Assembly (NCBI RefSeq): GCF_900102815.1 | Contig: NZ_FNGF01000009.1 | Span: forward strand, 1 to 64,000 | Reading direction: 5' to 3' | DNA length: 64,000 bases | Source: Glycomyces sambucus | GTDB lineage: Bacteria > Actinomycetota > Actinomycetes > Mycobacteriales > Micromonosporaceae | Part shown: one piece after another, positions 1 to 64,000 of the stretch | Layout of the letters: every line of letters begins with the position of its first letter | How positions within the stretch are numbered: the stretch's first letter is position 1 | Translations under genes and position numbers: made by a program | Notes under the pieces: model-generated | The model's input: the letters and a program-made list of their open reading frames with translations, nothing else | The model's database searches: none | What the model was told of the DNA's origin: nothing

Positions 1-70
1 GAGCCGAGCCGAGCCGAGCCGAGCCGAGCCGAGCCGAGCCGCGGTGCGGTGCGGTGCGGTGCGGTGCGGT
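1..70. repeat. Two abutting pentanucleotide tandem repeats
   Basis: Positions 1-40 are eight exact copies of gagcc and 41-70 are six exact copies of gcggt. The array starts at the window edge, so its full length is unknown. It lies about 120 bases upstream of the probable start of the first gene. No function can be read from the sequence. Confidence 0.95.
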
Positions 71-189
71 TCAGCGTGACGGTGCGGCCCACCAGCGGAT
101 TCACCCTCCCAGTGATACTTCGCGCCTCGACGGGTACCCCGTACCCGACGACCAGCGGACGCACCGCGCGTCCGGGGAAGGGGGTCCCC

Positions 190-1068
190 GTGGAGGACAC
201 CCGAATCCGCCACCGGCACGCCGATATCGCCGGTCACCGGCTCATGTACCGCGAGGCGGGGCGCCCCGACGCGCCGACCGCGCTCGTCCTGCTCCACGGC
301 TTCCCCAGCTCCTCGCAGATGTTCCGCGACCTCATGGAGCCGATGGCCGCGACCGGTGTGCGCGTGCTCGCCCCCGACCTGCCCGGTTTCGGCCTCTCCT
401 CGCTCCCCGCGCCCGACACCGAGTACGGCTTCACCTGGCTCGCCGACGTGGTCGAAGCCTGGCTCGCCGCCCTCGGCGTCGAGGACAGGATCCTGTTCCT
501 CCACGACTTCGGCGCCGCGGTCGGCTACCACCTCGCCACGCGCTCGCCCGAGACCGTGCGCGGCCTCGTCGTGCAGAACGGCAACGCCCACGAGGACGGC
601 CTGGGCGAGCAATGGGACGCCAGCCGCGCCTACTGGGCCGACCCGACCGAGGAGAACCGCGGCAAGATCGACACCTGGATGACCTACGAGGGCACCCGCC
701 ACCAGTACCTCTGGGGGATGCCGGACCGCCTCGCCGAACTGGTCCCGCCCGAGACTTGGGAACTCGACTGGCGCGCCATCTCCCGCGACCACGGCCTCGA
801 CCTCCAGTGGAAGCTGTTCACGGACTACCGGTCCCACGTGGCCCGCTTCGGCGAGATCCGCGACTACCACCGCGAGCACCGGCCCGAGGCCCTGATCATC
901 TGGGGCGTGCACGACCCCTTTTTCAACCTTGACGAGGTCCCCGCGTTCCGCCGCAGCCTCCCGCACGCCGAGAGCCACCTCCTCGACGCCGGCCACTACC
1001 TGCTGGAGACCCACAGCCGCGAATGCGCGGACCTCATGCGGCCCTTCGTATCCCGGATTGCCGGTTGA
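190..1068 (+). CDS. Epoxide hydrolase-like alpha/beta hydrolase
   Basis: A 292-residue cytoplasmic alpha/beta hydrolase. The oxyanion-hole motif HGFP is at residues 36-39. The nucleophile elbow reads HDFGAAVG with Asp106 in place of the usual Ser, as in epoxide hydrolases and haloalkane dehalogenases. Asp242 in WGVHDPFF and His269 in AGHYLLE can complete the triad. The frame stays open back to position 49, but that extension translates the gcggt repeat, so I chose GTG 190, preceded by a purine-rich ggggaaggggg. The substrate cannot be read from sequence; epoxide hydrolysis is an inference from the Asp nucleophile. The gene stands alone, convergent with the next one. Confidence 0.82.
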   Translation: MEDTRIRHRHADIAGHRLMYREAGRPDAPTALVLLHGFPSSSQMFRDLMEPMAATGVRVLAPDLPGFGLSSLPAPDTEYGFTWLADVVEAWLAALGVEDRILFLHDFGAAVGYHLATRSPETVRGLVVQNGNAHEDGLGEQWDASRAYWADPTEENRGKIDTWMTYEGTRHQYLWGMPDRLAELVPPETWELDWRAISRDHGLDLQWKLFTDYRSHVARFGEIRDYHREHRPEALIIWGVHDPFFNLDEVPAFRRSLPHAESHLLDAGHYLLETHSRECADLMRPFVSRIAG

Positions 1069-1138
1069 GCATGTAGGCGGACTTCGGAGTCCGGAGTGGA
1101 AAGTGCGGAGTAGAGAGTGCGAGTGCAAGTCGCGGGAT

Positions 1139-1195
1139 TCAGGGTTCGGGGTTCGGGGTTCTAGGTGCAAGGCGCGGAGTGCGGGGTTCGGGGTG
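1139..1195. repeat. Degenerate ggggttcg-type repeat between convergent genes
   Basis: The 130 bases between two convergent genes contain irregular copies of ggttcgggg and gcgcggagtgc. No clear hairpin terminator is visible here. It looks like eroded simple-sequence DNA. Confidence 0.4.
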
Positions 1196-1198
1196 CGA

Positions 1199-1975
1199 TC
1201 AACCGCAACGGGACAGGCCGATCTCGGTGAACTCGGCGAACGACGCGATCCGCTCGACCGCCCCATCTTGGAAGTAGACCTCGCCCGCGCCAAGGCGTTC
1301 GAGGTCGGCGACCGTGAACGACACCGCCCCCAGGGTCATCGAGCCGTCTTCGGGCCAGGCGCGAACCTCGTAGATTCGCTCGGGGTCGGGCGGGGAGGGT
1401 GCGGTGCCTTCGGCAACGGTCCAACCCGGCGCGGGGTCGGACAGGGAGATCGCCGACGGGTCGCTCAGGCTCGGCGAGGAGTTCTCAAGGCGCAGTTCGG
1501 TACGGCGAGTGGTCCAGTCGGGAACGGTGGAGGCCGGGTGGGGTGCCGGATCGGTTGCCGGGTTGGTGGCTGAGTCAGTGGCTGAGTTGGTGGCCGGGTC
1601 AGAGGCTGCTGGTACGGGGCGGGTGGGGACCGGGTCGGTGCCAGGGTCGGTTGCTGAGCCGGTGTCGGAGCTGGTGGCTTCGTCAGTGGCCGAGCCGATA
1701 GCGGATTCGGTGGCTCGGTCGGTGGCCGCGGGTGTGGGATCGGTGGCGGTGGCGGTGGCGGTGGCGGTGGCGCTGGCGCTGGCGGACGCGGCCGGTTCGG
1801 CTACGGCGGAGCTGAGGGTCATGGAGGTGGCGGGGCCTTCGCAGGAGGTCATCGCGACGACCGGGCCGCCGGCCGAGTCGACACCCACGCCGACGAGCCC
1901 GACCTCTTCGGCCGAGCAGGAGGAAAGCGCTGCGGCGGCGAGGAGCAGGACCGCGACGCGGAGGAGTGTGCGCAT
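1199..1975 (-). CDS. Lipoprotein with long low-complexity Ala/Thr/Asp/Ser/Pro repeat region
   Basis: A 258-residue predicted lipoprotein. Residues 1-20 form a signal peptide ending in the lipobox LSSC, so Cys20 would be acylated and the protein anchored outside the membrane. Residues 55-150 are a repeat-rich linker made of AT dipeptides and degenerate ATDSATNPATD-type units, encoded by ggcggt hexamers and related repeats. The last 100 residues form a small globular segment (WTVAEG, YEVRAWPEDGS, FTVADLERLG) that I do not recognise. All repeat units are multiples of three, so slippage would change linker length without a frameshift. Function unknown; perhaps a surface stalk. Confidence 0.72.
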   Translation of the reverse strand: MRTLLRVAVLLLAAAALSSCSAEEVGLVGVGVDSAGGPVVAMTSCEGPATSMTLSSAVAEPAASASASATATATATATDPTPAATDRATESAIGSATDEATSSDTGSATDPGTDPVPTRPVPAASDPATNSATDSATNPATDPAPHPASTVPDWTTRRTELRLENSSPSLSDPSAISLSDPAPGWTVAEGTAPSPPDPERIYEVRAWPEDGSMTLGAVSFTVADLERLGAGEVYFQDGAVERIASFAEFTEIGLSRCG

Positions 1976-2139
1976 GGATCAAGTGGACTCCGCCTCGGCG
2001 GCTCTCGGGCGAGATGCCGCCGGATTGCGATGAGGTCGTGACCAGCCGTGATTATCCATGCGGAATGGGCCGGTCGATCTCCACCTGGATCGGCCGGCCC
2101 CCTGCGGGCCGGCGGCCCGCCATGTGAGGTTCTATCGCC

Positions 2140-2203
2140 GAGCCGCCGAGCCGCCGAGCCGCCGAGCCGCCGAGCCGCCAAGCCGCCAAGCCGCCAAGCC
2201 GCC
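2140..2203. repeat. Octanucleotide tandem repeat before the DUF397 gene
   Basis: Five exact copies of gagccgcc (2140-2179) run into three exact copies of aagccgcc (2180-2203). The array ends 7 bases before the ATG of the DUF397 gene, where a ribosome binding site would be expected. The unit is not a multiple of three. Copy-number change would alter the spacing of any upstream promoter to the gene. Confidence 0.95.
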
Positions 2204-2210
2204 AAAAGAT

Positions 2211-2468
2211 ATGGAGTACACCAGCTGGCGAAAGAGTACTCGGAGTAGCAACACGGCCAACTCCGACTGTGTCGAGTGCCGCCAGACCTGGAGGAAGAGC
2301 TCCCGCAGCAACAACACTTCGAATGCTGATTGTGTTGAAGCTCGGAGCACCACCACTGGATTCCAGGTGCGGGACTCCAAGCTCCAACACGAATCGCCGG
2401 TCTTCGAACTCTCCGCCGAAGACTTCACGAGCTTTCTGAGCGCTACTCTCCCGAAGGCGCGGCGATGA
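2211..2468 (+). CDS. DUF397 protein with an internally duplicated N-terminal half
   Basis: An 85-residue cytoplasmic protein of the DUF397 family, small actinobacterial proteins usually encoded beside an XRE-type regulator. The usual order is a WRKSSxSxxxxxCVE segment followed by VRDSK and a C-terminal FSxxxWxxFL helix. Here the first segment occurs twice, at residues 6-22 (WRKSTRSSNTANSDCVE) and 27-43 (WRKSSRSNNTSNADCVE); VRDSK then follows at 53-57 and the helix at the end. No helix-turn-helix partner is next to it. The start follows the octanucleotide repeat directly and has no visible ribosome binding site. Its 3' end overlaps the end of the convergent GH43 gene by 26 bases. Confidence 0.82.
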   Translation: MEYTSWRKSTRSSNTANSDCVECRQTWRKSSRSNNTSNADCVEARSTTTGFQVRDSKLQHESPVFELSAEDFTSFLSATLPKARR

Positions 2469-3918
2469 CCACACCGCTCGGCAACGGCGTCCCGAAGTTC
2501 GGGGTGCCGTTCGCGTTCCAGGTGATCGGCTGAACCCGCGTCTCACGGGTCGATCCGCAACCCTGCGATGAGGTGGTGTTGGCGTGGTAGACCAGCCACT
2601 CCTCGGTCCCGTCAGGCGAAGTGAAGAACCCGTTGTGCCCCGGTCCGAACGCGCCGCCACCCTGTTGGAGCACCGGCGTCGAGGTCTTGGTCCAAGACGA
2701 GGCCGACAGCGGGTTGGACCCGGTCAACTCGAGCAGCCCCAGCTTGTAGTCCGGGGTGTTGCACGACGAGGCCGAGAAGGTCACGAACGTCCGGCCATTG
2801 CGCTGGAGCACCGCCGGCGCCTCGTTCGTCCTGCCGCCCTGAATCTCCCAGCTGTAGGTGGGCCGCGAGATGGTGACGTGCGAGCCGGTCACGGTCCACG
2901 GGTTCGACATCGCCGCGATCCGAATCGACTGGTCGGCGCCGACCCACTCCGACCACATCAGGTACAGGTTCCCGTTGACCTGAAGGTACGAGCCGTCGAT
3001 GTTCCACTGGTTGGGGAGCGGCGTCGCCATGAACTCATACGGCCCCATGGGAGTCGATGAGGTCGAGCGCAGCACGTGGAGCTTCTGGCCGTCGAAGTTC
3101 GTCTGCGAGTTCCCGGAGGTGTACATCAGGTACCAGGTGCCGTTGATCCGGTGGAACTCCGGCGCCCAGTGAGAGCAGCAGCGGCTCGCGTTCCCCGAGT
3201 CGTTCCACACCACGGTGTCGGAGGCCGTCTTGAGGCCGTTCAGCGTGGTCGCCCGGCGCATGATGACCGTGGAGCTCCAGGTGGTCGTGGACATGTAGTA
3301 GTACCCGTCCCAGTACTCGATCCACGGGTCGGCGCCATTGCTGCGCAACGGGTTCGAGACCGTCGACTCGCCGCTCGCGGGGACGGCCGCGAGACGCCAC
3401 TTCTGCGCGTTCAGACCGTTGTAGGTGTACTGCGAGACGCGGGCGCCGTTGCCGGTGGACCACTCCCACAGGTCCAGGGCCTTGCCTGAGAAGCGGTTGA
3501 TGAAGGAGAAGGTGCCGTCGGCGTGCTCGGTGACCGACCACTGCTGGTTGGTGCCGCCGAGGTCGGTCCACTGGGCGATGGTGGCGCCGTCGGCGCCGTT
3601 CCACTCGAAGACCTCGAGGACCTGGTTGGAGTGCCGGACCTGGATCTTGTAGTAGCCGCTGCCAACGGACACGAACTGGAACTGCTGGCAGGTGCACTGG
3701 TTCGGCGCGTACTGGTTGAGGATCGCCCCGGTGGAGGTCGAGGCGTTCTGGATGTCGAGGGCCTTGCCGGAGTGGGCGCTCGTGATGGTGAACCAGGCGC
3801 CGGTCGGGAGCGCGGCCTTGGCGGGCGTCGCGGTTGCGATCGACAGCCCGAAGGCCGCGAGTGCGGCGATGAGGGCGAACGCGAGCAGTGCGCGCCCGCG
3901 TATGAGGGTCTTGGTCAT
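2443..3918 (-). CDS. Secreted ricin-lectin/GH43 arabinan-active glycosidase
   Basis: A 491-residue secreted enzyme. Residues 1-35 are a signal peptide ending ATPAKA. Residues 37-175 are a ricin-type beta-trefoil (CBM13-like) with QW-type repeats (TNQQW, NAQKW). A five-bladed GH43 domain follows from about 185. The three GH43 acids are visible: base Asp in GADPWI, pKa-tuning Asp in NIDGSY, acid Glu in NEAPAV, plus HWAPEFH. GH43 enzymes of this type act on alpha-L-arabinofuranosyl or xylosyl linkages, so arabinofuranosidase or exo-arabinanase activity is likely but not certain. ATG 3918 is preferred to the in-frame TTG 3930 because ggag lies six bases upstream. It probably acts with the endo-arabinanase encoded just upstream on the same strand. 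Confidence 0.88.
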   Translation of the reverse strand: MTKTLIRGRALLAFALIAALAAFGLSIATATPAKAALPTGAWFTITSAHSGKALDIQNASTSTGAILNQYAPNQCTCQQFQFVSVGSGYYKIQVRHSNQVLEVFEWNGADGATIAQWTDLGGTNQQWSVTEHADGTFSFINRFSGKALDLWEWSTGNGARVSQYTYNGLNAQKWRLAAVPASGESTVSNPLRSNGADPWIEYWDGYYYMSTTTWSSTVIMRRATTLNGLKTASDTVVWNDSGNASRCCSHWAPEFHRINGTWYLMYTSGNSQTNFDGQKLHVLRSTSSTPMGPYEFMATPLPNQWNIDGSYLQVNGNLYLMWSEWVGADQSIRIAAMSNPWTVTGSHVTISRPTYSWEIQGGRTNEAPAVLQRNGRTFVTFSASSCNTPDYKLGLLELTGSNPLSASSWTKTSTPVLQQGGGAFGPGHNGFFTSPDGTEEWLVYHANTTSSQGCGSTRETRVQPITWNANGTPNFGTPLPSGVVIAAPSGE

Positions 3919-4054
3919 GAAGGGCTCCAAGCGGAGTGATTGCAGGTGTGAGGGAGGGGCGCACCGGTGGAGGGTGCGCCCCGGGAGCGGCTGAACTGGT
4001 CGGCCGCCGTCAGTGGCGCGGTTCGAGGCCGCGTTTGCGGAGGGTGGTGCGCAA

Positions 4055-4140
4055 TTGCCGTTGAGACCGTGTCTCGGACCGCGCTTCCGGTCCTCAACTG
4101 CCGTTGAGACTGTGCGCTCTGATCCTCAACTGCCGTTGAG
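4055..4140. repeat. Three copies of an 11-base tgccgttgag element, the last over a stop codon
   Basis: Copies of ttgccgttgag or ctgccgttgag begin at 4055, 4099 and 4130. The second and third are embedded in tcctcaactgccgttgag, an inverted repeat; the third is perfect (tcctcaac, loop tgcc, gttgagga at 4123-4142) and includes the stop codon of the arabinanase gene. Read from the minus strand each copy encodes Leu-Asn-Gly-Ser-stop, which suggests local duplication of the gene's 3' end. A small hairpin terminator is the alternative reading. Confidence 0.7.
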
Positions 4141-5715
4141 GATTGGCCAACCCGCCGAGTTCCATTCGATCTGCTCGATGTCGAGCGTGAATCCGCCGTT
4201 CGATCCGTAGGCGTGGTACGAGATCAGCCCGCGGTGGAGCGACTGCCCGCCCGCGGCGACGTTGTTGCCGTACGCCCCGAGGACCACCGTCCCGCCGCCG
4301 TTGCGCATGTCGACCCCGGAGGCGTCGACGAACGGCCCGGTGGGGGAGGAGGACCGGCCGACCGTGATCTTGTAGGTCGAGTTCGCTCCCGCGCAGCAGG
4401 TGTCGATCGAGGTGAACAGGTAGTAGTAGTCGCCGCGTTTCATCATCGAGGGCGCCTCGATGCCGCCGCTCTTGGTCGCCAGGCGGATCGGGGTCGCACC
4501 CGCGGCGGGCTTGCCCGAGGGCCAGTCGAGCTTGAGGATGTGGATGCCCTGCCACCAGGAGCCGAAGGCCATCCAGTGGGTGCCGGCGTCGTCGACGATG
4601 ATGTTCGGGTCGATCGCGTTGTAGGCGTTGCCCGTATAGGACTGGAAGACCGCGCCGCGGTCGGTCCAGCCGTAGCCGGCCGCGTTCGGGTCCAGGGTCG
4701 GGCTCGTGGCCAGGCCGATCGCCGAGCGCTGCGAGCCGAAGGTCGAAGCGGAGTAGTAGAGGTAGTAGAGGCCCTGCGCGGCGTCGTAGTGGATCTCGGG
4801 CGCCCACAGGTTCGAGACGCCGGAGATCTGCTGCGTGATCCACGCGGGCTTGGAGTTCCAGATGGTCCCGATGCTCTGCCAGGTTTGGCCGCCGTTGGTG
4901 GAGCGGCGCATCGAGATGGTGCCGCCTCCTTGGCTCGCGTCGCCCGTGGCGAAGACGTACCACGGCTGGCCCGAGCAGCCCGCCCACAGCGCCGGGTCGT
5001 GGGCGCCGAGGCTGCCGCCGACCGAGCCGGGTTGCGAAGGCGGCGTTGCGCATTCGCCCTGCGACGGGTTGCCGGTGGTCGGCGGGTCGGTCGGGGTGGA
5101 CCCGACCGGCGTCAGGCGCCACTGCTGGTTGTCGGCGCCGGTGGGGTCGTACTGGGAGATCCGCGCGCCGGGGGAGGTCGAGTGCTCCCACAGGTCGAGG
5201 TTCCTGGCGGAGAAGCGGTTGGTGAAGGTGTAGTAGTCGCCGGTGGCGGTCGCCCGCCACTGCTGATTGGTGCCGCCCAGGTCGGTCCACTGGGCGATGG
5301 TGGCGCCGTTGGCGGCGTTCCAGTCGTACACGTCGAGCACGAGGTTCGAGTGGCGGGCCTGGATGCGGTAGTAGCCGTTCCCAGCGTCGATGAAGCGGAA
5401 CTGCTGGCTCGTCGCTCCGGTGGCGGTCTGCTGCACGAGCTGCGCGCCCGTCGCCGATGAGCCGCCCTCGATCCCGAGCGCGAGCCCGGAGAGGCGGGAG
5501 GTGACGGTGTACCAGGTGCCGGTCGTGATGGCGGCCTGGGCGTTCGCGGTGACGAGCATGAAGGTCGCCGCGGTCGTCAGGGCGGCGACGAGCACGGCGA
5601 GTGCCGCGATGATCCGCCGCCGTGTGCGGCCGCCGGTCGCGGGCAGACCCAGCGCAGTGGTGCGTCGGCGCTTTCTACGTGCGCGGTCGTCGGTCTCGGT
5701 GGACTCGGTGGTCAT
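4126..5715 (-). CDS. Secreted ricin-lectin/GH43 endo-alpha-1,5-L-arabinanase
   Basis: A 529-residue secreted enzyme. A basic N-region (residues 1-34, with RTRRR) precedes a hydrophobic segment ending NAQA at about 61. A CBM13-like beta-trefoil with three QQW motifs spans 62-200, then a short Pro/Thr linker, then GH43 at 225-529. Catalytic residues typical of endo-arabinanases are visible: Asp in AHDPALW, Asp in AIDPNIIV, Glu in GGIEAPS, and SNLWAPEIHYD. It would cut internal alpha-1,5 bonds of arabinan outside the cell, giving oligosaccharides for the neighbouring GH43 enzyme. The start is supported by aaggag 9 bases upstream. The gap to the downstream GH43 gene is about 200 bases, so the two may be separately transcribed. 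Confidence 0.9.
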   Translation of the reverse strand: MTTESTETDDRARRKRRRTTALGLPATGGRTRRRIIAALAVLVAALTTAATFMLVTANAQAAITTGTWYTVTSRLSGLALGIEGGSSATGAQLVQQTATGATSQQFRFIDAGNGYYRIQARHSNLVLDVYDWNAANGATIAQWTDLGGTNQQWRATATGDYYTFTNRFSARNLDLWEHSTSPGARISQYDPTGADNQQWRLTPVGSTPTDPPTTGNPSQGECATPPSQPGSVGGSLGAHDPALWAGCSGQPWYVFATGDASQGGGTISMRRSTNGGQTWQSIGTIWNSKPAWITQQISGVSNLWAPEIHYDAAQGLYYLYYSASTFGSQRSAIGLATSPTLDPNAAGYGWTDRGAVFQSYTGNAYNAIDPNIIVDDAGTHWMAFGSWWQGIHILKLDWPSGKPAAGATPIRLATKSGGIEAPSMMKRGDYYYLFTSIDTCCAGANSTYKITVGRSSSPTGPFVDASGVDMRNGGGTVVLGAYGNNVAAGGQSLHRGLISYHAYGSNGGFTLDIEQIEWNSAGWPILNGS

Positions 5716-6014
5716 GGGGTGGACTCCTTCTGCCCCTCCTCGGTGAGGAGCGGTCGGGACGGGGAGCCGGGGACGTTGCCGGGTGGCCCTCGGCCGGTCA
5801 CGGGCGGTGCGCCCGAAAGATATTGGATTGAGGCATACATGAGTATCGATGGGTATAGGCAGCGTAGCTGAGATTTACCGTTAACACAAGACGGATCTAC
5901 AACGTTGCAGGATCGTGCTCGCGAGACGTGGAGGAGTCCGCCCGCTCGGCATCCTCTCTGCGGCCCAACGGAAGATCCCCGCGTCAGGGGGTACTCCCGG
6001 GGCCAGAGATCCCC
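5716..6014. promoter_or_regulatory. Divergent intergenic region with A+T-rich promoter segment
   Basis: This stretch separates the arabinanase gene from the serine hydrolase gene. Positions 5818-5900 are conspicuously A+T-rich for this genome and probably hold the arabinanase promoter. They include the inverted repeat atac-atga-gtat (5835-5846) and gggtatagg. A similar catacat...atcgatg segment lies upstream of the CE1 esterase gene near 35146. No gene or RNA is recognised. Confidence 0.4.
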
Positions 6015-6020
6015 TAGGGT
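6015..6020 (+). promoter_or_regulatory. -10 hexamer TAGGGT, leaderless start
   Basis: TAGGGT ends six bases before ATG 6027, with no ribosome binding site between them. Transcription would start at or next to the ATG. No convincing -35 element is visible. Confidence 0.55.
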
Positions 6021-6026
6021 CGGGTG

Positions 6027-7265
6027 ATGCGAACCGACCTACCGATCGCGGCGTTCGCCGCACTCGCGCTCATCGCGGCACCCGCGGGCGCCGCGAGCGC
6101 GGCCTGTCCCGACCCCGCACTCGACCCCGACCTGCTCGAATCGAAGCTAGAAGCCTTCGCGGCCGTGGGCGACTACTCCGTGGTCGCCGCCGTGGCCGAC
6201 GGCGACGAGTCCTGGACCGGCGCCGCAGGGCCCCGGACCGTGGACGGCGGTGAGGACGCCGAGGCCGACGACCAGGTGCGCATCGCGAGCCTGACCAAGT
6301 CGATGGTCGCGGTGGTCCTCTTCCAGCTCGAAGCCGAAGGCGAACTCGACCTCGACGACCCGATCGAGGACCACCTGCCGGGCCTGCTGCCGTACACCGA
6401 GACCATCACGGTCCGCCAGCTCATGGGCCACACCGCGGGGCTGGGCGACCACTTCACCAAGCTCTTCCCCTCCCTCGCAGAGGGATCGATCGCCGACCTG
6501 CGGACCGACATGGGCGTCCACCACACGCCCGAGGAGCTGGTGGCGCTCGGCACCGAGGGACCGCTGCTGTTCACCCCCGGCGAGGGCTGGATGTACTCCA
6601 ACACCGGGTACGTCGTGCTCGGCCTGCTCATCGAGGAGATCACCGGGCACCAGCTCCGGCACGAGCTCGACGACCGCGTGTTCGACGAGGTCGGCATGGA
6701 CGACACCTATCTTCCGCGCACGAGCAGCGCGGGCTTCCGCGGCGACCACACCACGCCGTACATCACCACCGGCGACGACGCCGACCCCTACCTCGACACC
6801 ACCGGGCTCTCGCACTCGGTGTTCTGGGCCGCGGGCGGCGTCGTCTCCGATGCGGACGACGTGAACGCGTTCTACCGGGCCGTCGCCGACGGGACGCTCT
6901 TGACCGCCGCGCAGCTCGCCGAGGCCACCGACTTCCGCACCACCGGCTGGGGCTTCGACTACGGTCTCGGCTTCGCCGGGGCCAAGCCCGGCTGTCCCGA
7001 CGACCCGGACGCGGTCTACATGGGCCACAACGGGGGCGGGGTCGGGCACATGACCTACTCCTTCCACTCCCTCGACGGCGAGCGCCAGGCCACCTTCACC
7101 TGGAACCTCGACAACTCCCACGGCTACGTCGACTGGGAGGAGCTGCAGCGCACCCAGGACGCGTTCATCGCCGCCGCGCTGTGCGGCGTCGACGCCGACG
7201 AGATCACGGTCGAAGTGCGGCCGGAGACGGCCTCGTCGGTCGAGGAGCTGTTCGCGCTCGGCTAG
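6027..7265 (+). CDS. Secreted class C beta-lactamase / DD-peptidase-family serine hydrolase
   Basis: A 412-residue exported protein of the S12 serine hydrolase family. Residues 1-25 are a signal peptide ending AGAASA. Ser88-Leu-Thr-Lys91 is the SxxK nucleophile motif, Tyr190-Ser-Asn192 the second motif, and GHNGGGVGH near residue 336 takes the place of KTG. HTxG-like GHTAGLGDHF is typical of the family. Such proteins are D-alanyl-D-alanine carboxypeptidases, esterases or peptidases, and true beta-lactamase activity is rare among them. Substrate unknown. I chose ATG 6027 over the adjacent GTG 6024 because of the -10 element spacing. Confidence 0.85.
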   Translation: MRTDLPIAAFAALALIAAPAGAASAACPDPALDPDLLESKLEAFAAVGDYSVVAAVADGDESWTGAAGPRTVDGGEDAEADDQVRIASLTKSMVAVVLFQLEAEGELDLDDPIEDHLPGLLPYTETITVRQLMGHTAGLGDHFTKLFPSLAEGSIADLRTDMGVHHTPEELVALGTEGPLLFTPGEGWMYSNTGYVVLGLLIEEITGHQLRHELDDRVFDEVGMDDTYLPRTSSAGFRGDHTTPYITTGDDADPYLDTTGLSHSVFWAAGGVVSDADDVNAFYRAVADGTLLTAAQLAEATDFRTTGWGFDYGLGFAGAKPGCPDDPDAVYMGHNGGGVGHMTYSFHSLDGERQATFTWNLDNSHGYVDWEELQRTQDAFIAAALCGVDADEITVEVRPETASSVEELFALG

Positions 7266-7278
7266 ACCGACGCAGCCC

Positions 7279-7328
7279 GAGCACGGCCGCGGCCCGACCC
7301 CTGACCGGGTCGGGACGCGGCCGTGCTC
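7279..7328. terminator. Bidirectional hairpin terminator
   Basis: Two 22-base arms (7279-7300 and 7307-7328) pair with one mismatch around the six-base loop ctgacc. It lies between convergent genes ending at 7265 and 7342. It has no T-run, as is common for actinobacterial terminators. Confidence 0.8.
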
Positions 7329-7341
7329 GACGCGGCCCGTC

Positions 7342-8157
7342 CTACCGGAACGCCGCCGCGTTCCGCTCCGCCCAGGCGGCGAACGTGGTCGCGGGGCGGC
7401 CCAGGAGCCGTTCCACCTCGGGGCTGATGCGCTGCTCGGCGGCGCTCGGGTTGCCCATGACCTCCAGGGAGCCCTCCACGACCTCGGCGGGCCAGAAGGC
7501 GAGGAACTGCTCGTACGCCGCCTCCCGCGTCTGCTCGATGAACGCGACCGGCTCGCCGATGGCCGCGCCGATCGCCTCGGCCTGCATGCTCGGGGACACG
7601 AGTTCGGGGCCGCTGAGCATGTAGATCCGGCTGCTGTGGCCGTCCTCGGTGAGCACGGTCGCGGCGACCTCGGCGATGTCGCGCGGGTCGATGATCGGCA
7701 GGCCCACGTCGCCGAACGGCGCGGTCACGATGCGGTCCTGCCGGATCGAGTCCGTCCACAGGAGCGCGTTGGAAGCGAAGCCGTTCGGCCGCAGGATAGT
7801 CCACTCCAGACCAGAAGCGGTGAGGGCGTTGTCGTACGCCTGAACCTCCGGGCTCGGCCTGGTGGCCGCGCGCTCGGAGGAGAGGAGCACGACCCGGCCG
7901 ATCCCCGTGGCCTCGACCGCTTCGAGGACCGGCGCGATGTCGATCTCGTGGTCGCGGGTGAGCAGGAACAGCTTGTCCGCACCGGCGAAGGCGGCCGCGA
8001 GGGTGTCGGGCTTCGCGAGGTCGGCGACGCGGTGGGCGACGCCGGGCGGGAGCTCGGCCGCGCCGCGCGACACGGCGGTGACGTCCTGGCCCTTGGCGAG
8101 GAGCGCTTCGAGGAGCGGGCGGCCGACGTTGCCCGTGGCTCCGGTGACGACGATCAT
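7342..8157 (-). CDS. NmrA-like NAD(P)H-binding protein
   Basis: A 271-residue atypical short-chain dehydrogenase of the NmrA / NAD(P)H-quinone sensor type. The Rossmann motif is at the very start (VTGATGNVGRP, residues 4-14), and VLLSSERA and ILRPNGF follow the family pattern. There is no canonical YxxxK, consistent with a redox sensor rather than an ordinary dehydrogenase. It is divergent from an HxlR regulator gene, a very common pairing in which the regulator controls the NmrA-like partner in response to quinones or electrophiles. That functional link is inferred from family knowledge. Confidence 0.85.
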   Translation of the reverse strand: MIVVTGATGNVGRPLLEALLAKGQDVTAVSRGAAELPPGVAHRVADLAKPDTLAAAFAGADKLFLLTRDHEIDIAPVLEAVEATGIGRVVLLSSERAATRPSPEVQAYDNALTASGLEWTILRPNGFASNALLWTDSIRQDRIVTAPFGDVGLPIIDPRDIAEVAATVLTEDGHSSRIYMLSGPELVSPSMQAEAIGAAIGEPVAFIEQTREAAYEQFLAFWPAEVVEGSLEVMGNPSAAEQRISPEVERLLGRPATTFAAWAERNAAAFR

Positions 8158-8222
8158 CTGGGTTCCTTCCGTTGTCTTCCGTTGGAGGTGCAGAACCCAA
8201 GGTAGGAGCGAAACTCACTCTT

Positions 8223-8246
8223 GGTAAGGACGTACCTCGAGGTAAG
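8223..8246. promoter_or_regulatory. HxlR operator candidate
   Basis: The intergenic region between the NmrA-like and HxlR genes contains the perfect 12-base palindrome tacctcgaggta (8233-8244). Direct copies of ggtaag flank it at 8223 and 8241. The position, 11 bases before ATG 8255, suits autorepression by the HxlR protein. Confidence 0.55.
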
Positions 8247-8254
8247 CTCATGAC

Positions 8255-8650
8255 ATGCCGGAAGGAAAACTGGCCGTGGCACCCGGGCCGCCGGACGGGA
8301 GTGAGGTCTTTCACTCGAACTGTCCCGCAAGGCAGGTGCTCGACCACATCACGAGCCGCTGGGGCATCTGGGTCCTGCTCGCGCTGCGCGAGAGGGACCT
8401 CCGCTTCTTCGAACTGCGCGAGCGCATCGAGGGGATCAGCGAGAAGATGCTCTCCCAGACCCTGCGCACGCTCGTGCGCGACGGCCTCGTCTGGCGCCGG
8501 GTCGAAGCCTCTACGCCCCCGAAGGTCACTTACGGCCTCAACGAGGTCGGCCGCGGCACCAGCGACCGCCTCGTGGGCATGTTCGACTGGATCAAGCACA
8601 ACGCCGAGGACATCTGCGCCAACCAGTCGGAGTTCGACGACGCCGCATAG
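8255..8650 (+). CDS. HxlR-family transcriptional regulator
   Basis: A 131-residue winged-helix protein of the HxlR/MarR superfamily. Near the N terminus is the family signature CPARQVLDHITSRWGIWVLL; the recognition region ISEKMLSQTLRTLVRDGL and the wing TPPKVTYGLNEVG follow. Cys at residue 23 sits where redox-responsive HxlR proteins carry their sensing cysteine. It is divergent from the NmrA-like gene and is probably its regulator. ATG 8255 is the only start that keeps the conserved N terminus and clears the operator-like palindrome. Confidence 0.88.
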   Translation: MPEGKLAVAPGPPDGSEVFHSNCPARQVLDHITSRWGIWVLLALRERDLRFFELRERIEGISEKMLSQTLRTLVRDGLVWRRVEASTPPKVTYGLNEVGRGTSDRLVGMFDWIKHNAEDICANQSEFDDAA

Positions 8651-8814
8651 GGGGCGGCCCCAGAGGCGGCCCCGCGGCGCCCGCCGGTCCCCCGTGCCGC
8701 ACGACGGGCTCCCAGCGGGCCGGGCCGTCCGCCGCGACTTTCGTCGGGCCGGATCGATACCGGAGCCACCCGGTCCGATACCCGCGACCGATGCGCCGCA
8801 ACGGCTCCCGTCCC

Positions 8815-8820
8815 TACCGT
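8815..8820 (+). promoter_or_regulatory. -10 hexamer TACCGT, leaderless start
   Basis: TACCGT ends seven bases before ATG 8828; no ribosome binding site is visible between them. Confidence 0.45.
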
Positions 8821-8827
8821 CGAGGGC

Positions 8828-9859
8828 ATGGACCAGCCCGCACCCGCCACGAGCCCGCACCCCTCCGGCCCGCCGCGCACTTCCCTCGCGCGCCGCCTCG
8901 CGCCCGCGATCGGCCTCGCGCTGCTCGCGCCCGTGTGCGCCGAGATGCTCTCCGGCTACGACGTCACCACCGGCGACCCCGCCGCGCTCCTCGTGACCGT
9001 CCTCTTCGGATCGATGCTCTACGGCGCCCCCGCGCTCCTCATCCGCGAGACCGCCCGCCGCGCCGGACTCGGCTGGCCCGGCGTCCTGCTCCTCGCCGCC
9101 GCGCTCGGCATCGTCCAAGCGGGCATCATCGACCAGTCGATGTTCTCCGCGAACTACCGCGGCATCGACTACTGGGCCGAGATGACCGGCCCCACCTGGA
9201 TCGACCCGCTCGGCCTCAGCGCTTTCACCGCCCTCACCTTCATCGGCGGGCACACCCTCTGGAGCTTCACCGCCCCCATCGCGATGGTCGAGGCCGTCGA
9301 CGGGCGCGAACCCCGGCCGTGGCTGCGCGCCCCCGGCCTCGTCGTCACCGCCGTCCTCTACCCCGCCGCCGCCTACGTCGTGCTCCAAGACCACCTCGCG
9401 AACGAGACCGACCACGCCTCGGCCGCCCAGGTCACCGGTGCCGCGGTGACCGCCGCGGTCCTCATCGTCCTCGCGCTCCTGCTGGGCCGCAAGCGCTCTC
9501 GGCCGGTGCCGCGCCGCGTCCCGCCGCCCGCCGTCCTCATCCCGGCCAGCGCCGCCGCGCTCATCGCCGCCGGGTGGACCTACACCTGGACCGGCGTCGC
9601 GGTCGCCGCCGCCCTCATCCTCGGCGGCGGCGCCGCGATCGTCCACTGGTCCCGCTCCGAGCACTGGGACCGCCGCCACGCGACCGCGCTGGCCGCCGGC
9701 GCGCTGCTCGCCGTGGTCCTCCCCAGCTTCCTCACCGACCCGATCGGCGAGACCGACCCGGTCGCGAAGTACGTGAACAACGCCGCCCTGACCCTCCTCG
9801 TCATCGCGCTCGCCTGGTGGGCGATGCGTCGCGCCGCCCGGAGCGCCCCGCCGCGCTAG
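8828..9859 (+). CDS. Polytopic membrane protein of unknown function
   Basis: A 343-residue integral membrane protein with about eight hydrophobic segments after a Pro-rich cytoplasmic N terminus of about 25 residues. A conserved-looking loop (SMFSANYRGIDYWAEM) follows the third segment, and the C terminus is Arg-rich. I do not recognise a transport or enzymatic motif. It is followed 39 bases later by an SDR gene on the same strand with its own ribosome binding site, so co-transcription with the SDR and metallophosphoesterase genes is possible. Confidence 0.7.
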   Translation: MDQPAPATSPHPSGPPRTSLARRLAPAIGLALLAPVCAEMLSGYDVTTGDPAALLVTVLFGSMLYGAPALLIRETARRAGLGWPGVLLLAAALGIVQAGIIDQSMFSANYRGIDYWAEMTGPTWIDPLGLSAFTALTFIGGHTLWSFTAPIAMVEAVDGREPRPWLRAPGLVVTAVLYPAAAYVVLQDHLANETDHASAAQVTGAAVTAAVLIVLALLLGRKRSRPVPRRVPPPAVLIPASAAALIAAGWTYTWTGVAVAAALILGGGAAIVHWSRSEHWDRRHATALAAGALLAVVLPSFLTDPIGETDPVAKYVNNAALTLLVIALAWWAMRRAARSAPPR

Positions 9860-9898
9860 AGTCGGGCCCGGACCCGCACACGACCGAAGGAGCACCGC

Positions 9899-10645
9899 AT
9901 GGCACGCACCGCAGTGGTCAGCGGCGGCGGCACCGGCATCGGCCTTGCCGTTGCCGAACGCCTTGCCGCCCAAGGCGACGACGTCATCCTCGTCGGACGC
10001 CGCGAGAGCGTCCTGGCCGAGGCCGCCGCGAAGATCGGCGAGCGCGCCACCTTCGCGGCCGCCGACCTGGAGACCGTCGAAGGCGCCGTCCAGGTCCTCC
10101 AGCACGCCTCCGAACGCGCCGGCCGCATCGACGTCATCGCCGCGGCCGCGGGCGGCAACGCCGCCGGCAAGGTCCCCGAAGACCTCCCGAAGGGCTTCGA
10201 GCGCGCCTCGTGGGCCTGGACCGCGAACCTGCGGCTGAACGTGATGACCGCCGTGCACCTCGTCGAAGGGCTCAAGCCGATCCTCAACGACGACGGCCGC
10301 ATCGTCCTCTTCAGCTCCATCGCCGCCTTCCGCGGCTCCGGCTCGGGCAGCTACGGCGGCTCGAAGGCCGCGCTGCACCCCTACGCGATCGACCTCTCCG
10401 CCGAACTCGGCGCCCGCGGCATCACCGCGAACGTCATCGCACCCGGGTACATCGAGGACACGGAGTTCTTCGGCACCAGCATGACCGAGGAGCGGCGCAC
10501 CATGCTCATCGGACAGACGCACAACGGCCGCCCCGGCACGCCCGCCGACACCGCCGCCCTCACCGCGTGGCTCGCCTCGCCCGAGGCTGGGCACGTGACG
10601 GCCCAGATCGTCCAGACCAACGGCGGCGCCCTGGCCGGGCGCTGA
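9899..10645 (+). CDS. Short-chain dehydrogenase/reductase (classical SDR)
   Basis: A 248-residue NAD(P)-dependent oxidoreductase. The cofactor motif is SGGGTGIGLAVA (residues 8-19), and GRRESVL at the end of the second strand suggests NADP preference. Catalytic Ser lies in LFSSIAAFRG and Tyr-x-x-x-Lys in SYGGSK. APGYIEDTEF is the usual substrate-loop region. The substrate is not predictable. The ATG is preceded by aaggag at good spacing. The stop codon is one base before the start of the metallophosphoesterase gene, so the two are almost certainly co-transcribed. Confidence 0.87.
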   Translation: MARTAVVSGGGTGIGLAVAERLAAQGDDVILVGRRESVLAEAAAKIGERATFAAADLETVEGAVQVLQHASERAGRIDVIAAAAGGNAAGKVPEDLPKGFERASWAWTANLRLNVMTAVHLVEGLKPILNDDGRIVLFSSIAAFRGSGSGSYGGSKAALHPYAIDLSAELGARGITANVIAPGYIEDTEFFGTSMTEERRTMLIGQTHNGRPGTPADTAALTAWLASPEAGHVTAQIVQTNGGALAGR

Positions 10646-10646
10646 C

Positions 10647-11831
10647 ATGGACCGGCTCTGGTCCACGGTCCCGGACATCGCGATCCCGGTCGGATTCGTC
10701 GCCCTGCACGCCTACCTGTGGCTGCGCCTGTGCCGCGACACCACCCGGCCCGGCTCGCGCTGGCGGCCGGTCGGGGCGGTCGTCCTCGGCGTCCTGGGGG
10801 CGATCGGGTTGCTCGCGTGGTTCCTCACGCCCTCGACCTACGCCCCGATGCGGCTCCAGTCGCTGGTGGGGTGGCCGGGCTGGATCTGGTTCGGGGTGCT
10901 CATGTACCTCGGCGGGCTGCTGGTGCTCGCGGAGCCGGTGCGCTGGTTCCTCCTGCGCCGCAACAAGGAGGAACCCGAGGACGAGTCGGAGGGCATCACG
11001 CGCCGGGCCGTCGTCTCCAGGGCGATCGGCCTCGGCGCGGGCGCCGTCGCGCTCGGCACCGTCGGGTACGGGCTCTCCGAGGGGTACCGGACGCCGCGGC
11101 TCAAGGCCGTGACCGTGGCGCTGCCGCGGCTGGAGCGGCGCTTCGACGGGTACCGGATCGCGATCGTCGGCGACACGCACTTCTCGGCGATCCGGGGGCG
11201 CGGGTACTGCGAGCGGATCGTCGAGCGGATCAACGGGACGCAGGCCGACCTGATCGCGTTCGTGGGCGACCTCGCGAGCAACGAGGCCGACCAGCTGCGC
11301 CGCGAGACCGAACCCCTCGCGCGCCTGAGCGCCCGCGACGGCGCGTTCTTCGTGGCCGGCAACGCGGAGCACTACACGGGCGCCGACGCCTGGTACGAGC
11401 GCGTCGAGGAACTCGGCATGACCGGCCTGCCGAACCTGCGGGTCGAACTCCCCGGGTTCGACCTGGCCGGCGTCAACGACCTCATCGTGGAGCAGCGCGA
11501 CATGCAGGACACCGAGACCGGCCCGGACTTCGAAGCGGCCCTGGGCGACCGCGATCCCGCCCGGCCGGTGGTCCTCCTCGCCCACCAGCCGTCCGCCGTC
11601 GAGCGCATCGCCGGGTACGGCGTCGACCTCCAGCTCTCCGGCCACACCCACGGCGGCCAGATGTGGCCCGTCCACTACCTCTCCCGCCTGCGCAGCGGCC
11701 AGCTGTCGGGCCTGGAGACCCACCACGGCACCCAGGTCTACGTCACCAACGGCGCCGGCACCAACGGCCCCCCGATCCGCATCGGCGCCGACGCCGACAT
11801 CACCGTGATGACCCTCCGCTCCGCGCGCTGA
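10647..11831 (+). CDS. Membrane-bound calcineurin-like metallophosphoesterase
   Basis: A 394-residue protein. Four hydrophobic segments (about residues 10-28, 42-62, 75-98 and 125-145) anchor an extracytoplasmic phosphoesterase domain from about 165. Metal-binding motifs are GDTH, VGDL, GNAEH (in place of the usual GNHE), AHQPS and GHTHGGQ. The family hydrolyses phosphomonoesters or diesters such as UDP-sugar or lipid pyrophosphates. The Ala in GNAEH is a visible deviation at a ligand loop. The start is one base after the SDR stop, implying translational coupling; no strong separate ribosome binding site is seen. Confidence 0.82.
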   Translation: MDRLWSTVPDIAIPVGFVALHAYLWLRLCRDTTRPGSRWRPVGAVVLGVLGAIGLLAWFLTPSTYAPMRLQSLVGWPGWIWFGVLMYLGGLLVLAEPVRWFLLRRNKEEPEDESEGITRRAVVSRAIGLGAGAVALGTVGYGLSEGYRTPRLKAVTVALPRLERRFDGYRIAIVGDTHFSAIRGRGYCERIVERINGTQADLIAFVGDLASNEADQLRRETEPLARLSARDGAFFVAGNAEHYTGADAWYERVEELGMTGLPNLRVELPGFDLAGVNDLIVEQRDMQDTETGPDFEAALGDRDPARPVVLLAHQPSAVERIAGYGVDLQLSGHTHGGQMWPVHYLSRLRSGQLSGLETHHGTQVYVTNGAGTNGPPIRIGADADITVMTLRSAR

Positions 11832-11840
11832 CCTCGTCTG

Positions 11841-12374
11841 TCAGCAGAACTCCTTGAACCGCTCCATGACGATGGGGCGCGGGAAGTCGCTCTGCGGGCG
11901 CCATTCGGCGGCGCACACCTCACTGATGCCGGGAACGAGCCGGGTTCGCCTCGCGCGGAACACGTACTGCACATCGAAGTGAGGGTGCGCTCCCTCCCCC
12001 TTCTTCTGGTTCTCCGGGATGTCGTGCACGTTGATCAGGATCGGGGCGGTGTCCACCAGGACGAGGTCCGAGGGGTCGATTCCTGTCTCCTCGCTGACCT
12101 CGCGACGCGCCGCGTCCACGAGCGTCGCGTCGCCGGGTTCGATGTGACCCCCGGGCTGGAGCCACAGGTCGAGGTCCCGGTGGTGGACCAGGAGGGTGCG
12201 GTCGTTCCGGTCGAGCACGGCCGCCGAAGCCGTGAAATGCCCGCTCATGGTCGATCGTGAGAGGCAGGAAGGGTAGTCGCTGTTCAGGAGCTTGAGGAGG
12301 TCCTTTTCGTCTCCCGGCCAGCGCTCACCGTAGGCGGCGATGGCGGAGTGCAGATCGGTCATGCTGATTCGCAT
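11841..12374 (-). CDS. NUDIX hydrolase
   Basis: A 177-residue NUDIX phosphohydrolase. The Nudix box is at about residues 75-99 (GGHIEPGDATL then REVSEETGI), with the metal-binding REVxEE core intact. Substrates of this family are nucleoside diphosphates linked to another moiety, such as ADP-ribose, NAD(H) or oxidised nucleotides; which one cannot be told. ATG 12374 is preferred over upstream in-frame codons because agga lies about ten bases before it. It is divergent from the HD/toroid-TIR operon. NUDIX enzymes degrade ADP-ribose-type products that TIR NADases make, so the proximity may be meaningful, but this is only an inference. Confidence 0.85.
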   Translation of the reverse strand: MRISMTDLHSAIAAYGERWPGDEKDLLKLLNSDYPSCLSRSTMSGHFTASAAVLDRNDRTLLVHHRDLDLWLQPGGHIEPGDATLVDAARREVSEETGIDPSDLVLVDTAPILINVHDIPENQKKGEGAHPHFDVQYVFRARRTRLVPGISEVCAAEWRPQSDFPRPIVMERFKEFC

Positions 12375-12633
12375 CGGACAATCCTGCCACGTGCATCCCC
12401 AACCTCGAACGCGGCCGTACAGGCGCACGACGGGTTGAGCGGTGCCGCTCCGTCCCGGCGGCCGGGCGCGTCGCCCTCCGCGCCCGGCCGCTCGTGCGGA
12501 CGGCATTGACGAGCATCACTCCAAGATCATTTGCGTCTCAACTTCAGTGACTACTGTGACCTGTTGTGACACAGACGCTCGAACCATATATTCGACGGTT
12601 TCGGTCAGGACCGATTCTGAAGTCGAGCTGGTT

Positions 12634-12639
12634 TACACT
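12634..12639 (+). promoter_or_regulatory. -10 hexamer TACACT of the HD/TIR operon, leaderless start
   Basis: TACACT ends six bases before ATG 12646. About 80 bases upstream, gtgac occurs three times in near-helical phase (near 12547, 12557 and 12566) within a locally A+T-richer stretch, a possible regulator site. Confidence 0.55.
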
Positions 12640-12645
12640 ACGAAT

Positions 12646-13332
12646 ATGGATGCCTCTAACCTGCAGATTGCCGACGAAATCGAAGTCTCTACCGACTTGG
12701 TTCGAGCGGCGCTCGACCACGCTTTCCGAGAACTCGGAGGCGATACCACCGGTCACGATCTCGATCATGTATTGCGCGTCTTCCGCATGGCAAGAAAATT
12801 GGCAAACGACGAAGGTGCAGATCTTCAGACCGTCGAGCTCATCGCGGCCCTGCACGATGTCAAGGACTTCAAGTTCACCGGCGACGAGATGTCCGGTGCG
12901 CGGGAGGCCAGGCGCTGGCTGCTCGACCAAGGAGCCGACCCTGAACTGGCCGAACTCGTGGCCGCCAATGTGGCCGGGATTTCCTTCAAGGGTGCGGGCA
13001 CGCGGACGCTGCCGCTCACACTGGAGGGCAAGTGCGTCCAGGACGCCGACAGGCTCGATGCGCTCGGCGCCATCGGGATCGCGCGCTGCTTCACATACGG
13101 CGGCAGCAAAGGGCGAGTGATTCACGATCCGTCGGTACCCGTGGAGCACCACGAGACCACCACGCAGTACCTCTCGCACCAAGGCACCAGCATCAACCAT
13201 TTCTACGAGAAGCTGCTGCTGTTGAAAGACCGGTTGAACACCGGTTCCGCGGTCAAGATCGCAGAAGGCCGCCATGAATTCATGAAGGCGTATCTCGAAC
13301 GGTTCAATGCCGAATGGGAATCATTCGCCTGA
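12646..13332 (+). CDS. HD-domain phosphohydrolase, first gene of a TIR operon
   Basis: A 228-residue cytoplasmic HD-superfamily protein. Metal ligands are visible as His41 (GHDLDHV), His70-Asp71 (ALHDVKD) and Asp135 (QDADRLDA), the H...HD...D pattern. The ordering and the DADRLDALGAIG motif match YedJ-type HD phosphohydrolases, whose substrates are largely unknown. The leaderless -10 fixes the start; the frame is open upstream to 12442 but without a better initiation site. Codon use is less G+C-biased than in neighbouring housekeeping-type genes. The toroid-TIR gene follows after 36 bases on the same strand, so the two are probably an operon and functional partners. Confidence 0.83.
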   Translation: MDASNLQIADEIEVSTDLVRAALDHAFRELGGDTTGHDLDHVLRVFRMARKLANDEGADLQTVELIAALHDVKDFKFTGDEMSGAREARRWLLDQGADPELAELVAANVAGISFKGAGTRTLPLTLEGKCVQDADRLDALGAIGIARCFTYGGSKGRVIHDPSVPVEHHETTTQYLSHQGTSINHFYEKLLLLKDRLNTGSAVKIAEGRHEFMKAYLERFNAEWESFA

Positions 13333-13368
13333 GCAGTTGTCCATAGGTCATGCAGATGAGTGAGTGCG

Positions 13369-14835
13369 ATGTCGGAAACGGTATGCGAAATCGCTTCCAG
13401 GTTACTGTCGATCGACTCCTTTGAGAGTCTCAGCCAGTCGGTCCTGGAGCACTGCCTCCTGGACGGAGGGCGCTTCGAAGCCGGCCGGTTCGGCCGGGAC
13501 CAGCATTCCTCCGCGTCTGCGGGGGCCGTGCTCAACGGTGTCGCCTCCGTGCCCTGCGTTCCCGACCAGATCCGCTCGCGGACATTCGAACTCGGCTATT
13601 CGCTCATCGGCACCGACGGCCGCCTGAAAGGCCACGACGAGCACCCCGACGACGGGACCACGAGCTGGTCGCTCGCGCAGGTGCTCCTCGGCATCGCCCG
13701 GGCCCCCGGCCTCCGGTACGTCGAGTCGCCGCGCTTCCACAACGCGCTCATGCGACTGCTCAAGCTCCAGAACCGGACCACCGGCGCGTGGCCGCTCCGC
13801 GAAGGCGACATCGACGACGTCTCCTTCGCCTTCTACCCGGTCCTGCTCTTCGACCGCTTGGTCCGCCGCGGCAGCTCCCACGCCCGCCACGTCATGGAAC
13901 CGCTCCGGGCGACGGCCCGCCACCTGCTCGACACCGCGTCGGGCATCGCGCCGACCAACATGGTCCTCGCGGTCTCGGCGCTGGACCGGATCGCGCGCCT
14001 GGGCGAGCTGTCCAAGAGCCAGCGCGTCCAGTACCTCGCGTACAAGACACGGCTGAACTCCTGCCTGGTCGACGACGACGGCGGTCTCAGGCTCGAAGAC
14101 CTGACCCTCCACAACGAACTCCAGCCGCGCTGGCACTCGGTCACCTGGAGCCCGCTGCTGTACGGGTGCACCCGTGCCTGGGGCGGCGTGCAGTCCGGCC
14201 ACAACCTCCAGATCGCCGACCGACTCATCAGTTCCTTCGACGAGAAGGAGGGCGGCTGGCTGGGCCCGTCGCGGTCGGTCGGCAAGGCGAGTTCCTGGGC
14301 CTCGTCGCTCGGGGTGCTGAACACCTATCTGCTCGCGCGCGACCTCGTGGCCGCCAAGATCAGCGCCGAGGAGTTCCTGGAGCTGACGCAGTCGGAGCAC
14401 TCGCGGCGGCGGTTCGACATCGTGATCTCCTTCGGCGGGCCCGACCGCGCGGTGGCGCAGGAGGTCCGCGACCGCCTCGTGACCGCGGGGCTGCGGGTGT
14501 TCTTCGACTTCGACTTCCGGCACAACCTGCTCGGCGAGGACCTCGCGGTCACGTTGCAGGACATCTACTTCCGCCGCAGCCGGTACGCCGTCGCGATCCT
14601 CTCCCGGTCGTTCCTCAAGTCCAAGTGGGCCGGGAACTGGGAGTGGCGGGCGGTGCTGGCCAGGATGAACAGCCAGCAGCAGGGATATCTCCTGCCCTAC
14701 TTCCTGGAGAACGTCGAGGTTCCCGGGCTCAATCCGACGATCGGCTTCCTGTCGTCCGACCACGTGTCGCCGCGGGAGTTCGCCGAGATCGTCGTCCAGA
14801 AGGTCACGGGGGCGTTCGACGCCCAGTTCCGTTGA
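13369..14835 (+). CDS. Alpha/alpha-toroid-TIR fusion protein (candidate NADase effector)
   Basis: A 488-residue two-domain protein. Residues 65-330 have the repeating helical pattern and QW-like motifs (TTSWSLAQVLLGIAR, QNRTTGAWPLREGD, EGGWLGP, SSWASSLGVLNTYLLAR) of an alpha/alpha-toroid as in prenyltransferase/squalene-cyclase folds. I see no DXDD catalytic acid motif, so this is probably a binding or sensing domain. Residues 347-480 are a TIR domain: RRFDIVISF first strand, GLRVFFDFDF second, and SRSFLKSKWAGNWEW with Glu425 where TIR NADases carry the catalytic Glu. This fits a sensor-effector that depletes or modifies NAD on triggering. ATG 13369 is chosen; GTG 13360 is an in-frame alternative. 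The HD gene precedes it by 36 bases. Confidence 0.8.
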   Translation: MSETVCEIASRLLSIDSFESLSQSVLEHCLLDGGRFEAGRFGRDQHSSASAGAVLNGVASVPCVPDQIRSRTFELGYSLIGTDGRLKGHDEHPDDGTTSWSLAQVLLGIARAPGLRYVESPRFHNALMRLLKLQNRTTGAWPLREGDIDDVSFAFYPVLLFDRLVRRGSSHARHVMEPLRATARHLLDTASGIAPTNMVLAVSALDRIARLGELSKSQRVQYLAYKTRLNSCLVDDDGGLRLEDLTLHNELQPRWHSVTWSPLLYGCTRAWGGVQSGHNLQIADRLISSFDEKEGGWLGPSRSVGKASSWASSLGVLNTYLLARDLVAAKISAEEFLELTQSEHSRRRFDIVISFGGPDRAVAQEVRDRLVTAGLRVFFDFDFRHNLLGEDLAVTLQDIYFRRSRYAVAILSRSFLKSKWAGNWEWRAVLARMNSQQQGYLLPYFLENVEVPGLNPTIGFLSSDHVSPREFAEIVVQKVTGAFDAQFR

Positions 14836-14896
14836 CCTCCCTCCCCGAACCGTCCGATCAGCCGCGAACGCCCACGGAAAGGCGCACAGTACGACC

Positions 14897-15385
14897 ATGC
14901 ACTTGCACGCGATGACAGCCCTCGATCACAATGCGACCTGCGCACCGGACCCGGAGGCCGAGCCCGGCGCGGTCGGATGCGACTTCTGCGGCATCGCCGC
15001 CGAGGGCGGTGAGACCCACGAGGTGCTGCGCACCGACACCGTGATCGGCTTCTTCCCGCTGTTCCCCGCCGCGATCGGGCACACGCTGCTGATCCCGCGC
15101 GCCCACGTCCCGGACATCTGGAGCCTCGAACCGGCCCTGGCGGGTGCGCTCGCCGAGGCGAGTGTCGCCGTCGCGCACGCGATCCGCTCGGCACTGCGGC
15201 CCGACGGGCTCTCGGTGGTCCAGTCGAACGGCAGGTCCGCATCGCAGACCGTCATGCACCTGCACGTCCACCTGGTGCCCAGGTGGGAGGACGACGCCCT
15301 GCCGCGCATCTGGCCCACGCGTTCCGCCTGGCCCGAGCATCGGCTCGCGGCGGCCGGCGCGGCGATCCGGAGCCGCCTTGACTGA
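14897..15385 (+). CDS. HIT-family nucleotide hydrolase/transferase
   Basis: A 162-residue histidine-triad protein. His121-Leu-His123-Val-His125 is the catalytic H-x-H-x-H triad, and Cys28-x-x-Cys31 near the N terminus resembles the zinc-binding CxFC of bacterial HIT proteins. RAHVPDIWSLEP is the family mid-motif. HIT enzymes hydrolyse nucleoside phosphoramidates or dinucleotides, or transfer nucleotidyl groups. It starts 61 bases after the TIR gene on the same strand, so read-through is possible. ATG 14912 is an alternative start. Nothing in the sequence ties it firmly to the TIR system. Confidence 0.87.
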   Translation: MHLHAMTALDHNATCAPDPEAEPGAVGCDFCGIAAEGGETHEVLRTDTVIGFFPLFPAAIGHTLLIPRAHVPDIWSLEPALAGALAEASVAVAHAIRSALRPDGLSVVQSNGRSASQTVMHLHVHLVPRWEDDALPRIWPTRSAWPEHRLAAAGAAIRSRLD

Positions 15386-15420
15386 GCCGGTTTCGTCTGG
15401 GCCCGACTCGATCGGGCCGG

Positions 15421-15837
15421 TCAGGCGGCCGACCACACCAGCGACCCCGCCCCGACCAGCGCGGAGGGGGCGTAGAAGCCGACGATCGACCACGACTTGA
15501 ACACCGATCGCCAGGAGCACCGCTCCAGATAGGCGCTGCGGTCCATCGAGTACACCTGGAGTAAGCCCCTCCGGGCGTCTTCATAAAGGCATCGGAACAA
15601 CCGCTCCTCCCTGAGGTAGCGGCAGTCCAGATACGTGAAGAACCCCATCGAGGTGAGGCCCAGTACTGAGAATAACGGCACCGAACCCGCAGCCGAGATG
15701 CCGAAGGCCGCCATTGAAACGGTGATACCCCAGCCTTTCGCGGTGGAGGACAGCCCCGACATCCGAGTGATCGCGGACTGGATGAATTCGAGGTGCTTCC
15801 TCTGGTCTTCGGTGAGTTGCGCAGATCCACTCATCAT
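15421..15837 (-). CDS. Small membrane protein, SLATT-like
   Basis: A 138-residue protein with an N-terminal cytoplasmic helix (LTEDQRKHLEFIQSAITRM), two closely spaced transmembrane helices at about residues 33-50 and 54-72, a charged stretch CRYLREERLFRCLYEDARRG, and a third hydrophobic segment at the C terminus. The ITRM-x-KGWGITV...YLREERLFRxLYE pattern resembles two-transmembrane proteins found beside conflict-system genes (SLATT-like). That assignment rests on memory of the family and architecture, not a search. It is convergent with the HIT gene. The start is either of two adjacent ATGs at 15837 and 15834; no clear ribosome binding site. Confidence 0.6.
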   Translation of the reverse strand: MMSGSAQLTEDQRKHLEFIQSAITRMSGLSSTAKGWGITVSMAAFGISAAGSVPLFSVLGLTSMGFFTYLDCRYLREERLFRCLYEDARRGLLQVYSMDRSAYLERCSWRSVFKSWSIVGFYAPSALVGAGSLVWSAA

Positions 15838-16362
15838 CCGATACTCGCATGCCCGGCGTGTTTCCGCACGCCACAACGCCACCGCATGGTGAGACGCGCT
15901 CGGCTGCAACGAATCGGACCGGAAACTCGGTTCCGGTGGTGCGAATGGTCGGGATCAGGCTGCCAGGGTCAGGTTCGCGGGCACCCCGAATACCCTATGC
16001 AAGTAAGGATTTTTTAGAGATTCTGCCCCCCAAGGTGGTGATGCCCATAGGGGGATGAAGACTCCGAGACCTGCAAGTAGCGATCCCAGGATCCCGAGGA
16101 TGCTCCCGTACTCCCTGAGCGCGGGCAGGTCCTTCGCGGGACCCGCGAGCCAGGTGGCCAGCGCGACCGCTCCGGCGGCGCTCAGCGAGGTGCGGAGCCA
16201 TCTTCGCCGGAGTCTGCTGCGTCTGCTGCGCGAGATCCCGATATCGCGATTATGCCAGCCCCGCTTCGATTTCGTCTCCCCCGATCGGAGGACACGAGGA
16301 GTTATCGATCAGGTTCCGGTGCCGTCCTGAGCCGTTCCGGACGGGGTGTCGGTGGGCGCCGC
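15838..16362. other. Gene-poor 525-base stretch with a start-less membrane-like frame
   Basis: No complete gene is recognised between the small membrane protein and the esterase gene. The segment is less G+C-rich than its surroundings (for example gtaaggattttttagag near 16004). On the minus strand a frame stays open from after a stop at 16309-16311 down to a stop at 15955-15957. Confidence 0.5.
15955..16308 (-). pseudogene. Possible gene remnant with two hydrophobic segments and no start codon
   Basis: This minus-strand frame of about 117 codons has no ATG or GTG, and its only TTG is late (in PYLHR), yet its translation looks protein-like. A basic stretch (RSRRSRLRRRWLR) is followed by AGAVALATWLAGPA, then GSILGILGSLLAGLGVFIPLW, and ends FGVPANLTLAA. 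It could be a 5'-damaged gene for a small membrane protein, perhaps related to the neighbouring one. Coincidental openness in G+C-rich DNA is the alternative, though the local base composition makes that somewhat less likely. Confidence 0.3.
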
Positions 16363-16368
16363 TAGGGT
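16363..16368 (+). promoter_or_regulatory. -10 hexamer TAGGGT, leaderless start
   Basis: TAGGGT ends seven bases before ATG 16376, with no ribosome binding site between. Confidence 0.55.
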
Positions 16369-16375
16369 CGGGGCC

Positions 16376-17077
16376 ATGGACATCATTCTGATTCCCGGTT
16401 TTTGGCTCGACGCGTCCTCCTGGGACGAGATCACTCCCGCGCTGGAGAAGGCCGGGCACCGCACCCATGCGCTGACCCTGCCGGGCATGGAGTCCCGCGA
16501 CGCCGACCGCTCCGGCATCGGCCTGCGCGACCACATCGACCACGTCATTGCGCAGGTCGACGCGCTCGACGGCCCCGTGGTGCTCGTGGGCCACTCCGGC
16601 GGCGGCGCGGTCGCGCACGCCGTCGCCGATGCCCGGCCCGACCGGATCGCGCGCGTCGTCTACGTCGACTCGGCGCCCCTGGGACCCGGCGGCGTCATCA
16701 ACGACGAGCTGCCGGTCGTGGACGGCGAGATCCCGCTCCCCGACTGGAACGTGTTCGAGGACGAGGACCTCGTGGATCTCACCCCCGAACTGCGCGAGGC
16801 CTTCCGCGCCCGCGCCATCCCCACCCCCAAAGGCGTCGCGTACGACAAGCAGGTCCTCTCCGACGAGCGCCGCTTCGACGTGCCGGCCACGATCATCTGC
16901 TGCGAGTTCAGCAGCGCCATGATCCTCGCCTGGATCGAGCAGGGCGTCCCGTTCGTCAAGGAGCCCGCCTCGGTCAAGGACGTCACCTACATCGACCTGC
17001 CGACGGGCCACTGGCCCCAGTTCACCAAGCCTGTCGAGCTGGCGGAGGCCCTGGTCTCGGCCGTCGGCAAGGCGTAG
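16376..17077 (+). CDS. Alpha/beta hydrolase, esterase
   Basis: A 233-residue alpha/beta hydrolase. The N terminus IILIPGFWLDASSW is the oxyanion-hole region, VGHSGGG holds nucleophile Ser74, and His212 in GHWPQFTKP completes the triad. It resembles small salicylate/methylesterase-type hydrolases of the EstC/MES group. The substrate is unknown. The leaderless -10 fixes the start at 16376 rather than the in-frame 16346. It is convergent with the large STAND-like gene. Confidence 0.83.
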   Translation: MDIILIPGFWLDASSWDEITPALEKAGHRTHALTLPGMESRDADRSGIGLRDHIDHVIAQVDALDGPVVLVGHSGGGAVAHAVADARPDRIARVVYVDSAPLGPGGVINDELPVVDGEIPLPDWNVFEDEDLVDLTPELREAFRARAIPTPKGVAYDKQVLSDERRFDVPATIICCEFSSAMILAWIEQGVPFVKEPASVKDVTYIDLPTGHWPQFTKPVELAEALVSAVGKA

Positions 17078-17116
17078 ACGCGATCGGTGATCGCGGTGCC
17101 GGCGACGGCGCCGCGA

Positions 17117-20100
17117 TCAGGCCCCGTCGAGGTACGCGGCGACGGCCCGCGCGAACTCCTCGACCCCTGCGACGTCCAGCCCCGGGCATGCGGCGAGGAA
17201 CGACAGCTCCCGGCGGAACTCGTTCGCGACGGCGATGCCCGGCGACGACTCCAGGACGTCCCTGAGCTGGAGCCGCGCCGCCGCCGCATCGCCGCCCAGC
17301 AGCAGGTACAGGACCAGGTTGGTCCGCAGGAACCCCTCGGCAGGGCCCGCGGCGATCTCCTCCCGGCCGAGGCCGGCCGCCGCCGCGAACGCCGCCGCGG
17401 CCTCCTCCCCGTCCCCGGCGACCGCGGCGACGAGCCCTGCCACGTACCGCCACCAACCGCTCGATGGCGCTGACGCGTGGGCCGGGGCGAGGTCGGCCGC
17501 CGCCGCATCCGGGTCGCCCCGCAGCAGGTGGACCAGGCCGCGCTCCCCCCGGTTCCAGGGGTCGTCGGGGTCGAGCTCGACGGCCCGGTCCAGATCGGCG
17601 AGCGCGGCGTCGAGATCGCCGAGCACGCGGTGCATCTCGCCGCGCTGGGCGATGGCGGCCTCGAACTCCGGATCACGCGCGACCGCGCGGTCGAAGTCGT
17701 CCCGGGCCTCCGCGCAGCGTCCGAGGTCCCGGTAGGCCCGACCGCGCCGCTCGTACGCCGTCGCGAGGTCGGGAGCGAGTGCGACGGCCCGGTCGAGGTC
17801 GGCGAGCGCGTCGCTGAAACGCCCCATGAGGCGGTACGTCTCGGCCCGCTCGACCAGGTCCCAGTACTCGTCGCCCGCCAGCGCCGCGGCCCTGGTGAAG
17901 TCCGCGACCGCCTCCTCGTAGCGTTCGAGGGCCCGGTAGGCGCGCCCCCGCTCGGTGAGGGCCAGGTCGTTCCCGGGGTCCCGCGCCACCGCCTCCCCGA
18001 AGTCCTCCAGCGCGAGGCCGTACCGCCCGGTCCGGTACCGCGCGGATCCGCGACGCAGGTAGGCGGTCTCGTCGGCGGAGTCGAGCGCGATGGCGCGGTC
18101 GAGGTCGGCGATGGCCTCCTCGTCGCGGCCGAGGAAGTGCAGGAGCGATCCGCGCTCGGTGTACGGCATCCCGATGTACGGGTCGAGCTCGATCGCGCGG
18201 TCGTAGTCGGCCAGGGCGAGGTCGGTCTGCCCCAGGTCGGCGTGGACCCCGCCGCGCAGCCCGTACGTCCAGCTCGCACGGGCGTTCAGCTCCAGCGCCC
18301 GGTCCAGGTCGCGGAGCGCTTCGTCGCTGCGGCCCATGAGGAACAGCGTGTACCCGCGCTGCGCGATGGCGCTGTCGTTCTCGGGGTCGGCCGCGATCGC
18401 TGCGCCGAAGTCGGCGAGCGCGTCGTCGTACCGCCCGGTCAACTGGTGGGTGACGCCGCGCTCCTCGATGTTGGCCGGGCTCTCCGGTTCGAGCGCGATG
18501 GCGCGGTCGAAGTCCGCGATCGCGGCGTCGTACCGCTTGCCCAGGCGGTGCTCGATCCCGCGCTGACGGTGGAGCGCCGGGTTCCCGGGTTCGAGCGCGA
18601 CGGCGCGGTCGAAGTCGGCCATGGCCTCCGCGTCGCGGTTGACGATGCGGTAGGTCAGCCCGCGGTGCAGCAGCGCCGTCGCCGGCGAGGGGTCGAGGTC
18701 GACGGCCCGCGTCAGGTCCTCAAGGGACTCGTCGAACCGCCGCAGGGCCTGGTGGACGAGGCCGCGCCGCCGGTGGAAACGCGCCCGGCCCGGCACCATG
18801 GTCACCGCCCGGTCGAGGTCGGCGAGCGCCTGCTCGTACCGCCCCGCGAACCGGTGCGACTCGCCCCGGCCGCTGAGGGCGTCGGCGAGGGCATCGGGGG
18901 CGAGTTCGCCGCTGTCGATGAGCGCGGTCAGGAACGCGGTGTCGTCGTCCCGGTCCTTCAGGAGCCCGGTCAGCCGCTCGCCCCACGAGCGCAGTCGCTC
19001 GGACCCGGACGCGGCGCCGGCCTCGGTGAGCATCGCCGCCCACTGGCGGGCCGCCGCGACGCCCTCGTCGGTGGCGTCGACCGCCGCGGCGAACGCGTCC
19101 TGCAACGCGGGTCCCGGTGCGGCGCATAGCCGGTGGTAGTGCTCCTCGACGGCCAGCGACTGCCACTGCGGGTCGGACCGGCGCCGGGCCTCGGCGAGTC
19201 CGAGGGCGGCCTGCTCCTGCGCGAAATGCGCGACGAGGGCCCGGTGCTGCTCGCGCCAGCGCTGCGGGGAGGTGACCCGGGCGAGGCGGAGCATCGGGTC
19301 GCGGACGGCGTCGTGGTAGCGCCAGTAGTCGCCGGCGCGGGAGACGAACGGGAGCTGGAGGAGCCACGCCAGCAGGTCGTCGACTTCCCCGGCCGCGGGG
19401 ATAGCCAGGAGCGCGTCGCGGTTGAAGCGGCGGGGGAGCGCGGCGGCCTTCGCGAGCCGCTTCCGCTGCTCGTCGGGCTCCCACTGGAGGAACCGCTCGA
19501 CGGCGTCCTCGCTGGGGTCGGGCACCGACCCGGGGTCCTGGGGGCTGCGGGCGGCCAGGGTCGCCAGCCACATCGGGATCCGGCCCGACAGCGGCAGGAT
19601 CACCTCGACGACCGCTTCGCCGGTGATCCCGCGCTGCGCCAGGAAGCCGCGGGCCTCCGCGTCGGTGAACGGCTCCAGGGGGTGGGCCGCGATGAGGGTG
19701 CGCAGCGGGGACCAGCGGTTGTCGGCCAGGGCGAACTGGCCCGCGACGACGGTGACGACGTTCGCCGAGAGGCCGCCGAACCGGCCCGAGAAGAGGTCCA
19801 GGAGCCAGCTCTCGAGGTAGGGGGCGGTGCGCTCGAACGTGTCGAAGCACAGGACCGCGGGCCGGTCCTCGGCGACGGCGCTGAGCGAGGCGACGAAGGA
19901 GGTCGTCAGCGCGTCCACTGGGGACAGCAGCAGGTCGATGTCGGCCTGCTTCCCGAAGCGCCGCACCAGGTAGGCGCGCAGGCGGTTGGCCTGCCCGGCG
20001 ACCGCGTCGGGGTCGACGAACTCGGCGACCGCCCCGGCCACGGGGACCGTCCTCGCGAGCGCCATCCCCGCGCGGACGGTGGTCGTGGTGACCAGGTCGC

Positions 20101-20494
20101 CAAGGGGCGCTTCGGGATCGCTCTCGAGTTCGCGGCGGCGCCGGCGGTAGGCGGCGAGCCGGTCCTCGAACCCGGTGAGGCGGGCGTCTTGGGCGGCGAA
20201 CCCGGCGGCGAGGGCCGCCATGGTGTCGACGACGTCGAAGTAGTCCTCGTTCACCAGTGCCGAGGCCGCGCCTTCGGCGTCGGCGATGCGGCGGAACTGC
20301 TGGAGCAGGAAGGACTTGCCGACGCCCGCGATGCCGTGGACGTTCACGATGTAGCGGCGGTCGGGGTGGAGGGGAGGGAGGCGGAGGTTGTCCCGGAACT
20401 CGGACAGGCGCGCGTCGCGGCCGACGAAGGCGTCCTGCTGCCGCAGCCGCAGGACGTCCTGGAGGTTCGGTGCGGCGCCGTCCAAGTGGCTCAC
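17117..20494 (-). CDS. Large STAND-like NTPase with C-terminal TPR array
   Basis: A 1125-residue protein. Residues 23-35 (FVGRDARLSEFRD) open an AAA-type NTPase module; Walker A is GIAGVGKS (54-61) and a Walker B-like VLCFDTFERT lies near 220. A winged-helix-like segment (WRYHDAVRDPMLRLAR) follows near 400. From about residue 545 to 1000 there are roughly 14 consecutive tetratricopeptide repeats of the A-DLDRAVALDP type. NTPase-hub-TPR order is the signature of STAND signal-transduction ATPases, used as regulators and as intracellular sensors in bacterial immunity. There is no recognisable effector domain at either end. It is divergent from a KilAC-domain gene across about 215 bases. Confidence 0.82.
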   Translation of the reverse strand: MSHLDGAAPNLQDVLRLRQQDAFVGRDARLSEFRDNLRLPPLHPDRRYIVNVHGIAGVGKSFLLQQFRRIADAEGAASALVNEDYFDVVDTMAALAAGFAAQDARLTGFEDRLAAYRRRRRELESDPEAPLGDLVTTTTVRAGMALARTVPVAGAVAEFVDPDAVAGQANRLRAYLVRRFGKQADIDLLLSPVDALTTSFVASLSAVAEDRPAVLCFDTFERTAPYLESWLLDLFSGRFGGLSANVVTVVAGQFALADNRWSPLRTLIAAHPLEPFTDAEARGFLAQRGITGEAVVEVILPLSGRIPMWLATLAARSPQDPGSVPDPSEDAVERFLQWEPDEQRKRLAKAAALPRRFNRDALLAIPAAGEVDDLLAWLLQLPFVSRAGDYWRYHDAVRDPMLRLARVTSPQRWREQHRALVAHFAQEQAALGLAEARRRSDPQWQSLAVEEHYHRLCAAPGPALQDAFAAAVDATDEGVAAARQWAAMLTEAGAASGSERLRSWGERLTGLLKDRDDDTAFLTALIDSGELAPDALADALSGRGESHRFAGRYEQALADLDRAVTMVPGRARFHRRRGLVHQALRRFDESLEDLTRAVDLDPSPATALLHRGLTYRIVNRDAEAMADFDRAVALEPGNPALHRQRGIEHRLGKRYDAAIADFDRAIALEPESPANIEERGVTHQLTGRYDDALADFGAAIAADPENDSAIAQRGYTLFLMGRSDEALRDLDRALELNARASWTYGLRGGVHADLGQTDLALADYDRAIELDPYIGMPYTERGSLLHFLGRDEEAIADLDRAIALDSADETAYLRRGSARYRTGRYGLALEDFGEAVARDPGNDLALTERGRAYRALERYEEAVADFTRAAALAGDEYWDLVERAETYRLMGRFSDALADLDRAVALAPDLATAYERRGRAYRDLGRCAEARDDFDRAVARDPEFEAAIAQRGEMHRVLGDLDAALADLDRAVELDPDDPWNRGERGLVHLLRGDPDAAAADLAPAHASAPSSGWWRYVAGLVAAVAGDGEEAAAAFAAAAGLGREEIAAGPAEGFLRTNLVLYLLLGGDAAAARLQLRDVLESSPGIAVANEFRRELSFLAACPGLDVAGVEEFARAVAAYLDGA

Positions 20495-20711
20495 TCCCGG
20501 GGAAGAAGGTCGGTGGATCCGCCTCCAAGGGTAGGGCAGGGGCGCCTGCGGAGCGGATCTTCGAACACCGCGGACGAGGGCGAAAAATACTCGCTGAACT
20601 GGGGGAATTCATGCCGCTCGACATGCGGGAAATGTCGTACCCCGAACGTATGATCGATAGTAGGACCGTCCTTGGAAGCCGCTGAGGACGCCCTCCCGAG
20701 AGGAGCCGAAC
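20495..20711. promoter_or_regulatory. Divergent promoter region between STAND-like and KilAC genes
   Basis: The region contains an A+T-richer segment (cgaaaaatactcgctgaac, 20580-20598) and gatcgatagtagg near 20651, either of which could carry promoter elements. The KilAC gene has the ribosome binding site gaggag 8 bases before its ATG. No operator palindrome stands out. Confidence 0.35.
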
Positions 20712-21413
20712 ATGCTCGAATCCGCCCCCGTTCAGCAGCAGCCCGCCGTGCGGGACGCCATGCCGCACCTCGGATACCGCGCTTGGCAGCGCTACCAGGA
20801 CGCCGCCCAGACGGCCGTCGTGCTCCGCGGGATCGCCGCCGACGTCGCCGTCGCGCCGGTCCCGATCGACGCCGACGACCTCGACGAGATCGAGGTGGCC
20901 CGCCGCTACCTCGCCGCACTGGAAGCCAAGCGGCGCTTGCAGATCAAGCTCGCCGACCTCGCCCCCGCGGCGGCCTCGTGGGAGGTGCTGGCCTCCGGGC
21001 GCGGCGACTTCTCCGTGGGCGACGCGGCGAAGATCCTCTCGCGGGACCCGTTCATCGAGATCGGACAGAACCGCCTCTTCGCGGCCCTGGCCGACTACGG
21101 CTGGACCTACCGCCAGCGCGGCGACCACGGCTGGCGCGTCTACCAGTCCGCGATCACCGCCGGGCGCCTGTCCGAGATCCCCCAGTCCCATTCGCACCCC
21201 CGGACCGGCCGCCGGGTCATCGACCCGCCGCAGATCCGCGTCACCGCGAAGGGCCTCGCGGACCTGCGCGAACGCCTCAGCGGCGGCCGCACGGAGGTGC
21301 TCGTGGAGCTGCCGCGCCGGGTCCCCGGCGCGGCGCTGGCGGAGATCGAGGCCCCGCTCCCGCGCCGTGTGCCGGGAGCCGCGCTCGCGGACACCGAGGC
21401 CGACCGCGGATAA
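20712..21413 (+). CDS. Phage antirepressor KilAC-domain protein
   Basis: A 233-residue protein. Residues 50-85 look helical (DEIEVARRYLAALEAKRRLQ). Residues 100-190 match the KilAC / phage antirepressor C-terminal DNA-binding domain: FSVGDAAKILSRDP, IGQNRLFAALADYGW, YRQRGDHGWRVYQSAI, IRVTAKGLADL. KilAC proteins are typical of temperate phages, but similar stand-alone proteins are common on actinomycete chromosomes. The N-terminal BRO or Rha-type domain is absent. The C terminus carries two copies of LPRRVPGAALA 15 residues apart. No other phage gene is nearby, so it is a domesticated or residual regulator; its target is unknown. Confidence 0.75.
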   Translation: MLESAPVQQQPAVRDAMPHLGYRAWQRYQDAAQTAVVLRGIAADVAVAPVPIDADDLDEIEVARRYLAALEAKRRLQIKLADLAPAAASWEVLASGRGDFSVGDAAKILSRDPFIEIGQNRLFAALADYGWTYRQRGDHGWRVYQSAITAGRLSEIPQSHSHPRTGRRVIDPPQIRVTAKGLADLRERLSGGRTEVLVELPRRVPGAALAEIEAPLPRRVPGAALADTEADRG

Positions 21414-21420
21414 CCCCTTG

Positions 21421-21450
21421 GCCGGGCGGCCGCGCGAGCGGCCGCCCGGT
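21421..21450. terminator. Hairpin terminator
   Basis: Perfect 12-base arms (21422-21433 and 21438-21449) enclose the loop gcga just after the stop of the KilAC gene. No T-run. Confidence 0.75.
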
Positions 21451-21547
21451 TGGGGCGCATCGGAAGTCGGCCCTTGAGAAGCCGGTTTTCGAAGGCGGCT
21501 CCCTGGGGGTCGGCTCTTGCGAAGCCGGTCCTTGAGAGGTCGGTCCT

Positions 21548-22609
21548 CTAGAAGTCGAAGTCGTCGATGTTCTCGGCGTTGAACCGCGTCGGCGGTCCGA
21601 GCGTGACCACGGCGTCGGCGCCCACGGTGAACTCGCCGAGCTCACCCGCGGTGAACACCTCACCCTCGGCGCCGGTGATGATCCCCGACGCGGCGGCCGC
21701 GCCCGTGTAGGCGGCCAGCTCGCCGAGCGCGGTCGGGTCCCACAGCGCGAACTCGGTGACCGTCCCGTCCTGCACGAACTCGCGCATCTGGTTCGGCGTG
21801 CCGAGCCCGGTCAGCGCGACCTGCCCCTTGAACTCCGTGCCCGAGAGGTACCGGGCCGCGGCCGCGATCCCCACGGTGGTGGGGGAGATGATCGCCTTCA
21901 GATCCGGGTGCGCCTGGAGCAGGCCCTGCGTCTCGGAGAACGACTTCTCGTCCTCGTCGTCGCCGTACACGACGTCGACCAGCTTCATGTCGGCGTAGCT
22001 CGGGTTCGACGCGAGCTCGGCCTCCATCACGTCGATCCACGCGTTCTGGTTGGTGGCGTTGGCCGTCGCCGACAGGATCGCGATCTCGCCGGTCGCGTCG
22101 ATCTGCTCCGCGGCCATCTCCAGCAGCGTCAGGCCCACCTCGTCGCTGTCCACCTGCGACACGAACAGGTCCCGGCATCCGGGGTCCACATCGGAGTCGA
22201 AGGTGACGACGACGGTGCCGCCCGCGCGGGCCTGCTCCAGCGACGAGCACAGCGCGTTCGGGTCGTTCGCCGAGAGCAGGAGCACGTCGGTGGCCTGCTG
22301 GCTCAGCGTGTCGATATAGCTGACCTGCGACGACGCCGAGGCGTCGGAGGGCCCGGTGTACTCGAACTCCCCGCCGAGGGTGTTCGCGGCGGCCTCCGCG
22401 CCCGCGCTGGACGCCTCGAAGTAGGGGTTGTTCACCGACTTCGGGAGCATCGCGTAGGTCAGGCCGGTCTCGAACTCGGCGTTGGGGTCGGCGCTGGCGT
22501 CGCCGCCGGGGCCGCCCCCTTGGTCTTCGCCCTGGGTGGTGCCGCTGCACGAGGCGAGGACCAGGGCGAGGATCGGTGCGGTGAGGAGGGTGAGGCGTCT
22601 GCGGTTCAT
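21548..22609 (-). CDS. rhaS: Rhamnose-type ABC transporter substrate-binding lipoprotein
   Basis: A 353-residue periplasmic-binding-protein-family lipoprotein. The signal peptide ends in LASC with lipidated Cys21. The mature part carries type I sugar-binding motifs (KSVNNPYFEA, SYIDTLSQQ, SANDPNALC, FDSDVDPGC, SATANATNQNAWID, SPTTVGIAAAARYL, LGTPNQMREF) that I recognise from RhaS of rhamnose importers. It is the last gene of a four-gene operon (ATPase, two permeases, binding protein). The permease stop overlaps an in-frame ATG at 22624, an alternative start five codons upstream; ATG 22609 has aaagg at better spacing. Substrate specificity is inferred from family resemblance; no rhamnose catabolic genes are in the window. 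Confidence 0.87.
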   Translation of the reverse strand: MNRRRLTLLTAPILALVLASCSGTTQGEDQGGGPGGDASADPNAEFETGLTYAMLPKSVNNPYFEASSAGAEAAANTLGGEFEYTGPSDASASSQVSYIDTLSQQATDVLLLSANDPNALCSSLEQARAGGTVVVTFDSDVDPGCRDLFVSQVDSDEVGLTLLEMAAEQIDATGEIAILSATANATNQNAWIDVMEAELASNPSYADMKLVDVVYGDDEDEKSFSETQGLLQAHPDLKAIISPTTVGIAAAARYLSGTEFKGQVALTGLGTPNQMREFVQDGTVTEFALWDPTALGELAAYTGAAAASGIITGAEGEVFTAGELGEFTVGADAVVTLGPPTRFNAENIDDFDF

Positions 22610-22620
22610 GGGCTTGCCTT

Positions 22621-23643
22621 TCATGCGGTGCGGCCGTTGGCGGTGGGGCGGCGTCTGCGGAGTGCGGTCCGCAAGGCGACCAGGGCGTTCGGTGCGAGGA
22701 CGGCGACGATGAGGAGAGAGCCGGTGACGACGGTGAGCGCCTCGGTCGAGACGTGCGCCAAGCGCAGCGCGTTCTGCACCGACACCAGCAGGACCACGGC
22801 GGCGAGCACGCCCGGCAGGGCGCCCTTGCCGCCGAAGATCGAGACGCCGCCGAGGAGCACCACGGCGATGACGGTGAGTTCGAGCCCGGCGGCGTTGTCG
22901 GCGCGCGCCGAGGAGTACCGCAGCGTCCACAGGACTCCGACGAGCCCGGCCATCGCGCCCGAGGCGACGTACAGCCAGAACTTGAGGCGGCCGACGGCGA
23001 TCCCGGCGTAGGACGCGGCGACCGGGTTCGCCCCGGCGGCGTAGATCGAGCGGCCGACCGGGGTCGCGTGCAGTAGTACGCCACATATCACCGCGAGGAG
23101 CACCAGCGGGACCAGCACGTTCGGGACCGCGCTCTCGCCGATCCGCCCGAGCGTCCACCCGGTGAACGGCCGCGGCCAGTCCGCGACCGCAGTGTCCCCG
23201 AGGACCACGTACGCCAGCCCGCGGTACAGCGCGAGCGTGCCGATGGTGACCGCGAGCGACGGCAGCCCGAACCCGGTGACGAACAGGCCGTTCACCGCCC
23301 CGAGGGCCGCGCCGAGGAGCACCGCGAGCGGCATGATCGCCTCCAGCGCCATGCCGCCGTTCCACATCGCGCCCATCGCGGCGCCGGTGAGCCCCACGGT
23401 GCTCGCCACCGACAGGTCGATCTCGCCGGTGGTGACGATGAGCGTCATCGTCAGCGCCAGCAGCAGGATCGGGGCCAGGTCCAGGACGATGTACCCCGCG
23501 TTCCGCGCCGTCCCGAAGTGCTCCACCGACACCGAGGCGACGATGAGGAACCCCGCGGTGACCGCGATGATCGCCGCGTCCCATGTGGCCAGTGTCCGCG
23601 CCGCCTCGCGGAGGCGGGGGCCGGTCTTCGCCGTGTCAGTCAA
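22621..23643 (-). CDS. rhaQ: Rhamnose-type ABC transporter permease (second)
   Basis: A 340-residue inner-membrane permease of the ribose/rhamnose type (BPD_transp_2) with about nine to ten hydrophobic segments. The family loop TTGEIDLSVAS and GGVSIFGGKG are both present. It pairs with the preceding permease to form the channel through which sugar delivered by the binding protein passes. The start is TTG 23643, overlapping the end of the upstream permease gene by eight bases, so translation is coupled. The stop overlaps a potential ATG of the binding-protein gene. Confidence 0.87.
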   Translation of the reverse strand: MTDTAKTGPRLREAARTLATWDAAIIAVTAGFLIVASVSVEHFGTARNAGYIVLDLAPILLLALTMTLIVTTGEIDLSVASTVGLTGAAMGAMWNGGMALEAIMPLAVLLGAALGAVNGLFVTGFGLPSLAVTIGTLALYRGLAYVVLGDTAVADWPRPFTGWTLGRIGESAVPNVLVPLVLLAVICGVLLHATPVGRSIYAAGANPVAASYAGIAVGRLKFWLYVASGAMAGLVGVLWTLRYSSARADNAAGLELTVIAVVLLGGVSIFGGKGALPGVLAAVVLLVSVQNALRLAHVSTEALTVVTGSLLIVAVLAPNALVALRTALRRRRPTANGRTA

Positions 23644-24667
23644 CGTGGGACCCCTTCCTCCGCAGGGCCCGTGCGGCCCTGACGCTTACGAGCCGGTCGA
23701 GGGCGATCGCCGCGAGGATGAGCGCGCCCACGATCGCCTGCTGCCAGAACTGGTCGATCCGCAGCACCGGCAGGGCGTTGTCGATGACGGTGAGCAGCAG
23801 CGCCCCCAGACCGGCGCCGAGCGCCGTCCCCGATCCGCCGAAGATCGCCACCCCGCCGACCACCACGGCCGCGACGACATCGAGTTCGATCCCGTACCCC
23901 GCCGAGGCGTCGACGGTCCCGAACCGGGCCGCGTACAGGACCCCGCCGAGCCCGGCGAGCGCGCCCGACAGCACGTACGCCGTCATCAGCCGCCGCCCGG
24001 CCGGCACGCCCGCGAGGCGCGCCGCCTCCGGGTTCGACCCGAGCGCGTACAGGTCCCGCCCGGCCCGGTACCGCCCCAGGAACACCCCGACCGCGGCCAG
24101 GACCAGCACGGACACCGCGAACAGGTACGGCACGCCGAGGACGTGGCCGCTCCCGAAGTCGAGGAACGCGCGCGGCAGGTCCGAGGCGTTGATGCGCGAC
24201 CCGCCCGCCGCGAAGTACACGACCCCGCGCAGCACGTACAGCGTCCCGAGCGTCGCCACCAGCGGCGGAACCCGTCCGAAGTGGATGATCGCCCCGTTGA
24301 GCGCCCCGCACACCGCCCCGACCGCCAGCCCCAGCAGCAGCGCGAGGGGCACCGCCATCCCGGTGGCGCTCAACGCGCTCCCGGTCACGTACGCCGAGAG
24401 CCCGAGGACCGAGCCCACCGACAGGTCGATCCCCCGCGTCAGGACCACCACCGTCATCCCGCACGCCAGCAGCAGCGTCACCGCCGCCGCGAACAAGAGG
24501 TCCCGCACCGACTGCCCGGAGAGGAACCGCGGGTTCAGCGACGCCGTCACCCCCACCAGCACCGCGAGCGCGAGCACCAGCCCCAGCGCCCGGAACCGCA
24601 GCACCAGGTCGAGCACCGCGGAGCCGGTCGCGGTGGCCGAGTCCGACCGCGCCTCGACCGCCGTCAT
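23636..24667 (-). CDS. rhaP: Rhamnose-type ABC transporter permease (first)
   Basis: A 343-residue inner-membrane permease of the same family as the downstream gene. It carries [11 protein letters not shown], the conserved cytoplasmic-loop motif that contacts the ATPase, and [10 protein letters not shown] near the C terminus. ATG 24667 overlaps the ATPase stop in an ATGA arrangement, and its own end overlaps the next permease gene by eight bases. Such tight packing implies one polycistronic mRNA with coupled translation. Confidence 0.88.
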
Positions 24668-26184
24668 GCCGCCGCCTCCCGCCCGGTCGCCAGGAACATC
24701 ACGGACTCCTCCGTGGCCTCGGCCCGGTCCAGCTCGCCCGCGATCCGGCCCTCGCGCATCACCAGGACCCGGTCGGCCATCCCCAGCACCTCCAGCAGCT
24801 CCGAGGACACCATGAGCACCGCGACCCCGTCCGCGGCCAGGCCTGACAGCAGCCGGTGCACCTCGGCCTTGGTGCCCACGTCGATCCCGCGCGTCGGCTC
24901 GTCGACGATGAGCACCTTCGGGTCCGTCGCGAGCCACTTCGCGAGCACGACCTTCTGCTGGTTCCCGCCCGAGAGCGTCCCGGCCGCGTCGGTGAGCCTG
25001 CCGTACTTGACGTTCAGTCGCGCGCTCCAGTCCCGCGCCGCCCGCCGCTCCGCGCCCCCCGTGAGGAATCCGAAGCGCGCCAGCGAGCGCTGGCGCGTGA
25101 CCGTGGCGTTCCGCATGACCGACAGGTCGAGCAGCAGCCCCTGCTGCCGCCGGTCCTCCGGCACCAGCGCTACCCCCGCCCGGATGGCCGCCCGCGGATT
25201 TCCTTGCGGCAGTTCGCGACCGCCCACGCGCACCCGCCCGGCGTCGCGCGGCTCGATCCCGAACACCGCCTGCACGACCTCGCTGCGGCCCGCGCCCACG
25301 AGGCCCGCGAGCGCCACGATCTCCCCGGCGCGCACGGTGAACGACACGTCCCGGCACCGGCCCTCGCGGGTCACGCCCTCGACCTCCAGGACCACCTCGC
25401 CGGGCTCGACCTCCTGCTTGGGGAACATCGCGCCGAGGTCGCGCCCGACCATGCGCCGCACCAGCCGGTCCACGGTGACGTCGGCGAGGAGGTCGGTGGA
25501 GACGTGCGCGCCGTCGCGCATGACGGTGACGCGCTGGCACAGCGCCTCGACCTCGTCGAAGCGGTGGGAGATGAACAGGACGGCCGCGCCGTCCTCGCGC
25601 AGCGCCCGCACGACCCCGAACAGCCGCTCGACCTCGACCCCCGACAGGGCGGCGGTCGGCTCGTCCATGACCAGGACGCGAGCGTGCCGCGAGAGGGCCT
25701 TGGCGATCTCGACGAGCTGCTGGTCGGCGATCGACAGGCCCTTGGCGGGCCGGTCGGGGTCGAGGGGGACGCCGAGGCGCGCGAAGAGCGCGGCGGCGTC
25801 GCGGCGCATGGCGGCGCGGTCGATGAGGCCGAAGCGGCCCTTGGGCTGGCGCCCGATGAACAGGTTCTCGGCGACGGTGAGGTCGCCGAACAGCGCCGGC
25901 TCCTGGTAGATCACGGCGATCCCGGCGGCCATCGCGGCGGCGGTGTCGGCGAACGCGACCGGCTCGCCGTCGAGTGCCACCGTCCCGGCGTCGGGGCGGT
26001 GCAGTCCCGCCAGGACTTTGATCAATGTGGACTTCCCGGCGCCGTTCTCGCCAACGAGCGCATGGACTTCGCCGGCGTAGAGGTCCAGGTCGGCGCCGCG
26101 CAGCGCCCGGACGGCGCCGAAGGACTTGGCGACGCCCCGCAGTGACGCGACGGGCGGGGGAGCGGGATCGGGGAGAGCGGACAA
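24664..26184 (-). CDS. rhaT: Rhamnose-type ABC transporter ATPase, duplicated nucleotide-binding domains
   Basis: A 506-residue sugar-import ATPase with two fused ABC modules. The first has Walker A GENGAGKS (residues 45-52), signature [15 protein letters not shown] and Walker [13 protein letters not shown]. The second has the degenerate P-loop GLVGAGRS, signature [15 protein letters not shown] and [12 protein letters not shown]. This active/degenerate pairing is normal for ribose/rhamnose-type importers. The start is TTG 26184 with tggggg just upstream. First gene of the operon; promoter and operator-like palindromes lie in the divergent region. Confidence 0.88.
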
Positions 26185-26199
26185 GAGGCCCCCAAGGAA

Positions 26200-26211
26200 T
26201 GAATCGTTTCA
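26200..26211. promoter_or_regulatory. Operator-like palindrome TGAATCGTTTCA before the transporter operon
   Basis: The 12-base element has matching outer arms (tgaa/ttca) around atcgtt's centre and lies between the promoter at 26231-26260 and TTG 26184. In form it resembles LacI-family operators, which are central-CG palindromes. Its location downstream of the -10 suits repression. Confidence 0.5.
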
Positions 26212-26230
26212 ATACATCGATCTAATCGGT

Positions 26231-26260
26231 AGCCTACAAACCCCAAGGCCCACAGGTCAA
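26231..26260 (-). promoter_or_regulatory. Promoter of the ABC importer operon
   Basis: On the minus strand, TTGACC (26260-26255) and TAGGCT (26236-26231) are separated by 18 bases. The -35 matches the consensus at five of six positions. Confidence 0.6.
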
Positions 26261-26285
26261 TACCCCCGCCGCTCACCATTCGTGC

Positions 26286-26298
26286 TGAAAGCGCTTCA
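26286..26298. promoter_or_regulatory. LacI-type operator candidate tgaaagcgcttca
   Basis: Arms tgaa/ttca flank an agcgc core, and the inner eight bases aagcgctt are perfectly palindromic. It sits between the two divergent transcription units, about 37 bases upstream of the GH64 -35 element. Confidence 0.5.
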
Positions 26299-26334
26299 CT
26301 GCGTGCGGCAAGCGTTTCGAGATGATTCGCCCCT

Positions 26335-26362
26335 TTGATTCGTTAACAAACCATGTTAATGT
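26335..26362 (+). promoter_or_regulatory. GH64 promoter with an inverted repeat between -35 and -10
   Basis: TTGATT (26335-26340), a 16-base spacer and TAATGT (26357-26362) form a plausible sigma-70-type promoter. The perfect inverted repeat ttaaca-aacca-tgttaa (26343-26359) fills the spacer and touches the -10. A protein bound there would block polymerase. Confidence 0.6.
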
Positions 26363-26402
26363 CTGCGAATTCCTCGATATCCGAACCTTCGGAGGTACCT
26401 CG

Positions 26403-27629
26403 ATGGTCTCCCGCAGAACCATGATCACCCTGACCGCGGCCGCAGGCGCCGTCGCCGCCAGCTCACCGTGGTGGCGCACCTTCGCCACCCCGGAAGCCGA
26501 AGCGGCCCCCGCCACCTGCGAACTCGCGCTCGCCAACGACACCGACACGGCCAACGTCCACGCCTACGTCACCGGCCGCGAGTTCGGCACCGACCGCATG
26601 ATGCTCCTGCGCGGCGGCGGCCAGGGCCCGTACTACATCCAGCAGCCCGGCGGCACCAACACGCCGCTCCCCGTCGACTGCGCGATCCCGCTCAACGCCC
26701 CCGGCGCGGCCCCGGCCGTGGTCACCCTGCCGCGCATGTACGGCGCCCGCGTCTACTTCGTGCGCGAGTCCAAACTCGACTTCTACGTCAACCCGGGCCC
26801 CGCGCTCGTCGAACCCGCGCTCCACAACCCCGCCGACTCGAACTACGGCAAGATCGTCTCGTTCTGCGAGTTCACCTTCAACGACGTGCAGCTCTTCGTC
26901 AACGTCAGCTACGTCGACCTCGTCACCGCGCTCCCGATCGGCCTGCGCCTCCAAGGCGACGGCGACCACTCGGTGGCCGCCCTCGACAACGGGGCCGTCG
27001 CCTCGATCGCCGCCGACCTCGAAGCCCAGGCCGCCGCCGACGGCCAGCCGTGGGACACGCTCGTCATGCGCGGCGGCGACGGCCGGATCCTCCGCGTCGT
27101 CTCCCCGCAGAACGTCATGGCGCCCTACTTCGGGCAGCCGAACATGCCGTTCGCGAACTACTGGACCGGCTACGCCGACCAGGTCTGGAACCACTACCGC
27201 AGCAACGACCTCCGCATCGACCTCCAGGGCGGGCGGGGCGTCATCACCGGCCGGGTCCAGGGCGACACGCTCGTCTTCAACGACGGGTCCACCTTCTCCA
27301 AACCGAACTCGCAGGACGTCTTCACCTGCAACCACGGGCCGTTCACCAACAACCCGTCCGACAACGACTCGAAGAAGGCCGCGCTCGCGCGCCTCGCCGC
27401 CGCGTTCAACCGCAGCACCGTCCACAGCCACGCCGACCAGCCCAACGGGCCCGCGGTCGGCGACTTCTACGCGCACGACGTCACCAACCACTACGCGCGC
27501 GCCGTCCACGACAACTCGCCGATCGGCTACGCGTTCCCCTACGACGACGTCACCCCCGACGGCGTCCCCGACCAGTCCGGCGTCGCCTTCGACGGCAACC
27601 CGACCCGCCTGACGCTCACCGTCACCTGA
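26403..27629 (+). CDS. Secreted GH64 beta-1,3-glucanase
   Basis: A 408-residue secreted enzyme. SRRTMITLTAAAGAVAAS at the N terminus resembles a twin-arginine signal peptide. The mature protein has the GH64 beta-barrel/thaumatin-like pattern: YYIQQPGG, ARVYFV, FCEFTFN, NVSYVD, FTCNHGPF and a C-terminal YAFPYDDV. GH64 enzymes release laminaripentaose from beta-1,3-glucan, such as fungal cell walls and laminarin. The catalytic Glu/Asp are probably in FCEFTF and the YVD loop; this is inferred from family structure. The start has ggagg seven bases upstream. It is divergent from the sugar importer, and the shared intergenic region carries two LacI-like palindromes. Confidence 0.87.
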   Translation: MVSRRTMITLTAAAGAVAASSPWWRTFATPEAEAAPATCELALANDTDTANVHAYVTGREFGTDRMMLLRGGGQGPYYIQQPGGTNTPLPVDCAIPLNAPGAAPAVVTLPRMYGARVYFVRESKLDFYVNPGPALVEPALHNPADSNYGKIVSFCEFTFNDVQLFVNVSYVDLVTALPIGLRLQGDGDHSVAALDNGAVASIAADLEAQAAADGQPWDTLVMRGGDGRILRVVSPQNVMAPYFGQPNMPFANYWTGYADQVWNHYRSNDLRIDLQGGRGVITGRVQGDTLVFNDGSTFSKPNSQDVFTCNHGPFTNNPSDNDSKKAALARLAAAFNRSTVHSHADQPNGPAVGDFYAHDVTNHYARAVHDNSPIGYAFPYDDVTPDGVPDQSGVAFDGNPTRLTLTVT

Positions 27630-27653
27630 CCGACCCCCTGGGGAGGAGGAACC

Positions 27654-27700
27654 GCCCGGCCGGAGACCGCGCACAGCGAGAGAGCGCTCTCTGGCCGGGC
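27654..27700. terminator. Hairpin terminator between convergent genes
   Basis: Outer 13-base arms (27654-27666 and 27688-27700) pair with one mismatch. An alternative inner fold is the perfect 14-base palindrome agagagcgctctct (27679-27692). It lies between the GH64 gene end and the response regulator gene end. Confidence 0.65.
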
Positions 27701-27734
27701 GGGCCGCCCACTCCAACGGACCCGCCCCCGAACC

Positions 27735-28382
27735 TCAACGCCCCCTGGGCTGCAGCAGACCCCGCTCGTACGCCACGGCCACCGCCGCCGCCCGGTCGTT
27801 GACCTCCAGCTTCGCGTACACGTGCATCAGGTGCGTCTTCACCGTCGCCTCGCTGATGAACAGCTCCGCCGCCGTCTCCCGGTTCCCGCGCCCCTTCGCG
27901 ATGAGCGACAGCACCTCCAGCTCCCGCTCGCTCAGCGGCCCGGCCGCCGCGGGCCGGCGCACCTGCGCCATGAGCACCGACGCCACCGACGGCGCCAGCA
28001 CCGTCCCGCCCTCGTGCGCGGCCCGGATCGCCCGCCGCAGCTCGTCCGGCGACGCGTCCTTGAGCAGGTACCCGCTCGCCCCCGCCTCGATCGCCGGCAG
28101 CACATCGGAATCGGTGTCGTACGTGGTCAGCACCAGCACCCGGGCCGAGGCGCCCAACGACGCCAGCTCCCGGATCGCCGTCACCCCGTCGGTCCCCGGC
28201 ATCCGCAGGTCCATGAGCACCACGTCCGGCTCCAGCGCGAGCGCCCGGTCCACGGCCTCGCGGCCGTCGGACGCCTCGCCCACCACCTCGATGTCGCCGC
28301 CGCTCGCGAACATCCCGCGCAGGCCGTCGCGCACCACCGGATGGTCGTCGGCGATCAGCACCCGGATCGGCTCAGGCGGCAT
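27735..28382 (-). CDS. NarL/FixJ-family response regulator
   Basis: A 215-residue DNA-binding response regulator. The receiver domain (residues 5-120) has the acidic pair Asp12-Asp13, phospho-acceptor Asp58 (VLMDLRMPG), Thr near 86 (LTTYD) and Lys in YLLKDAS. The LuxR-type helix-turn-helix is at 150-205 (LSERELEVLSLIAKGRGNRETAAELF, ATVKTHL). Its gene overlaps the end of the histidine kinase gene by 11 bases. It probably controls the ABC exporter operon of which it is the last gene. Confidence 0.92.
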   Translation of the reverse strand: MPPEPIRVLIADDHPVVRDGLRGMFASGGDIEVVGEASDGREAVDRALALEPDVVLMDLRMPGTDGVTAIRELASLGASARVLVLTTYDTDSDVLPAIEAGASGYLLKDASPDELRRAIRAAHEGGTVLAPSVASVLMAQVRRPAAAGPLSERELEVLSLIAKGRGNRETAAELFISEATVKTHLMHVYAKLEVNDRAAAVAVAYERGLLQPRGR

Positions 28383-29628
28383 CGGGCACCCCCTGCACCG
28401 CGGGCACGATCGCCGAGACCACCGTGCCGCGGCCCGGCTCCGACTCGATCGACAGGCTCCCCGCCAGGCGGGTCACGCGCTGGCGCATCGCGGCCAGGCC
28501 GTATCCGCCCTTCACGCCCTGCTTCGTCCTGCCGGGCGTGAACCCGACCCCGTCGTCGCGCACGTCCAACGCCAACTCGTCCTCCATATAGGAAAGTGTG
28601 ATGCCGACCCGGCCCGCCCCGGCGTGCTTGGCCGCGTTGGTGAGCGCCTCCTGCGTCACCCGCAGCAGCGTCACCTCCACCTCCGGGTGCATCGGCCGGG
28701 CCTCGCCCGTCGTCACCAGCTCCACCGGGACCTCATGGGCCGCAGACCACTTCGCCGAGACCTCCGCGAGCGCCTCCGGGAGCTGCGCGGTGTCGAGGGT
28801 CGGCGGCCCGATCGCCTGGACGGTGCGCCGCGCCTCGGCCAGGCTCTCCCGCGCCAGGTCCACCGCGCTGTCGAGGTGGCGGCGGCGCTGGACCTCGTCG
28901 TCCGTGGCGTCCACGGCCTGGAGCTGCGCGATGATCCCCGCGAGGCCCTGCGCGACGGTGTCGTGGATCTCGCGGGCCATGCGCTGGCGCTCGTCGAGGA
29001 CGCCGGCCTCGCGGGCCTGCGTCAGGAGCTGCATGTGGAGGCCCGCGTTCTCCTGGAGCGCGGCCTCGCGGGCGGCGAACGCCTCCTCGCGCTGGGTCCG
29101 GAGCCGCTCCATCCGGTCGTTCATGACGAAACCGAGGCTGATCGCGGCGGTCTGGATGACTACGATCACCGCGTACACGGCGACGCCCTCGGCGGTCGGC
29201 TCCTCGGCCACAGTGGAGTTCACCACCAGCGAGGTCGCGCAGATCCCCAGGACCACCGCCCACAGGGGACGCAGCAGGCCGGCGTGGAAGAAGCCGGTGA
29301 TCACGAAGATGAAGTACAGCATGTCGAAGCGCATGAGCACGAAGCCGAGCACGGTGAGGCCGGCGAAGTACACGGTCATGCGGACCAGGGGGACCGGCGG
29401 CTCCGCCGACATGCGGGTGAACCCGAAGTACACCCAGAGCGCGGCCGCGGCCGACAGGACCGCCGAAGCGGTCCTGTCGGCCGGGCCGAGGTCGGAGATG
29501 AGGGCGCTCAGCGCGGTGGCGACGGCGAGGGTCAGGTACGGGACCACGTCCATGAACCGGCCGTAGAAGCCGAAGACCTTGGACTGGCGTTCACGCACCT
29601 CGGCCACGGCCTGAGCGGACCCTGTCAT
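28372..29628 (-). CDS. Sensor histidine kinase (HisKA_3 type)
   Basis: A 418-residue membrane kinase. About six hydrophobic segments span residues 28-175, followed by a coiled-coil linker (MERLRTQREEAFAAREAALQ). Phospho-accepting His222 is in REIHDTVAQGL, the HisKA_3 dimerisation motif. The HATPase domain follows with LTNAAKHAG (N box), DVRDDGVGF (G1) and GGYGLAAMRQR (G2). It has no large extracellular sensor loop, so it may sense the membrane or the transporter. ATG 29628 has gggag upstream and lies two bases after the permease stop; the in-frame GTG 29640 is less likely. Confidence 0.9.
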   Translation of the reverse strand: MTGSAQAVAEVRERQSKVFGFYGRFMDVVPYLTLAVATALSALISDLGPADRTASAVLSAAAALWVYFGFTRMSAEPPVPLVRMTVYFAGLTVLGFVLMRFDMLYFIFVITGFFHAGLLRPLWAVVLGICATSLVVNSTVAEEPTAEGVAVYAVIVVIQTAAISLGFVMNDRMERLRTQREEAFAAREAALQENAGLHMQLLTQAREAGVLDERQRMAREIHDTVAQGLAGIIAQLQAVDATDDEVQRRRHLDSAVDLARESLAEARRTVQAIGPPTLDTAQLPEALAEVSAKWSAAHEVPVELVTTGEARPMHPEVEVTLLRVTQEALTNAAKHAGAGRVGITLSYMEDELALDVRDDGVGFTPGRTKQGVKGGYGLAAMRQRVTRLAGSLSIESEPGRGTVVSAIVPAVQGVPDAA

Positions 29629-29630
29629 CA

Positions 29631-30365
29631 CTACTCCCACTTGAACATTCGGGCCGCACCGGCACCGGCCGCCAGGGCGACCGCGGCCAGGACCAGGAGC
29701 TGCACGACGTCGGGGGCGTCGCCGTTCCAGGTGTCCAGCAGCGACTGCACGCCCGGCGGCACGTAGTCGCCGATGCGGGCGACGGCCTCGGGGAGCATGA
29801 ACCGGGGGAGGTACACGCCGCCGAAGAACATGACCGTCATGAACAGGACGGTCGCGATCCCGGAGGCCGCGCGGGCGGTGGGCGCCACGGCCGCCACCAG
29901 CATACCCAGGGCGAAGACCGCCCCGATCCCGAGCACGAACGCGACGGCGAACCCGAAGGGGTTGCCCGGCAGCGGGACGTCGAAGACGAGGCGGCCGGAG
30001 ACGACCACCAGGACGGTGGCGACCAGTGCGGCGAGCAGGTTCACGATGAGCTGCGCGGCGAGGAGCTTCACGGGATGCACGGGGGTGGTCTGCATGCGGC
30101 GCAGGATGCCCTGCTCGCGGTAGCCGGCCATGACGGCCGGGAGGCTGGTGAGGCCGATGACCGCGACCGACATGACGATCACCGACGGCGCGAAGTAGTC
30201 GATGAAGCGGACCCCGTCCATGTCCGGCGAGGGCTCGCGCAGGATCGGGACGGCGCCGAGACCGATGAGGAGCACGGCGGGGAGGAGCAGGCCGAGGGTG
30301 AACGAGACGGGGTCGCGGACGAAGAGCCGCATCTCGGTCTGGACGAGTTTCAGGAGCGCTGACAT
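29631..30365 (-). CDS. ABC-2 type transporter permease
   Basis: A 244-residue ABC-2 membrane subunit with six predicted transmembrane helices. After a cytoplasmic N terminus (LVQTEMRLFVRDPVSF, the usual elbow motif), the loop GYREQGILRRMQTTP is characteristic of drug/daunorubicin-type exporters. GGVYLPRFMLPEAV precedes the last helices. It partners the ATPase encoded 53 bases upstream; the start has aaggaa at good spacing. The exported compound is unknown. Confidence 0.9.
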   Translation of the reverse strand: MSALLKLVQTEMRLFVRDPVSFTLGLLLPAVLLIGLGAVPILREPSPDMDGVRFIDYFAPSVIVMSVAVIGLTSLPAVMAGYREQGILRRMQTTPVHPVKLLAAQLIVNLLAALVATVLVVVSGRLVFDVPLPGNPFGFAVAFVLGIGAVFALGMLVAAVAPTARAASGIATVLFMTVMFFGGVYLPRFMLPEAVARIGDYVPPGVQSLLDTWNGDAPDVVQLLVLAAVALAAGAGAARMFKWE

Positions 30366-30418
30366 CGGGGGACTTCCTTTGCGTTCGCGGGAGTTGGCGG
30401 GGGAGTGGTCGCGGGGCT

Positions 30419-31327
30419 TCAGTTCTCGATGGACTTGCCGGTGAGGGCCACGAACGCGTCGTCCAGGCTCACCTGTTCGACGCGGAGGTCCGCGGCCACG
30501 ATCTGGTTGCGGGCCAGGACCGACGCCACCGCCTGGAGCAGGTTCTCGCTCCCGGAGACGATGACCTGGGCGCCGTTGCGCTCGACCGCGGCGACCTCGG
30601 GGAGGTCGAGCAGCAGGGCGTCGGCGAACTCCGCGGAGGGGCGGAAGCGGACGCGCTGCTCGGCGCTGACGCGGGCGGTGAGGCCGGCGGGGGTGTCGAC
30701 GGCGACGACCTTGCCGGAGTCGATGACCGCGAGGCGGTCGCACAGGCGCTCGGCCTCGTCCATGAAGTGGGTGACCAGGATGATCGTGACGCCCGAGTCG
30801 CGGACCTGCTCGATCAGCTCCCAGGTGTCGCGGCGGGCCTGCGGGTCGAGACCGGTGGTGAGCTCGTCGAGGACCGCCACGCGGGGGTTGCCGATGAGCG
30901 CGAGCGCGATGGAGAGGCGCTGCTGCTGGCCGCCGGAGAGCTTCCCGTAGGGGGTCTTCACCCTGGCGCCCAGGCCGAGTGAGTCGATGAGCTTGGCGGG
31001 ATCGGCCGGGTTGCGGTAGAAGGACCGGTAGAGGTCCAGGGCCTCGCCGACGCGGAGCCGGTCGGGGAGGCGGCTCTCCTGGAGCTGGATGCCGAGGACC
31101 TGCTTGAGCTCCTTGGCGTCCCGGTGGGGGTCGAGGCCCATGACCGAGACCGTCCCGGAGTCGGGGGTGCGCAGGCCCTCGGTGCACTCGACGGTCGTGG
31201 TCTTGCCCGCGCCGTTCGGACCGAGGATGCCGAAGATCTCCCCTTCGTCCACAGTGAACGACACGCCGTCGACGGCCTTCTGGGTTCCGTAGTGCTTGAC
31301 CAGGTCCTTGACCTCGATGATCGCCAT
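30419..31327 (-). CDS. ABC-2 exporter ATPase (drug-resistance type)
   Basis: A 302-residue ATPase. Walker A GPNGAGKT is at residues 36-43, the Q-loop at LQESRLPD, the signature LSGGQQQR near 139 and Walker B VAVLDELTTGLD near 163, where Leu replaces the usual Pro of DEPTTGLD. A C-terminal extension of about 80 residues is typical of DrrA-like proteins. ggagg lies upstream of ATG 31327. First gene of the operon ATPase-permease-kinase-regulator, an arrangement seen for self-regulated antibiotic or lipid exporters in actinobacteria. Confidence 0.91.
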   Translation of the reverse strand: MAIIEVKDLVKHYGTQKAVDGVSFTVDEGEIFGILGPNGAGKTTTVECTEGLRTPDSGTVSVMGLDPHRDAKELKQVLGIQLQESRLPDRLRVGEALDLYRSFYRNPADPAKLIDSLGLGARVKTPYGKLSGGQQQRLSIALALIGNPRVAVLDELTTGLDPQARRDTWELIEQVRDSGVTIILVTHFMDEAERLCDRLAVIDSGKVVAVDTPAGLTARVSAEQRVRFRPSAEFADALLLDLPEVAAVERNGAQVIVSGSENLLQAVASVLARNQIVAADLRVEQVSLDDAFVALTGKSIEN

Positions 31328-31404
31328 GGTGGCCTCCTTGCTTCGTGTGAGACAAGATTCGCAAGGATCGGACCGCGGGGCATCGGCCGCGAAGCTGAAG
31401 GCGC

Positions 31405-31436
31405 GGTTGATCATCGCGATCAACCGATCGGTTGAT
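31405..31436. promoter_or_regulatory. Three ggttgat half-sites: probable operator of the exporter/two-component operon
   Basis: Half-sites read ggttgatc (31405-31412), gatcaacc (31418-31425) and ggttgat (31430-31436). The first two form an 8-base inverted repeat with a 5-base spacer. The second and third form the perfect 18-base palindrome atcaaccgatcggttgat (31419-31436). It lies about 80 bases upstream of the ATPase start and is the best candidate site for the operon's own LuxR-type regulator. Confidence 0.6.
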
Positions 31437-31753
31437 GCGGTCAGCCGGGGCGTATAGGGAGATATATCGATGCCGAGGTTGGACCGGCCGTGCCACGGTC
31501 CGTGGAGCGCTCTGCCGGGTGCCGCAGCGCGAAGCGCTGCGGCACCCGACAGGAGAGGCGGCAGGAGCGGGGAGCGAATGCCCGCGACGGGTCCCGCATC
31601 AGGCTTGTGCCCGACCCCGGGACCGGCCCGGTGATAGCCGACGACCCGAGCACGGTCGCGATCCAAGTCCCGATTCCAGTCCTGATCTGCGGTCGGACGG
31701 TGGTGTCGAATTCTGGCCAGACATAAAGCGACACCGCTGGTTTGATTACGGGC
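31437..31753. other. Intergenic stretch with a strong hairpin; no gene recognised
   Basis: Apart from the hairpin at 31516-31548 I see only gtatagggagatatatcgatg (31451-31471), an A+T-rich segment that may hold a promoter, and a start region before 31754. Short open frames here lack coding character. Confidence 0.4.
31516..31548. terminator. 15-base-pair hairpin with a three-base loop
   Basis: Perfect arms 31516-31530 and 31534-31548 enclose gaa. It has no T-run and no gene ends next to it on either strand, so it may end a short untranslated transcript starting near 31451. It could equally be an orphan stem-loop. Confidence 0.5.
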
Positions 31754-32566
31754 ATGACGAACGACAAGGCCGCGCGGTTCCGCGCCCTCCACACCACCAC
31801 TCCGCCGCTGCTCCTGCCGAACTGCTGGGACGCCGGCAGTGCGGCTGTCATCGCCGATGCGGGCGCCGCCGCGATCGCCACCACCAGCGCGGGCGTCGCC
31901 TGGAGCCTCGGGCGACCCGACGGGGACCACCTCGACCGCGATGCGGCCGTGGGCGTGGTCGAGCGCGTCGTGCGCGCGGTCGACGTGCCGGTCACCGCCG
32001 ACATCGAGTCCGGGTTCGGCCGGACCCCGAAGGGGGTCCGCAAGACCCTCGCGGCGGTCGCCTCGGCGGGCGCCGTCGGCGTGAACATCGAGGACTCAAT
32101 CGCCGACCAGCCCGGTTCGCTCCGCCCGCTGACCGACCAGGCCGAGCGCTTGGCCGCCGCTCGTGAAGGGGCGGGCGCCGACCTGTTCATCAACGCCCGC
32201 ATCGACATCTACCTCGCGGGCATCGGCGAGCCCGAGACCCGCCTTGCCGCCACGATCGAACGCGCCGCCGCCTACACCGAGGCGGGCGTCGACGGTATCT
32301 TCGTGCCCGGAGTCACCGACCCCGAGACGATCACCGCCCTGGTCAACGCGATCAGCCTGCCGCTCAACATCATGGCCGGCCCCGGAGCCCCCGCGCCCTC
32401 CGCGCTGGCAAAGCTCGGCGTCTCCCGAATCAGCCTCGGCCCCGGCCTCGCCGCAGCGGCCTACGCGGCGGCCCGCCGCGCCACGACCACCCTCCTCGAA
32501 TCCGACTCCTACGACGCAGGAGACGGCGGCGTCGACTTCGGCACCATGCAGACCCTCCTGAAGTAA
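31754..32566 (+). CDS. Isocitrate lyase/PEP mutase-family protein
   Basis: A 270-residue TIM-barrel enzyme of the PEP mutase/isocitrate lyase superfamily. PNCWDAGSAAVI near the start, TADIESGFG (Mg-binding Asp/Glu), VNIEDS and NARIDIYL are the family motifs. The catalytic KKCGH of true isocitrate lyases is absent, so it is closer to oxaloacetate decarboxylase- or carboxyphosphonoenolpyruvate-type C-C or P-C lyases. Exact reaction unknown. ATG 31754 is preferred over TTG 31742; no clear ribosome binding site is seen. A perfect palindrome follows the stop codon. Confidence 0.83.
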   Translation: MTNDKAARFRALHTTTPPLLLPNCWDAGSAAVIADAGAAAIATTSAGVAWSLGRPDGDHLDRDAAVGVVERVVRAVDVPVTADIESGFGRTPKGVRKTLAAVASAGAVGVNIEDSIADQPGSLRPLTDQAERLAAAREGAGADLFINARIDIYLAGIGEPETRLAATIERAAAYTEAGVDGIFVPGVTDPETITALVNAISLPLNIMAGPGAPAPSALAKLGVSRISLGPGLAAAAYAAARRATTTLLESDSYDAGDGGVDFGTMQTLLK

Positions 32567-32578
32567 CGCAACACGCCA

Positions 32579-32616
32579 TGGCCGGTGGCATGTCACATGT
32601 GACATGCCACCGGCCA
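32579..32616. terminator. Perfect 38-base palindrome after the PEP mutase-like gene
   Basis: The two 19-base halves (32579-32597 and 32598-32616) are exact reverse complements with no spacer. It starts 13 bases after the stop codon, so termination is the simplest role. The centre tcacatgtga resembles a dimeric-regulator site. Confidence 0.65.
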
Positions 32617-33038
<422 letters not shown>

Positions 33039-33485
33039 TCAAGCCTCGGGGGCGTCGCGGATCATGCAGGTGAGGCGGCCGGTGCAGATTCTCCGGTCCT
33101 CCTCGTCGCTGATGATGATCTCGTAGGTCGCGGTCGAGCGGCCGCGGTGGATCGGGGTGGCGATGCCGGTGACCGTGCCGGAGCGGGCCGCGCGGTGGTG
33201 CGTCACGTTGAGGTCCACGCCGACCGCGATGCGGCCGGGCCCGGCGTGGAGCATCGCACCGATCGACCCCAGCGTCTCGGCTATCACCGCCGAAGCCCCG
33301 CCGTGGAGCAGCCCGTACGGCTGCCGGTTCCCCTCCACCGCCATCCGCGCCACCACCCGCTCGGGCGCCGCCTCGACCACGTCGATGCCCATGCGCGAGC
33401 CCAGTTCCCCTGCGGAGAACAGCTTCTCAAGGTCCATCCCCACACCGGCGAACCGGTCGAGGACCTCGGGCGGAAACTCGGTCAT
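33039..33485 (-). CDS. PaaI-type hotdog-fold thioesterase
   Basis: A 148-residue hotdog thioesterase. GLLHGGASAVIAETLGSIGA is the PaaI/4HBT family signature, with Glu in AETLG positioned as catalytic base. VDLNVTHHRAAR and GTVTGIATPIHRGRST are also family-typical. It hydrolyses acyl- or aryl-CoA thioesters in the cytoplasm; the substrate (phenylacetyl-CoA or hydroxybenzoyl-CoA type) is not predictable. ATG 33485 with ggag upstream is preferred over the in-frame ATG 33524. Confidence 0.87.
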   Translation of the reverse strand: MTEFPPEVLDRFAGVGMDLEKLFSAGELGSRMGIDVVEAAPERVVARMAVEGNRQPYGLLHGGASAVIAETLGSIGAMLHAGPGRIAVGVDLNVTHHRAARSGTVTGIATPIHRGRSTATYEIIISDEEDRRICTGRLTCMIRDAPEA

Positions 33486-33683
33486 GTCCGGCGGCTCCAA
33501 TCGTGTCCCGCGGCCCGGCGGCATCGCCGAGCCGACCGCGCCGGGCCTTCTGGGCCGACGCGCCAGGACAGTTTAGGACGGGAGCCGGACCCCGCGGGCC
33601 TGTCGTCCGCACTGGGTCACACGCTTCTCCGGTTTCCCGCGTTCCTCAGTTTCCCGGGTCACCGGTCCGACCGGCCGGACTGG

Positions 33684-33730
33684 ACGCGTTCGGGTGCCGG
33701 GCCGCAGTGCGGCCCGGCACCCGAACGCGT
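33684..33730. terminator. 22-base-pair perfect hairpin terminator
   Basis: Arms 33684-33705 and 33709-33730 pair perfectly around agt, 13 bases beyond the end of the CE1 esterase gene. No T-run follows on either side. Confidence 0.85.
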
Positions 33731-33742
33731 CGGGGGTGTGAA

Positions 33743-35044
33743 TCAAGCAGGTGTGCAGGTCACCGCCGGTGTCGCCGACGATCCGCTGCCGATGAAGCCC
33801 CACGCGGAGGTCTTCGTCTGGCCCGCCGCGACCGTGCCGTTCCAGTCGACATCCGTTGCCGTGACAGACGATCCGCTGGTCGTGACCGTCGCGTTCCAGT
33901 GGCTGGAGATCGCCTGCCCGCCCGGCCAGGTCCACGTCAGCCGCCACCCGGAGATGGCCGCCGCGCCCGCCGTCACGTCGACGTTCGCCTGCCAGCCGGA
34001 GTTCCATGAACTCACGACCTTGATCACGGCCGAGCACCCGCCGGTCGGCCCGCCCGTGGGCGTCGTGACCGGGTCGGTCGGCGAGGTCGTCGGGTCCACA
34101 TCGGTGTCGTACCCGAAGAACTCCAGCGCCTTCGAGGCCATCCCCCACACGTACAGGTTGTGCCCGACCCCCTGGAGGCTGATCGCCTCGACCGCCGGCT
34201 GGGAACCGGTGCCGCCGTAGCGGGTCCGGTTCCAGTTCGCCTGCGGCGTGTCCGAGAGGTCCGGGGTCTGGTCGGTGCCGTGGACGTTAGTCCACTGGTC
34301 GATCTGCTCCTGGAAGTTCTGGTAGTACAGCGTCGTGTCCCCGGTGCCGTGCCAGATCTGCATCCGCGGCCACTCGCCCGTGTACCCGGCGTTCACCGCC
34401 CGGACCGCGTCGCCCCACTGGGCCGGCGTCCGGTTGATCTGCCCGTTCGAGCACTGCGAGTTCCACTCCGAGCCGTCGGTCGTGGCGAAGCACGTGAACG
34501 GCACGCCCGAGAACGACGCCCCCGCCTCGAACAGGTCCGGGTAGTTCGCCAGCATCACGTTGGTCATCATCGCGCCCGACGAGACGCCGGTCGAGTACAC
34601 CTCGTCCTCGTTCACGTCGTAGTTCGCGAACACCCAGTCGATCATCGACTTGATGCCCACCGAGTCCGAGCCGGTCCCGTTCAGCGACGCCTGGGACGAC
34701 ACGTCCCAGCACTTGCTCGACCGCGTCACCGACGGGTACAGCACGATGAACCCGTACTGGTCGGCGAGCTGCGCCCACTCGGTGCCCGAGTAGAACGCCG
34801 GACCCGAGCCGGTGCAGTAGTGGATGCCGACGACCAGGGCCGGTTCGGGATCGACGTCGTCCGGGACGTACAGGTACATCTGGAGGTTGCTCGGGTTCGT
34901 CCCGAAGCCGGTGATCTCGGTGAGGCTCGCCGCGCTGGCGGGCCGGGGCGCCATGACCGCGACGAGCGCGACCGCGGCGACGACGACCGCGGCCGCCGCC
35001 GCGATCAGTCCTCTTCGCATGCGGGGGAGGATGAGTGTGGACAT
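33743..35044 (-). CDS. Secreted CE1 esterase (PHB depolymerase/acetylxylan esterase type) with CBM2
   Basis: A 433-residue secreted enzyme. A signal peptide of about 38 residues ends APRPASA. The esterase domain (about 40-310) has nucleophile Ser in GVSSGAMM, Asp in GTGDTTL and His in GVGHNLY, plus HYCTGSG at the oxyanion hole. A Pro/Thr linker leads to a CBM2 (about 335-433) with the paired cysteines and aromatic residues of that family (SWNSGWQANV, WRLTWTWPGGQ, NATVTTSG). CE1 members cut acetyl or feruloyl esters from xylan; the cellulose-binding module supports plant-wall action. gagagg lies before ATG 35044. A CebR-like box lies about 120 bases upstream. Confidence 0.88.
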   Translation of the reverse strand: MSTLILPRMRRGLIAAAAAVVVAAVALVAVMAPRPASAASLTEITGFGTNPSNLQMYLYVPDDVDPEPALVVGIHYCTGSGPAFYSGTEWAQLADQYGFIVLYPSVTRSSKCWDVSSQASLNGTGSDSVGIKSMIDWVFANYDVNEDEVYSTGVSSGAMMTNVMLANYPDLFEAGASFSGVPFTCFATTDGSEWNSQCSNGQINRTPAQWGDAVRAVNAGYTGEWPRMQIWHGTGDTTLYYQNFQEQIDQWTNVHGTDQTPDLSDTPQANWNRTRYGGTGSQPAVEAISLQGVGHNLYVWGMASKALEFFGYDTDVDPTTSPTDPVTTPTGGPTGGCSAVIKVVSSWNSGWQANVDVTAGAAAISGWRLTWTWPGGQAISSHWNATVTTSGSSVTATDVDWNGTVAAGQTKTSAWGFIGSGSSATPAVTCTPA

Positions 35045-35147
35045 GGAGACCTCTCTGGACGCTGCCGGGGGCGTCGTTGCGGTCCTCGGAGCGGGCCGCG
35101 CGAGCCGGAGGAGATGATGGGGATCGCGGTGAGGGTCCACACACCAT

Positions 35148-35180
35148 ACATCTATGTTCATCGATGTGCAAGCGCTCCCA
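35148..35180. promoter_or_regulatory. Operator candidates upstream of the CE1-CBM2 gene
   Basis: acatctatg-tt-catcgatgt (35148-35167) is an inverted repeat with one mismatch. It runs into tgcaagcgctccca (35167-35180), which matches 12 of 14 positions of the actinobacterial CebR box TGGGAGCGCTCCCA. Cello-oligosaccharide-responsive control of the esterase gene would fit its function. Confidence 0.5.
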
Positions 35181-35241
35181 AAGCGCCCTGGGCCGGTACC
35201 GGAAAGCGCGAGGCCGCCCGGCGCGTCGGCGTCGGGAACGG

Positions 35242-35268
35242 CCGAGCCGCCCGCGCCGGGCGGCTCGG
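35242..35268. terminator. Hairpin terminator
   Basis: Perfect 12-base arms 35242-35253 and 35257-35268 around cgc, just past the end of the LysE-family gene. Confidence 0.75.
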
Positions 35269-35276
35269 AGCACCGG

Positions 35277-35912
35277 TCAGGCGCGCTCGCCAGCCGCGGC
35301 GGCGATGCCCAGGCCGATCAGGGCGGTGCCGCCCGTGTTGGCGAGGATGCGCTTGGGGCGCGGGCGGCGGAAGACGTCGCGCGCGGCCGAGGCCACCAGG
35401 CCCCACACCGAGTCGCACGCCGCCGCGAGGACCGCGAACGTGCCACCGAGGACGAGCATCTGCACCGTCGCCGAGCCCGAGGCCGGGTCCACGAACTGCG
35501 GCAGGATCGCCAGGAAGAACAGGATCGACTTCGGGTTGAGCAGCCCCACCAGGAAGCCCTCCGCCACGGTCGCGAGCGTCCGCTTCGGCGCCGCCGGCTC
35601 GTCGTCGGCCGGCCCCATCAGGCCCTTCCGGTCCCGGAGCGCCTTGACGCCCAGGTAGACCAGGTACGCCGCGCCCGCGTACTTCACGATCGCGAACGCC
35701 AGCGCCGACTCGCTGATCAGCGCCCCCAGCCCCACCGCCGCGAGCGCCGACGCGCAGAACGTCCCGGCCGCGTTCCCCCACGCGGTGAGCACCGCCTGCC
35801 GCCGACCGTAGATGAGCGCCCGGCTGATGGTGAACATGACCGAGGGCCCCGGGATGAGGATCAGGACGAGCGAGGCGGCGACGAACGCCAGGAAGTGCGC
35901 GGTATCCGACAT
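35277..35912 (-). CDS. LysE/RhtB-family amino-acid exporter
   Basis: A 211-residue inner-membrane protein with six hydrophobic segments. LILIPGPSVMFTISRAL near the N terminus and GFLVGLLNPKSILFFLAILPQF are the LysE/RhtB signatures. The family exports amino acids or derivatives by proton antiport. ATG 35912 is preferred to the in-frame ATG 35948 because it begins at the conserved first helix. The gene is alone and divergent from the large membrane protein gene. Confidence 0.88.
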   Translation of the reverse strand: MSDTAHFLAFVAASLVLILIPGPSVMFTISRALIYGRRQAVLTAWGNAAGTFCASALAAVGLGALISESALAFAIVKYAGAAYLVYLGVKALRDRKGLMGPADDEPAAPKRTLATVAEGFLVGLLNPKSILFFLAILPQFVDPASGSATVQMLVLGGTFAVLAAACDSVWGLVASAARDVFRRPRPKRILANTGGTALIGLGIAAAAGERA

Positions 35913-36175
35913 GACCCGATCAAAGCACCCGGGCGGCGCGGCGCGCAACGCGATTGCGGTACGTGGGAGTCACCACAGCAATCGATTGCCCTTCTCGACT
36001 CCGATGCCGCGTCGGCGGCAATGCGGTCACAGTGCGGGCTCCGAATCGACTTCCCAGTTCACATGCGTCAAACGAGTCCCAATAGGAGTCTCTTGTAGTC
36101 GCCACCGCGCGATTCGCCCCGGAGTCCGCGTGATACAGAGTTCTCCTACATCCCTCATCATCCGCAGGAGCCCCC

Positions 36176-37837
36176 ATGGCCCTTCCCCCGGGAGCGGGGA
36201 CGCCGCCCCCCGACGACGCCACCCTCTCGTTCCAGCAGGTGCAGCCGCGCTGGCCGCTGCCGCCTCCGCCGGCCACGCAGTTCCCGCCGCCGCCCCAAGT
36301 GCAGCCACGCAGCGACGCGGCCCGCGGGGCGGGCGGTTTCACACTGCTGTTGATCCCATTGGCCGCCTTGGTGATCGCGTACGTGCTGCCGACGATCCGG
36401 ACGGTGCAGCTGAGCACGCAGGCGGGCATCGGCCTCGACGGGCTCGATGATGTCGGTGGTGCGAACTACGATCGGATCGCCGAGGAAGGACTGTTCTGGG
36501 ACGGGGTCGCACACCTCCTGGGACCGACCGGACTGCTGGTCCTCGGCGGGGCCGTCATCGCGCCGATGCTCGCGCTCCTGATCCACCGGGCCGGGCCCGC
36601 CGTCCGCGCGGTGTCCCGCGTGGCCTGGACGCTCGCGGCGCTCTCGTTCGCGCCCGCGGCCTTGACCACCGCGTGGCTCATCGAGCGCGTCGTCAGCGAG
36701 CGCGACACCGAGGCGACGGTCTACGACTGGCCGCTGCTCGTCTCCGGCGTCGTCATCGGCACCGGCGTCCTGGCCTGCCTCGCGGCCCTGCGCGGGGAGG
36801 GCAGGCGGACCGGCGCGCTCGCGGCGACCGCGGGCCTGACCGCGATCGCGCTGGCCGCCGTCGCGCTCCAGACGTTCGCGTACGGCACGATCAGCGGCCT
36901 GCCCGCCGAGGCGCCCGTGCCGCTGCGGCAGGTCTTCGAAGGCGTGCGCACCGGCCTCGACGTCGGCCTCGGCACCGCGAAGTCCGTGCTGCTCCTGGTG
37001 ATCCTCGCGGTCCTCGGGATCGGCGCGGCGGTCCTCTTCGCCGCCGCGCGCGTGCGCATCGACGCCGAACCGGAGCCGACCGAGCCGGCCTCGGCCCGCG
37101 CGGCCGCCGCGATCCCCGCACTCGCGGTGCTCCTCATCGCGCTCGCGGCCGTCGGCTACTTCCTGCTGCCGTGGCTCACCCGCATCGGCGAGGGCGCCGC
37201 CCAGCCCGTCGACCAGTGGTTCCTCATCCGCCGCACCTGGGGCCCGCCGCTGGTCACCACCGGCATCGCCCTCCTCGCGGCCGCGGCCGGCGGCTTCGCG
37301 GTCGGGGCGCTGCGGCCCCTGGGCGACGCCTCGCGCTGGCTCCTGCTGCCGTTCGCGCCCTGGCTGTTCGTGGGCACCGGCCCCCTCGCGGCCGCGCACC
37401 TCCAGGCGGTCGCCGACGAGGGGGAGTGGGTCGTCATCGGCTCGTTCCCGCCCCGCGCGTGGATCGCGATCCCGCTGCTGTTCCTGTTCACGGCCCTGTG
37501 CTGGGGCCTGGAGGACCGCCGCCGCGCCGCCGTCGAGCACGGGGTCCCGCGGGGGGCGGCGAAGGGCGCGTTCCTCAAGGCCGCCCTGCCGTTCGCGCTC
37601 CTGGCCGCGATGGTCCTGCTCCTGGTCCACGTGCAGGACCTGTTCTGGAGCCAGCTCACCTACCAGGACATGCTCAGCTCCGGCGTCATGGTCCACGCCC
37701 TGGCGAACCTGGAGTTCGAGGACTCGGGCGTCGGGTACGGGTTCCCGCTCCCGGTCCTCATCCCGTACGCGCTGGCCGCGGTCGCCCTCGCGGTCTGGTA
37801 CCTGCCGCGCCTGGCCGTGCGCACCGGGCGGCCGTAG
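36176..37837 (+). CDS. Large polytopic membrane protein, possibly permease-related
   Basis: A 553-residue membrane protein. A Pro-rich cytoplasmic N terminus (residues 1-50) precedes about ten hydrophobic segments. The order is helix, long loop with WDGVAHLLG, several helices, then a second half with YFLLPWLTRIGEG and LFWSQLTYQDM. The first and last parts recall extracytoplasmic loops of sugar ABC permeases, but the conserved EAA cytoplasmic loop is not visible, so it is not a standard permease. Function unknown. caggag is seven bases before ATG 36176. Confidence 0.65.
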   Translation: MALPPGAGTPPPDDATLSFQQVQPRWPLPPPPATQFPPPPQVQPRSDAARGAGGFTLLLIPLAALVIAYVLPTIRTVQLSTQAGIGLDGLDDVGGANYDRIAEEGLFWDGVAHLLGPTGLLVLGGAVIAPMLALLIHRAGPAVRAVSRVAWTLAALSFAPAALTTAWLIERVVSERDTEATVYDWPLLVSGVVIGTGVLACLAALRGEGRRTGALAATAGLTAIALAAVALQTFAYGTISGLPAEAPVPLRQVFEGVRTGLDVGLGTAKSVLLLVILAVLGIGAAVLFAAARVRIDAEPEPTEPASARAAAAIPALAVLLIALAAVGYFLLPWLTRIGEGAAQPVDQWFLIRRTWGPPLVTTGIALLAAAAGGFAVGALRPLGDASRWLLLPFAPWLFVGTGPLAAAHLQAVADEGEWVVIGSFPPRAWIAIPLLFLFTALCWGLEDRRRAAVEHGVPRGAAKGAFLKAALPFALLAAMVLLLVHVQDLFWSQLTYQDMLSSGVMVHALANLEFEDSGVGYGFPLPVLIPYALAAVALAVWYLPRLAVRTGRP

Positions 37838-37847
37838 AAACGCGGAA

Positions 37848-37873
37848 CGGGGGCCGGCTTGCCTCGGCCCCCG
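37848..37873. terminator. Hairpin terminator between convergent genes
   Basis: Nine-base arms cgggggccg and cggcccccg around an eight-base loop, between genes ending at 37837 and 37898. Confidence 0.7.
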
Positions 37874-37897
37874 CTTCGTGCGTTCGGTTCTCGCCGT

Positions 37898-38440
37898 TCA
37901 GTTCCGGACGAACTCGATGTCGTGGAAGCGCCCGGCGGACGAGTCGTAGTGGAGCCGCGCGCCCTCCATGTACCCGAACAGGGGGCCCCATTCGTCGTGC
38001 TCGGCCTCGGGGAAGAGCGCTACGAGCCCGCATTCGATGTGGCCGCCGTGCCCGATGACCAGGGCCGCGTCCCCGGGACCGAGGGGCGCGAGGAGTTCGG
38101 ACCACTGGCGGGCGAGCGCGTGCGAGTAGTCGCTGACCGCGCTGCCGCGGCGCCCGACGAGGCGCGCGAGCCGTGTGAACGGGGCGCCGACGTCGTGGGT
38201 GGCGGCCTGGGACTCCTGGAGGAACGCGTTCACGTTGTGGAGGGTCGGGAGTTCGACGGTGACCGCGAATCCCATGGCGATGGCGGTCTCGCGCGCCCGC
38301 GGGGCGACGCTGGTGGCCACGGTCTGGAAGGGGCCCATGAGGGTGCCGGACCATCGGGCCAGCTCGACCCCCTCCTGCGAGAGGTGGACGGCCTCGTCGC
38401 CGTTGCGCTTGCTGTGCCGTCGGATCTCGAGCATGGGCAT
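37898..38440 (-). CDS. Histidine phosphatase-family (phosphoglycerate mutase-like) protein
   Basis: A 180-residue protein. The catalytic RHS motif is in LEIRRHSKRNGD at the N terminus (histidine phosphatases have RHG), and the second catalytic His is in IGHGGHIEC. VAPRARETAIAMG supplies the second arginine region. The family hydrolyses phosphomonoesters; here the substrate is unknown. I chose ATG 38440, with agaagaga upstream, so that the motif begins near residue 8 as usual; ATG 38434 is two codons further in. Confidence 0.78.
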   Translation of the reverse strand: MPMLEIRRHSKRNGDEAVHLSQEGVELARWSGTLMGPFQTVATSVAPRARETAIAMGFAVTVELPTLHNVNAFLQESQAATHDVGAPFTRLARLVGRRGSAVSDYSHALARQWSELLAPLGPGDAALVIGHGGHIECGLVALFPEAEHDEWGPLFGYMEGARLHYDSSAGRFHDIEFVRN

Positions 38441-38594
38441 AGGCGGTCTCTTCTCTTCTCGAACACGCTGCACAGCGGTGGAGCGTGTGGTGCGCCGGCG
38501 GTCCGCATCGAGCCTACTGGGCTCCGGCGATGCCGGCCGCAGGTGGCTGCGTGACCTAGGTCAAGAGTCGGTTCGGTCTGCGCCCCAGCGGGAT

Positions 38595-39422
38595 CTAGGG
38601 CTTGACGGCGATCGCGGCCATCTGGGTCCGCTCGTACGGCTCCATGTCCGCGAACTCGGGGACGGCGCGCCCGGGGTCCTCCGGGTACCACCGCGAGACG
38701 AACTCCAGGCCGGGCGCGACCAGCGGCATCCCGAGGAAGTGCCGCTCCAGGCGCTCGACGGGGCGGCACCAGCCGTTCCCGAGCGATTCGAGGCAGGCGC
38801 GCGAGAGCGCGTGCTGGGCCGGGTCGCCGGTGTCGGGCCAGGAGGTGATGAACAGGTGCGAGCCGGAGGCGAGGGGCTCCATGAGGGCCGCGATGATGTC
38901 GTCGGGGTGCTCGTCCTCGGCGATCTGCATGATCATGCCGATGAGCATGAGCCCGACGGGCCGGTCGAAGTCGAGGGCGGCGCGCACCTCGGGGTTGGCG
39001 AGGACGCCAGCGGGGTCGCGCAGGTCGGCGGTGACCACGGTGGTGGTGCGGTCGTCGGCGAGCAGGGCGCGGCCGTGGGAGAGGACCATCGGGTCGTTGT
39101 CGACGTAGACCACGCGCGCTTCGGGGTTGATCTCCTGGGCGGCCTCGTGGGTGTTCTGCTTCGTGGGCAGGCCGCAGCCGATGTCGAGGAGCTGGTCGAT
39201 CCCGGCGCTGCGGACCATGTACTGGACGCCGCGCACCAGGGCGGTCCGGTTGAGGATCGCGCACTCGCGGGCCTGGGGGATGTGGTGCAGGAAGACCTCG
39301 GCGGCCTCGCGGTCGGCCTTGAAGTTGTCCCTGCCGCCGAGGATGGCGTCGTAGACCCGAGCGGTCGAGGGCACGTCGGGATCGATCCCCGGCGGAGGCC
39401 ATTCGGGGGCTGCTTCGTTCAC
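38595..39422 (-). CDS. DUF574-type S-adenosyl methyltransferase
   Basis: A 275-residue methyltransferase of the actinobacterial DUF574 group. PSTARVYDAILGGRDNF is the family N-terminal signature, LLDIGCGLPT the SAM-binding loop, VVYVDNDPMVL the second strand, and TADLRDP the third. These proteins are numerous in streptomycetes and their relatives and lack a known substrate. The start is GTG 39422. The gene is alone and divergent from the MarR gene. Confidence 0.9.
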   Translation of the reverse strand: MNEAAPEWPPPGIDPDVPSTARVYDAILGGRDNFKADREAAEVFLHHIPQARECAILNRTALVRGVQYMVRSAGIDQLLDIGCGLPTKQNTHEAAQEINPEARVVYVDNDPMVLSHGRALLADDRTTTVVTADLRDPAGVLANPEVRAALDFDRPVGLMLIGMIMQIAEDEHPDDIIAALMEPLASGSHLFITSWPDTGDPAQHALSRACLESLGNGWCRPVERLERHFLGMPLVAPGLEFVSRWYPEDPGRAVPEFADMEPYERTQMAAIAVKP

Positions 39423-39646
39423 GGCAATCCAATCGGCGCTGAATGGGCGGTTCTCAGGGGGATCAGGCGCATCGCGGCGGGCGGGCGCGGCGCAGCCGGG
39501 GAGGTCGGGCGACGGGTCGACCTCGGACGGTCCCGCCGCCGGTGCGGGACGTGGCTAAAGCCTACGCCATCACTTCCGAAAAAACGAAGGACGCTCCCCG
39601 GAGAGGGGTAGGTAAACGGACCGGGGGTGCGATGCCCCTCCCCAGT

Positions 39647-39690
39647 GGTGTCCGACGACACCGGCACCGGCTCTGGCCTCGCAGTATGCT
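39647..39690 (+). promoter_or_regulatory. MarR gene promoter region with inverted repeat
   Basis: The -10 hexamer TATGCT (39685-39690) ends six bases before ATG 39697, giving a leaderless transcript. The perfect inverted repeat ggtgtc-cgac-gacacc (39647-39662) covers the expected -35 position and may be an autoregulatory operator. Confidence 0.5.
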
Positions 39691-39696
39691 TGCGGG

Positions 39697-40185
39697 ATGG
39701 AGGAATACGAGGGCGGACCGATGGGCATGGGCACCGCGCTGGTGCGCACGGCGTTCCTCGTCGACGCCGTCTACGCCGACGCCGTCCGCCACTTCGACCT
39801 CACCGTCCCCCAGGCCCAGCTCCTGTGCGTGATCATGGCCCGGCCCTTCGGCATGTTCGAGCTCGCGAAGACCCTCGGGCTCGCCAAGTCGAGCATCTCC
39901 GGGCTCGTGGACCGCTGCGAGAAGCGCGACCTGGTGCGCCGCGAGAGCGACCCCGGGGACGGCCGGGCCGCGCGGGTCGCGCTGACCGCCAAGGGCGCCC
40001 AGCTCGCCGACGAGTTCCACGACGACGTCACCCGCCGGGTCGCCGAGCTGCCGCTGAGCCTGTCCGAGGCCGAGCGCGCGACCCTGGTCGACCTGCTCGG
40101 CCGCGTCGTGGTCGACAACCAGGTGCCGCCGGTCTTCACCGAGTGCCCGGCCTCCCAGGGCTGCACCGAGTCCGGCGGGTCCTGA
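39697..40185 (+). CDS. MarR-family transcriptional regulator
   Basis: A 162-residue winged-helix regulator. LAKTLGLAKSSISGLVDRCEKRDLVRR is the recognition helix and flank, and DPGDGRAARVALTAKG the wing. Four cysteines (Cys44, Cys74, Cys150, Cys156) are present, two of them in the C-terminal CPASQGC, which could allow thiol-based redox sensing. It is convergent with an FAD/NAD(P) oxidoreductase gene whose promoter carries two strong palindromes; regulation of that gene is an inference from proximity. Confidence 0.87.
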   Translation: MEEYEGGPMGMGTALVRTAFLVDAVYADAVRHFDLTVPQAQLLCVIMARPFGMFELAKTLGLAKSSISGLVDRCEKRDLVRRESDPGDGRAARVALTAKGAQLADEFHDDVTRRVAELPLSLSEAERATLVDLLGRVVVDNQVPPVFTECPASQGCTESGGS

Positions 40186-40266
40186 CGCGACCGGACCCCC
40201 GCCGCGGGCCGCGACGGGGGCCCCGACCGCCGGTCCGGCGGCCGACTCAGACTCCGAGCCTGAGCC
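40186..40266. terminator. Imperfect hairpin between convergent genes
   Basis: ccccgccgcgg/ccgcgacgggg pair with one mismatch around a single g near 40197-40219; a ccgccggtccggcgg element follows. Both could end the two converging transcripts. Confidence 0.5.
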
Positions 40267-41364
40267 CTAACCGAGCCCGAACAGCTCGGCGAACTTGCCG
40301 TACATGAGGTCCCGGCCTTTCCAATCCGCCACCGAAGCGGCGTCCAGCATGGACGGTCCGGTCTCCGAGGGGATCTGGCCGACCCCGTGCTCGGGGCCGA
40401 GGGGGAGCAGCACCACCGGGACCGGCAGCGGCCGGTACTCCCGGGTCGGGGCCTCGCCGCCGACCTGCGCGATGATGTTGGCGGCCACCACCTCCGCGTG
40501 CTGCATCGCAGACCCGGCGCGTTTCTCCTCGGGCACGTCGGTGACGTCGCCGACCGCGTACACGTGCGGATGGCCGTCCACATTGAGCAGCGGCGTGACC
40601 GGGAGCTGCCCGCGCCCGTTCAGGGGCGCCAGGCCGTCGCCGAGGAACCCGGAGTTGGTGCTGACGCCGTACGCGCGGTACCAGATGTCGGCCTCCACTG
40701 ATTCGCCGCCGACGCCGGCGCGCACGTTCCCGGCCCGGCCCGGCTCCACGTCCGGCTCGGCGTCGAGGCCCGCGCCCAGGCGCACCTCCACGTCCAGCCG
40801 CTCCAGCTGCCGGTGCAGCTCGGCCCGCAGCTCCTCGGCGTACCCGGGCAGCAGCTCGGGGGCCGGGTCGACCACGGTGATCCGCTTGCCGGGCCACACG
40901 TCGCGGATCTCCCCGGCCAGCTCCAGCCCCACCGGCCCGGCCCCGGCGATGAGCACGCGATCGGCCCCGGCCAGCTCGGCGTGGGACTCCTTGAAGTGCA
41001 CGACCGCCTCGGCGGCCGCGTCGGTGCGGGTCTTCGCGGGGTACGGGTAGCCCGATCCGGTCGCCAGCACGATGTAGTCGGCCTCGACGCGCGCGCCGGA
41101 AGCGAGGGTGACGCCCCCGGCGTCGACCCCGGCGGCGTACTCGCGCACGTGGGTGCCGCGCCGCAGGAACCCGTCGTAGGGGAAGAAGATGCGCTCGGCC
41201 CACTCCTCGGGGCGGGTGAGGGCGCGGAGCGCGCCGGCGGCGTTGACGAACGCGTCCTTGGGCTCGATGAGCACCACGTCGGCGTGCTCGTCCAGGGCCT
41301 TCGCGACGGCGGCGCCGCCGTAGCCTCCGCCGACGACCGCCACGGTACGACCTTGCTGCGTCAT
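40267..41364 (-). CDS. FAD-dependent pyridine nucleotide-disulphide oxidoreductase (NDH-2/AIF-like)
   Basis: A 365-residue flavoprotein. GGGYGGAAVAKAL is the FAD-binding Rossmann motif at the N terminus, IVLATGSGYPYPA the ATG motif, AGAGPVGLELAGEI the NAD(P)H-binding motif and VYAVGDVTDV the second FAD motif. There is no redox-active CxxxxC pair and no long membrane anchor, which fits the type II NADH dehydrogenase / apoptosis-inducing-factor-like group. It probably transfers electrons from NAD(P)H to a quinone. ATG 41364 has ggaagagg upstream. Confidence 0.86.
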   Translation of the reverse strand: MTQQGRTVAVVGGGYGGAAVAKALDEHADVVLIEPKDAFVNAAGALRALTRPEEWAERIFFPYDGFLRRGTHVREYAAGVDAGGVTLASGARVEADYIVLATGSGYPYPAKTRTDAAAEAVVHFKESHAELAGADRVLIAGAGPVGLELAGEIRDVWPGKRITVVDPAPELLPGYAEELRAELHRQLERLDVEVRLGAGLDAEPDVEPGRAGNVRAGVGGESVEADIWYRAYGVSTNSGFLGDGLAPLNGRGQLPVTPLLNVDGHPHVYAVGDVTDVPEEKRAGSAMQHAEVVAANIIAQVGGEAPTREYRPLPVPVVLLPLGPEHGVGQIPSETGPSMLDAASVADWKGRDLMYGKFAELFGLG

Positions 41365-41388
41365 GGGTGTGCCTCTTCCGATAAAGTA

Positions 41389-41427
41389 GTTCGTACTACG
41401 AACCATAATAGTTCGTAGTACGAACTA
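41389..41427. promoter_or_regulatory. Twin palindromic operators flanking the oxidoreductase -10
   Basis: gttcgta-c-tacgaac (41389-41403) and tagttcgta-g-tacgaacta (41409-41427) have centres 22 bases apart, two helical turns. Between them on the minus strand lies TATTAT (41410-41405), the -10 of the oxidoreductase gene. This is a strong dimeric-repressor site, plausible for the MarR protein encoded next door. Confidence 0.8.
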
Positions 41428-41488
41428 CAAGCCTCGGGCGCGGCCGTTCCCGTGACACCGCACACGCTGAGAGTTCCGCCCGCACAAG

Positions 41489-41517
41489 GTGACACGGCGC
41501 CAGAACTCCGATACCTT
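41489..41517 (+). promoter_or_regulatory. Promoter of the MalY/PatB gene, leaderless
   Basis: GTGACA (41489-41494), a 17-base spacer and TACCTT (41512-41517) are followed six bases later by ATG 41524. The -35 matches five of six consensus positions. Confidence 0.7.
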
Positions 41518-41523
41518 CTGTGC

Positions 41524-42702
41524 ATGAGCGCGACCACCCATGCCTCGAACGAGCTGCCCGACAACCCGCTCCGGCAGCTCACTCTCGACCAGCTCCGCCA
41601 GCGCACCAGCGAGAAATGGCGCCGCTACGACCCCGACGTGCTGCCCCTGTGGGTCGCCGAGATGGACGTCCGCCTGGCCGAGCCGATCGCCAAGGCCGTC
41701 ACCGACGCGATCGCCGCCGGCGACACCGGCTACCCCTCGGGCACCGGCTACGCCGAGGCCGTCGCGGCCTTCGCCGCCGAGCGCTGGCACTGGACCGACC
41801 TCGAGCCCGACCGCGTCCGCACGGTGCCCGACATCATGCTCGGCGTGGTAGAGATGCTCAAGGCCGTCACCGGGCCCGGCGACGCGATCGTCGTCAACAG
41901 CCCCGTGTACCCGCCGTTCCACCTCTTCCCGGTCTTCAACGACCGCAGGGTGATCGAGGCCCCGCTGGGCGCGGACCAGCGCATCGACTTCGCCGCCCTC
42001 GCCGCGGCCTTCGAGCTCGCGCTCGGGCGCGGCGGGCGCGCCGCGTACCTGCTGTGCCACCCGCACAACCCGACCGGGACCGTCCACACCAGATCCGAGC
42101 TCGAGCGGGTCGCGCGCCTTGCCGCCGATTACGGCGTGCGGGTCGTGGCCGACGAGGCGCACGCGCCGCTCGTGGCCCCCGGCACCCGCTTCGTCCCCTA
42201 CCTGACGGTGGCCGGCGGCGAGGCCGGCCTGGCGCTGACCTCGGCGGCCAAGGCGTGGAACCTCCCCGGGCTCCGCGGCGCCGTCGCGATGGCCGGGACG
42301 GACGCCCGCGCCGACCTCGCGCGCATGCCCGAGAAGATGGCCGTCAGCATCAGCCACCTCGGCTCGATCGCCCACACCGCCGCGTTCCGCGAGGGCGGGC
42401 CCTGGCTCGACGCGCTCCTGGCAGGGCTCGACGAGAACCGCCGCCTCCTCGCCGACCTCCTGGCCGACCGGCTCCCCGACGTGCGGTACCGGCCCGAGCC
42501 GGGCACGTACCTCGCCTGGCTCGACTGCCGCGCCCTCGGGCTCGGCGACGACCCGGCCGCGGTGTTCATGGAGAAGGGCCGCGTCGCGCTCAACTCCGGG
42601 CTCCCGTTCGGGACCGGCGGCGCGGGCCACGTGCGGCTCAACTACGCGACCTCGCCGGAGATTCTGGCCGAGGCCGTCGACCGCATGGCCGCCGCGCTCT
42701 GA
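41524..42702 (+). CDS. MalY/PatB-type aminotransferase (cystathionine beta-lyase)
   Basis: A 392-residue PLP enzyme of fold type [11 protein letters not shown] near the N terminus, [31 protein letters not shown] and the PLP-binding Lys in [12 protein letters not shown] are MalY/PatB signatures. C-terminal [10 protein letters not shown] and RLNYATS hold the carboxylate-binding Arg region. Such enzymes cleave cystathionine or cysteine S-conjugates at the C-S bond, releasing pyruvate and ammonia. It is divergent from the oxidoreductase gene. Confidence 0.9.
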
Positions 42703-42750
42703 CGCGGCGCCCGCGCCGACCCGGAACTGACAACGCAGACAATCTTCACA

Positions 42751-42764
42751 TTACTGTTCGGTAA
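42751..42764. promoter_or_regulatory. Inverted repeat TTACTGTTCGGTAA upstream of the GDSL-lectin gene
   Basis: Arms ttac/gtaa with a g-nn-c core. It closely resembles the element at 55141-55154. It lies about 60 bases before ATG 42825, suggesting a TetR-type operator. Confidence 0.5.
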
Positions 42765-42824
42765 CGGTAGTCTCACCACTACGGGCCATCGACGGCCATC
42801 CATGTTTCCGAACAGGAGACTGCC

Positions 42825-44393
42825 ATGTCCAACCCCCGGAGACGAGCGGCCGCGGCGGTACTCGCCGCGGCGCTCACCGCCCTCACCCTGACCACCGCGC
42901 TCCCGGCCCAGGCCCAGCAGCGCCCCGACATCGTCCCGCTCCCCGCCGGCCTCGAAGCCGTCCGCGCCGCCGAGGCCGAGGCCCTGTACGGCGACCCCGG
43001 CATCCGCCCCCTCGACGACCGCCAGACCTCCCTGGTCGCCATGGGCGACAGCGAGATCTCCGGCGAAGGCGTCGGCAACTACGACCCGGACACCCACCGC
43101 GACGGCAACTGGTGCGACCGCTCCTACGACCAGGCGCTCTTCCGCGCCGGCATCGAGAGCGACGTCCAGTACAACGTCTCCTGCTCCGGCGGCGCCTCCC
43201 CGCACCTCGTCGAGGGCTCCGGCGCCACCCAGTGGGACGAGCTCAACCAGGGCGACAACCTCGCGATCAAGGCCCGCAACACCCACGTCAAGCTCGTGTG
43301 GATCGTGGTGGGCGCCAACGACGAGGGCGGCATCCAGTTCGGACCCACCGCCACGGAGTGCGTCACCAACCGCATCCTGTTCCTCGGCCCCTGCTGGGAC
43401 GAGCACACCGAGGACTGGGAGGCCCGCGTCGAGGTCACCGAGGACGGGGTCGAGACCGCGATCGACGCGGTCCGCCAGACCATGACCGACGCCGGCTACC
43501 TCGCCGCCGACTACGACATGGTCGTCATGTCCTACCCCAGCCCCGGCGGCCCCGACGTGGAGGACAACCCGGACTTCCCCGGCTGGTACTCCGGCGGGTG
43601 CCTGCTCTACCTCGCCGACGCGGCCTTCGCGCGCAACAAGGCCGTGCCCCTGTTCGAAGACGGCGTCCGCGACGCCGCGCTCGGCAAGGGCGTGCGGTAC
43701 CTCAACGCGCAGCGCCTCTTCGACGGGCACGGCGTCTGCGAGGCCCAGCCGTGGGCCCGCGGCGTGTACGTCGAGGTCGGCGTCCTGCCCTCCGAGCACG
43801 CGTTCCGGCAGTCCCTGCACCCCAACTACCTCGGGCACGGGGCCTTCGCCGAGTGCATCACCGACTTCTACGACCACCCCGACTGGGAGACCGCCACCTG
43901 CGTCGACCCGGCGAGCACGAACAACGCCGTGCTCTACGAAGGGCTCTTCGAGTTCCAGGACCTCAGGCACACCGGCACCGGGCTCTGCGTGGACGCCGAG
44001 GGCTACGACTCGCGCAACGGCACCGACCTCGTCTCCTGGGGCTGCCACGGCGGCCGCAACCAGGGCTTCTGGTACGACGCCGCGCAGCGCTCGCTGCACG
44101 TGGAGCTCTCGCACGACCGCTGCGTCGACGTCGAGGGCGGCCGCGTCCGGGCCGGCACCGCGCTCGTCCTGTGGGACTGCCACGGCGGCCTGAACCAGGA
44201 GTTCACCATGGACGCCAACGGGATCCACCCCGCCGGACACGCCGACCTGTGCCTCGGGTTCAGCAGCGCCGCGACCGGATCGAACCTGGTCCTCACCTCC
44301 TGCGGCACCGCAACGATCAAGCCCGCCGCGCGGAACTACGCCGACCCGGTCGGCTACGGTTACGACGACTGGATCGGCTCCAGCGTCTACTAG
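42825..44393 (+). CDS. Secreted SGNH/GDSL esterase-lipase with ricin-type lectin domain
   Basis: A 522-residue secreted protein. A signal peptide of about 30 residues ends PAQAQ. The SGNH domain (about 65-350) has block I AMGDSEISGEG with nucleophile Ser, Gly in CSGGAS, Asn in VVGANDEGG, and the block V His in SLHPNYLGH. A beta-trefoil lectin (about 370-510) has three C-x-D/G repeats with NQGF and NQEF motifs. Esters of carbohydrates or lipids are likely substrates. caggag precedes the ATG. Confidence 0.86.
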   Translation: MSNPRRRAAAAVLAAALTALTLTTALPAQAQQRPDIVPLPAGLEAVRAAEAEALYGDPGIRPLDDRQTSLVAMGDSEISGEGVGNYDPDTHRDGNWCDRSYDQALFRAGIESDVQYNVSCSGGASPHLVEGSGATQWDELNQGDNLAIKARNTHVKLVWIVVGANDEGGIQFGPTATECVTNRILFLGPCWDEHTEDWEARVEVTEDGVETAIDAVRQTMTDAGYLAADYDMVVMSYPSPGGPDVEDNPDFPGWYSGGCLLYLADAAFARNKAVPLFEDGVRDAALGKGVRYLNAQRLFDGHGVCEAQPWARGVYVEVGVLPSEHAFRQSLHPNYLGHGAFAECITDFYDHPDWETATCVDPASTNNAVLYEGLFEFQDLRHTGTGLCVDAEGYDSRNGTDLVSWGCHGGRNQGFWYDAAQRSLHVELSHDRCVDVEGGRVRAGTALVLWDCHGGLNQEFTMDANGIHPAGHADLCLGFSSAATGSNLVLTSCGTATIKPAARNYADPVGYGYDDWIGSSVY

Positions 44394-44401
44394 CGACGGA
44401 G

Positions 44402-44428
44402 GCCCGGGCCGCGGTGCGCGGCCCGGGC
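44402..44428. terminator. Hairpin terminator
   Basis: Perfect 12-base arms 44402-44413 and 44417-44428 around gtg, directly after the GDSL-lectin gene. Confidence 0.78.
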
Positions 44429-44593
44429 GTCCCGCCGCCGCGGCCATGCCTTTATGACCTTGTTTCTACGACCGCGCCGCTGCGACACGCCCGGATGACG
44501 ACCTTCGGCGGAGGCCGGTGCCCACCTTCGTCGCAACCCGGGTTCCCACCTGCGACCGATGCGGCGCCCCCGCGGCCGTGGGAATGTGGACCC

Positions 44594-45514
44594 ATGACCG
44601 CGACGAGGCCCGTACAGCCGCAGCCACCGCTCCCGACCGGACGTCCGACCGGAGTTCCGAACCGGCGCTCCCTCGCATGGCGCGCGCTGGCCGCCTGGGC
44701 CGCGATGGGCCTGGCCCTCGGCGCCGCCGGGCCTGTCTCGACCGCGCTGGGGGAGCAGTGGGGGCTCGGCCGCACCGGCCGCCAGGCCCTCGCCGCGCTC
44801 ATCGTGGGCACGACCGTCACCGCGTTCATCGTGTGGCTCAACGGCAGGGTCGACCGGCGCCCGCTCGCCGCGCTCGGCCTCGGCCCGGCCGGAGACGCCG
44901 CCCGCGGCCTCGCCATGGGTGCCATCGTCACCGGTGGCGCCGCGGTCCTCGTCATCACCCCGGCGGCCCTGGCCGGCTGGATCGAGTTCGGCGCCGTCGA
45001 CGGCGGCGACCTCGCGCGCTTCCTGGTCCTGAACGCGCTCATCGCGTTCGGTCTCGAAGCCCTCCTCGAAGAACTCGTCTTCCGCGGCTACGCGTTCACC
45101 ACGCTGCGCCGCCGCGGCGCCCGCACGGCCGCGTTCCTCGGGACGCTCCTGCTGTTCTGCCTCATCATGGTCCCGACCTCGGCCGCGGCCTCGCTCACCG
45201 CGCTCGCGCTGGGGCAGGAACCCGACGGGCTCCTGCTCGCCCCGGCCGGCACCGACCCCGTCACCTACGTGATCCTGCTGGCCTGCTTCGGCACCGCGCT
45301 CCTCGCCGCCCGCATCGCCACCGGTTCACTGTGGGCCAGCATCGCTCTCCACCTGGTGTTCCTCACCGTGAACCGCCTGGTCTTCGCGAGCGAGGGCCGC
45401 GATACCGGCTGGAACGTCGAGGCCGCGCCCGATGCCGCGGTCCTCGTCCTCGCGTACGTGCTGGTCACCGCCGCCGTGTTCGGACTCCTCGCCCGGGTGC
45501 GTCGCCGGCCTTGA
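44594..45514 (+). CDS. CPBP-family intramembrane metalloprotease
   Basis: A 306-residue membrane protein with eight or so hydrophobic segments. LEALLEELVFRGYAF is the CPBP (type II CAAX protease/bacteriocin-processing) motif with catalytic EE and Arg, and SLWASIALHLVFL holds the third-motif His. A Pro-rich cytoplasmic N terminus precedes the first helix. ATG 44594 is the first start after the terminator region; gaatgt six bases upstream could be a weak leaderless -10. A role in peptide maturation or bacteriocin immunity is a family-level guess. Confidence 0.83.
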   Translation: MTATRPVQPQPPLPTGRPTGVPNRRSLAWRALAAWAAMGLALGAAGPVSTALGEQWGLGRTGRQALAALIVGTTVTAFIVWLNGRVDRRPLAALGLGPAGDAARGLAMGAIVTGGAAVLVITPAALAGWIEFGAVDGGDLARFLVLNALIAFGLEALLEELVFRGYAFTTLRRRGARTAAFLGTLLLFCLIMVPTSAAASLTALALGQEPDGLLLAPAGTDPVTYVILLACFGTALLAARIATGSLWASIALHLVFLTVNRLVFASEGRDTGWNVEAAPDAAVLVLAYVLVTAAVFGLLARVRRRP

Positions 45515-45539
45515 CCCCTGCGGCGCACCCGGGCGGGTC

Positions 45540-47921
45540 TCAGTCGGCGATGTCGCCGTAGATCAGGCCGCGGCCGTTCGTGGCGATGTACACCCGGCCG
45601 TACACGTCCGGGTCGCCGGAGACCGCCTTCCCGGTCCAGCCCCACTGGTGCGCGTCGTCGTTCACGCGGACCCAGTTGCGGCCCTCGTCCGTGGAGCGCC
45701 AGATGCCGCGCACGCCCCCGGCCTTCGCCGACGTGAAGACCGTCGGGTACCCGTGCCGGTTGCGCGCCTTGCCGAACCCGACCGCGTCGGCCTCCGCGAA
45801 GTCCCGCACCCGGCGCCAAGTGGCGCCGCCGTCGGACGAGCGCCACATGCCGTAGGCCGCGTCGGCCTCGCCGCCGACCAGCCACAGGTGCCCGCGCCTG
45901 CCGGGCACGGCCCGGAAGTCCACGGGCCCGGACGCCGGGAGCCCGGTGGCCCGAGTGGCCGCGAACGCGAGACCGCCGTTGGTGCTGGCGTAGAACGTAC
46001 CGGCCGCGAAGGCGTAGACGCGGTTCGCGTTCGCCCGGTCCGCGCGCACGAGCGCGCCCGCCGGGAGCCCGTCCACGGGCGTCCACGTCCGCCCCAAGTC
46101 GGTGCTGAACACCGGTGCGGTCGTGCCGTTCCCGGGGGACCAGACGATCACCGCGCCGTCGGCGCTCACCGCGACCGACCCGGCGTTCGCGCCGCCCGCG
46201 ATCCCGTCGAGGCGGGCCGTGGTCAGCCAGGTGGCGCCGCCGTCGGTGGAGACGCCCACGTGGCCGTCCGTCTCGCCCTCGACGTCACCGGTCCCGACCA
46301 CGACCCGCGGGTCCAGGCCCGCGAAGTCGACGCCGCGGCCCGACGTCCAGTTCGGACGGCGGATCTGCACGCCCGCCTCGCCGAGGTCGGTCTGCACGAA
46401 CCCGCCGAGGTCGCCCGTCGCCGAGACGACGGTCCCGCCGAGGGCCGCGATGTCCTGCACCGCGGTCTCCTCCAGGCCCTCGACCCGCACAGCGACGGTG
46501 AACGGCTCGATCGGGAGCGCGATCTGGTGTCCCGCGACGGAGTCCCAGCCGACCAGCGCGCCCTGGGCGTCCCAGCGGGTCAGCGACTCGGTGCCCCAGA
46601 TCGTGGCGCCGGTGCCCCACATGATCCGGTCCGAGTCGTGCGGGTCGATGGCGAGCGCGTCGATCATCCACCCGTGCTTGACCGCGTACGCGGGCCCGTC
46701 GTCCGCGTTGCCGAACGAGAGCCACGCGCTCCCGGCGGGGTCCATGTCGAAGCGGTCGGTGCGGGCCGGCGGCCAGGACCAGTTCGCGTCCCACACGTAG
46801 TCCCAGCTCGTCTCCCAGGTCGCGCCGGAGTCGGTGGAGCGGTAGAGGATCTCGTCGGGCCACCAGTTGTTCTGGGTCGCGACCATGAGGGTGCCGGGGG
46901 CCTTGCGGTCGACGGTGAGGCCCCCGAAGCCGGGGATCGTGCCGATCGGGTTGTAGGCCGGGGTCACGTCGGTCCACTCGCCCGTGGCGAGCGACAGCCG
47001 CGCGACCGAGCCGCCGCGGCCCGAGGCCGGGGCGCCGTTGTAGGGCCCAGGGTCCCAGCCGGTGGCGACGAACAGGTGGCCGTTCTCGTGGTCGAACGCG
47101 GCCTGCTTGGGGATGGTCCGGTTGCCGTCGGCGCGGCCGAGGGCCGCGGCGGCGCCGGGGACGGGCTGCCAGGTCGCGCCGTGGTCGGCGGAGACGTACA
47201 GCGGGTCGTCGGGGTCGGCGACGCCGACGTAGACCCGCTCGCCGGCGAGGTCGAAGTCGATCCACAGGACGCCCTGGTTGTCGTCGGAGTAGTCCCCGGA
47301 GGGGTCCTGCACGAAGTTCCCGGGGTTGGGGAATGACTCCACTTCGGACCAATGGCGGCCGTGGTCGGTGGAGCGCCACAGACCGTTGCCGTTCGGGGTC
47401 CCGAGGTACACGGTGGCGTTGTCGAAGGGGCTCACGGCGAGCCGTTCGCCCATGCCGCGGCCGGGCATGTTGCCGCCCTGCTTGAACGGCAGCTCGGCGA
47501 CGCCCCAGGTGTCGCCGTAGTCGCCGGAGTAGAGGACCGCGCCGCTGTTGGGGTCCCAGTCGTTGGTGTAGGTGCCGACGGCCGCGTAGAGGCGGCGGGG
47601 CTGGACGGGGTCGGTCGCGACCGACACGACGCCGGTGTAGCCCCAGCGGTCCCAGCCGACCCAGTCGAGCAGGGGCTTCCAGGTCTGCGAGCCCTCCTTC
47701 CAGCGGTAGAGGCCGCCGATGTCGGTGCGGGCGTAGACGAGATCGGCCTCGGTCTCGTTGAAGACGATGCCGGGGACGTAGCCGCCGCCGTTGACCACGG
47801 CGTTGCGCCAGATGTAGTCGTCCTCGCAGCGGCCGCCCGCTTTGGCCGCGGCGGTGCCGGGAACGGCCGCGGCCGCCACTGCGGCAGCGCCGAGTGAAGC
47901 GGCGAGAGTGCGTCGTCGCAC
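45540..47921 (-). CDS. Secreted GH74 xyloglucanase
   Basis: A 793-residue secreted enzyme. RRRTLAASLGAAAVAAAA is a Tat-like signal peptide. The rest consists of two seven-bladed beta-propellers with recurring SxDxGxTW (BNR-like) blade motifs (YSGDYGDTW, STDHGRHW, SADHGATW, STDGGATW, SSDGGATW). The catalytic Asp region YARTDIGGLYRW is at the N-terminal propeller, as in GH74 endo- and oligo-xyloglucanases. It has no carbohydrate-binding module. The start is GTG 47921 with aggag five bases upstream. It is divergent from a GH3 gene; both probably contribute to xyloglucan and cellodextrin breakdown. Confidence 0.92.
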   Translation of the reverse strand: MRRRTLAASLGAAAVAAAAVPGTAAAKAGGRCEDDYIWRNAVVNGGGYVPGIVFNETEADLVYARTDIGGLYRWKEGSQTWKPLLDWVGWDRWGYTGVVSVATDPVQPRRLYAAVGTYTNDWDPNSGAVLYSGDYGDTWGVAELPFKQGGNMPGRGMGERLAVSPFDNATVYLGTPNGNGLWRSTDHGRHWSEVESFPNPGNFVQDPSGDYSDDNQGVLWIDFDLAGERVYVGVADPDDPLYVSADHGATWQPVPGAAAALGRADGNRTIPKQAAFDHENGHLFVATGWDPGPYNGAPASGRGGSVARLSLATGEWTDVTPAYNPIGTIPGFGGLTVDRKAPGTLMVATQNNWWPDEILYRSTDSGATWETSWDYVWDANWSWPPARTDRFDMDPAGSAWLSFGNADDGPAYAVKHGWMIDALAIDPHDSDRIMWGTGATIWGTESLTRWDAQGALVGWDSVAGHQIALPIEPFTVAVRVEGLEETAVQDIAALGGTVVSATGDLGGFVQTDLGEAGVQIRRPNWTSGRGVDFAGLDPRVVVGTGDVEGETDGHVGVSTDGGATWLTTARLDGIAGGANAGSVAVSADGAVIVWSPGNGTTAPVFSTDLGRTWTPVDGLPAGALVRADRANANRVYAFAAGTFYASTNGGLAFAATRATGLPASGPVDFRAVPGRRGHLWLVGGEADAAYGMWRSSDGGATWRRVRDFAEADAVGFGKARNRHGYPTVFTSAKAGGVRGIWRSTDEGRNWVRVNDDAHQWGWTGKAVSGDPDVYGRVYIATNGRGLIYGDIAD

Positions 47922-47975
47922 GTGTGCTCCTAGGGGTCACCGGGGCACGACCGGGCGACCGGCCCCGAGGGGTTA

Positions 47976-47990
47976 GTTGGGTCACCCAAC
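47976..47990. promoter_or_regulatory. Perfect 15-base palindrome gttgggt-c-acccaac
   Basis: It lies 55 bases upstream of the GH74 start, overlapping the likely promoter. The sequence differs from the CebR box, so a different regulator is expected. Confidence 0.6.
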
Positions 47991-48052
47991 ATAACAGTCG
48001 CGACCCGGTGCGGCAACACTCCGCGTTCACGACTCCGCGTTCGCGATGGACG

Positions 48053-48066
48053 TGGGAGCGCTCTTC
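48053..48066. promoter_or_regulatory. CebR-like box upstream of the GH3 gene
   Basis: tgggagcgctcttc matches 11 of 14 positions of the CebR operator TGGGAGCGCTCCCA and lies about 60 bases before the GH3 start. Control by cellobiose would suit a beta-glucosidase gene. Confidence 0.5.
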
Positions 48067-48126
48067 CGTTACTGTAGGACACGGTTGGGGCCCTGTCCAC
48101 CCGCTCACCCCTCAAGGAGCCGAACC

Positions 48127-50037
48127 ATGGGCGCGAGCCTGCCCGAACTCCTCCGCCGCCCCGCGGTCCTCTGGTCCACACTGGCCGTCGCCCTCGCGGC
48201 GGCCGTCGTCACCGTCCTCCTCGTCGTGCCCGGCGCCGACGACGGACCGGCCGACGGGAACGGCGACTACCTCGACGCGAGCCTCCCGATCGACGAGCGC
48301 GTCGAGGACCTGCTGGGCCGCATGACGATCGAGGAGAAAGTCGGCCAGATGACCCAGGTGACCGTCGGCGCGGTCGAAGGGTCGCCGTCCGACGTCGCCG
48401 AGTACGGCATCGGCTCCCTCCTCAACGGCGGCTCCGAAGCGCTCTTCGCGACCGCCGAGGAATGGGCCGCCATGATCGACGGCTACCAGGCCGAGGCCAT
48501 GGAGACGCGCCTGGGCATCCCGCTCATGTACGGCATCGACGCCGTCCACGGCAACACCGCGATCCCCGGCGCGGTCGTCTTCCCGCACAACATCGGGCTC
48601 GGCGCCGCCCACGACGCGGACCTCGCCGGGCGCGCCGCCGAGGTCACCGCCGCCGAGACCCGCGCCGCCGGCATCCACTGGACCTTCGCGCCGTGCGTGT
48701 GCGTCGCGCGCGACAGCCGCTGGGGCCGCACCTACGAGTCCTACGGCGAGGACCCGGGCCTCGCGATCGAGTACGCCGGGCCCGTCGTCGCGGGCTACCA
48801 GGGCGAGGACCTGACCGCGAACACGAGCGTGCTCGCCACCGCCAAGCACTACGTCGCCGACGGCGGCACCGCGTACGGCACCTCCACCACCGAGGACTAC
48901 CAGCTCGACCAGGGCGTGACCACGATGAGCGAGGAGGAGCTGCGCGCGATCCACCTGGCGCCCTTCCAGGCCGCCGTCGACGCGGGCGTCGGCTCCGTGA
49001 TGGCCTCGTTCTCCTCCACCGACCTCGGCGAGGGCCCGCTCAAGGTCCACGCCGACGAGTACCTCATCACCGACGTCCTCAAGGGCGAGTTGGGCTTCGA
49101 CGGGATCGTCGTCTCCGACTGGCAGGCGGTCGACCAGGTCAGCGCCGACTACGCCGAGGCCGTGCGCGCCTCGATCAACGCCGGCATCGACATGGTCATG
49201 GTCCCGTTCGAGTACCAGGGGTTCACCTCCACGCTCCTGTCCGAAGTGGCATCAGGGGAGGTGGGCGAGGACCGCATCGACGACGCCGTCTCCCGCATTC
49301 TCGGCCAGAAGTTCGCGCTCGGCCTCTTCGAGCAGCCCTACGCCGACACCGCCGGCGCCGCCGCGATCGGCTCCGACGAGCACCGCGACGTCGCCCGCGA
49401 AGCCGCCGCGGCCTCGCAGACCCTGCTGCGCAACGACGGCGACCTCCTCCCGCTCACCGGCACCGAGAACCTCTACGTCGCGGGCTCCGGCGCCGACTCC
49501 ATCGGCCGCCAGACCGGCGGCTGGACCGCCTCCTGGCAGGGCTCGCTCAACCCGCCCACCCAGGGCACCACGATCCTCGCCGGCATCCAGGAGGCCGCGC
49601 CGAACGCGGCGGTCACCTTCAGCGAGGACGCCTCCGAACCCCTCGCGGGCGCCGACGTCGGCATCGTCGTCGTCGCCGAGGACCCCTACGCGGAAGGCGT
49701 CGGTGACGCGGGCGCGGGCGAGCACGACATGGCCGTCTCCGAAGACGACGCCGCCGCGATCCACACCGTCTGCGCCGCGGTCGACTGCGTCGTCCTCGTC
49801 GTCTCCGGGCGGCCCATCGAGATCGAAGCGCACCTCGACGGCGTCGACGCACTCGTCGCCGCCTGGCTCCCCGGCAGCGAGGGCGCGGGCGTGGCCGACC
49901 CGCTCTTCGGCGCGACCCCCTACGACGGGCGCCTGCCCGTCAGCTGGCCGCGCCTGATCGCGGACGAACCGCTCAACGTCGGCGACGCCGACTACGACCC
50001 GCTCTTCGCGTACGGCTTCGGCCTCCAGGCCGCTTGA
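48127..50037 (+). CDS. Membrane-anchored GH3 beta-glucosidase
   Basis: A 636-residue GH3 enzyme. Residues 15-34 are a single hydrophobic segment (type II signal-anchor; no clear cleavage site). The two-domain GH3 core follows: YGIDAVHGNTAI, SRWGRTYESYGEDP, ATAKHYVADGG, and nucleophile Asp in GIVVSDWQAV. The C-terminal alpha/beta sandwich is at about 430-600 and ends SWPRLIADEPLNVGDADYDPLFAYGFGL, typical of exo-beta-glucosidases of the ExoP type. It would trim glucose from cello- or xyloglucan oligosaccharides at the cell surface. aaggag lies 8 bases upstream. Confidence 0.9.
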   Translation: MGASLPELLRRPAVLWSTLAVALAAAVVTVLLVVPGADDGPADGNGDYLDASLPIDERVEDLLGRMTIEEKVGQMTQVTVGAVEGSPSDVAEYGIGSLLNGGSEALFATAEEWAAMIDGYQAEAMETRLGIPLMYGIDAVHGNTAIPGAVVFPHNIGLGAAHDADLAGRAAEVTAAETRAAGIHWTFAPCVCVARDSRWGRTYESYGEDPGLAIEYAGPVVAGYQGEDLTANTSVLATAKHYVADGGTAYGTSTTEDYQLDQGVTTMSEEELRAIHLAPFQAAVDAGVGSVMASFSSTDLGEGPLKVHADEYLITDVLKGELGFDGIVVSDWQAVDQVSADYAEAVRASINAGIDMVMVPFEYQGFTSTLLSEVASGEVGEDRIDDAVSRILGQKFALGLFEQPYADTAGAAAIGSDEHRDVAREAAAASQTLLRNDGDLLPLTGTENLYVAGSGADSIGRQTGGWTASWQGSLNPPTQGTTILAGIQEAAPNAAVTFSEDASEPLAGADVGIVVVAEDPYAEGVGDAGAGEHDMAVSEDDAAAIHTVCAAVDCVVLVVSGRPIEIEAHLDGVDALVAAWLPGSEGAGVADPLFGATPYDGRLPVSWPRLIADEPLNVGDADYDPLFAYGFGLQAA

Positions 50038-50062
50038 GCCGCAACGGCTCCGGCCGTCCCGC

Positions 50063-50395
50063 TCAGGGGCGGCCGGCGGTCTCGGCCGTGATCCACTCCA
50101 GATAGGCCGGGTTCCCGGCCGTGATCGGGAGCATGACCACCTCGGGGACCTCGTAGCCGTGGCCGTCCCTGATGTGGGCCTCCAGATCGGGGTAGGCGTC
50201 GGCCGTCGTCTTCAGGACGACCCGCCACTCCTGCGCGGTGTCGACCTTGCCCTCCCACCAGTAGACGCTGCACAGCGGCCCGAAGACCTGCGCGCAGGCG
50301 GCCAGGCGGCCCTCGACGGCGCTGCGCGCCAACAGGGTCGCGGACTCCGCCGAATCGGTGGTGGTGACCACCTGGACGTGCTCGAACTCGGTCAT
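50063..50395 (-). CDS. cutA: CutA-like divalent cation tolerance protein
   Basis: A 110-residue protein of the CutA family: AESATLLARSAVEGRLAACAQV near the N terminus, SVYWWEGKV, WRVVLKTTADAY, and YEVPEVVMLPITAGNPAYLEWI at the end match it throughout. It forms trimers and is linked to copper and metal tolerance, although the molecular role is unclear. Start ATG 50395 is chosen by family length. Confidence 0.93.
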   Translation of the reverse strand: MTEFEHVQVVTTTDSAESATLLARSAVEGRLAACAQVFGPLCSVYWWEGKVDTAQEWRVVLKTTADAYPDLEAHIRDGHGYEVPEVVMLPITAGNPAYLEWITAETAGRP

Positions 50396-50452
50396 GACCG
50401 CCTCCAAACCACTTTGAGCGAGCCTATCGCCCATCGGGGCCGAGCAGGGAGG

Positions 50453-51130
50453 TTATTCGCTGGCCGTGCAGGGGACCGACGACGGCAGGTCGAAGTCCCA
50501 CTCGACCTCCGCCTGGAAGCCCGTCACCGTGTCCTCGCCGGGGTCGAGGCGCGCGTTCCAGTTCTCGGCGCCGTACCAGTCGCGGCCGAGGTCCTCCATG
50601 TTCCAGTGGTGGTAGATGTCGGCGTCGTCCAGGTCCAGGTCGATCTCCCAGTAGCCCAGCCGCTCGCCGCCGGTGTTGACGACCTCCACCGACACGTCCA
50701 CGGTGTCCTGCCACTCGTCGTCGAGGGAGAGGTACGCGACGCAGGAGTACGCCTCCGCGGGCGCCTCCTCCTCTTCGTGCTCCTCTTCCTCCTCGGGCGC
50801 TTCGTCTTCGGAGTGCGGGGCGCCGGTCGTGGGCGCGTGCGACGGGGAGGCGGACTCGGTGGGGGTGGCGGACGCCGAGGGCGACTCCAGCGCCGAACTC
50901 GACGCCTCCGCCGCGGCCGCGGCACTCGAACTCTCGGCCGCGCCCGAGGGCCACTCGGTCGTGGTCGCCGCGTCCACCGCGCTCACCGGCTCCCGGTCGG
51001 ACCCGCCGCCGAACACCCCGAGCTGCCACATCGCCACGAGCGCCACCACACCCGAGAACGCCCCGAGGATCTGGAGCAGCCTCCCGTGCAGGCGCCCGCC
51101 ACCGGGGGGCTCCGGTTCCGACCTGTGCAT
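50453..51130 (-). CDS. Membrane-anchored protein with a CBM2-like domain
   Basis: A 225-residue protein. A short cytoplasmic N terminus is followed by one transmembrane helix (about residues 22-40) and a low-complexity spacer (Ser/Ala/Thr/Pro, then about 15 acidic residues EEEEEHEEEE). The C-terminal domain (about 130-225) looks like a CBM2-type beta-sandwich: Cys near 130 and near 221 as the expected disulphide pair, VEVVNTGGERLGYWEIDLDL, and ENWNARLDPGEDTVTGFQAEV. There is no catalytic domain, so it may tether cells to polysaccharide or present enzymes. ATG 51130 has gaagg upstream; ATG 51145 is an alternative. Confidence 0.65.
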   Translation of the reverse strand: MHRSEPEPPGGGRLHGRLLQILGAFSGVVALVAMWQLGVFGGGSDREPVSAVDAATTTEWPSGAAESSSAAAAAEASSSALESPSASATPTESASPSHAPTTGAPHSEDEAPEEEEEHEEEEAPAEAYSCVAYLSLDDEWQDTVDVSVEVVNTGGERLGYWEIDLDLDDADIYHHWNMEDLGRDWYGAENWNARLDPGEDTVTGFQAEVEWDFDLPSSVPCTASE

Positions 51131-51561
51131 CCGACCGCCTTCCATTGAGGACGCGCACGCGGGTCCGCAATAGAGGACGCGCGCCGATCCGCCGGGCTCA
51201 GCCTACCTGGGCACCCGACCCCGGACAGTCCGCGCTGATTCGCCCCGATACCCGCTGAACTGGGATTTCATCCGCTCTCGCCCCGATTCGTCACCCCCGC
51301 GGAGGACACCCCGAACTGGTGGGGCGACCCGAAGTGGCCGCGCGACCCGACGGGACGGCTTCCGGGAACTCCGCCGACACCCGGGCCGCCCCATGGGTGT
51401 GCGCGGTGATCCCGTACCACGCAGCGCGCTATCCGCTCCGCCACGCGCGGGTCCTTCCCTCCTCATCGACTCGGCTTACCGCTCATGATGCGCCCCGTTA
51501 CGCTGCGGCGATTACCGGCCGTCCCGCGCCTTGTTCCGCCGTGGCCGGCCGCCGCCGGGCC
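51131..51561. other. Intergenic stretch of about 430 bases without a recognised gene
   Basis: The frame of the downstream molybdoenzyme is open back to 51319, but that part has no similarity to the family N terminus and is probably not translated. Imperfect direct repeats of gaggacgcgc (51146-51186) are the only structure seen. Confidence 0.45.
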
Positions 51562-51567
51562 TACACT
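51562..51567 (+). promoter_or_regulatory. -10 hexamer TACACT, leaderless start of the molybdoenzyme gene
   Basis: TACACT ends six bases before ATG 51574; no ribosome binding site lies between. Confidence 0.55.
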
Positions 51568-51573
51568 GGCCCG

Positions 51574-54141
51574 ATGAGCAAGGCTCCCGACTCCGACCCC
51601 GCCCAGGACGCCCCCACCGTCCACCGCCCGAAGGACCACGCCGTCGGCCTGCCCGCCGTGCTCAACTCGGTCCGGTTCGTCGGATCGCAGGCCGGGATCA
51701 AACGCGGCCTGCCGCTCCTGCGCGACATCAACCAGACCGGCGGCTTCGACTGCCCCGGCTGCGCCTGGCCCGAACCCCTCCACCGCCACCCCGCCGAGTT
51801 CTGCGAGAACGGCGCCAAAGCCGTCGCCGAAGAGGCCACCCGCCTGCGCGTCGACCCCGCGTTCTTCGCCGCCCACCCCGTCGCCGAACTCGCCGACAGG
51901 TCCGGGTACTGGCTCGGCCAGCAGGGCCGCCTCACCGAACCCGTCTACCTCGCCGAAGGCGCGACCCACTACACGCCCATCGGCTGGGACGACGCCTTCG
52001 CGCTCATCGCAGACGAACTCACCTCCCTCGACAGCCCCGACGAGGCCGCGTTCTACACCTCCGGCCGCACCAGCAACGAGGCCGCGTTCCTCTACCAGCT
52101 CCTCGCCCGCAAGCTCGGCACGAACAATCTTCCGGATTGTTCTAATATGTGCCATGAATCTTCGGGGTCGGCGCTGGCCGAGACCATCGGCATCGGCAAG
52201 GGCAGCGTCCTCCTCGACGACCTGTACCAGGCCGACCTCATCATCGTCGCCGGGCAGAACCCGGGCACCAACCACCCGCGGATGCTCACGGCCCTGGAGA
52301 AGGCCAAGCACGCCGGGGCCAAGATCGCGACGGTCAACCCCCTTCCCGAGGCCGGACTCCAGCGCTTCAAGAACCCGCAGACCGCCCGCGGGCTCGCCGG
52401 GCGCGGCACCGAGCTCACCGACCTGTTCCTCCAGATCAAGGTCGGCGGCGACCTCGCCCTGTTCAGCCTCCTCAACCGGATGCTCCTGCGCGCCGCGGCC
52501 ATCTCGCCCGACGTCATCGACCACGACTTCATCGAGCGGTACACCCACGGCTTCGACGCCTTCGCCGCCGCCCACGCCGAGGGCGACGACGACACCGTCC
52601 TCGCCGACGCCGTCCGCCGCACCGGCGTGCCCCTGGAGCAGATCGAACGCCTGCTCGGCATGGTCCTGGCCGCCGACAAGATCGTCGTCTGCTGGGCGAT
52701 GGGCCTGACCCAGCACCAGCACGCGGTCCCCACCATTCGCGAGATCGTCTCCTTCCTTCTCCTGCGCGGCAACATCGGACGCCCGGGTGCGGGCGTCTGC
52801 CCGGTGCGCGGCCACTCCAACGTGCAGGGCGACCGCACGATGGGCATCTGGGAGCGGATGCCCGACCGCTTCCTCGACGCCCTCGGCGCCGAGTTCGACT
52901 TCAAGCCGCCCCGCGACCACGGCCTCGACACGGTCGACACGATCCGCGCCATGCGCGACGGCCGCGTCAAGGTCTTCGTCGCCATGGGCGGCAACTTCGT
53001 CGCCGCCACCCCCGACACCACCGCCACCGAGGACGCCATGCGCGGCTGCCGCCTCACCGTGCACGTCTCCACGAAGCTGAACCGCTCGCACGCCGTCACC
53101 GGCGCCCGAGCCCTCATCCTCCCGGCCCTCGGCCGCACCGACATCGACATGCAGGCCGCCCTGCCGGCCGACCTGGCCGCGCTGGCTTCACCGGCCGCAC
53201 CGGCTTCGGCCGGCTCGGCTGCACCTGTCGCACCTGCTTCACCGACTACCCCGGCCGTGCCGGCCTCACCAGCCGACTCAGCCGCGCCGACCGGTCCGGC
53301 CTCGGCGACCGACCCGACCTCGCCGGAACACCCCGCTCGCACCGACGGCGCCGCCACCGCTGCCGCTTCCACCTCCGCTGCCGCTTCCGCCTCCACCTCT
53401 GCTGCCGCCACCGCCGACCGGTTCCATGAGCAGTTCGTGACCGTCGAGGACTCGATGGGGATCGTCCACTCGTCCCGCGGCGGCGTCGCGCCGCTCAGTC
53501 CGCACATGCGCAGCGAGGTCGCGATCGTGGCCGGGCTCGCCCGCGCCGTCTTCGGCGACGCCGACGAGGTCCCCTGGGAGGAGTTCACCGCCGACTACGA
53601 CCGCGTGCGCGACCGCATCGAGCGGGTCGTCCCCGGCTTCGCCGACTACAACGCCCGCGCCCGCGTGCCCGGCGGGTTCGCACTCCCGCACGCGCCGCGC
53701 GACGAACGCGTCTTCCCCACGGCCACCGGCAAAGCCAACTTCACCGTCAACCCGGTGACCTCACCCGAGGCCGGTCCGGGCCGACTGCTGCTCCAGACCC
53801 TGCGCAGCCACGACCAGTTCAACACCACCATCTACGGACTCAACGATCGCTACCGCGGCATCCACGACGGCCGCCGCGTCGTCCTCGTCAACCCCGACGA
53901 CGCCGCCGAACTCGGCCTGACGGACGGCGACTACCGCGACCTCGTCAGCGAATGGACCGACGGCGACCGCCGCGCGCCCCATTTCAAGATCGTCCACTAC
54001 CCGACCGCCCGCGGCTGCGCCGCCGCGTACTACCCCGAGACGAACGTGCTGGTCCCGCTCGACTCGGTCGCCGAGTTCAGCAACACCCCCACTTCCAAAT
54101 CCATCGTCGTCCGCTTCGAACCCGACAGCGGCCCCGCCTGA
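51574..54141 (+). CDS. FdhF/YdeP-type molybdopterin oxidoreductase (formate dehydrogenase-like alpha subunit)
   Basis: An 855-residue cytoplasmic molybdoenzyme. GGFDCPGCAWPEP near residue 65 is the family N-terminal cysteine motif. NNLPDCSNMCHESSG (184-198) is the invariant active-site segment, GQNPGTNHPRML and GNIGRPGAGVCPVRGHSNVQGDR bind molybdopterin, and QTLRSHDQFNTTIYG begins the C-terminal MGD-binding domain. The family is formate dehydrogenase-like, but actual substrates are mostly unknown. An Ala/Ser/Pro/Thr-rich block of about 85 residues (about 535-615) interrupts the otherwise contiguous segment between RTDIDMQA and QFVTVEDSMG. FdhD, its usual sulphurtransferase partner, follows after 156 bases. 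Confidence 0.88.
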   Translation: MSKAPDSDPAQDAPTVHRPKDHAVGLPAVLNSVRFVGSQAGIKRGLPLLRDINQTGGFDCPGCAWPEPLHRHPAEFCENGAKAVAEEATRLRVDPAFFAAHPVAELADRSGYWLGQQGRLTEPVYLAEGATHYTPIGWDDAFALIADELTSLDSPDEAAFYTSGRTSNEAAFLYQLLARKLGTNNLPDCSNMCHESSGSALAETIGIGKGSVLLDDLYQADLIIVAGQNPGTNHPRMLTALEKAKHAGAKIATVNPLPEAGLQRFKNPQTARGLAGRGTELTDLFLQIKVGGDLALFSLLNRMLLRAAAISPDVIDHDFIERYTHGFDAFAAAHAEGDDDTVLADAVRRTGVPLEQIERLLGMVLAADKIVVCWAMGLTQHQHAVPTIREIVSFLLLRGNIGRPGAGVCPVRGHSNVQGDRTMGIWERMPDRFLDALGAEFDFKPPRDHGLDTVDTIRAMRDGRVKVFVAMGGNFVAATPDTTATEDAMRGCRLTVHVSTKLNRSHAVTGARALILPALGRTDIDMQAALPADLAALASPAAPASAGSAAPVAPASPTTPAVPASPADSAAPTGPASATDPTSPEHPARTDGAATAAASTSAAASASTSAAATADRFHEQFVTVEDSMGIVHSSRGGVAPLSPHMRSEVAIVAGLARAVFGDADEVPWEEFTADYDRVRDRIERVVPGFADYNARARVPGGFALPHAPRDERVFPTATGKANFTVNPVTSPEAGPGRLLLQTLRSHDQFNTTIYGLNDRYRGIHDGRRVVLVNPDDAAELGLTDGDYRDLVSEWTDGDRRAPHFKIVHYPTARGCAAAYYPETNVLVPLDSVAEFSNTPTSKSIVVRFEPDSGPA

Positions 54142-54297
54142 TCCGCCCGGCACACCTCCCCTCATCCGAGCCCGGCGACCGTGAGCTTCGGCAACGATCC
54201 TTGCGGCCCCGGCACCCGCCGCGCTATGCAGGCAAGTGAACCAACCGCAACCTGAAGCCAACCTAAAACCGCCTGAAGGGCATTTAAGGAACCGACC

Positions 54298-55119
54298 ATG
54301 GGCCGCGTCACCGTCCGCCGCAAGACCACCCGCCTCGCCGCCGGCGAGCGCACCTCGCGGATCGACACCCTTGTGGTCGAGGAACCCCTGGAACTGCGCG
54401 TCGGCGGCGAATCCCTCCAGGTCACCATGCGCACCCCCGGCGACGACTTCGACCTGGCCGCCGGATTCCTCCTGTCCGAGGGCGTGATCACCAAGCCCGC
54501 CGACATCGTGAGCATGCGCTACTGCGCCGGCGTCGACGCCGACGGCGAGCAGACCTACAACCTCCTCGACATCGCCCTCGCGGGCGGTGTCGCGCCGCCC
54601 ACCAAGGCCGCCAAGCGCAACTTCACCGTCACCTCCGCCTGCGGCGTCTGCGGCAAGGACAGCCTCGAAGACGTGCGCACCAAGGCGATCTGGGACCTCA
54701 CCGAGGACGCGACCGTGGTCGACCCGAACGTCCTCGCCGACCTCCCGGCCCGGCTCCGCAAGTCCCAGAAGATCTTCGACAAGACCGGCGGCCTCCACGC
54801 CGCCGCCCTCTTCACCGCCGACGGCGACCTCCTCACCGCCAAGGAGGACGTCGGCCGCCACAACGCCGTCGACAAGGTCGTCGGATGGGCCCTCCAGCAG
54901 GGCCGCCTCCCCTTGCGCGGCACTGTTCTCGCCGTCTCCGGCCGGGCCTCCTTCGAACTCGTCCAGAAGGCCGTCATGGCCGGCATCCCCGTCCTCGCCT
55001 CGGTCTCGGCCCCGTCCTCCCTCGCCGCCGACCTCGCCGACGAGTCCGGCCTCACCCTCGCCGGCTTCGTCCGCGGTGACACCATGAACCTCTACACGCA
55101 CGACGGCCGCGTCGCCTGA
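54298..55119 (+). CDS. fdhD: FdhD, sulphur carrier for formate dehydrogenase
   Basis: A 273-residue protein. FdhD passes sulphur from a cysteine desulphurase to the Mo-bisMGD cofactor and is required for FdhF-type activity. The paired cysteines in SACGVCGKDSL are the functional CxxC. Family motifs EEPLELRV, TPGDDFDLAAGFLLSEGV, TGGLHAAALF, EDVGRHNAVDK and SGRASFELVQKA are all present. The ATG has aagga 8 bases upstream. Its position after the molybdoenzyme gene supports that assignment. Confidence 0.95.
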   Translation: MGRVTVRRKTTRLAAGERTSRIDTLVVEEPLELRVGGESLQVTMRTPGDDFDLAAGFLLSEGVITKPADIVSMRYCAGVDADGEQTYNLLDIALAGGVAPPTKAAKRNFTVTSACGVCGKDSLEDVRTKAIWDLTEDATVVDPNVLADLPARLRKSQKIFDKTGGLHAAALFTADGDLLTAKEDVGRHNAVDKVVGWALQQGRLPLRGTVLAVSGRASFELVQKAVMAGIPVLASVSAPSSLAADLADESGLTLAGFVRGDTMNLYTHDGRVA

Positions 55120-55140
55120 ACGGCGTGTCGCCACCAGAAA

Positions 55141-55154
55141 TTACCGCCCGGTAA
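55141..55154. promoter_or_regulatory. Inverted repeat TTACCGCCCGGTAA
   Basis: Five-base arms ttacc/ggtaa around gccc, about 40 bases before ATG 55195. It resembles the element at 42751-42764. Confidence 0.5.
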
Positions 55155-55194
55155 CTAACCTCTCCCGCAGGACGACACCTGAACGGGGGACACC

Positions 55195-55719
55195 ATGTGC
55201 AAGCCGCAGCACCGAACCCGAGTTGTGCTGGACGAATCCGAGATCCAGCGCCGCCTGACCCGACCCAAGCCGCCCACCCTCGCCGAACGCTACGCCCAGG
55301 CCGCCACACCGGACGAACGAGACCGTTTCTACAGCAACGAGATCCGTCGGTCCGAGCCCGCGCCGCCCAGGTCCACCGGCCGACCGCCGTCCACGGTCTG
55401 GGTCACCAAGCCCATCCTGAAGACCCGCGGCTGGACCGACGCCGCCATCCGCGAGTTCCTGCCCCGGCCCGAACGCCACTACTCAAACCCGCACGTCCAA
55501 GGCCGCCGACCGATGCCCATCTGGAGCGCCCGCACCGTCGGCCGGATCGAAGCCACCGACGAATGGCGCCTCTGGCTCGCCCAATCACTCGCGCGCCGGA
55601 ACACCACCCTCCGCGAGCTGGCCGAATCCATCAGAGAGCATGCATTCAGACATAGGGCGAAGACGGCGGATAGCGCCATCGCCCATTACCGGGATGCGCG
55701 ATTCAAAGCGAGTCGATGA
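55195..55719 (+). CDS. Protein of unknown function with a WTDAAIREFLP-type domain
   Basis: A 174-residue basic protein. The centre reads RGWTDAAIREFLPRPE-x-YSNPHVQGRRPMPIWSARTVGRIEATDEW, a pattern I have met in many actinomycete proteins of unknown role; it is probably a small helical or wHTH-like module binding nucleic acid. The C-terminal part is Arg-rich and helical. There is no catalytic motif. The gene sits between fdhD and a 36-base palindrome that precedes the defence-like operon. The last codons and stop (gcgagtcgatga) are repeated immediately downstream. Confidence 0.6.
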   Translation: MCKPQHRTRVVLDESEIQRRLTRPKPPTLAERYAQAATPDERDRFYSNEIRRSEPAPPRSTGRPPSTVWVTKPILKTRGWTDAAIREFLPRPERHYSNPHVQGRRPMPIWSARTVGRIEATDEWRLWLAQSLARRNTTLRELAESIREHAFRHRAKTADSAIAHYRDARFKASR

Positions 55720-55732
55720 GGCGAGTCGATGA

Positions 55733-55768
55733 GAACGGGGCGCGGTCCGATCGGACCGCGCCCCGTTC
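55733..55768. terminator. Perfect 36-base palindrome (terminator candidate)
   Basis: Halves 55733-55750 and 55751-55768 are exact reverse complements with no spacer, 13 bases after the preceding stop codon. No T-run follows. Confidence 0.7.
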
Positions 55769-56041
55769 CGCAACCTCTATAGTGTGCTGATGATGTTGCG
55801 ACGATGAACGCCTGACCTGGTATCTGCCGAATATCGGATTGTACGCGGTTCGCGACACTTGCCGGTCATACATGCGTTCGATTATTGTCGTTCCGTAATT
55901 GCCCGGTCGATCAAGATCAACTTCCGTGCCGATTCTGAAAGGCTTCTTCAGCCGACTCCAGGGCTGACAAGGACTGGTCGGAACGGTATCGTGCCTGTAT
56001 TCCCATCGCCTCCCCTTGCGCATGAAACGGAAACCCCTTCC
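55769..56041 (+). promoter_or_regulatory. A+T-richer leader region with the promoter of the wHTH/ATPase/AIPR operon
   Basis: CTGACA (55964-55969), a 17-base spacer and TATCGT (55987-55992) form a good sigma-70-type promoter about 50 bases before ATG 56042. The region is markedly less G+C-rich than its surroundings, in line with horizontally acquired DNA. Confidence 0.6.
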
Positions 56042-56680
56042 ATGTCCGACATTGCATTCACCGTCCCCGAACTCAATCTCCTGCTCTCCCTCGTGCACCT
56101 GCACGGGGCCGGGGACACCCATGCCTTCAAGACGGCCTTCGGCTACGACAAGGTCGAGTCCAACATGCGCGAGCCGTTGGTCGAGAAGGGCCTGGTCACC
56201 GTGGACAAGACCGTGCGGCCCTTCAGGTACGAGTTGACCGACGCCGGATGGCGGGCCGCGCGCCCCGCCCTCACCGAACCCGCGCAGACCGGGCTGAGCA
56301 AGCGCACCGCGCGCATCATCTGGGCGGTGCTGCGGGACGTCGCCACCCACATGGGCAGGACCGGCATCGAACTCGCCGACGTCTACGCGGGCCAGCCGGT
56401 GGAGGAGGTCGAACCGGAGACCCTGGGCGACCGCGTGCTCAGCGCCTACCGCGAACTGTGCGGCGAGCGGCCGGACTGGGTGCCGCTGCTCGCCCTGCGA
56501 AAGCGGCTCGGCGGCGAGGACCGGTCGGAGGTCGACAAGTCGCTCGTCGAACTCCATGCGGCACGGGAGATCGAGCTGATCCCCGAGTCCAACCGGGGGA
56601 TGCTGACCGACGAGGACCGTGACGCCGCGATCTGGCTCGGAGGCGAGCACCGGCACCTGATAAGGATCGGGGAGCGATGA
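56042..56680 (+). CDS. Winged-helix protein, first gene of a defence-like operon
   Basis: A 212-residue protein with two predicted winged-helix modules. The first (about 5-75) reads ELNLLLSLVHLHGAG...GYDKVESNMREPLVEKGLVTVDK...RYELTDAGW, a MarR-like wing. The second (about 130-212) reads WVPLLALRKRLGGEDRSEVDKSLVELHAAREIELIPES and ends in LGGEHRHLIRI, a C-terminal pattern I associate with small partners of defence ATPases. There is no enzymatic motif, so it probably senses DNA or loads the ATPase. Its stop overlaps the ATG of the ATPase gene by four bases. The frame is open upstream to 55859, but ATG 56042 is where coding-like sequence begins. Confidence 0.75.
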   Translation: MSDIAFTVPELNLLLSLVHLHGAGDTHAFKTAFGYDKVESNMREPLVEKGLVTVDKTVRPFRYELTDAGWRAARPALTEPAQTGLSKRTARIIWAVLRDVATHMGRTGIELADVYAGQPVEEVEPETLGDRVLSAYRELCGERPDWVPLLALRKRLGGEDRSEVDKSLVELHAAREIELIPESNRGMLTDEDRDAAIWLGGEHRHLIRIGER

Positions 56681-59600
56681 GCAGCGCCATCGACGCTTTG
56701 CGGATGGCTCCGAGCGACTTCGCGGTCACTCCGGACGACATCTGGGACGAGGACTCCCGCCCGCATGTGCAGGGGATCAACGAACCTGCGATGCGGGCGA
56801 TCGCGACGCAGATCGAACTCGCCGAACGCAGTGCGAGAGCCAGCGTGTACGGACTGCCGATCATCGGCGAGGGCGGTCGCGGCAAGAGCCACCTTCTCGG
56901 CCAGGCGCGCATCATGGTCCAGCGGCGCGGCGGCTTCTTCGTGCGGTTCAACCTGCTCCATCTGGACCAGTTCTGGTCGAATCTGGCTGGCAGCTACCTG
57001 TACGCCCTGAACATGCCCCACCGGCGAGCCGAGACCGGTCTCGCCCACCTGCTCGAGACCTTGGCCGACCGTGCCGAGGTTCCGGACAAGGTCCGCCGCC
57101 AGATCCTCGGAGACCGCCAGCCCGAGAACGAGTCGATCTCGAGGTTCATCGAGTCGGTGCGCGGGCTCGACCCGACGCTCGCGGGCACCCGTAAGACACT
57201 GCGCGCGTTGATCATGCTCCACTCCCGCGATGAGATCACCGCGAACGCGGGAGAGGACTACCTGAACGGCGGCGAGGTGGATTTCGATCCGGAGATCGGG
57301 ATGACCCGGTCCACTCCGAAGCCGCCCAGAGAGGTCGTGCGCGACCTCTCCCAGCTGATGTCGATCTGCGGTGCGACGGTGGTCGCCGTCGACCAGGTCG
57401 ACGACATCGTGAGAGCCTCGATGAGCGGTGCGGTCGAGAAGCACCGGGAGAGCGCGGGCCAGCTCCTCGACATGCTCGGGATCAACCTCATCGACGTGCG
57501 GGACGAGACTCGAAGGACGACGGTGTTCCTCGCGTGCCTCTCGAACACCTGGCGGGAGTTCGGAAGGCACACGACCGCGACGATCGTGCAGCGGTTCGAG
57601 GCGCCCATCCATCTCGACGACTCGCTCCCGAGCGGGGAGGTCGCGGCCGCACTCCTCGCCGAAGTGCTCAAGCCGGTTTACCGGGACTCCGGGTACGAAC
57701 CGCCGTATCCGAGCTACCCGTTCCCCGTGGAGCGACTCGAACAAGCGGTGAGCTTCAGCCCGCGCCACCTGCTCCGGGCGGCCAGCCTGCACCTTCGGAC
57801 GTGTGTCGCCGCAGGAGTCGTGACCGAGATCGAGCGGCTCGACATCATCGACGTGCCCCTGCTCCCGCCACCGGTTGCGGCGGCGACCGAGGAGTTCGGC
57901 GAGATCGATGAGCGGTTCGCGAGGTATCGGGCGGCGGAGACGGTCGAAAGCGGCGCCGGAGTCGAGGCGGAGTACCGGGTGCTGCGCCCCTACCTCGGTG
58001 CGGGGCTGAACGCGTATCGGGTCGAGTCCGGTCGCGATGCGGAGCAGTTCGTCGTACAGCAGTCGGTGGGACCCAAGCAGGGCTACCACGTCGAAGTCCG
58101 GGACAAGAGCGGTGCCAGGGCACGGCGGTGGGTGTTCCGAGCGATCGGCACCGACCAGGGTGCGGCGGTGCTGCACCGGGTGCGCCAACTCTACAACTGG
58201 GCGAAACTCGGCGAGGACAACCCGATCGAGGAGGACCACGGTGTGCTCTGGGTGACGGCCCGACGCGACCGGTGGCGGAACTGGACCCCTGGGACCCAGG
58301 TATGGGAGTGGGTCGAACGGTTCGGCGGCGCCGGCATGGAGATCCTGACCTCCGAAGAGGACTTCAAGACCTTCGGAGCCCTGCACCGGATGGAGACCGA
58401 GCGAGTGCCGGGCTACGAGCCCTGGCTGCGCAGTCGACGCCCCGCCTCCCGGACCAACCTGATGCAGGCGGTCTTCGGTCCGCCGCCCGAGACGACGGCC
58501 GGACCCCGTGGGCCGGTGACGCCGTCCCAGACCGGTCCGGTCGTGCAGGGGAAGCACGACAGCGCCTTCAGCTCGGCGAGCGACCCCAGGTTCCTCGACA
58601 TCCCACTGCCGCACGCCGTCGCGAAGGCGACCGCTCGCGGCGGGAACGTCAATGTCGGGGCCGTCGGCGACGGGGCCGTCAGCCATGTCGGCTCGATCGG
58701 GGAGTCGGCCAAAGGCCAGGTGAGCATGGCGGAGGTGATGTCCCACCACCCCGAGCCGCACGCCCCGGCGATCGGCCGGCGCGAGGACGAGCGGTCCGTC
58801 CACGCCGACCTCGCGGCGATGGCCAAGCACACCGTGGTCTTCGCAGGTTCGGGATCGGGCAAGACCGTGCTGCTGCGGCGGATCATCGAGGCCGCTGCGC
58901 TGCAAGGCGTCTCGGCTATCGTGCTCGACCCGAACAACGACCTGTCCCGGCTGGGCCAGGCATGGCCGACCCCGCCGGAGCACTGGCTCGACGGGGACGG
59001 CGCCTGGGCCGACGCGTACGCCGACGCGGTCGAGGTCGTCGTCTGGACCCCCGGCCGCAGCCGCGGCAGGCCGTTGAGCTTCCAGCCGCTGCCCGACTTC
59101 TCCGCCGTCGCGAGCGATCCCGACGAGTTCGAGATCGCCGTCGACACCGCCGTCAATTCACTGGTCCCGCGGGCGCGCATCGGGAAGGCCACCCCGAAGG
59201 ACGACCATTCGAAGGCCGTCCTGAAGCAGGCGCTGGCCGCCTACGCCCGCGACGGCAGCTCCGACTTCGAGGGCTTCCTGCTGTACCTGGAGGACCTCCC
59301 CGACGAGGTCAGCTCCATCGGGAAGGCCGCCGACATCGCCGCGAAGATCGCCTCCACGCTCCGCGCGGCCGTCATCAACGACCGCGTGTTCGCCGGTGCG
59401 GGGAGTCCGCTCGACCCGAGCGTGCTGCTGACGCCCTCCTCCGGCAGGAAGGCCCGCGTGTCGGTCGTCAACTTCATCGGCCTGCCTACCGAGGAGCAGC
59501 GGCAGGGCTTCGTGAACCAGCTCGAACTGGCGCTGTTCTCCTGGGCCAAAAGGCATCCGGCGGTCGACCGGCCGCTGTCGGGGCTGCTGGTGCTCGACGA

Positions 59601-60000
59601 GGCGCAGACGCTGGCGCCGTCGAGCGGCCCGTCGCTGTGCCTGGACTCGACGCTCGCGCTGGCGTCGCAGGCTCGGAAGTACGGGCTGGGGATGCTGTTC
59701 GCGACCCAGGCGCCGAAGGGCGTCCACAACCGGATCGTGGGCAACTGCGCGACGCACTGGTACGGGCGCATCAACGCGCCGTCGCAGATCGCGGCGGCGA
59801 ACGAGGTGGCGCAGAGCAGGGGCGGGACCTCGGTGGACCTGGCGCGGCTGTCCGCCGGCCAGTTCTACCTGGCCGCCGACGGCAGGCCGACCGAGCGGGT
59901 CGACGTGCCGATGTGCCTGACGTACCACCCGCCGACCGCGCCCACGGTGGAGGAGATCCTGGCCGCCGTGGGGTCGACCGGTGAGGAGCCGGGCGAGTGA
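56677..60000 (+). CDS. Two-P-loop ATPase with C-terminal HerA/FtsK-like domain
   Basis: A 1107-residue protein. The N-terminal AAA-like module has Walker A GEGGRGKS (64-71) and Walker B-like VVAVDQVDD (Asp239). The central region (about 430-620) is mixed and unrecognised. A glycine-rich segment near 650 (RGGNVNVGAVGDG) leads to the HerA/FtsK-like motor: Walker A GSGSGKT (724-730), LDPNNDLSRLG, Walker B LLVLDEAQ (Asp974-Glu975) and LFATQAPKGVHNRIVGNCATHWYGR, the HerA arginine/sensor region. HerA-type motors occur in SIR2-HerA and related defence systems, but this double-ATPase form is not one I can name. It overlaps the wHTH gene by four bases and the AIPR gene by four bases, so the three are translationally coupled. 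Confidence 0.85.
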   Translation: MSSAIDALRMAPSDFAVTPDDIWDEDSRPHVQGINEPAMRAIATQIELAERSARASVYGLPIIGEGGRGKSHLLGQARIMVQRRGGFFVRFNLLHLDQFWSNLAGSYLYALNMPHRRAETGLAHLLETLADRAEVPDKVRRQILGDRQPENESISRFIESVRGLDPTLAGTRKTLRALIMLHSRDEITANAGEDYLNGGEVDFDPEIGMTRSTPKPPREVVRDLSQLMSICGATVVAVDQVDDIVRASMSGAVEKHRESAGQLLDMLGINLIDVRDETRRTTVFLACLSNTWREFGRHTTATIVQRFEAPIHLDDSLPSGEVAAALLAEVLKPVYRDSGYEPPYPSYPFPVERLEQAVSFSPRHLLRAASLHLRTCVAAGVVTEIERLDIIDVPLLPPPVAAATEEFGEIDERFARYRAAETVESGAGVEAEYRVLRPYLGAGLNAYRVESGRDAEQFVVQQSVGPKQGYHVEVRDKSGARARRWVFRAIGTDQGAAVLHRVRQLYNWAKLGEDNPIEEDHGVLWVTARRDRWRNWTPGTQVWEWVERFGGAGMEILTSEEDFKTFGALHRMETERVPGYEPWLRSRRPASRTNLMQAVFGPPPETTAGPRGPVTPSQTGPVVQGKHDSAFSSASDPRFLDIPLPHAVAKATARGGNVNVGAVGDGAVSHVGSIGESAKGQVSMAEVMSHHPEPHAPAIGRREDERSVHADLAAMAKHTVVFAGSGSGKTVLLRRIIEAAALQGVSAIVLDPNNDLSRLGQAWPTPPEHWLDGDGAWADAYADAVEVVVWTPGRSRGRPLSFQPLPDFSAVASDPDEFEIAVDTAVNSLVPRARIGKATPKDDHSKAVLKQALAAYARDGSSDFEGFLLYLEDLPDEVSSIGKAADIAAKIASTLRAAVINDRVFAGAGSPLDPSVLLTPSSGRKARVSVVNFIGLPTEEQRQGFVNQLELALFSWAKRHPAVDRPLSGLLVLDEAQTLAPSSGPSLCLDSTLALASQARKYGLGMLFATQAPKGVHNRIVGNCATHWYGRINAPSQIAAANEVAQSRGGTSVDLARLSAGQFYLAADGRPTERVDVPMCLTYHPPTAPTVEEILAAVGSTGEEPGE

Positions 60001-61712
60001 ACGAGATCATCCGCGAGCGGATCGCGGCGTTCCGGGAGAAGGCGGAGCTGCCCGAGCTGGACGACGCGAAGCTGTTCGAGGCGTTTGCCGCGCACTGCGT
60101 GCTGCACCAGTTCCACGAGGACGAGTTCAACGCCGGGCAGCACCGCACCGGCGGCGGCAACGACCTGGGTGTGGACGCGTGGGGGATCGTGGTCAACGGC
60201 GACCTCTACTCCGACCTCGACGGCGTCAAGGGCGCGGTCGAGTCGAGCCGCGAGATGAACGTGGTCGTGATCGTGGTGCAGGCCAAGCAGAGCGCGAACT
60301 ACGAGGGCAAGGTCGTGGCCGACCTGGCCGACAACCTGCGCCAGATCTGCGGCCGCGCGCCGATCGCGTACACGGCGTCGCCGGAGATCCGCGAGCTGCA
60401 CGAGGCGCTCGGCCTGGTCTACGACCACCACCAGAAGCTCACCGAGAACAGCCCGCGGCTGGAGGCCCGCTACGTCCACTGCGGCGAGGAGGCCAACGCC
60501 GACCTGGAGCGGAAGTGCCGGTCGGCCGAGGACGCGCTGGACGAGCTCGGGCGGTTCCACTCGATCCGGTTCGAGGCGGTCGGGTGGCGGCGGCTGAGCC
60601 AGCTCTACCAGCGGTCGCAGCGGAAGATCAACGTCGCGTTCGAGTGGCCGAGCAAGGTCGCCATCCCCGCGATCGCGGGGGTGAAGGAGGCGTGGATGGG
60701 GACGATCCCGGCGTCGGTGTTCGTCGAGCGGCTGCTGGTGGACGAGGGCGGCAGCATCCGCAAGTTCCTGTTCGAGGACAACATCAGGGACTTCCAGGGC
60801 GAGTCGAACGAGGTCAACAGCGGGATCGCGGAGACGCTCGCCGACCCCGCCAGGCGCAAGCGCTTCGTGGTGCTCAACAACGGGATCACGGTCCTGGCCC
60901 GGAGCTTCGACATCTCCGGTTCCGAGTGCCACATGAGCGACTTCCAGATCGTGAACGGCTGCCAGACCGGGCACGTGCTGTTCGCGCACCGGGAGCAGCT
61001 CGCCGACGTCCACCTGAAGCTGACGGTGATCGAGACCGAGGACGAGGTGATGTCGGACGCCATCACCGTGGCCACGAACCGCCAGACGCAGATCCCGGCC
61101 GAGGACCTGCGGTCCAACCGGCAGATCCATCGCGAGATCGAGGAGTTCTTCCAGACCGGGCACGCTCCCCGCGACCTGTACTACGAGCGCCGCAGCGGCC
61201 AGTACGACGCGCGCTCGGTGACGATGACGCGGGTGGTGAAGCAGAACCAGCTCGTCCAGGCGTACGCGTCGGTGTTCCGCGGGCAGGCGCACGAGGCGAC
61301 GCGCCCCGCGAAGCTGCGGCGGGACCCGGCGGTGCGGATCTTCCACCCCGAGGGCCACGCCGTCGCGTACTACACCGCCGCTTCGATCTGGTACCAGGTG
61401 GAGTGGCTGTTCCGCAACAACCGGGTCGAGGGCCGGTGGCGCCCGGCGCGGTTCATGCTCATGGCCGCGGTGGTGGCTCGGTTCTCGGGCGGCGCGGCGC
61501 TCCCGGCGGGGCGCGCGAAGGCCGAGCGGTTCTGCGAGGGGCTGCTGGCCCAAATCTGGAACCGCGACGAGGTGGAGCGGCTGGTCAGCCTGATGGTCGG
61601 GCGCCTGGAGGCGATGGCCGAGGCGGACCCGTCGACGCAGCGGCTCAGCGACCTGGTGCGGACCAAGGGGTTCACCGAGCGGTTCCTGAAGGAGGCCGCG
61701 GGGGTCGAATAG
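59997..61712 (+). CDS. AIPR-family protein with N-terminal PD-(D/E)xK-like nuclease core
   Basis: A 571-residue protein of the AIPR (abortive infection phage resistance) family. Residues 51-97 read GGGNDLGVDAWG ... VVVIVVQAKQS; Asp60 with Gln95-x-Lys97 fits a PD-(D/E)xK-type nuclease core in which Gln stands for the middle acid. AIPR motifs follow: IRDFQGESNEVNSGI, RFVVLNNGITVLARS, FQIVNGCQTGHVLF, and VATNRQTQIPAEDLRSN. The C-terminal half is helical. The start is GTG 59997 inside the ATPase stop (GTGA). It is probably the nucleolytic effector of the operon; nuclease activity is inferred. Confidence 0.85.
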   Translation: MNEIIRERIAAFREKAELPELDDAKLFEAFAAHCVLHQFHEDEFNAGQHRTGGGNDLGVDAWGIVVNGDLYSDLDGVKGAVESSREMNVVVIVVQAKQSANYEGKVVADLADNLRQICGRAPIAYTASPEIRELHEALGLVYDHHQKLTENSPRLEARYVHCGEEANADLERKCRSAEDALDELGRFHSIRFEAVGWRRLSQLYQRSQRKINVAFEWPSKVAIPAIAGVKEAWMGTIPASVFVERLLVDEGGSIRKFLFEDNIRDFQGESNEVNSGIAETLADPARRKRFVVLNNGITVLARSFDISGSECHMSDFQIVNGCQTGHVLFAHREQLADVHLKLTVIETEDEVMSDAITVATNRQTQIPAEDLRSNRQIHREIEEFFQTGHAPRDLYYERRSGQYDARSVTMTRVVKQNQLVQAYASVFRGQAHEATRPAKLRRDPAVRIFHPEGHAVAYYTAASIWYQVEWLFRNNRVEGRWRPARFMLMAAVVARFSGGAALPAGRAKAERFCEGLLAQIWNRDEVERLVSLMVGRLEAMAEADPSTQRLSDLVRTKGFTERFLKEAAGVE

Positions 61713-61830
61713 TCCATGTTGCGGCGACGGTTCGGGTTGCTTAGGGTGGAGGTTCGCCTGAACGGGGGAGCCGCGGCACCGCGGCGACCGCTACATTGGG
61801 TCCCTGCTCCGTGACCCACCGGGAGGCGCG

Positions 61831-63045
61831 ATGTACGCGGTCATCGACGTGGAGACGACCGGCCTGTTCAACCGGGACCGGATCGTCGAGATCGCGATCG
61901 CCCAGCTCGACGAGGACGGCCGCGTGACCGCCTCCTGGGAGACGCTCGTCAACCCCCGGCGCGACCTCGGACCCCAAGAGCTGCACGGGGTCCGCGCGGC
62001 CGACGTGCGCAAGGCGCCCACGTTCGACCGGATCGCCGGAGACGTGGTTGAACTGCTCCGCGGCCGCGTACCGGTCGCCCACAACCTCGCGTTCGACAGC
62101 CGCCTCCTCGCACACGAGTACCGCCGCATGGGATGCGAGATCCCCGACCTCGGGCACTTCGGCGTCTGCACGATGCAGTGGGCCGACCACTTCCTGCCCG
62201 AGGCCGGGCGCTCCCTCGCCGACTGCTGCCTGGCCGGCGGCATCGCCAACGACCGGCCGCACGAGGCCATGTCCGATGTGCTCGCCACCGCCGAACTGCT
62301 CGCCCTGTACCTCAACAGCATGGGGCCGGTGCCGCTGTGGCACGACCGCGGCCTGCCCCCGGCCCTGGCGGTGTGGCCCGCGATCCCGGCGTGGGCGACG
62401 CCGCCGGTGCGCCGCGGCGCGGGCGCCGCGGACGGCGGCGAGTTCCTGGCGCGGCTGGTCGCCCACCTCCCGCGCGTCCCCGACCCGCCCCAGGCCGACC
62501 TGTACCTCGCCCTCCTCGACCGGGCCCTGGTCGACCGGCACATCTCCGCCACCGAGGCCGACGAACTCGTGGCGCTCGCGGCCGGCCTCGGCATCGACCG
62601 CGCTGCGGCGCTCGCACTCCACCGCGGCTACCTGCGGTCATTGGCGGGCGCCGCGCTGGCCGACGGCGTGCTCTCCGGCGCCGAACGCGACGACCTCGCA
62701 CGGGTCGCCGACCTGCTCTCGCTGCCTCCGGAGGCGGTCGCCGAAGCGCTCTCCGGCGACGCCGCGCCCGTCCCGGCCGGGGGCGGCTTCCGCCTGAAGC
62801 GCGGCGACATCGCGGTCCTCACCGGCGCCTTCGCGGAGTCGAAGTCCTTCTGGGCCGCCCGCCTCGAGTCCGCGGGCCTGGAGGTGGCGGCGACGGTCAC
62901 GAAGAAGACGTCCCTCGTGGTCGCCGCCGACCCGGACTCCATGTCGGGCAAGGCGTCCAAGGCCCGCCAGTACGGCATCCCGGTCATCGGCGCCGACTCG
63001 GTCGACGCGGTCCTGGCGCGCATGGCCCCGAGATCGCGGGTCTAG
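61831..63045 (+). CDS. DEDDh exonuclease with a central TerB-like region and BRCT domain
   Basis: A 404-residue protein. Residues 1-165 are a DnaQ-like 3'-5' exonuclease: DVETTG (Asp6, Glu8) for motif I, AHNLAFDSRLL for motif II and HEAMSDVLATAEL for motif III with the His-x4-Asp of the DEDDh type. A helical middle (about 210-310) with YLALLDRALVDRHISATEADELVALAAGLGI resembles TerB-like domains. The C terminus (about 320-400) is a BRCT domain (GDIAVLTGAFAES, TKKTSLVVAADP, ARQYGIPVIGADS). The combination suggests processing of DNA ends or repair. ggaggcgcg precedes the ATG. It may or may not belong to the upstream defence operon, 118 bases away. Confidence 0.87.
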   Translation: MYAVIDVETTGLFNRDRIVEIAIAQLDEDGRVTASWETLVNPRRDLGPQELHGVRAADVRKAPTFDRIAGDVVELLRGRVPVAHNLAFDSRLLAHEYRRMGCEIPDLGHFGVCTMQWADHFLPEAGRSLADCCLAGGIANDRPHEAMSDVLATAELLALYLNSMGPVPLWHDRGLPPALAVWPAIPAWATPPVRRGAGAADGGEFLARLVAHLPRVPDPPQADLYLALLDRALVDRHISATEADELVALAAGLGIDRAAALALHRGYLRSLAGAALADGVLSGAERDDLARVADLLSLPPEAVAEALSGDAAPVPAGGGFRLKRGDIAVLTGAFAESKSFWAARLESAGLEVAATVTKKTSLVVAADPDSMSGKASKARQYGIPVIGADSVDAVLARMAPRSRV

Positions 63046-63061
63046 ATCCGGACCGGCCGCC

Positions 63062-64000
63062 TCACTTCACATACAGGCCCGCGAACTCCTCGTGGACCCA
63101 GCGGACCCGGTCGCGGTCGAGGACCCGGACCAATCCCGCGAAATCGGGGTCCTGCTGCTTCAGCATCGTGTGCAGGAGGTGGATCTGGCGGCGAGTCCGA
63201 TGGTCGAATCCGGTCGCTTCGAAGGCCGGATCGGTACCGGTGCCGTCGGCCAGTTCGGTGGCGCTCGAGGCGAGCTCCTTGGCGCCGAGCGCGGCCAGCG
63301 CGGCCTCGTTCTCGATGCCCTGCCAAACCGTCGCCTCAAGTCCTTCCTTCGCACCGACGGGTACGAAGTCGGCTCCCAGCCGAAGCAGTCTCGCCGTGAG
63401 GTTGATCCACGGTCGGGCTCGGACCAGCCAGTCCCTGTCGATGTCGAGCGTGTAGACGCCTTTGCCCGGGTCGTCGCAGAGCCGGTGCACCGGCCGCTTC
63501 GAATGCTCGCAGTAGAGGACCACCCGGATGCGGTGCTGCACCAGACCTCTGACCCGCGGACCCGACCCGATCCGCTCCACCGTGAACAGCCGGGGACCTT
63601 CCATGCCCTCGTCGGCGAGCAGCCTGAACCCCTGCTCGAACTGCTCTTCGAGCCGGGTCGTCACCTCCGTGACCACGCGGTTCATCGCAGCGCTGACGTG
63701 CGACCGCGTCGCCGAACCCTGCTCCTGGACCCCATGCCGGAACGAGTCGACGTCGGACTCGAAGGATTCGAGCAGTGCCTGGATGCGGTCGAGCTGGGTC
63801 TGGATGCCCGCCTCGATCTCACCGTCGGACTGCGGTCGGGAGGCGGTGATCGCTCCCAGTTCGCCGATCAGCGCGTCGAGGGACACCATCCGGTTGCATC
63901 GGCTGCAGGCGGCGCCGGCATGGCCCTCGGCCTTGAACGACTGGAGCCGTTCGAGCTCGAACCACATCGATCCCGTCGCCGCGGGATCCGGAGCGGAGCA
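63062..64000 (-). CDS. C-terminal part of a large protein, COR/Roco-like region (truncated by the window)
   Basis: The frame is open from the window edge at 64000 to the stop at 63062 (about 312 residues visible), so the ATG at 63967 is probably internal. Visible features are a CSRC zinc-ribbon-like pair near the start, a long coiled coil (GEIEAGIQTQLDRIQALLES...VTTRLEEQFEQG), and a beta-rich segment ending RVVLYCEHSKRPVHRL...DIDRDWLVRARPWINL. I associate the CEHS...RDWLVxxxPW pattern with C termini of large bacterial Roco (Roc-COR) or NTPase signalling proteins. The upstream part would have to be seen to confirm it. It is convergent with the exonuclease gene. Confidence 0.65.
   Translation of the reverse strand, partial: CSAPDPAATGSMWFELERLQSFKAEGHAGAACSRCNRMVSLDALIGELGAITASRPQSDGEIEAGIQTQLDRIQALLESFESDVDSFRHGVQEQGSATRSHVSAAMNRVVTEVTTRLEEQFEQGFRLLADEGMEGPRLFTVERIGSGPRVRGLVQHRIRVVLYCEHSKRPVHRLCDDPGKGVYTLDIDRDWLVRARPWINLTARLLRLGADFVPVGAKEGLEATVWQGIENEAALAALGAKELASSATELADGTGTDPAFEATGFDHRTRRQIHLLHTMLKQQDPDFAGLVRVLDRDRVRWVHEEFAGLYVK

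Follow-up and report, generated by a model that had tools for sequence, protein, structure and literature searches.

Described systems closest to the locus

An Orc/CDC6 AAA+ ATPase, a HerA/FtsK motor and a REase, joined in some members by a multi-wHTH gene, make up a class of systems predicted in 2024 (Rakesh, Aravind, Krishnan 2024, PMC10853773; all statements on this paper refer to the part of its text that was available). SIR2-HerA (Nezha) and DUF4297-HerA are two-gene systems in which a free HerA motor accompanies an NADase or nuclease effector. AIPR/AbiU proteins are known from abortive infection, AbiU is a one-gene entry in PADLOC, the MADS gene set comprises mad1-mad8, and MzaABCDE contains an AIPR protein, MzaE. 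We compared these systems with three genes of Glycomyces sambucus found in a 64,000-nucleotide stretch of DNA, hereafter the window:

56042..56680, + strand, gene A, 212 aa, weakly supported winged helix at the N-terminus, second half better conserved
56677..60000, + strand, gene B, 1107 aa, AAA-type ATPase at the N-terminus, followed in the same protein by a HerA/FtsK/TrwB-like DNA motor
59997..61712, + strand, gene C, 571 aa, protein of the AbiU/AIPR family and candidate effector

In outline, the pair A + B agrees with the Orc/CDC6-coupled "HerA/FtsK capture" systems of PMC10853773. These share the HerA/FtsK motor with B; for their AAA+ ATPase, their nuclease and the fast-evolving multi-wHTH gene that some of them carry in the same neighbourhood, the AAA-type module of B, C and A would be the candidate counterparts, and their inactive REase, located between the AAA+ core and the wHTH, would suit residues 404-600 of B. 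We read the locus as a probable member of this class, with C as its predicted nuclease effector. The available text describes two active REase families, one of them AbiJ-like, whereas C is an AIPR/AbiU protein; the terms AIPR, AbiU and DUF559 occur 0 times in it, TIR is mentioned for Orc/Cdc6 genes that occur independently of HerA, and the class may share members with the family of B. The earlier note had proposed an undescribed architecture without a named counterpart. PADLOC profiles indeed gave no named system covering A, B and C, and no published description of such a system with an AIPR protein was found in the literature; the broader combination of Orc/CDC6, HerA/FtsK and REase, however, had already been predicted as the class above.

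Membership in SIR2-HerA, MADS and MzaABCDE was rejected. The motor of B matches the HerA structures of SIR2-HerA and DUF4297-HerA, but here it is fused behind an AAA module, is paired with a wHTH protein and comes with different effectors; HerA antiphage equivalog models reached 16 bits vs. cut-offs of 800 and 850, and neither a SIR2 nor a DUF4297 domain was found in A-C. MADS is represented only by mad8, which matches the motor of B, with no other mad profile in A, C, the downstream gene D (see below) or the neighbours tested. MzaE matched C partially (54.4 bits vs. a cut-off of 1050) and no other Mza profile matched. For BREX and BREX-related capture, which would call for PglZ and BREX core genes next to the ATPase, no BREX profile was found among the 6 + 10 proteins tested. 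The AbiU/AIPR abortive-infection proteins resemble C over its whole length, and C differs from them as an operon partner of A + B.

Organization and upstream region

The ORF coordinates confirm exactly the two 4-base overlaps (56677-56680 and 59997-60000) by which the three genes had been said to be coupled. All three reading frames are, judged by substitution patterns, under protein-level selection, since each had pN/pS < 1 in all five Glycomyces comparisons. The A+T-richer stretch reported ahead of the trio is borne out by GC windows (0.58-0.60 in the two windows covering 55500-56249, and 0.656-0.778 in every other window of 50000-64000). Two elements lie upstream of A:

55733..55768, no strand given, perfect 16-bp hairpin between the stop of an upstream 164-aa ORF and the trio
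55964..55992, + strand, promoter-like site CTGACA-17-TATCGT, 49 bases upstream of the A start codon

The promoter-like site agrees with the consensus at 9 of 12 positions, a match to consensus only, and comparable sites number 2 in 7 kb on both strands vs. 0.3 expected. The hairpin region (55715-55790) folds with -41.3 kcal/mol (z = -5.0; 0 of 200 shuffles equally stable); it has no T-run and is absent from the terminator scan output, and may possibly mark a transcriptional boundary.

Genes A and B

Residues 12-78 of A matched wHTH proteins in the PDB weakly (AspA, 0.00086; ZitR, 0.0042; MarR, 0.0048). Such regulators make up 6 of the 60 PDB matches listed for A, the remainder being calmodulins or calmodulin fusions (E = 0.0015-0.013) that we read as chance matches; most of the wHTH-like matches score no better than these, and the wHTH support is weak. 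Of the double winged helix proposed for A, the first is thus backed by weak matches, and the second was drawn from pattern alone. The second half carries the motif PGxWVxLAxLR...IGGxxxHL and is better conserved than the N-terminal winged helix part (alignment of the window with 44 of 99 A references). A had the lowest identity and the highest pN of the trio in 5/5 comparisons, and the highest pN/pS in 4/5; by these comparisons it is the fastest-evolving of the three proteins and a partner of B.

Gene B divides into four parts:

56782..57816, + strand, B residues 36-380, AAA-type module with Walker A K70, D239-Q240-x-D242 and R306
57886..58476, + strand, B residues 404-600, alpha/beta domain followed by helices
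58495..58755, + strand, B residues 607-693, low-confidence linker (pLDDT < 50) joining both ATPases
58768..59976, + strand, B residues 698-1100, HerA/FtsK-like motor with FAGSGSGKT (K729) and DEAQ 974-977

Domain matches and invariant motifs agree on a 1107-residue two-P-loop ATPase with an AAA-like module ahead of a HerA/FtsK-like motor, as proposed before. AAA_16 matched residues 57-160 (E = 1.3e-5, below the gathering score), and the modelled module has pLDDT mostly of at least 84; K70, D239-Q240-x-D242 and R306 of this module, and K729 and D974-E975 (the second Walker B), are invariant in 56 B sequences. The motor matched DUF87/HerA (1.2e-7, above the gathering score), the PADLOC mad8 profile (5.2e-20) and HerA profiles, with TdpAB, HerA, SIR2-HerA and TrwB among the Foldseek matches listed (3.8e-10 to 7.1e-8). 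In the model, the middle domain runs helix-helix-strand-strand-strand-helix-strand-helix-strand, a topology that would suit a catalytically dead REase (residues 404-557) followed by a wHTH. No acidic catalytic set is conserved there in the 40 of 56 B sequences aligned, hhalign gave no profile match between this domain and either the N-terminus of C or DUF559, and no match confirming an Orc/Cdc6 or an inactive-REase identity for B was found.

Gene C

Two domains were delimited in C:

59997..60617, + strand, C residues 1-207, predicted PD-(D/E)xK nuclease with E28, GGxxDxxxD60 and Q95-A-K97
60771..61316, + strand, C residues 259-440, AIPR domain with NNG 294-296, FQIVNGCQT 316-324 and ATNRQT 359-364

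C matched AIPR (9.7e-42) and, from residue 3 to 566, positions 4-533 of the 537 in the AbiU profile (5.3e-105, 350.6 bits); by this alignment it is a whole-length member of that known profile. Asp60, Gln95 and Lys97, the PD-(D/E)xK-like residues named previously, are invariant in 13/13 sequences (the window together with 12 of 25 C references, duplicates included). The same holds for E28, G52-G53 and D56, which had gone unmentioned, and for the majority of the AIPR-domain motif residues. An earlier paper names the AIPR N-terminus a HEPN RNase, which counts against the PD-(D/E)xK reading. Mrr_cat matched weakly, in 1 of the 13 sequences (0.022); a PDB sequence search with C gave 0 hits, and a Foldseek search of its model against the PDB gave 494 matches with E values of up to 10, of which none reached 0.001 or lower.

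A conserved pair with a variable third gene

We analyzed the neighbourhoods of 100 dereplicated B loci, drawn from 110 sources (L051-L159 plus the window) after removing 7 duplicates and 3 sources in which a simple gene caller gave no B (L067, L078 and L079), and searched five genes on each side, fewer at contig ends. The L079 source is only the stretch following the window. A lies directly upstream of B in 98/100 loci (exceptions L110 and L111), overlapping or abutting it in 85 (gap of -4 in 65, -1 in 19 and 0 in one). The third gene was a DUF559 nuclease in 46 loci, AIPR in 17, DUF4365 + PDC-M02B in 6, TIR + ParA-TIR in 5, divergent WD40-STAND in 5 and CARF-type in 5, with none recognized in 16; the named loci are the best 80 of at least 573 by similarity to the B of the window, so these shares do not reflect random sampling. 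Assignment to the CARF class is loose, with L059 based on a single weak hit and L052 running to a contig end. No locus (0/100) combined two of the six effector marker genes within the search distance. These neighbourhoods show, at the level of gene order, that A + B is an almost inseparable pair and that the third position is taken by effector-like genes of several types unrelated to each other.

A fixed, conserved trio, as the earlier note had it, therefore does not survive: C stands beside A + B in only 17/100 loci, the third gene differs among them, and an AbiU-type C is present in a genome (G227) in which a search for B found none. The trio as an obligate unit was rejected. Two further sources were not counted among the 17 AIPR loci: a six-frame reading of L067 gives A, B and C in order, and L077 and L078 come from a single genome, whose contig break falls at C.

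Candidate active-site residues were aligned for three of the alternative types. The DUF559 signature (E250, D284 and E295-x-D297) is kept in 20/20 aligned sequences (of 47) and the glutamate of the TIR WCLAE motif in 3/3 (of 5); the lysine of the DUF4365 QxK is missing from one of the five aligned (of 6), L117. AbiU/AIPR, PDC-M02, CARF-HEPN and TIR are defence-linked by library or literature. One locus of the M02 type (L158) appears broken. Mycobacteriaceae, Rhodococcus or Gordonia account for 7 of the 16 effectorless loci; at least 4 of the 16, which may overlap these 7, are cut by contig ends or broken. Among the 16, L077, L097 and L056 reach contig ends, L110 has a DUF559 gene three genes ahead of its split A, and in L061 an Mrr nuclease lies 632 bp downstream. 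L189 and L190, from an unbiased sample, have A + B without a further partner.

Effector types form blocks on the B tree (97 rows, built quickly under LG+G4; the branches of L066, L052 and L059 are long). With "none" as a state, the tree requires 17 effector changes vs. a shuffled mean of 48.6 (0/200 shuffles as low); without it, 6 changes vs. a minimum possible of 5. This is about one change per type, so repeated effector swapping is not shown. B and C distances are correlated (0.96 over 16 AIPR loci, 0/2000 permutations as high), and shared descent contributes to this value.

Distribution and genomic site

A was found in 25 of 61 genomes (that of the window and its relatives) and in at least 7 of 396 phylum-wide, a lower bound as 7 candidates were scored per genome. 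The A + B core is present in many actinobacteria, Amycolatopsis with the TIR form among them. At least 573 stretches encode relatives of B, and DUF559-A-B also occurs on a Methylobacterium plasmid, in a different phylum. B was not found in the viral and phage collections searched. In Glycomyces the trio lies beside fdhD, and the same site is empty in a relative. One more gene follows downstream:

61831-63045, gene D, DEDDh-TerB-BRCT (PADLOC PDC-S48, 6.9e-157)

D is present in 12 of 22 Glycomyces genomes and was rejected as a fourth member: it adjoins fdhD without the trio in G003 (86 bp, L184) and lies near fdhD in G005 and G014, where the trio is absent. PADLOC matched only D among the flanking proteins tested, and 10 neighbouring proteins gave no match.

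Discussion

We propose, with a probability of roughly 60%, that the locus represents one version of a modular anti-invader system in which an A + B core would activate an attached effector, here C. The winged helix of A may recognize some property of foreign DNA or of DNA in complex with protein, and the N-terminal AAA module of B (Orc/Cdc6-STAND-like) may be the ATP switch by which the motor is loaded or licensed. This motor, HerA-like and presumably ring-shaped, would grip DNA under injection, packaging, replication or transfer, and its engagement would turn on bound C, whose PD-(D/E)xK domain would cut nucleic acid and whose AIPR domain may tie the nuclease either to a ligand or to the complex; restriction or abortive infection would follow. 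A + B probably transmits an activation signal rather than merely feeding DNA into a nuclease, because the TIR pair can occupy the nuclease position. More tentatively, A + B might be a general-purpose invader sensor for chemically unrelated effectors (at least three nuclease families, AIPR-linked, DUF559 and DUF4365, a TIR NADase pair, and possibly WD40-STAND and CARF-HEPN), with the HerA/FtsK motor as detector and not executioner.

That motor and nuclease-like gene share an operon, and that 63/100 loci carry DUF559 or AIPR genes, would also be expected if A + B bound foreign DNA and pumped it into C for shredding, without a suicide signal, as in the published model (Rakesh et al., PMC10853773, as far as its available text goes). 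We consider such pure restriction rather unlikely: TIR proteins, NADases in other systems, hold the effector position in 5 loci and would not cut pumped DNA. The AbiU-type C of G227, where B was not found, the single-gene AbiU entry and the differing partner types are compatible with C being an independent abortive-infection toxin that A + B regulates or neutralizes as an antitoxin, and that phage host shut-off releases. A 1107-residue two-motor ATPase would, however, be a costly antitoxin, and A + B stands without a recognized effector in 16/100 loci, which makes this arrangement improbable. Least convincing, and very improbable in our judgment, is the idea that A + B (HerA/FtsK, Orc-like, AspA-like wHTH) serves to maintain or segregate DNA, with nucleases as incidental neighbours. 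AspA, a segregation protein, is the best wHTH match to A, and effectorless A + B pairs occur, but A is patchily present (25/61 related genomes, at least 7/396 phylum-wide), and the neighbouring genes are mutually exclusive and of defence families.

If the modular anti-invader reading is right, nature would offer nuclease and TIR forms of one core for side-by-side comparison, and with them one could test directly whether the HerA/FtsK motors of defence systems pump DNA or work as signalling sensors. AIPR/AbiU proteins would gain a candidate activator, and actinobacteria a further defence family; were the sensor reading also true, this immune family would be large, centred on actinobacteria and hitherto without a name.

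Organization of the trio

We confirmed the observation of the earlier note that three open reading frames are locked together: they overlap through ATGA and GTGA junctions shared between neighbors, and the A+T-richer region ahead of them, borne out by base composition, holds a promoter-like site (consensus match) before the first gene. Its interpretation, a candidate undescribed defense system, is partly supported.

55733-55768: 16-bp hairpin, perfectly paired and lacking a T-run, between a 164-aa ORF and the A+T-richer stretch and trio
56042-56680, + strand: gene A, putative winged-helix protein, 212 aa
56677-60000, + strand: gene B, two-P-loop ATPase, 1107 aa
59997-61712, + strand: gene C, AIPR/AbiU protein, 571 aa
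61831-63045: gene D, DEDDh exonuclease with TerB-like and BRCT domains (near full-length match to the candidate family PDC-S48 of PADLOC, 6.9e-157)

Gene A and gene B form a conserved pair

Searches of the window's genome and 60 relatives (61 in all) detected A in 25, C in 15 (13 with a long match, 10 of these Glycomyces), and B-like matches in 39, the weak ones being other HerA/FtsK-like proteins; of 396 genomes across the phylum, counting the window's own, at least 7 had an A match, one of them weak and partial. Scanning 84,980 species genomes gave at least 573 stretches encoding B relatives. The best 80, whose titles are all actinobacterial, were pooled with loci from the relatives and the window's own, giving 100 loci after dereplication. 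A lies directly 5′ of B in 98 of the 100 (gap -4 in 65, -1 in 19, 0 in 1), but an AIPR gene lies downstream in only 17, so that co-conservation holds for A and B and not for C. An AbiU-type C also stands in one genome (G227) where a B profile search found nothing; C therefore need not depend on A and B.

Pfam places AAA_16 (below gathering score) at residues 57-160 of B and the HerA central domain at 707-947, with both P-loop lysines invariant in 56 aligned relatives, which upholds the two P-loops claimed earlier. The top PADLOC profile was mad8 (5.2e-20). The AlphaFold2 model (mean pLDDT 82, pTM 0.55) shows, in order, an AAA-like module, an alpha/beta domain (404-600), a low-confidence linker (607-693) and the motor, which Foldseek groups with TdpAB, HerA, SIR2-HerA and conjugative TrwB. 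The strand-helix order of 404-600 suits a restriction-endonuclease fold. No conserved catalytic set was found there in aligned relatives, and profile comparison of this domain with the C N-terminus and with DUF559 gave no match; that it may be an inactive restriction endonuclease is a reading of the model, not a result.

Of the double winged helix predicted for A, the N-terminal half gives weak matches at residues 12-78 (AspA, 0.00086; also CARF and DUF6293 winged-helix tails), and the second is predicted from its pattern. In an alignment of 45 A proteins, window included, the C-terminal part is better conserved (mean column entropy 1.8 bits at 129-212, 2.1 at 1-76, 2.6 between). Against five Glycomyces loci, the window's A has the lowest identity of the trio (0.56-0.60) and the highest pN in all five comparisons, and the highest pN/pS in four (exception L074, C > A; ranges: A 0.55-0.68, B 0.24-0.47, C 0.42-0.59, upstream neighbor fdhD 0.29-0.56). 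The second half of A may dock to B while the first half reads the target.

The AIPR protein

The AIPR domain spans residues 259-440 of C (Pfam), and AbiU matches its whole length (PADLOC). N-terminal E28, G52-G53, D56, D60 and Q95-A-K97 are invariant in 13 of 13 relatives, a pattern seen in Mrr-like PD-(D/E)xK nucleases. The core suggested earlier thus persists in Asp60, Gln95 and Lys97, but a structural search with the model of C (pLDDT 80, pTM 0.47) found no significant match in the PDB; Mrr_cat was reported for one of the 13 (E 0.022), alongside six unrelated families equally weak. The AIPR N-terminus is described as HEPN in a 2012 paper; the signature does not suit HEPN, but the nuclease fold is predicted.

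Partner genes beside A and B

Candidate effectors, the varying third genes, were tallied within five genes each side of A-B in the 100 loci (mostly the best 80 of at least 573). A DUF559 nuclease gene lies upstream of A-B in 46 (Pfam 1.8e-11 in one member; E250, D284 and E295-x-D297 invariant in 20/20 aligned) and AIPR downstream in 17, as noted. DUF4365 (PDC-M02A) with PDC-M02B lies upstream in six (M02 type) and genes for a TIR protein and a ParA-TIR protein upstream in five (one member scanned for each type); the TIR WCLAE glutamate is kept in 3/3 aligned. Five loci (L055, L065, L100, L107, L141) carry a divergent small Trypco1 gene (about 110 aa) and a WD40-STAND gene (up to 1342 aa), candidate effector or neighbor. 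Five are CARF-type, assigned by profiles on L053 and by clustering for the others, three of them with genes for CARF-HEPN, a giant DruE-like helicase and a UvrD helicase. No locus holds two of the six marker genes together within five genes each side, and 16 lack a recognized effector.

A second Glycomyces A-B lineage (L051, L053, L063) sits among CARF-HEPN, DruE-like (about 2000 aa) and UvrD helicase genes, L051 and L053 also carrying a DrmC-like PLD gene and three small genes. A-B pairs without recognized effector include four Mycobacteriaceae and one Gordonia (L092, L103, L113, L118, L137) and two genomes of the window's order (L189, L190). In Actinokineospora (L146, 5344-8246), overlapping genes of 491 aa and 476 aa (the latter containing MutS_V) end 83 bp 5′ of A-B, possibly a further effector type.

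Mapped onto a quick tree built from 97 B proteins, effector labels require 17 changes with "none" treated as its own state (mean for shuffled labels 48.6; 0 of 200 shuffles as low); against all others, AIPR changes 4 times, DUF559 10, M02 3, CARF 2, WD40 2 and TIR 1. With "none" set aside, 6 changes remain, the minimum for six types being one fewer. Replacement of one effector type by another therefore took place no fewer than five or six times, after which the types passed down together with B; the counts do not show repeated back-and-forth swapping. Distances in 16 AIPR loci are correlated (B-C 0.96, A-B 0.91, A-C 0.91), shared host descent contributing.

Genomic sites

Of the 21 other Glycomyces genomes, 9 carry the trio (in G020 a contig break splits it); in five of the 9 (L069, L071-L074) it lies downstream of fdhD and a single small ORF separates the two, the arrangement seen in the window. 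In G003 (L184), fdhD and D are direct neighbors at a distance of 86 bp, and the trio is on another contig. Of 22 Glycomyces genomes, 12 carry D, and in some of these it adjoins fdhD without the trio. A CBM_2 and DUF6055 gene just 3′ of C (L069, 10634-12265; L071, 7368-9098), absent from the window, seems unrelated to the system. DUF559-A-B is also encoded in another phylum, by a plasmid of Methylobacterium aquaticum (L160). Tsukamurella and Nonomuraea records carry it too; viral and phage collections held no record with B. Four A-B pairs (L161, 3520-12558; L191, L109, L110), most with a DUF559 gene, lie inside the ribosomal-protein cluster between rplN and rpsQ, placed by annotation in Tsukamurella and from gene sizes and protein starts in the Rhodococcus kin.

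Relation to known systems and proposed mechanism

PADLOC profiles include no system made up of A, B and C, so that, at this level, the claim that no named system has this gene make-up holds. A and B match in outline the Orc/CDC6-coupled HerA/FtsK capture systems, a class predicted by Rakesh, Aravind and Krishnan 2024 (PMC10853773) in which a restriction endonuclease and, in a subset, a multi-winged-helix gene accompany an AAA+ ATPase and the motor. AIPR, AbiU and DUF559, which occur in A-B loci here, have no occurrence in its text (supplement aside), and TIR in the relevant passage refers to Orc/Cdc6 genes in HerA-independent neighborhoods. Available parts of a 2026 sequel (PMC12839542) restate the class, with no occurrence of AIPR or TIR. 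The mostly open-access literature (preprints aside) yielded no other description of AIPR with HerA, AbiU or phage, of DUF559 as anti-phage, or of HerA with CDC6 and a restriction endonuclease. Within the passages available, AIPR is named once in PMC9122126, in a legend on cassettes in P4 satellites, and the A-B pair is absent from PMC7159879, PMC10952713 and PMC12948488.

Sequence comparison shows that A and B are coupled, that the pair has a HerA-like motor and that its partner gene varies; all later steps we infer. Most likely, A and B would act together on DNA as a surveillance complex powered by ATP, activating the effector once invading DNA is engaged. The published pump-and-cut model accounts for the nuclease forms of A-B loci, but the TIR form is not easily fitted to it and points to a signaling role for A and B, like that in SIR2-HerA and DUF4297-HerA, whose HerA structures are matched by B and in which, according to a published table, the HerA motor is teamed with either an NADase or a nuclease. 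The trio is more aptly regarded as the AIPR-bearing form of a two-gene core that is widespread and takes interchangeable effectors, and this form as a new version of a class predicted computationally.
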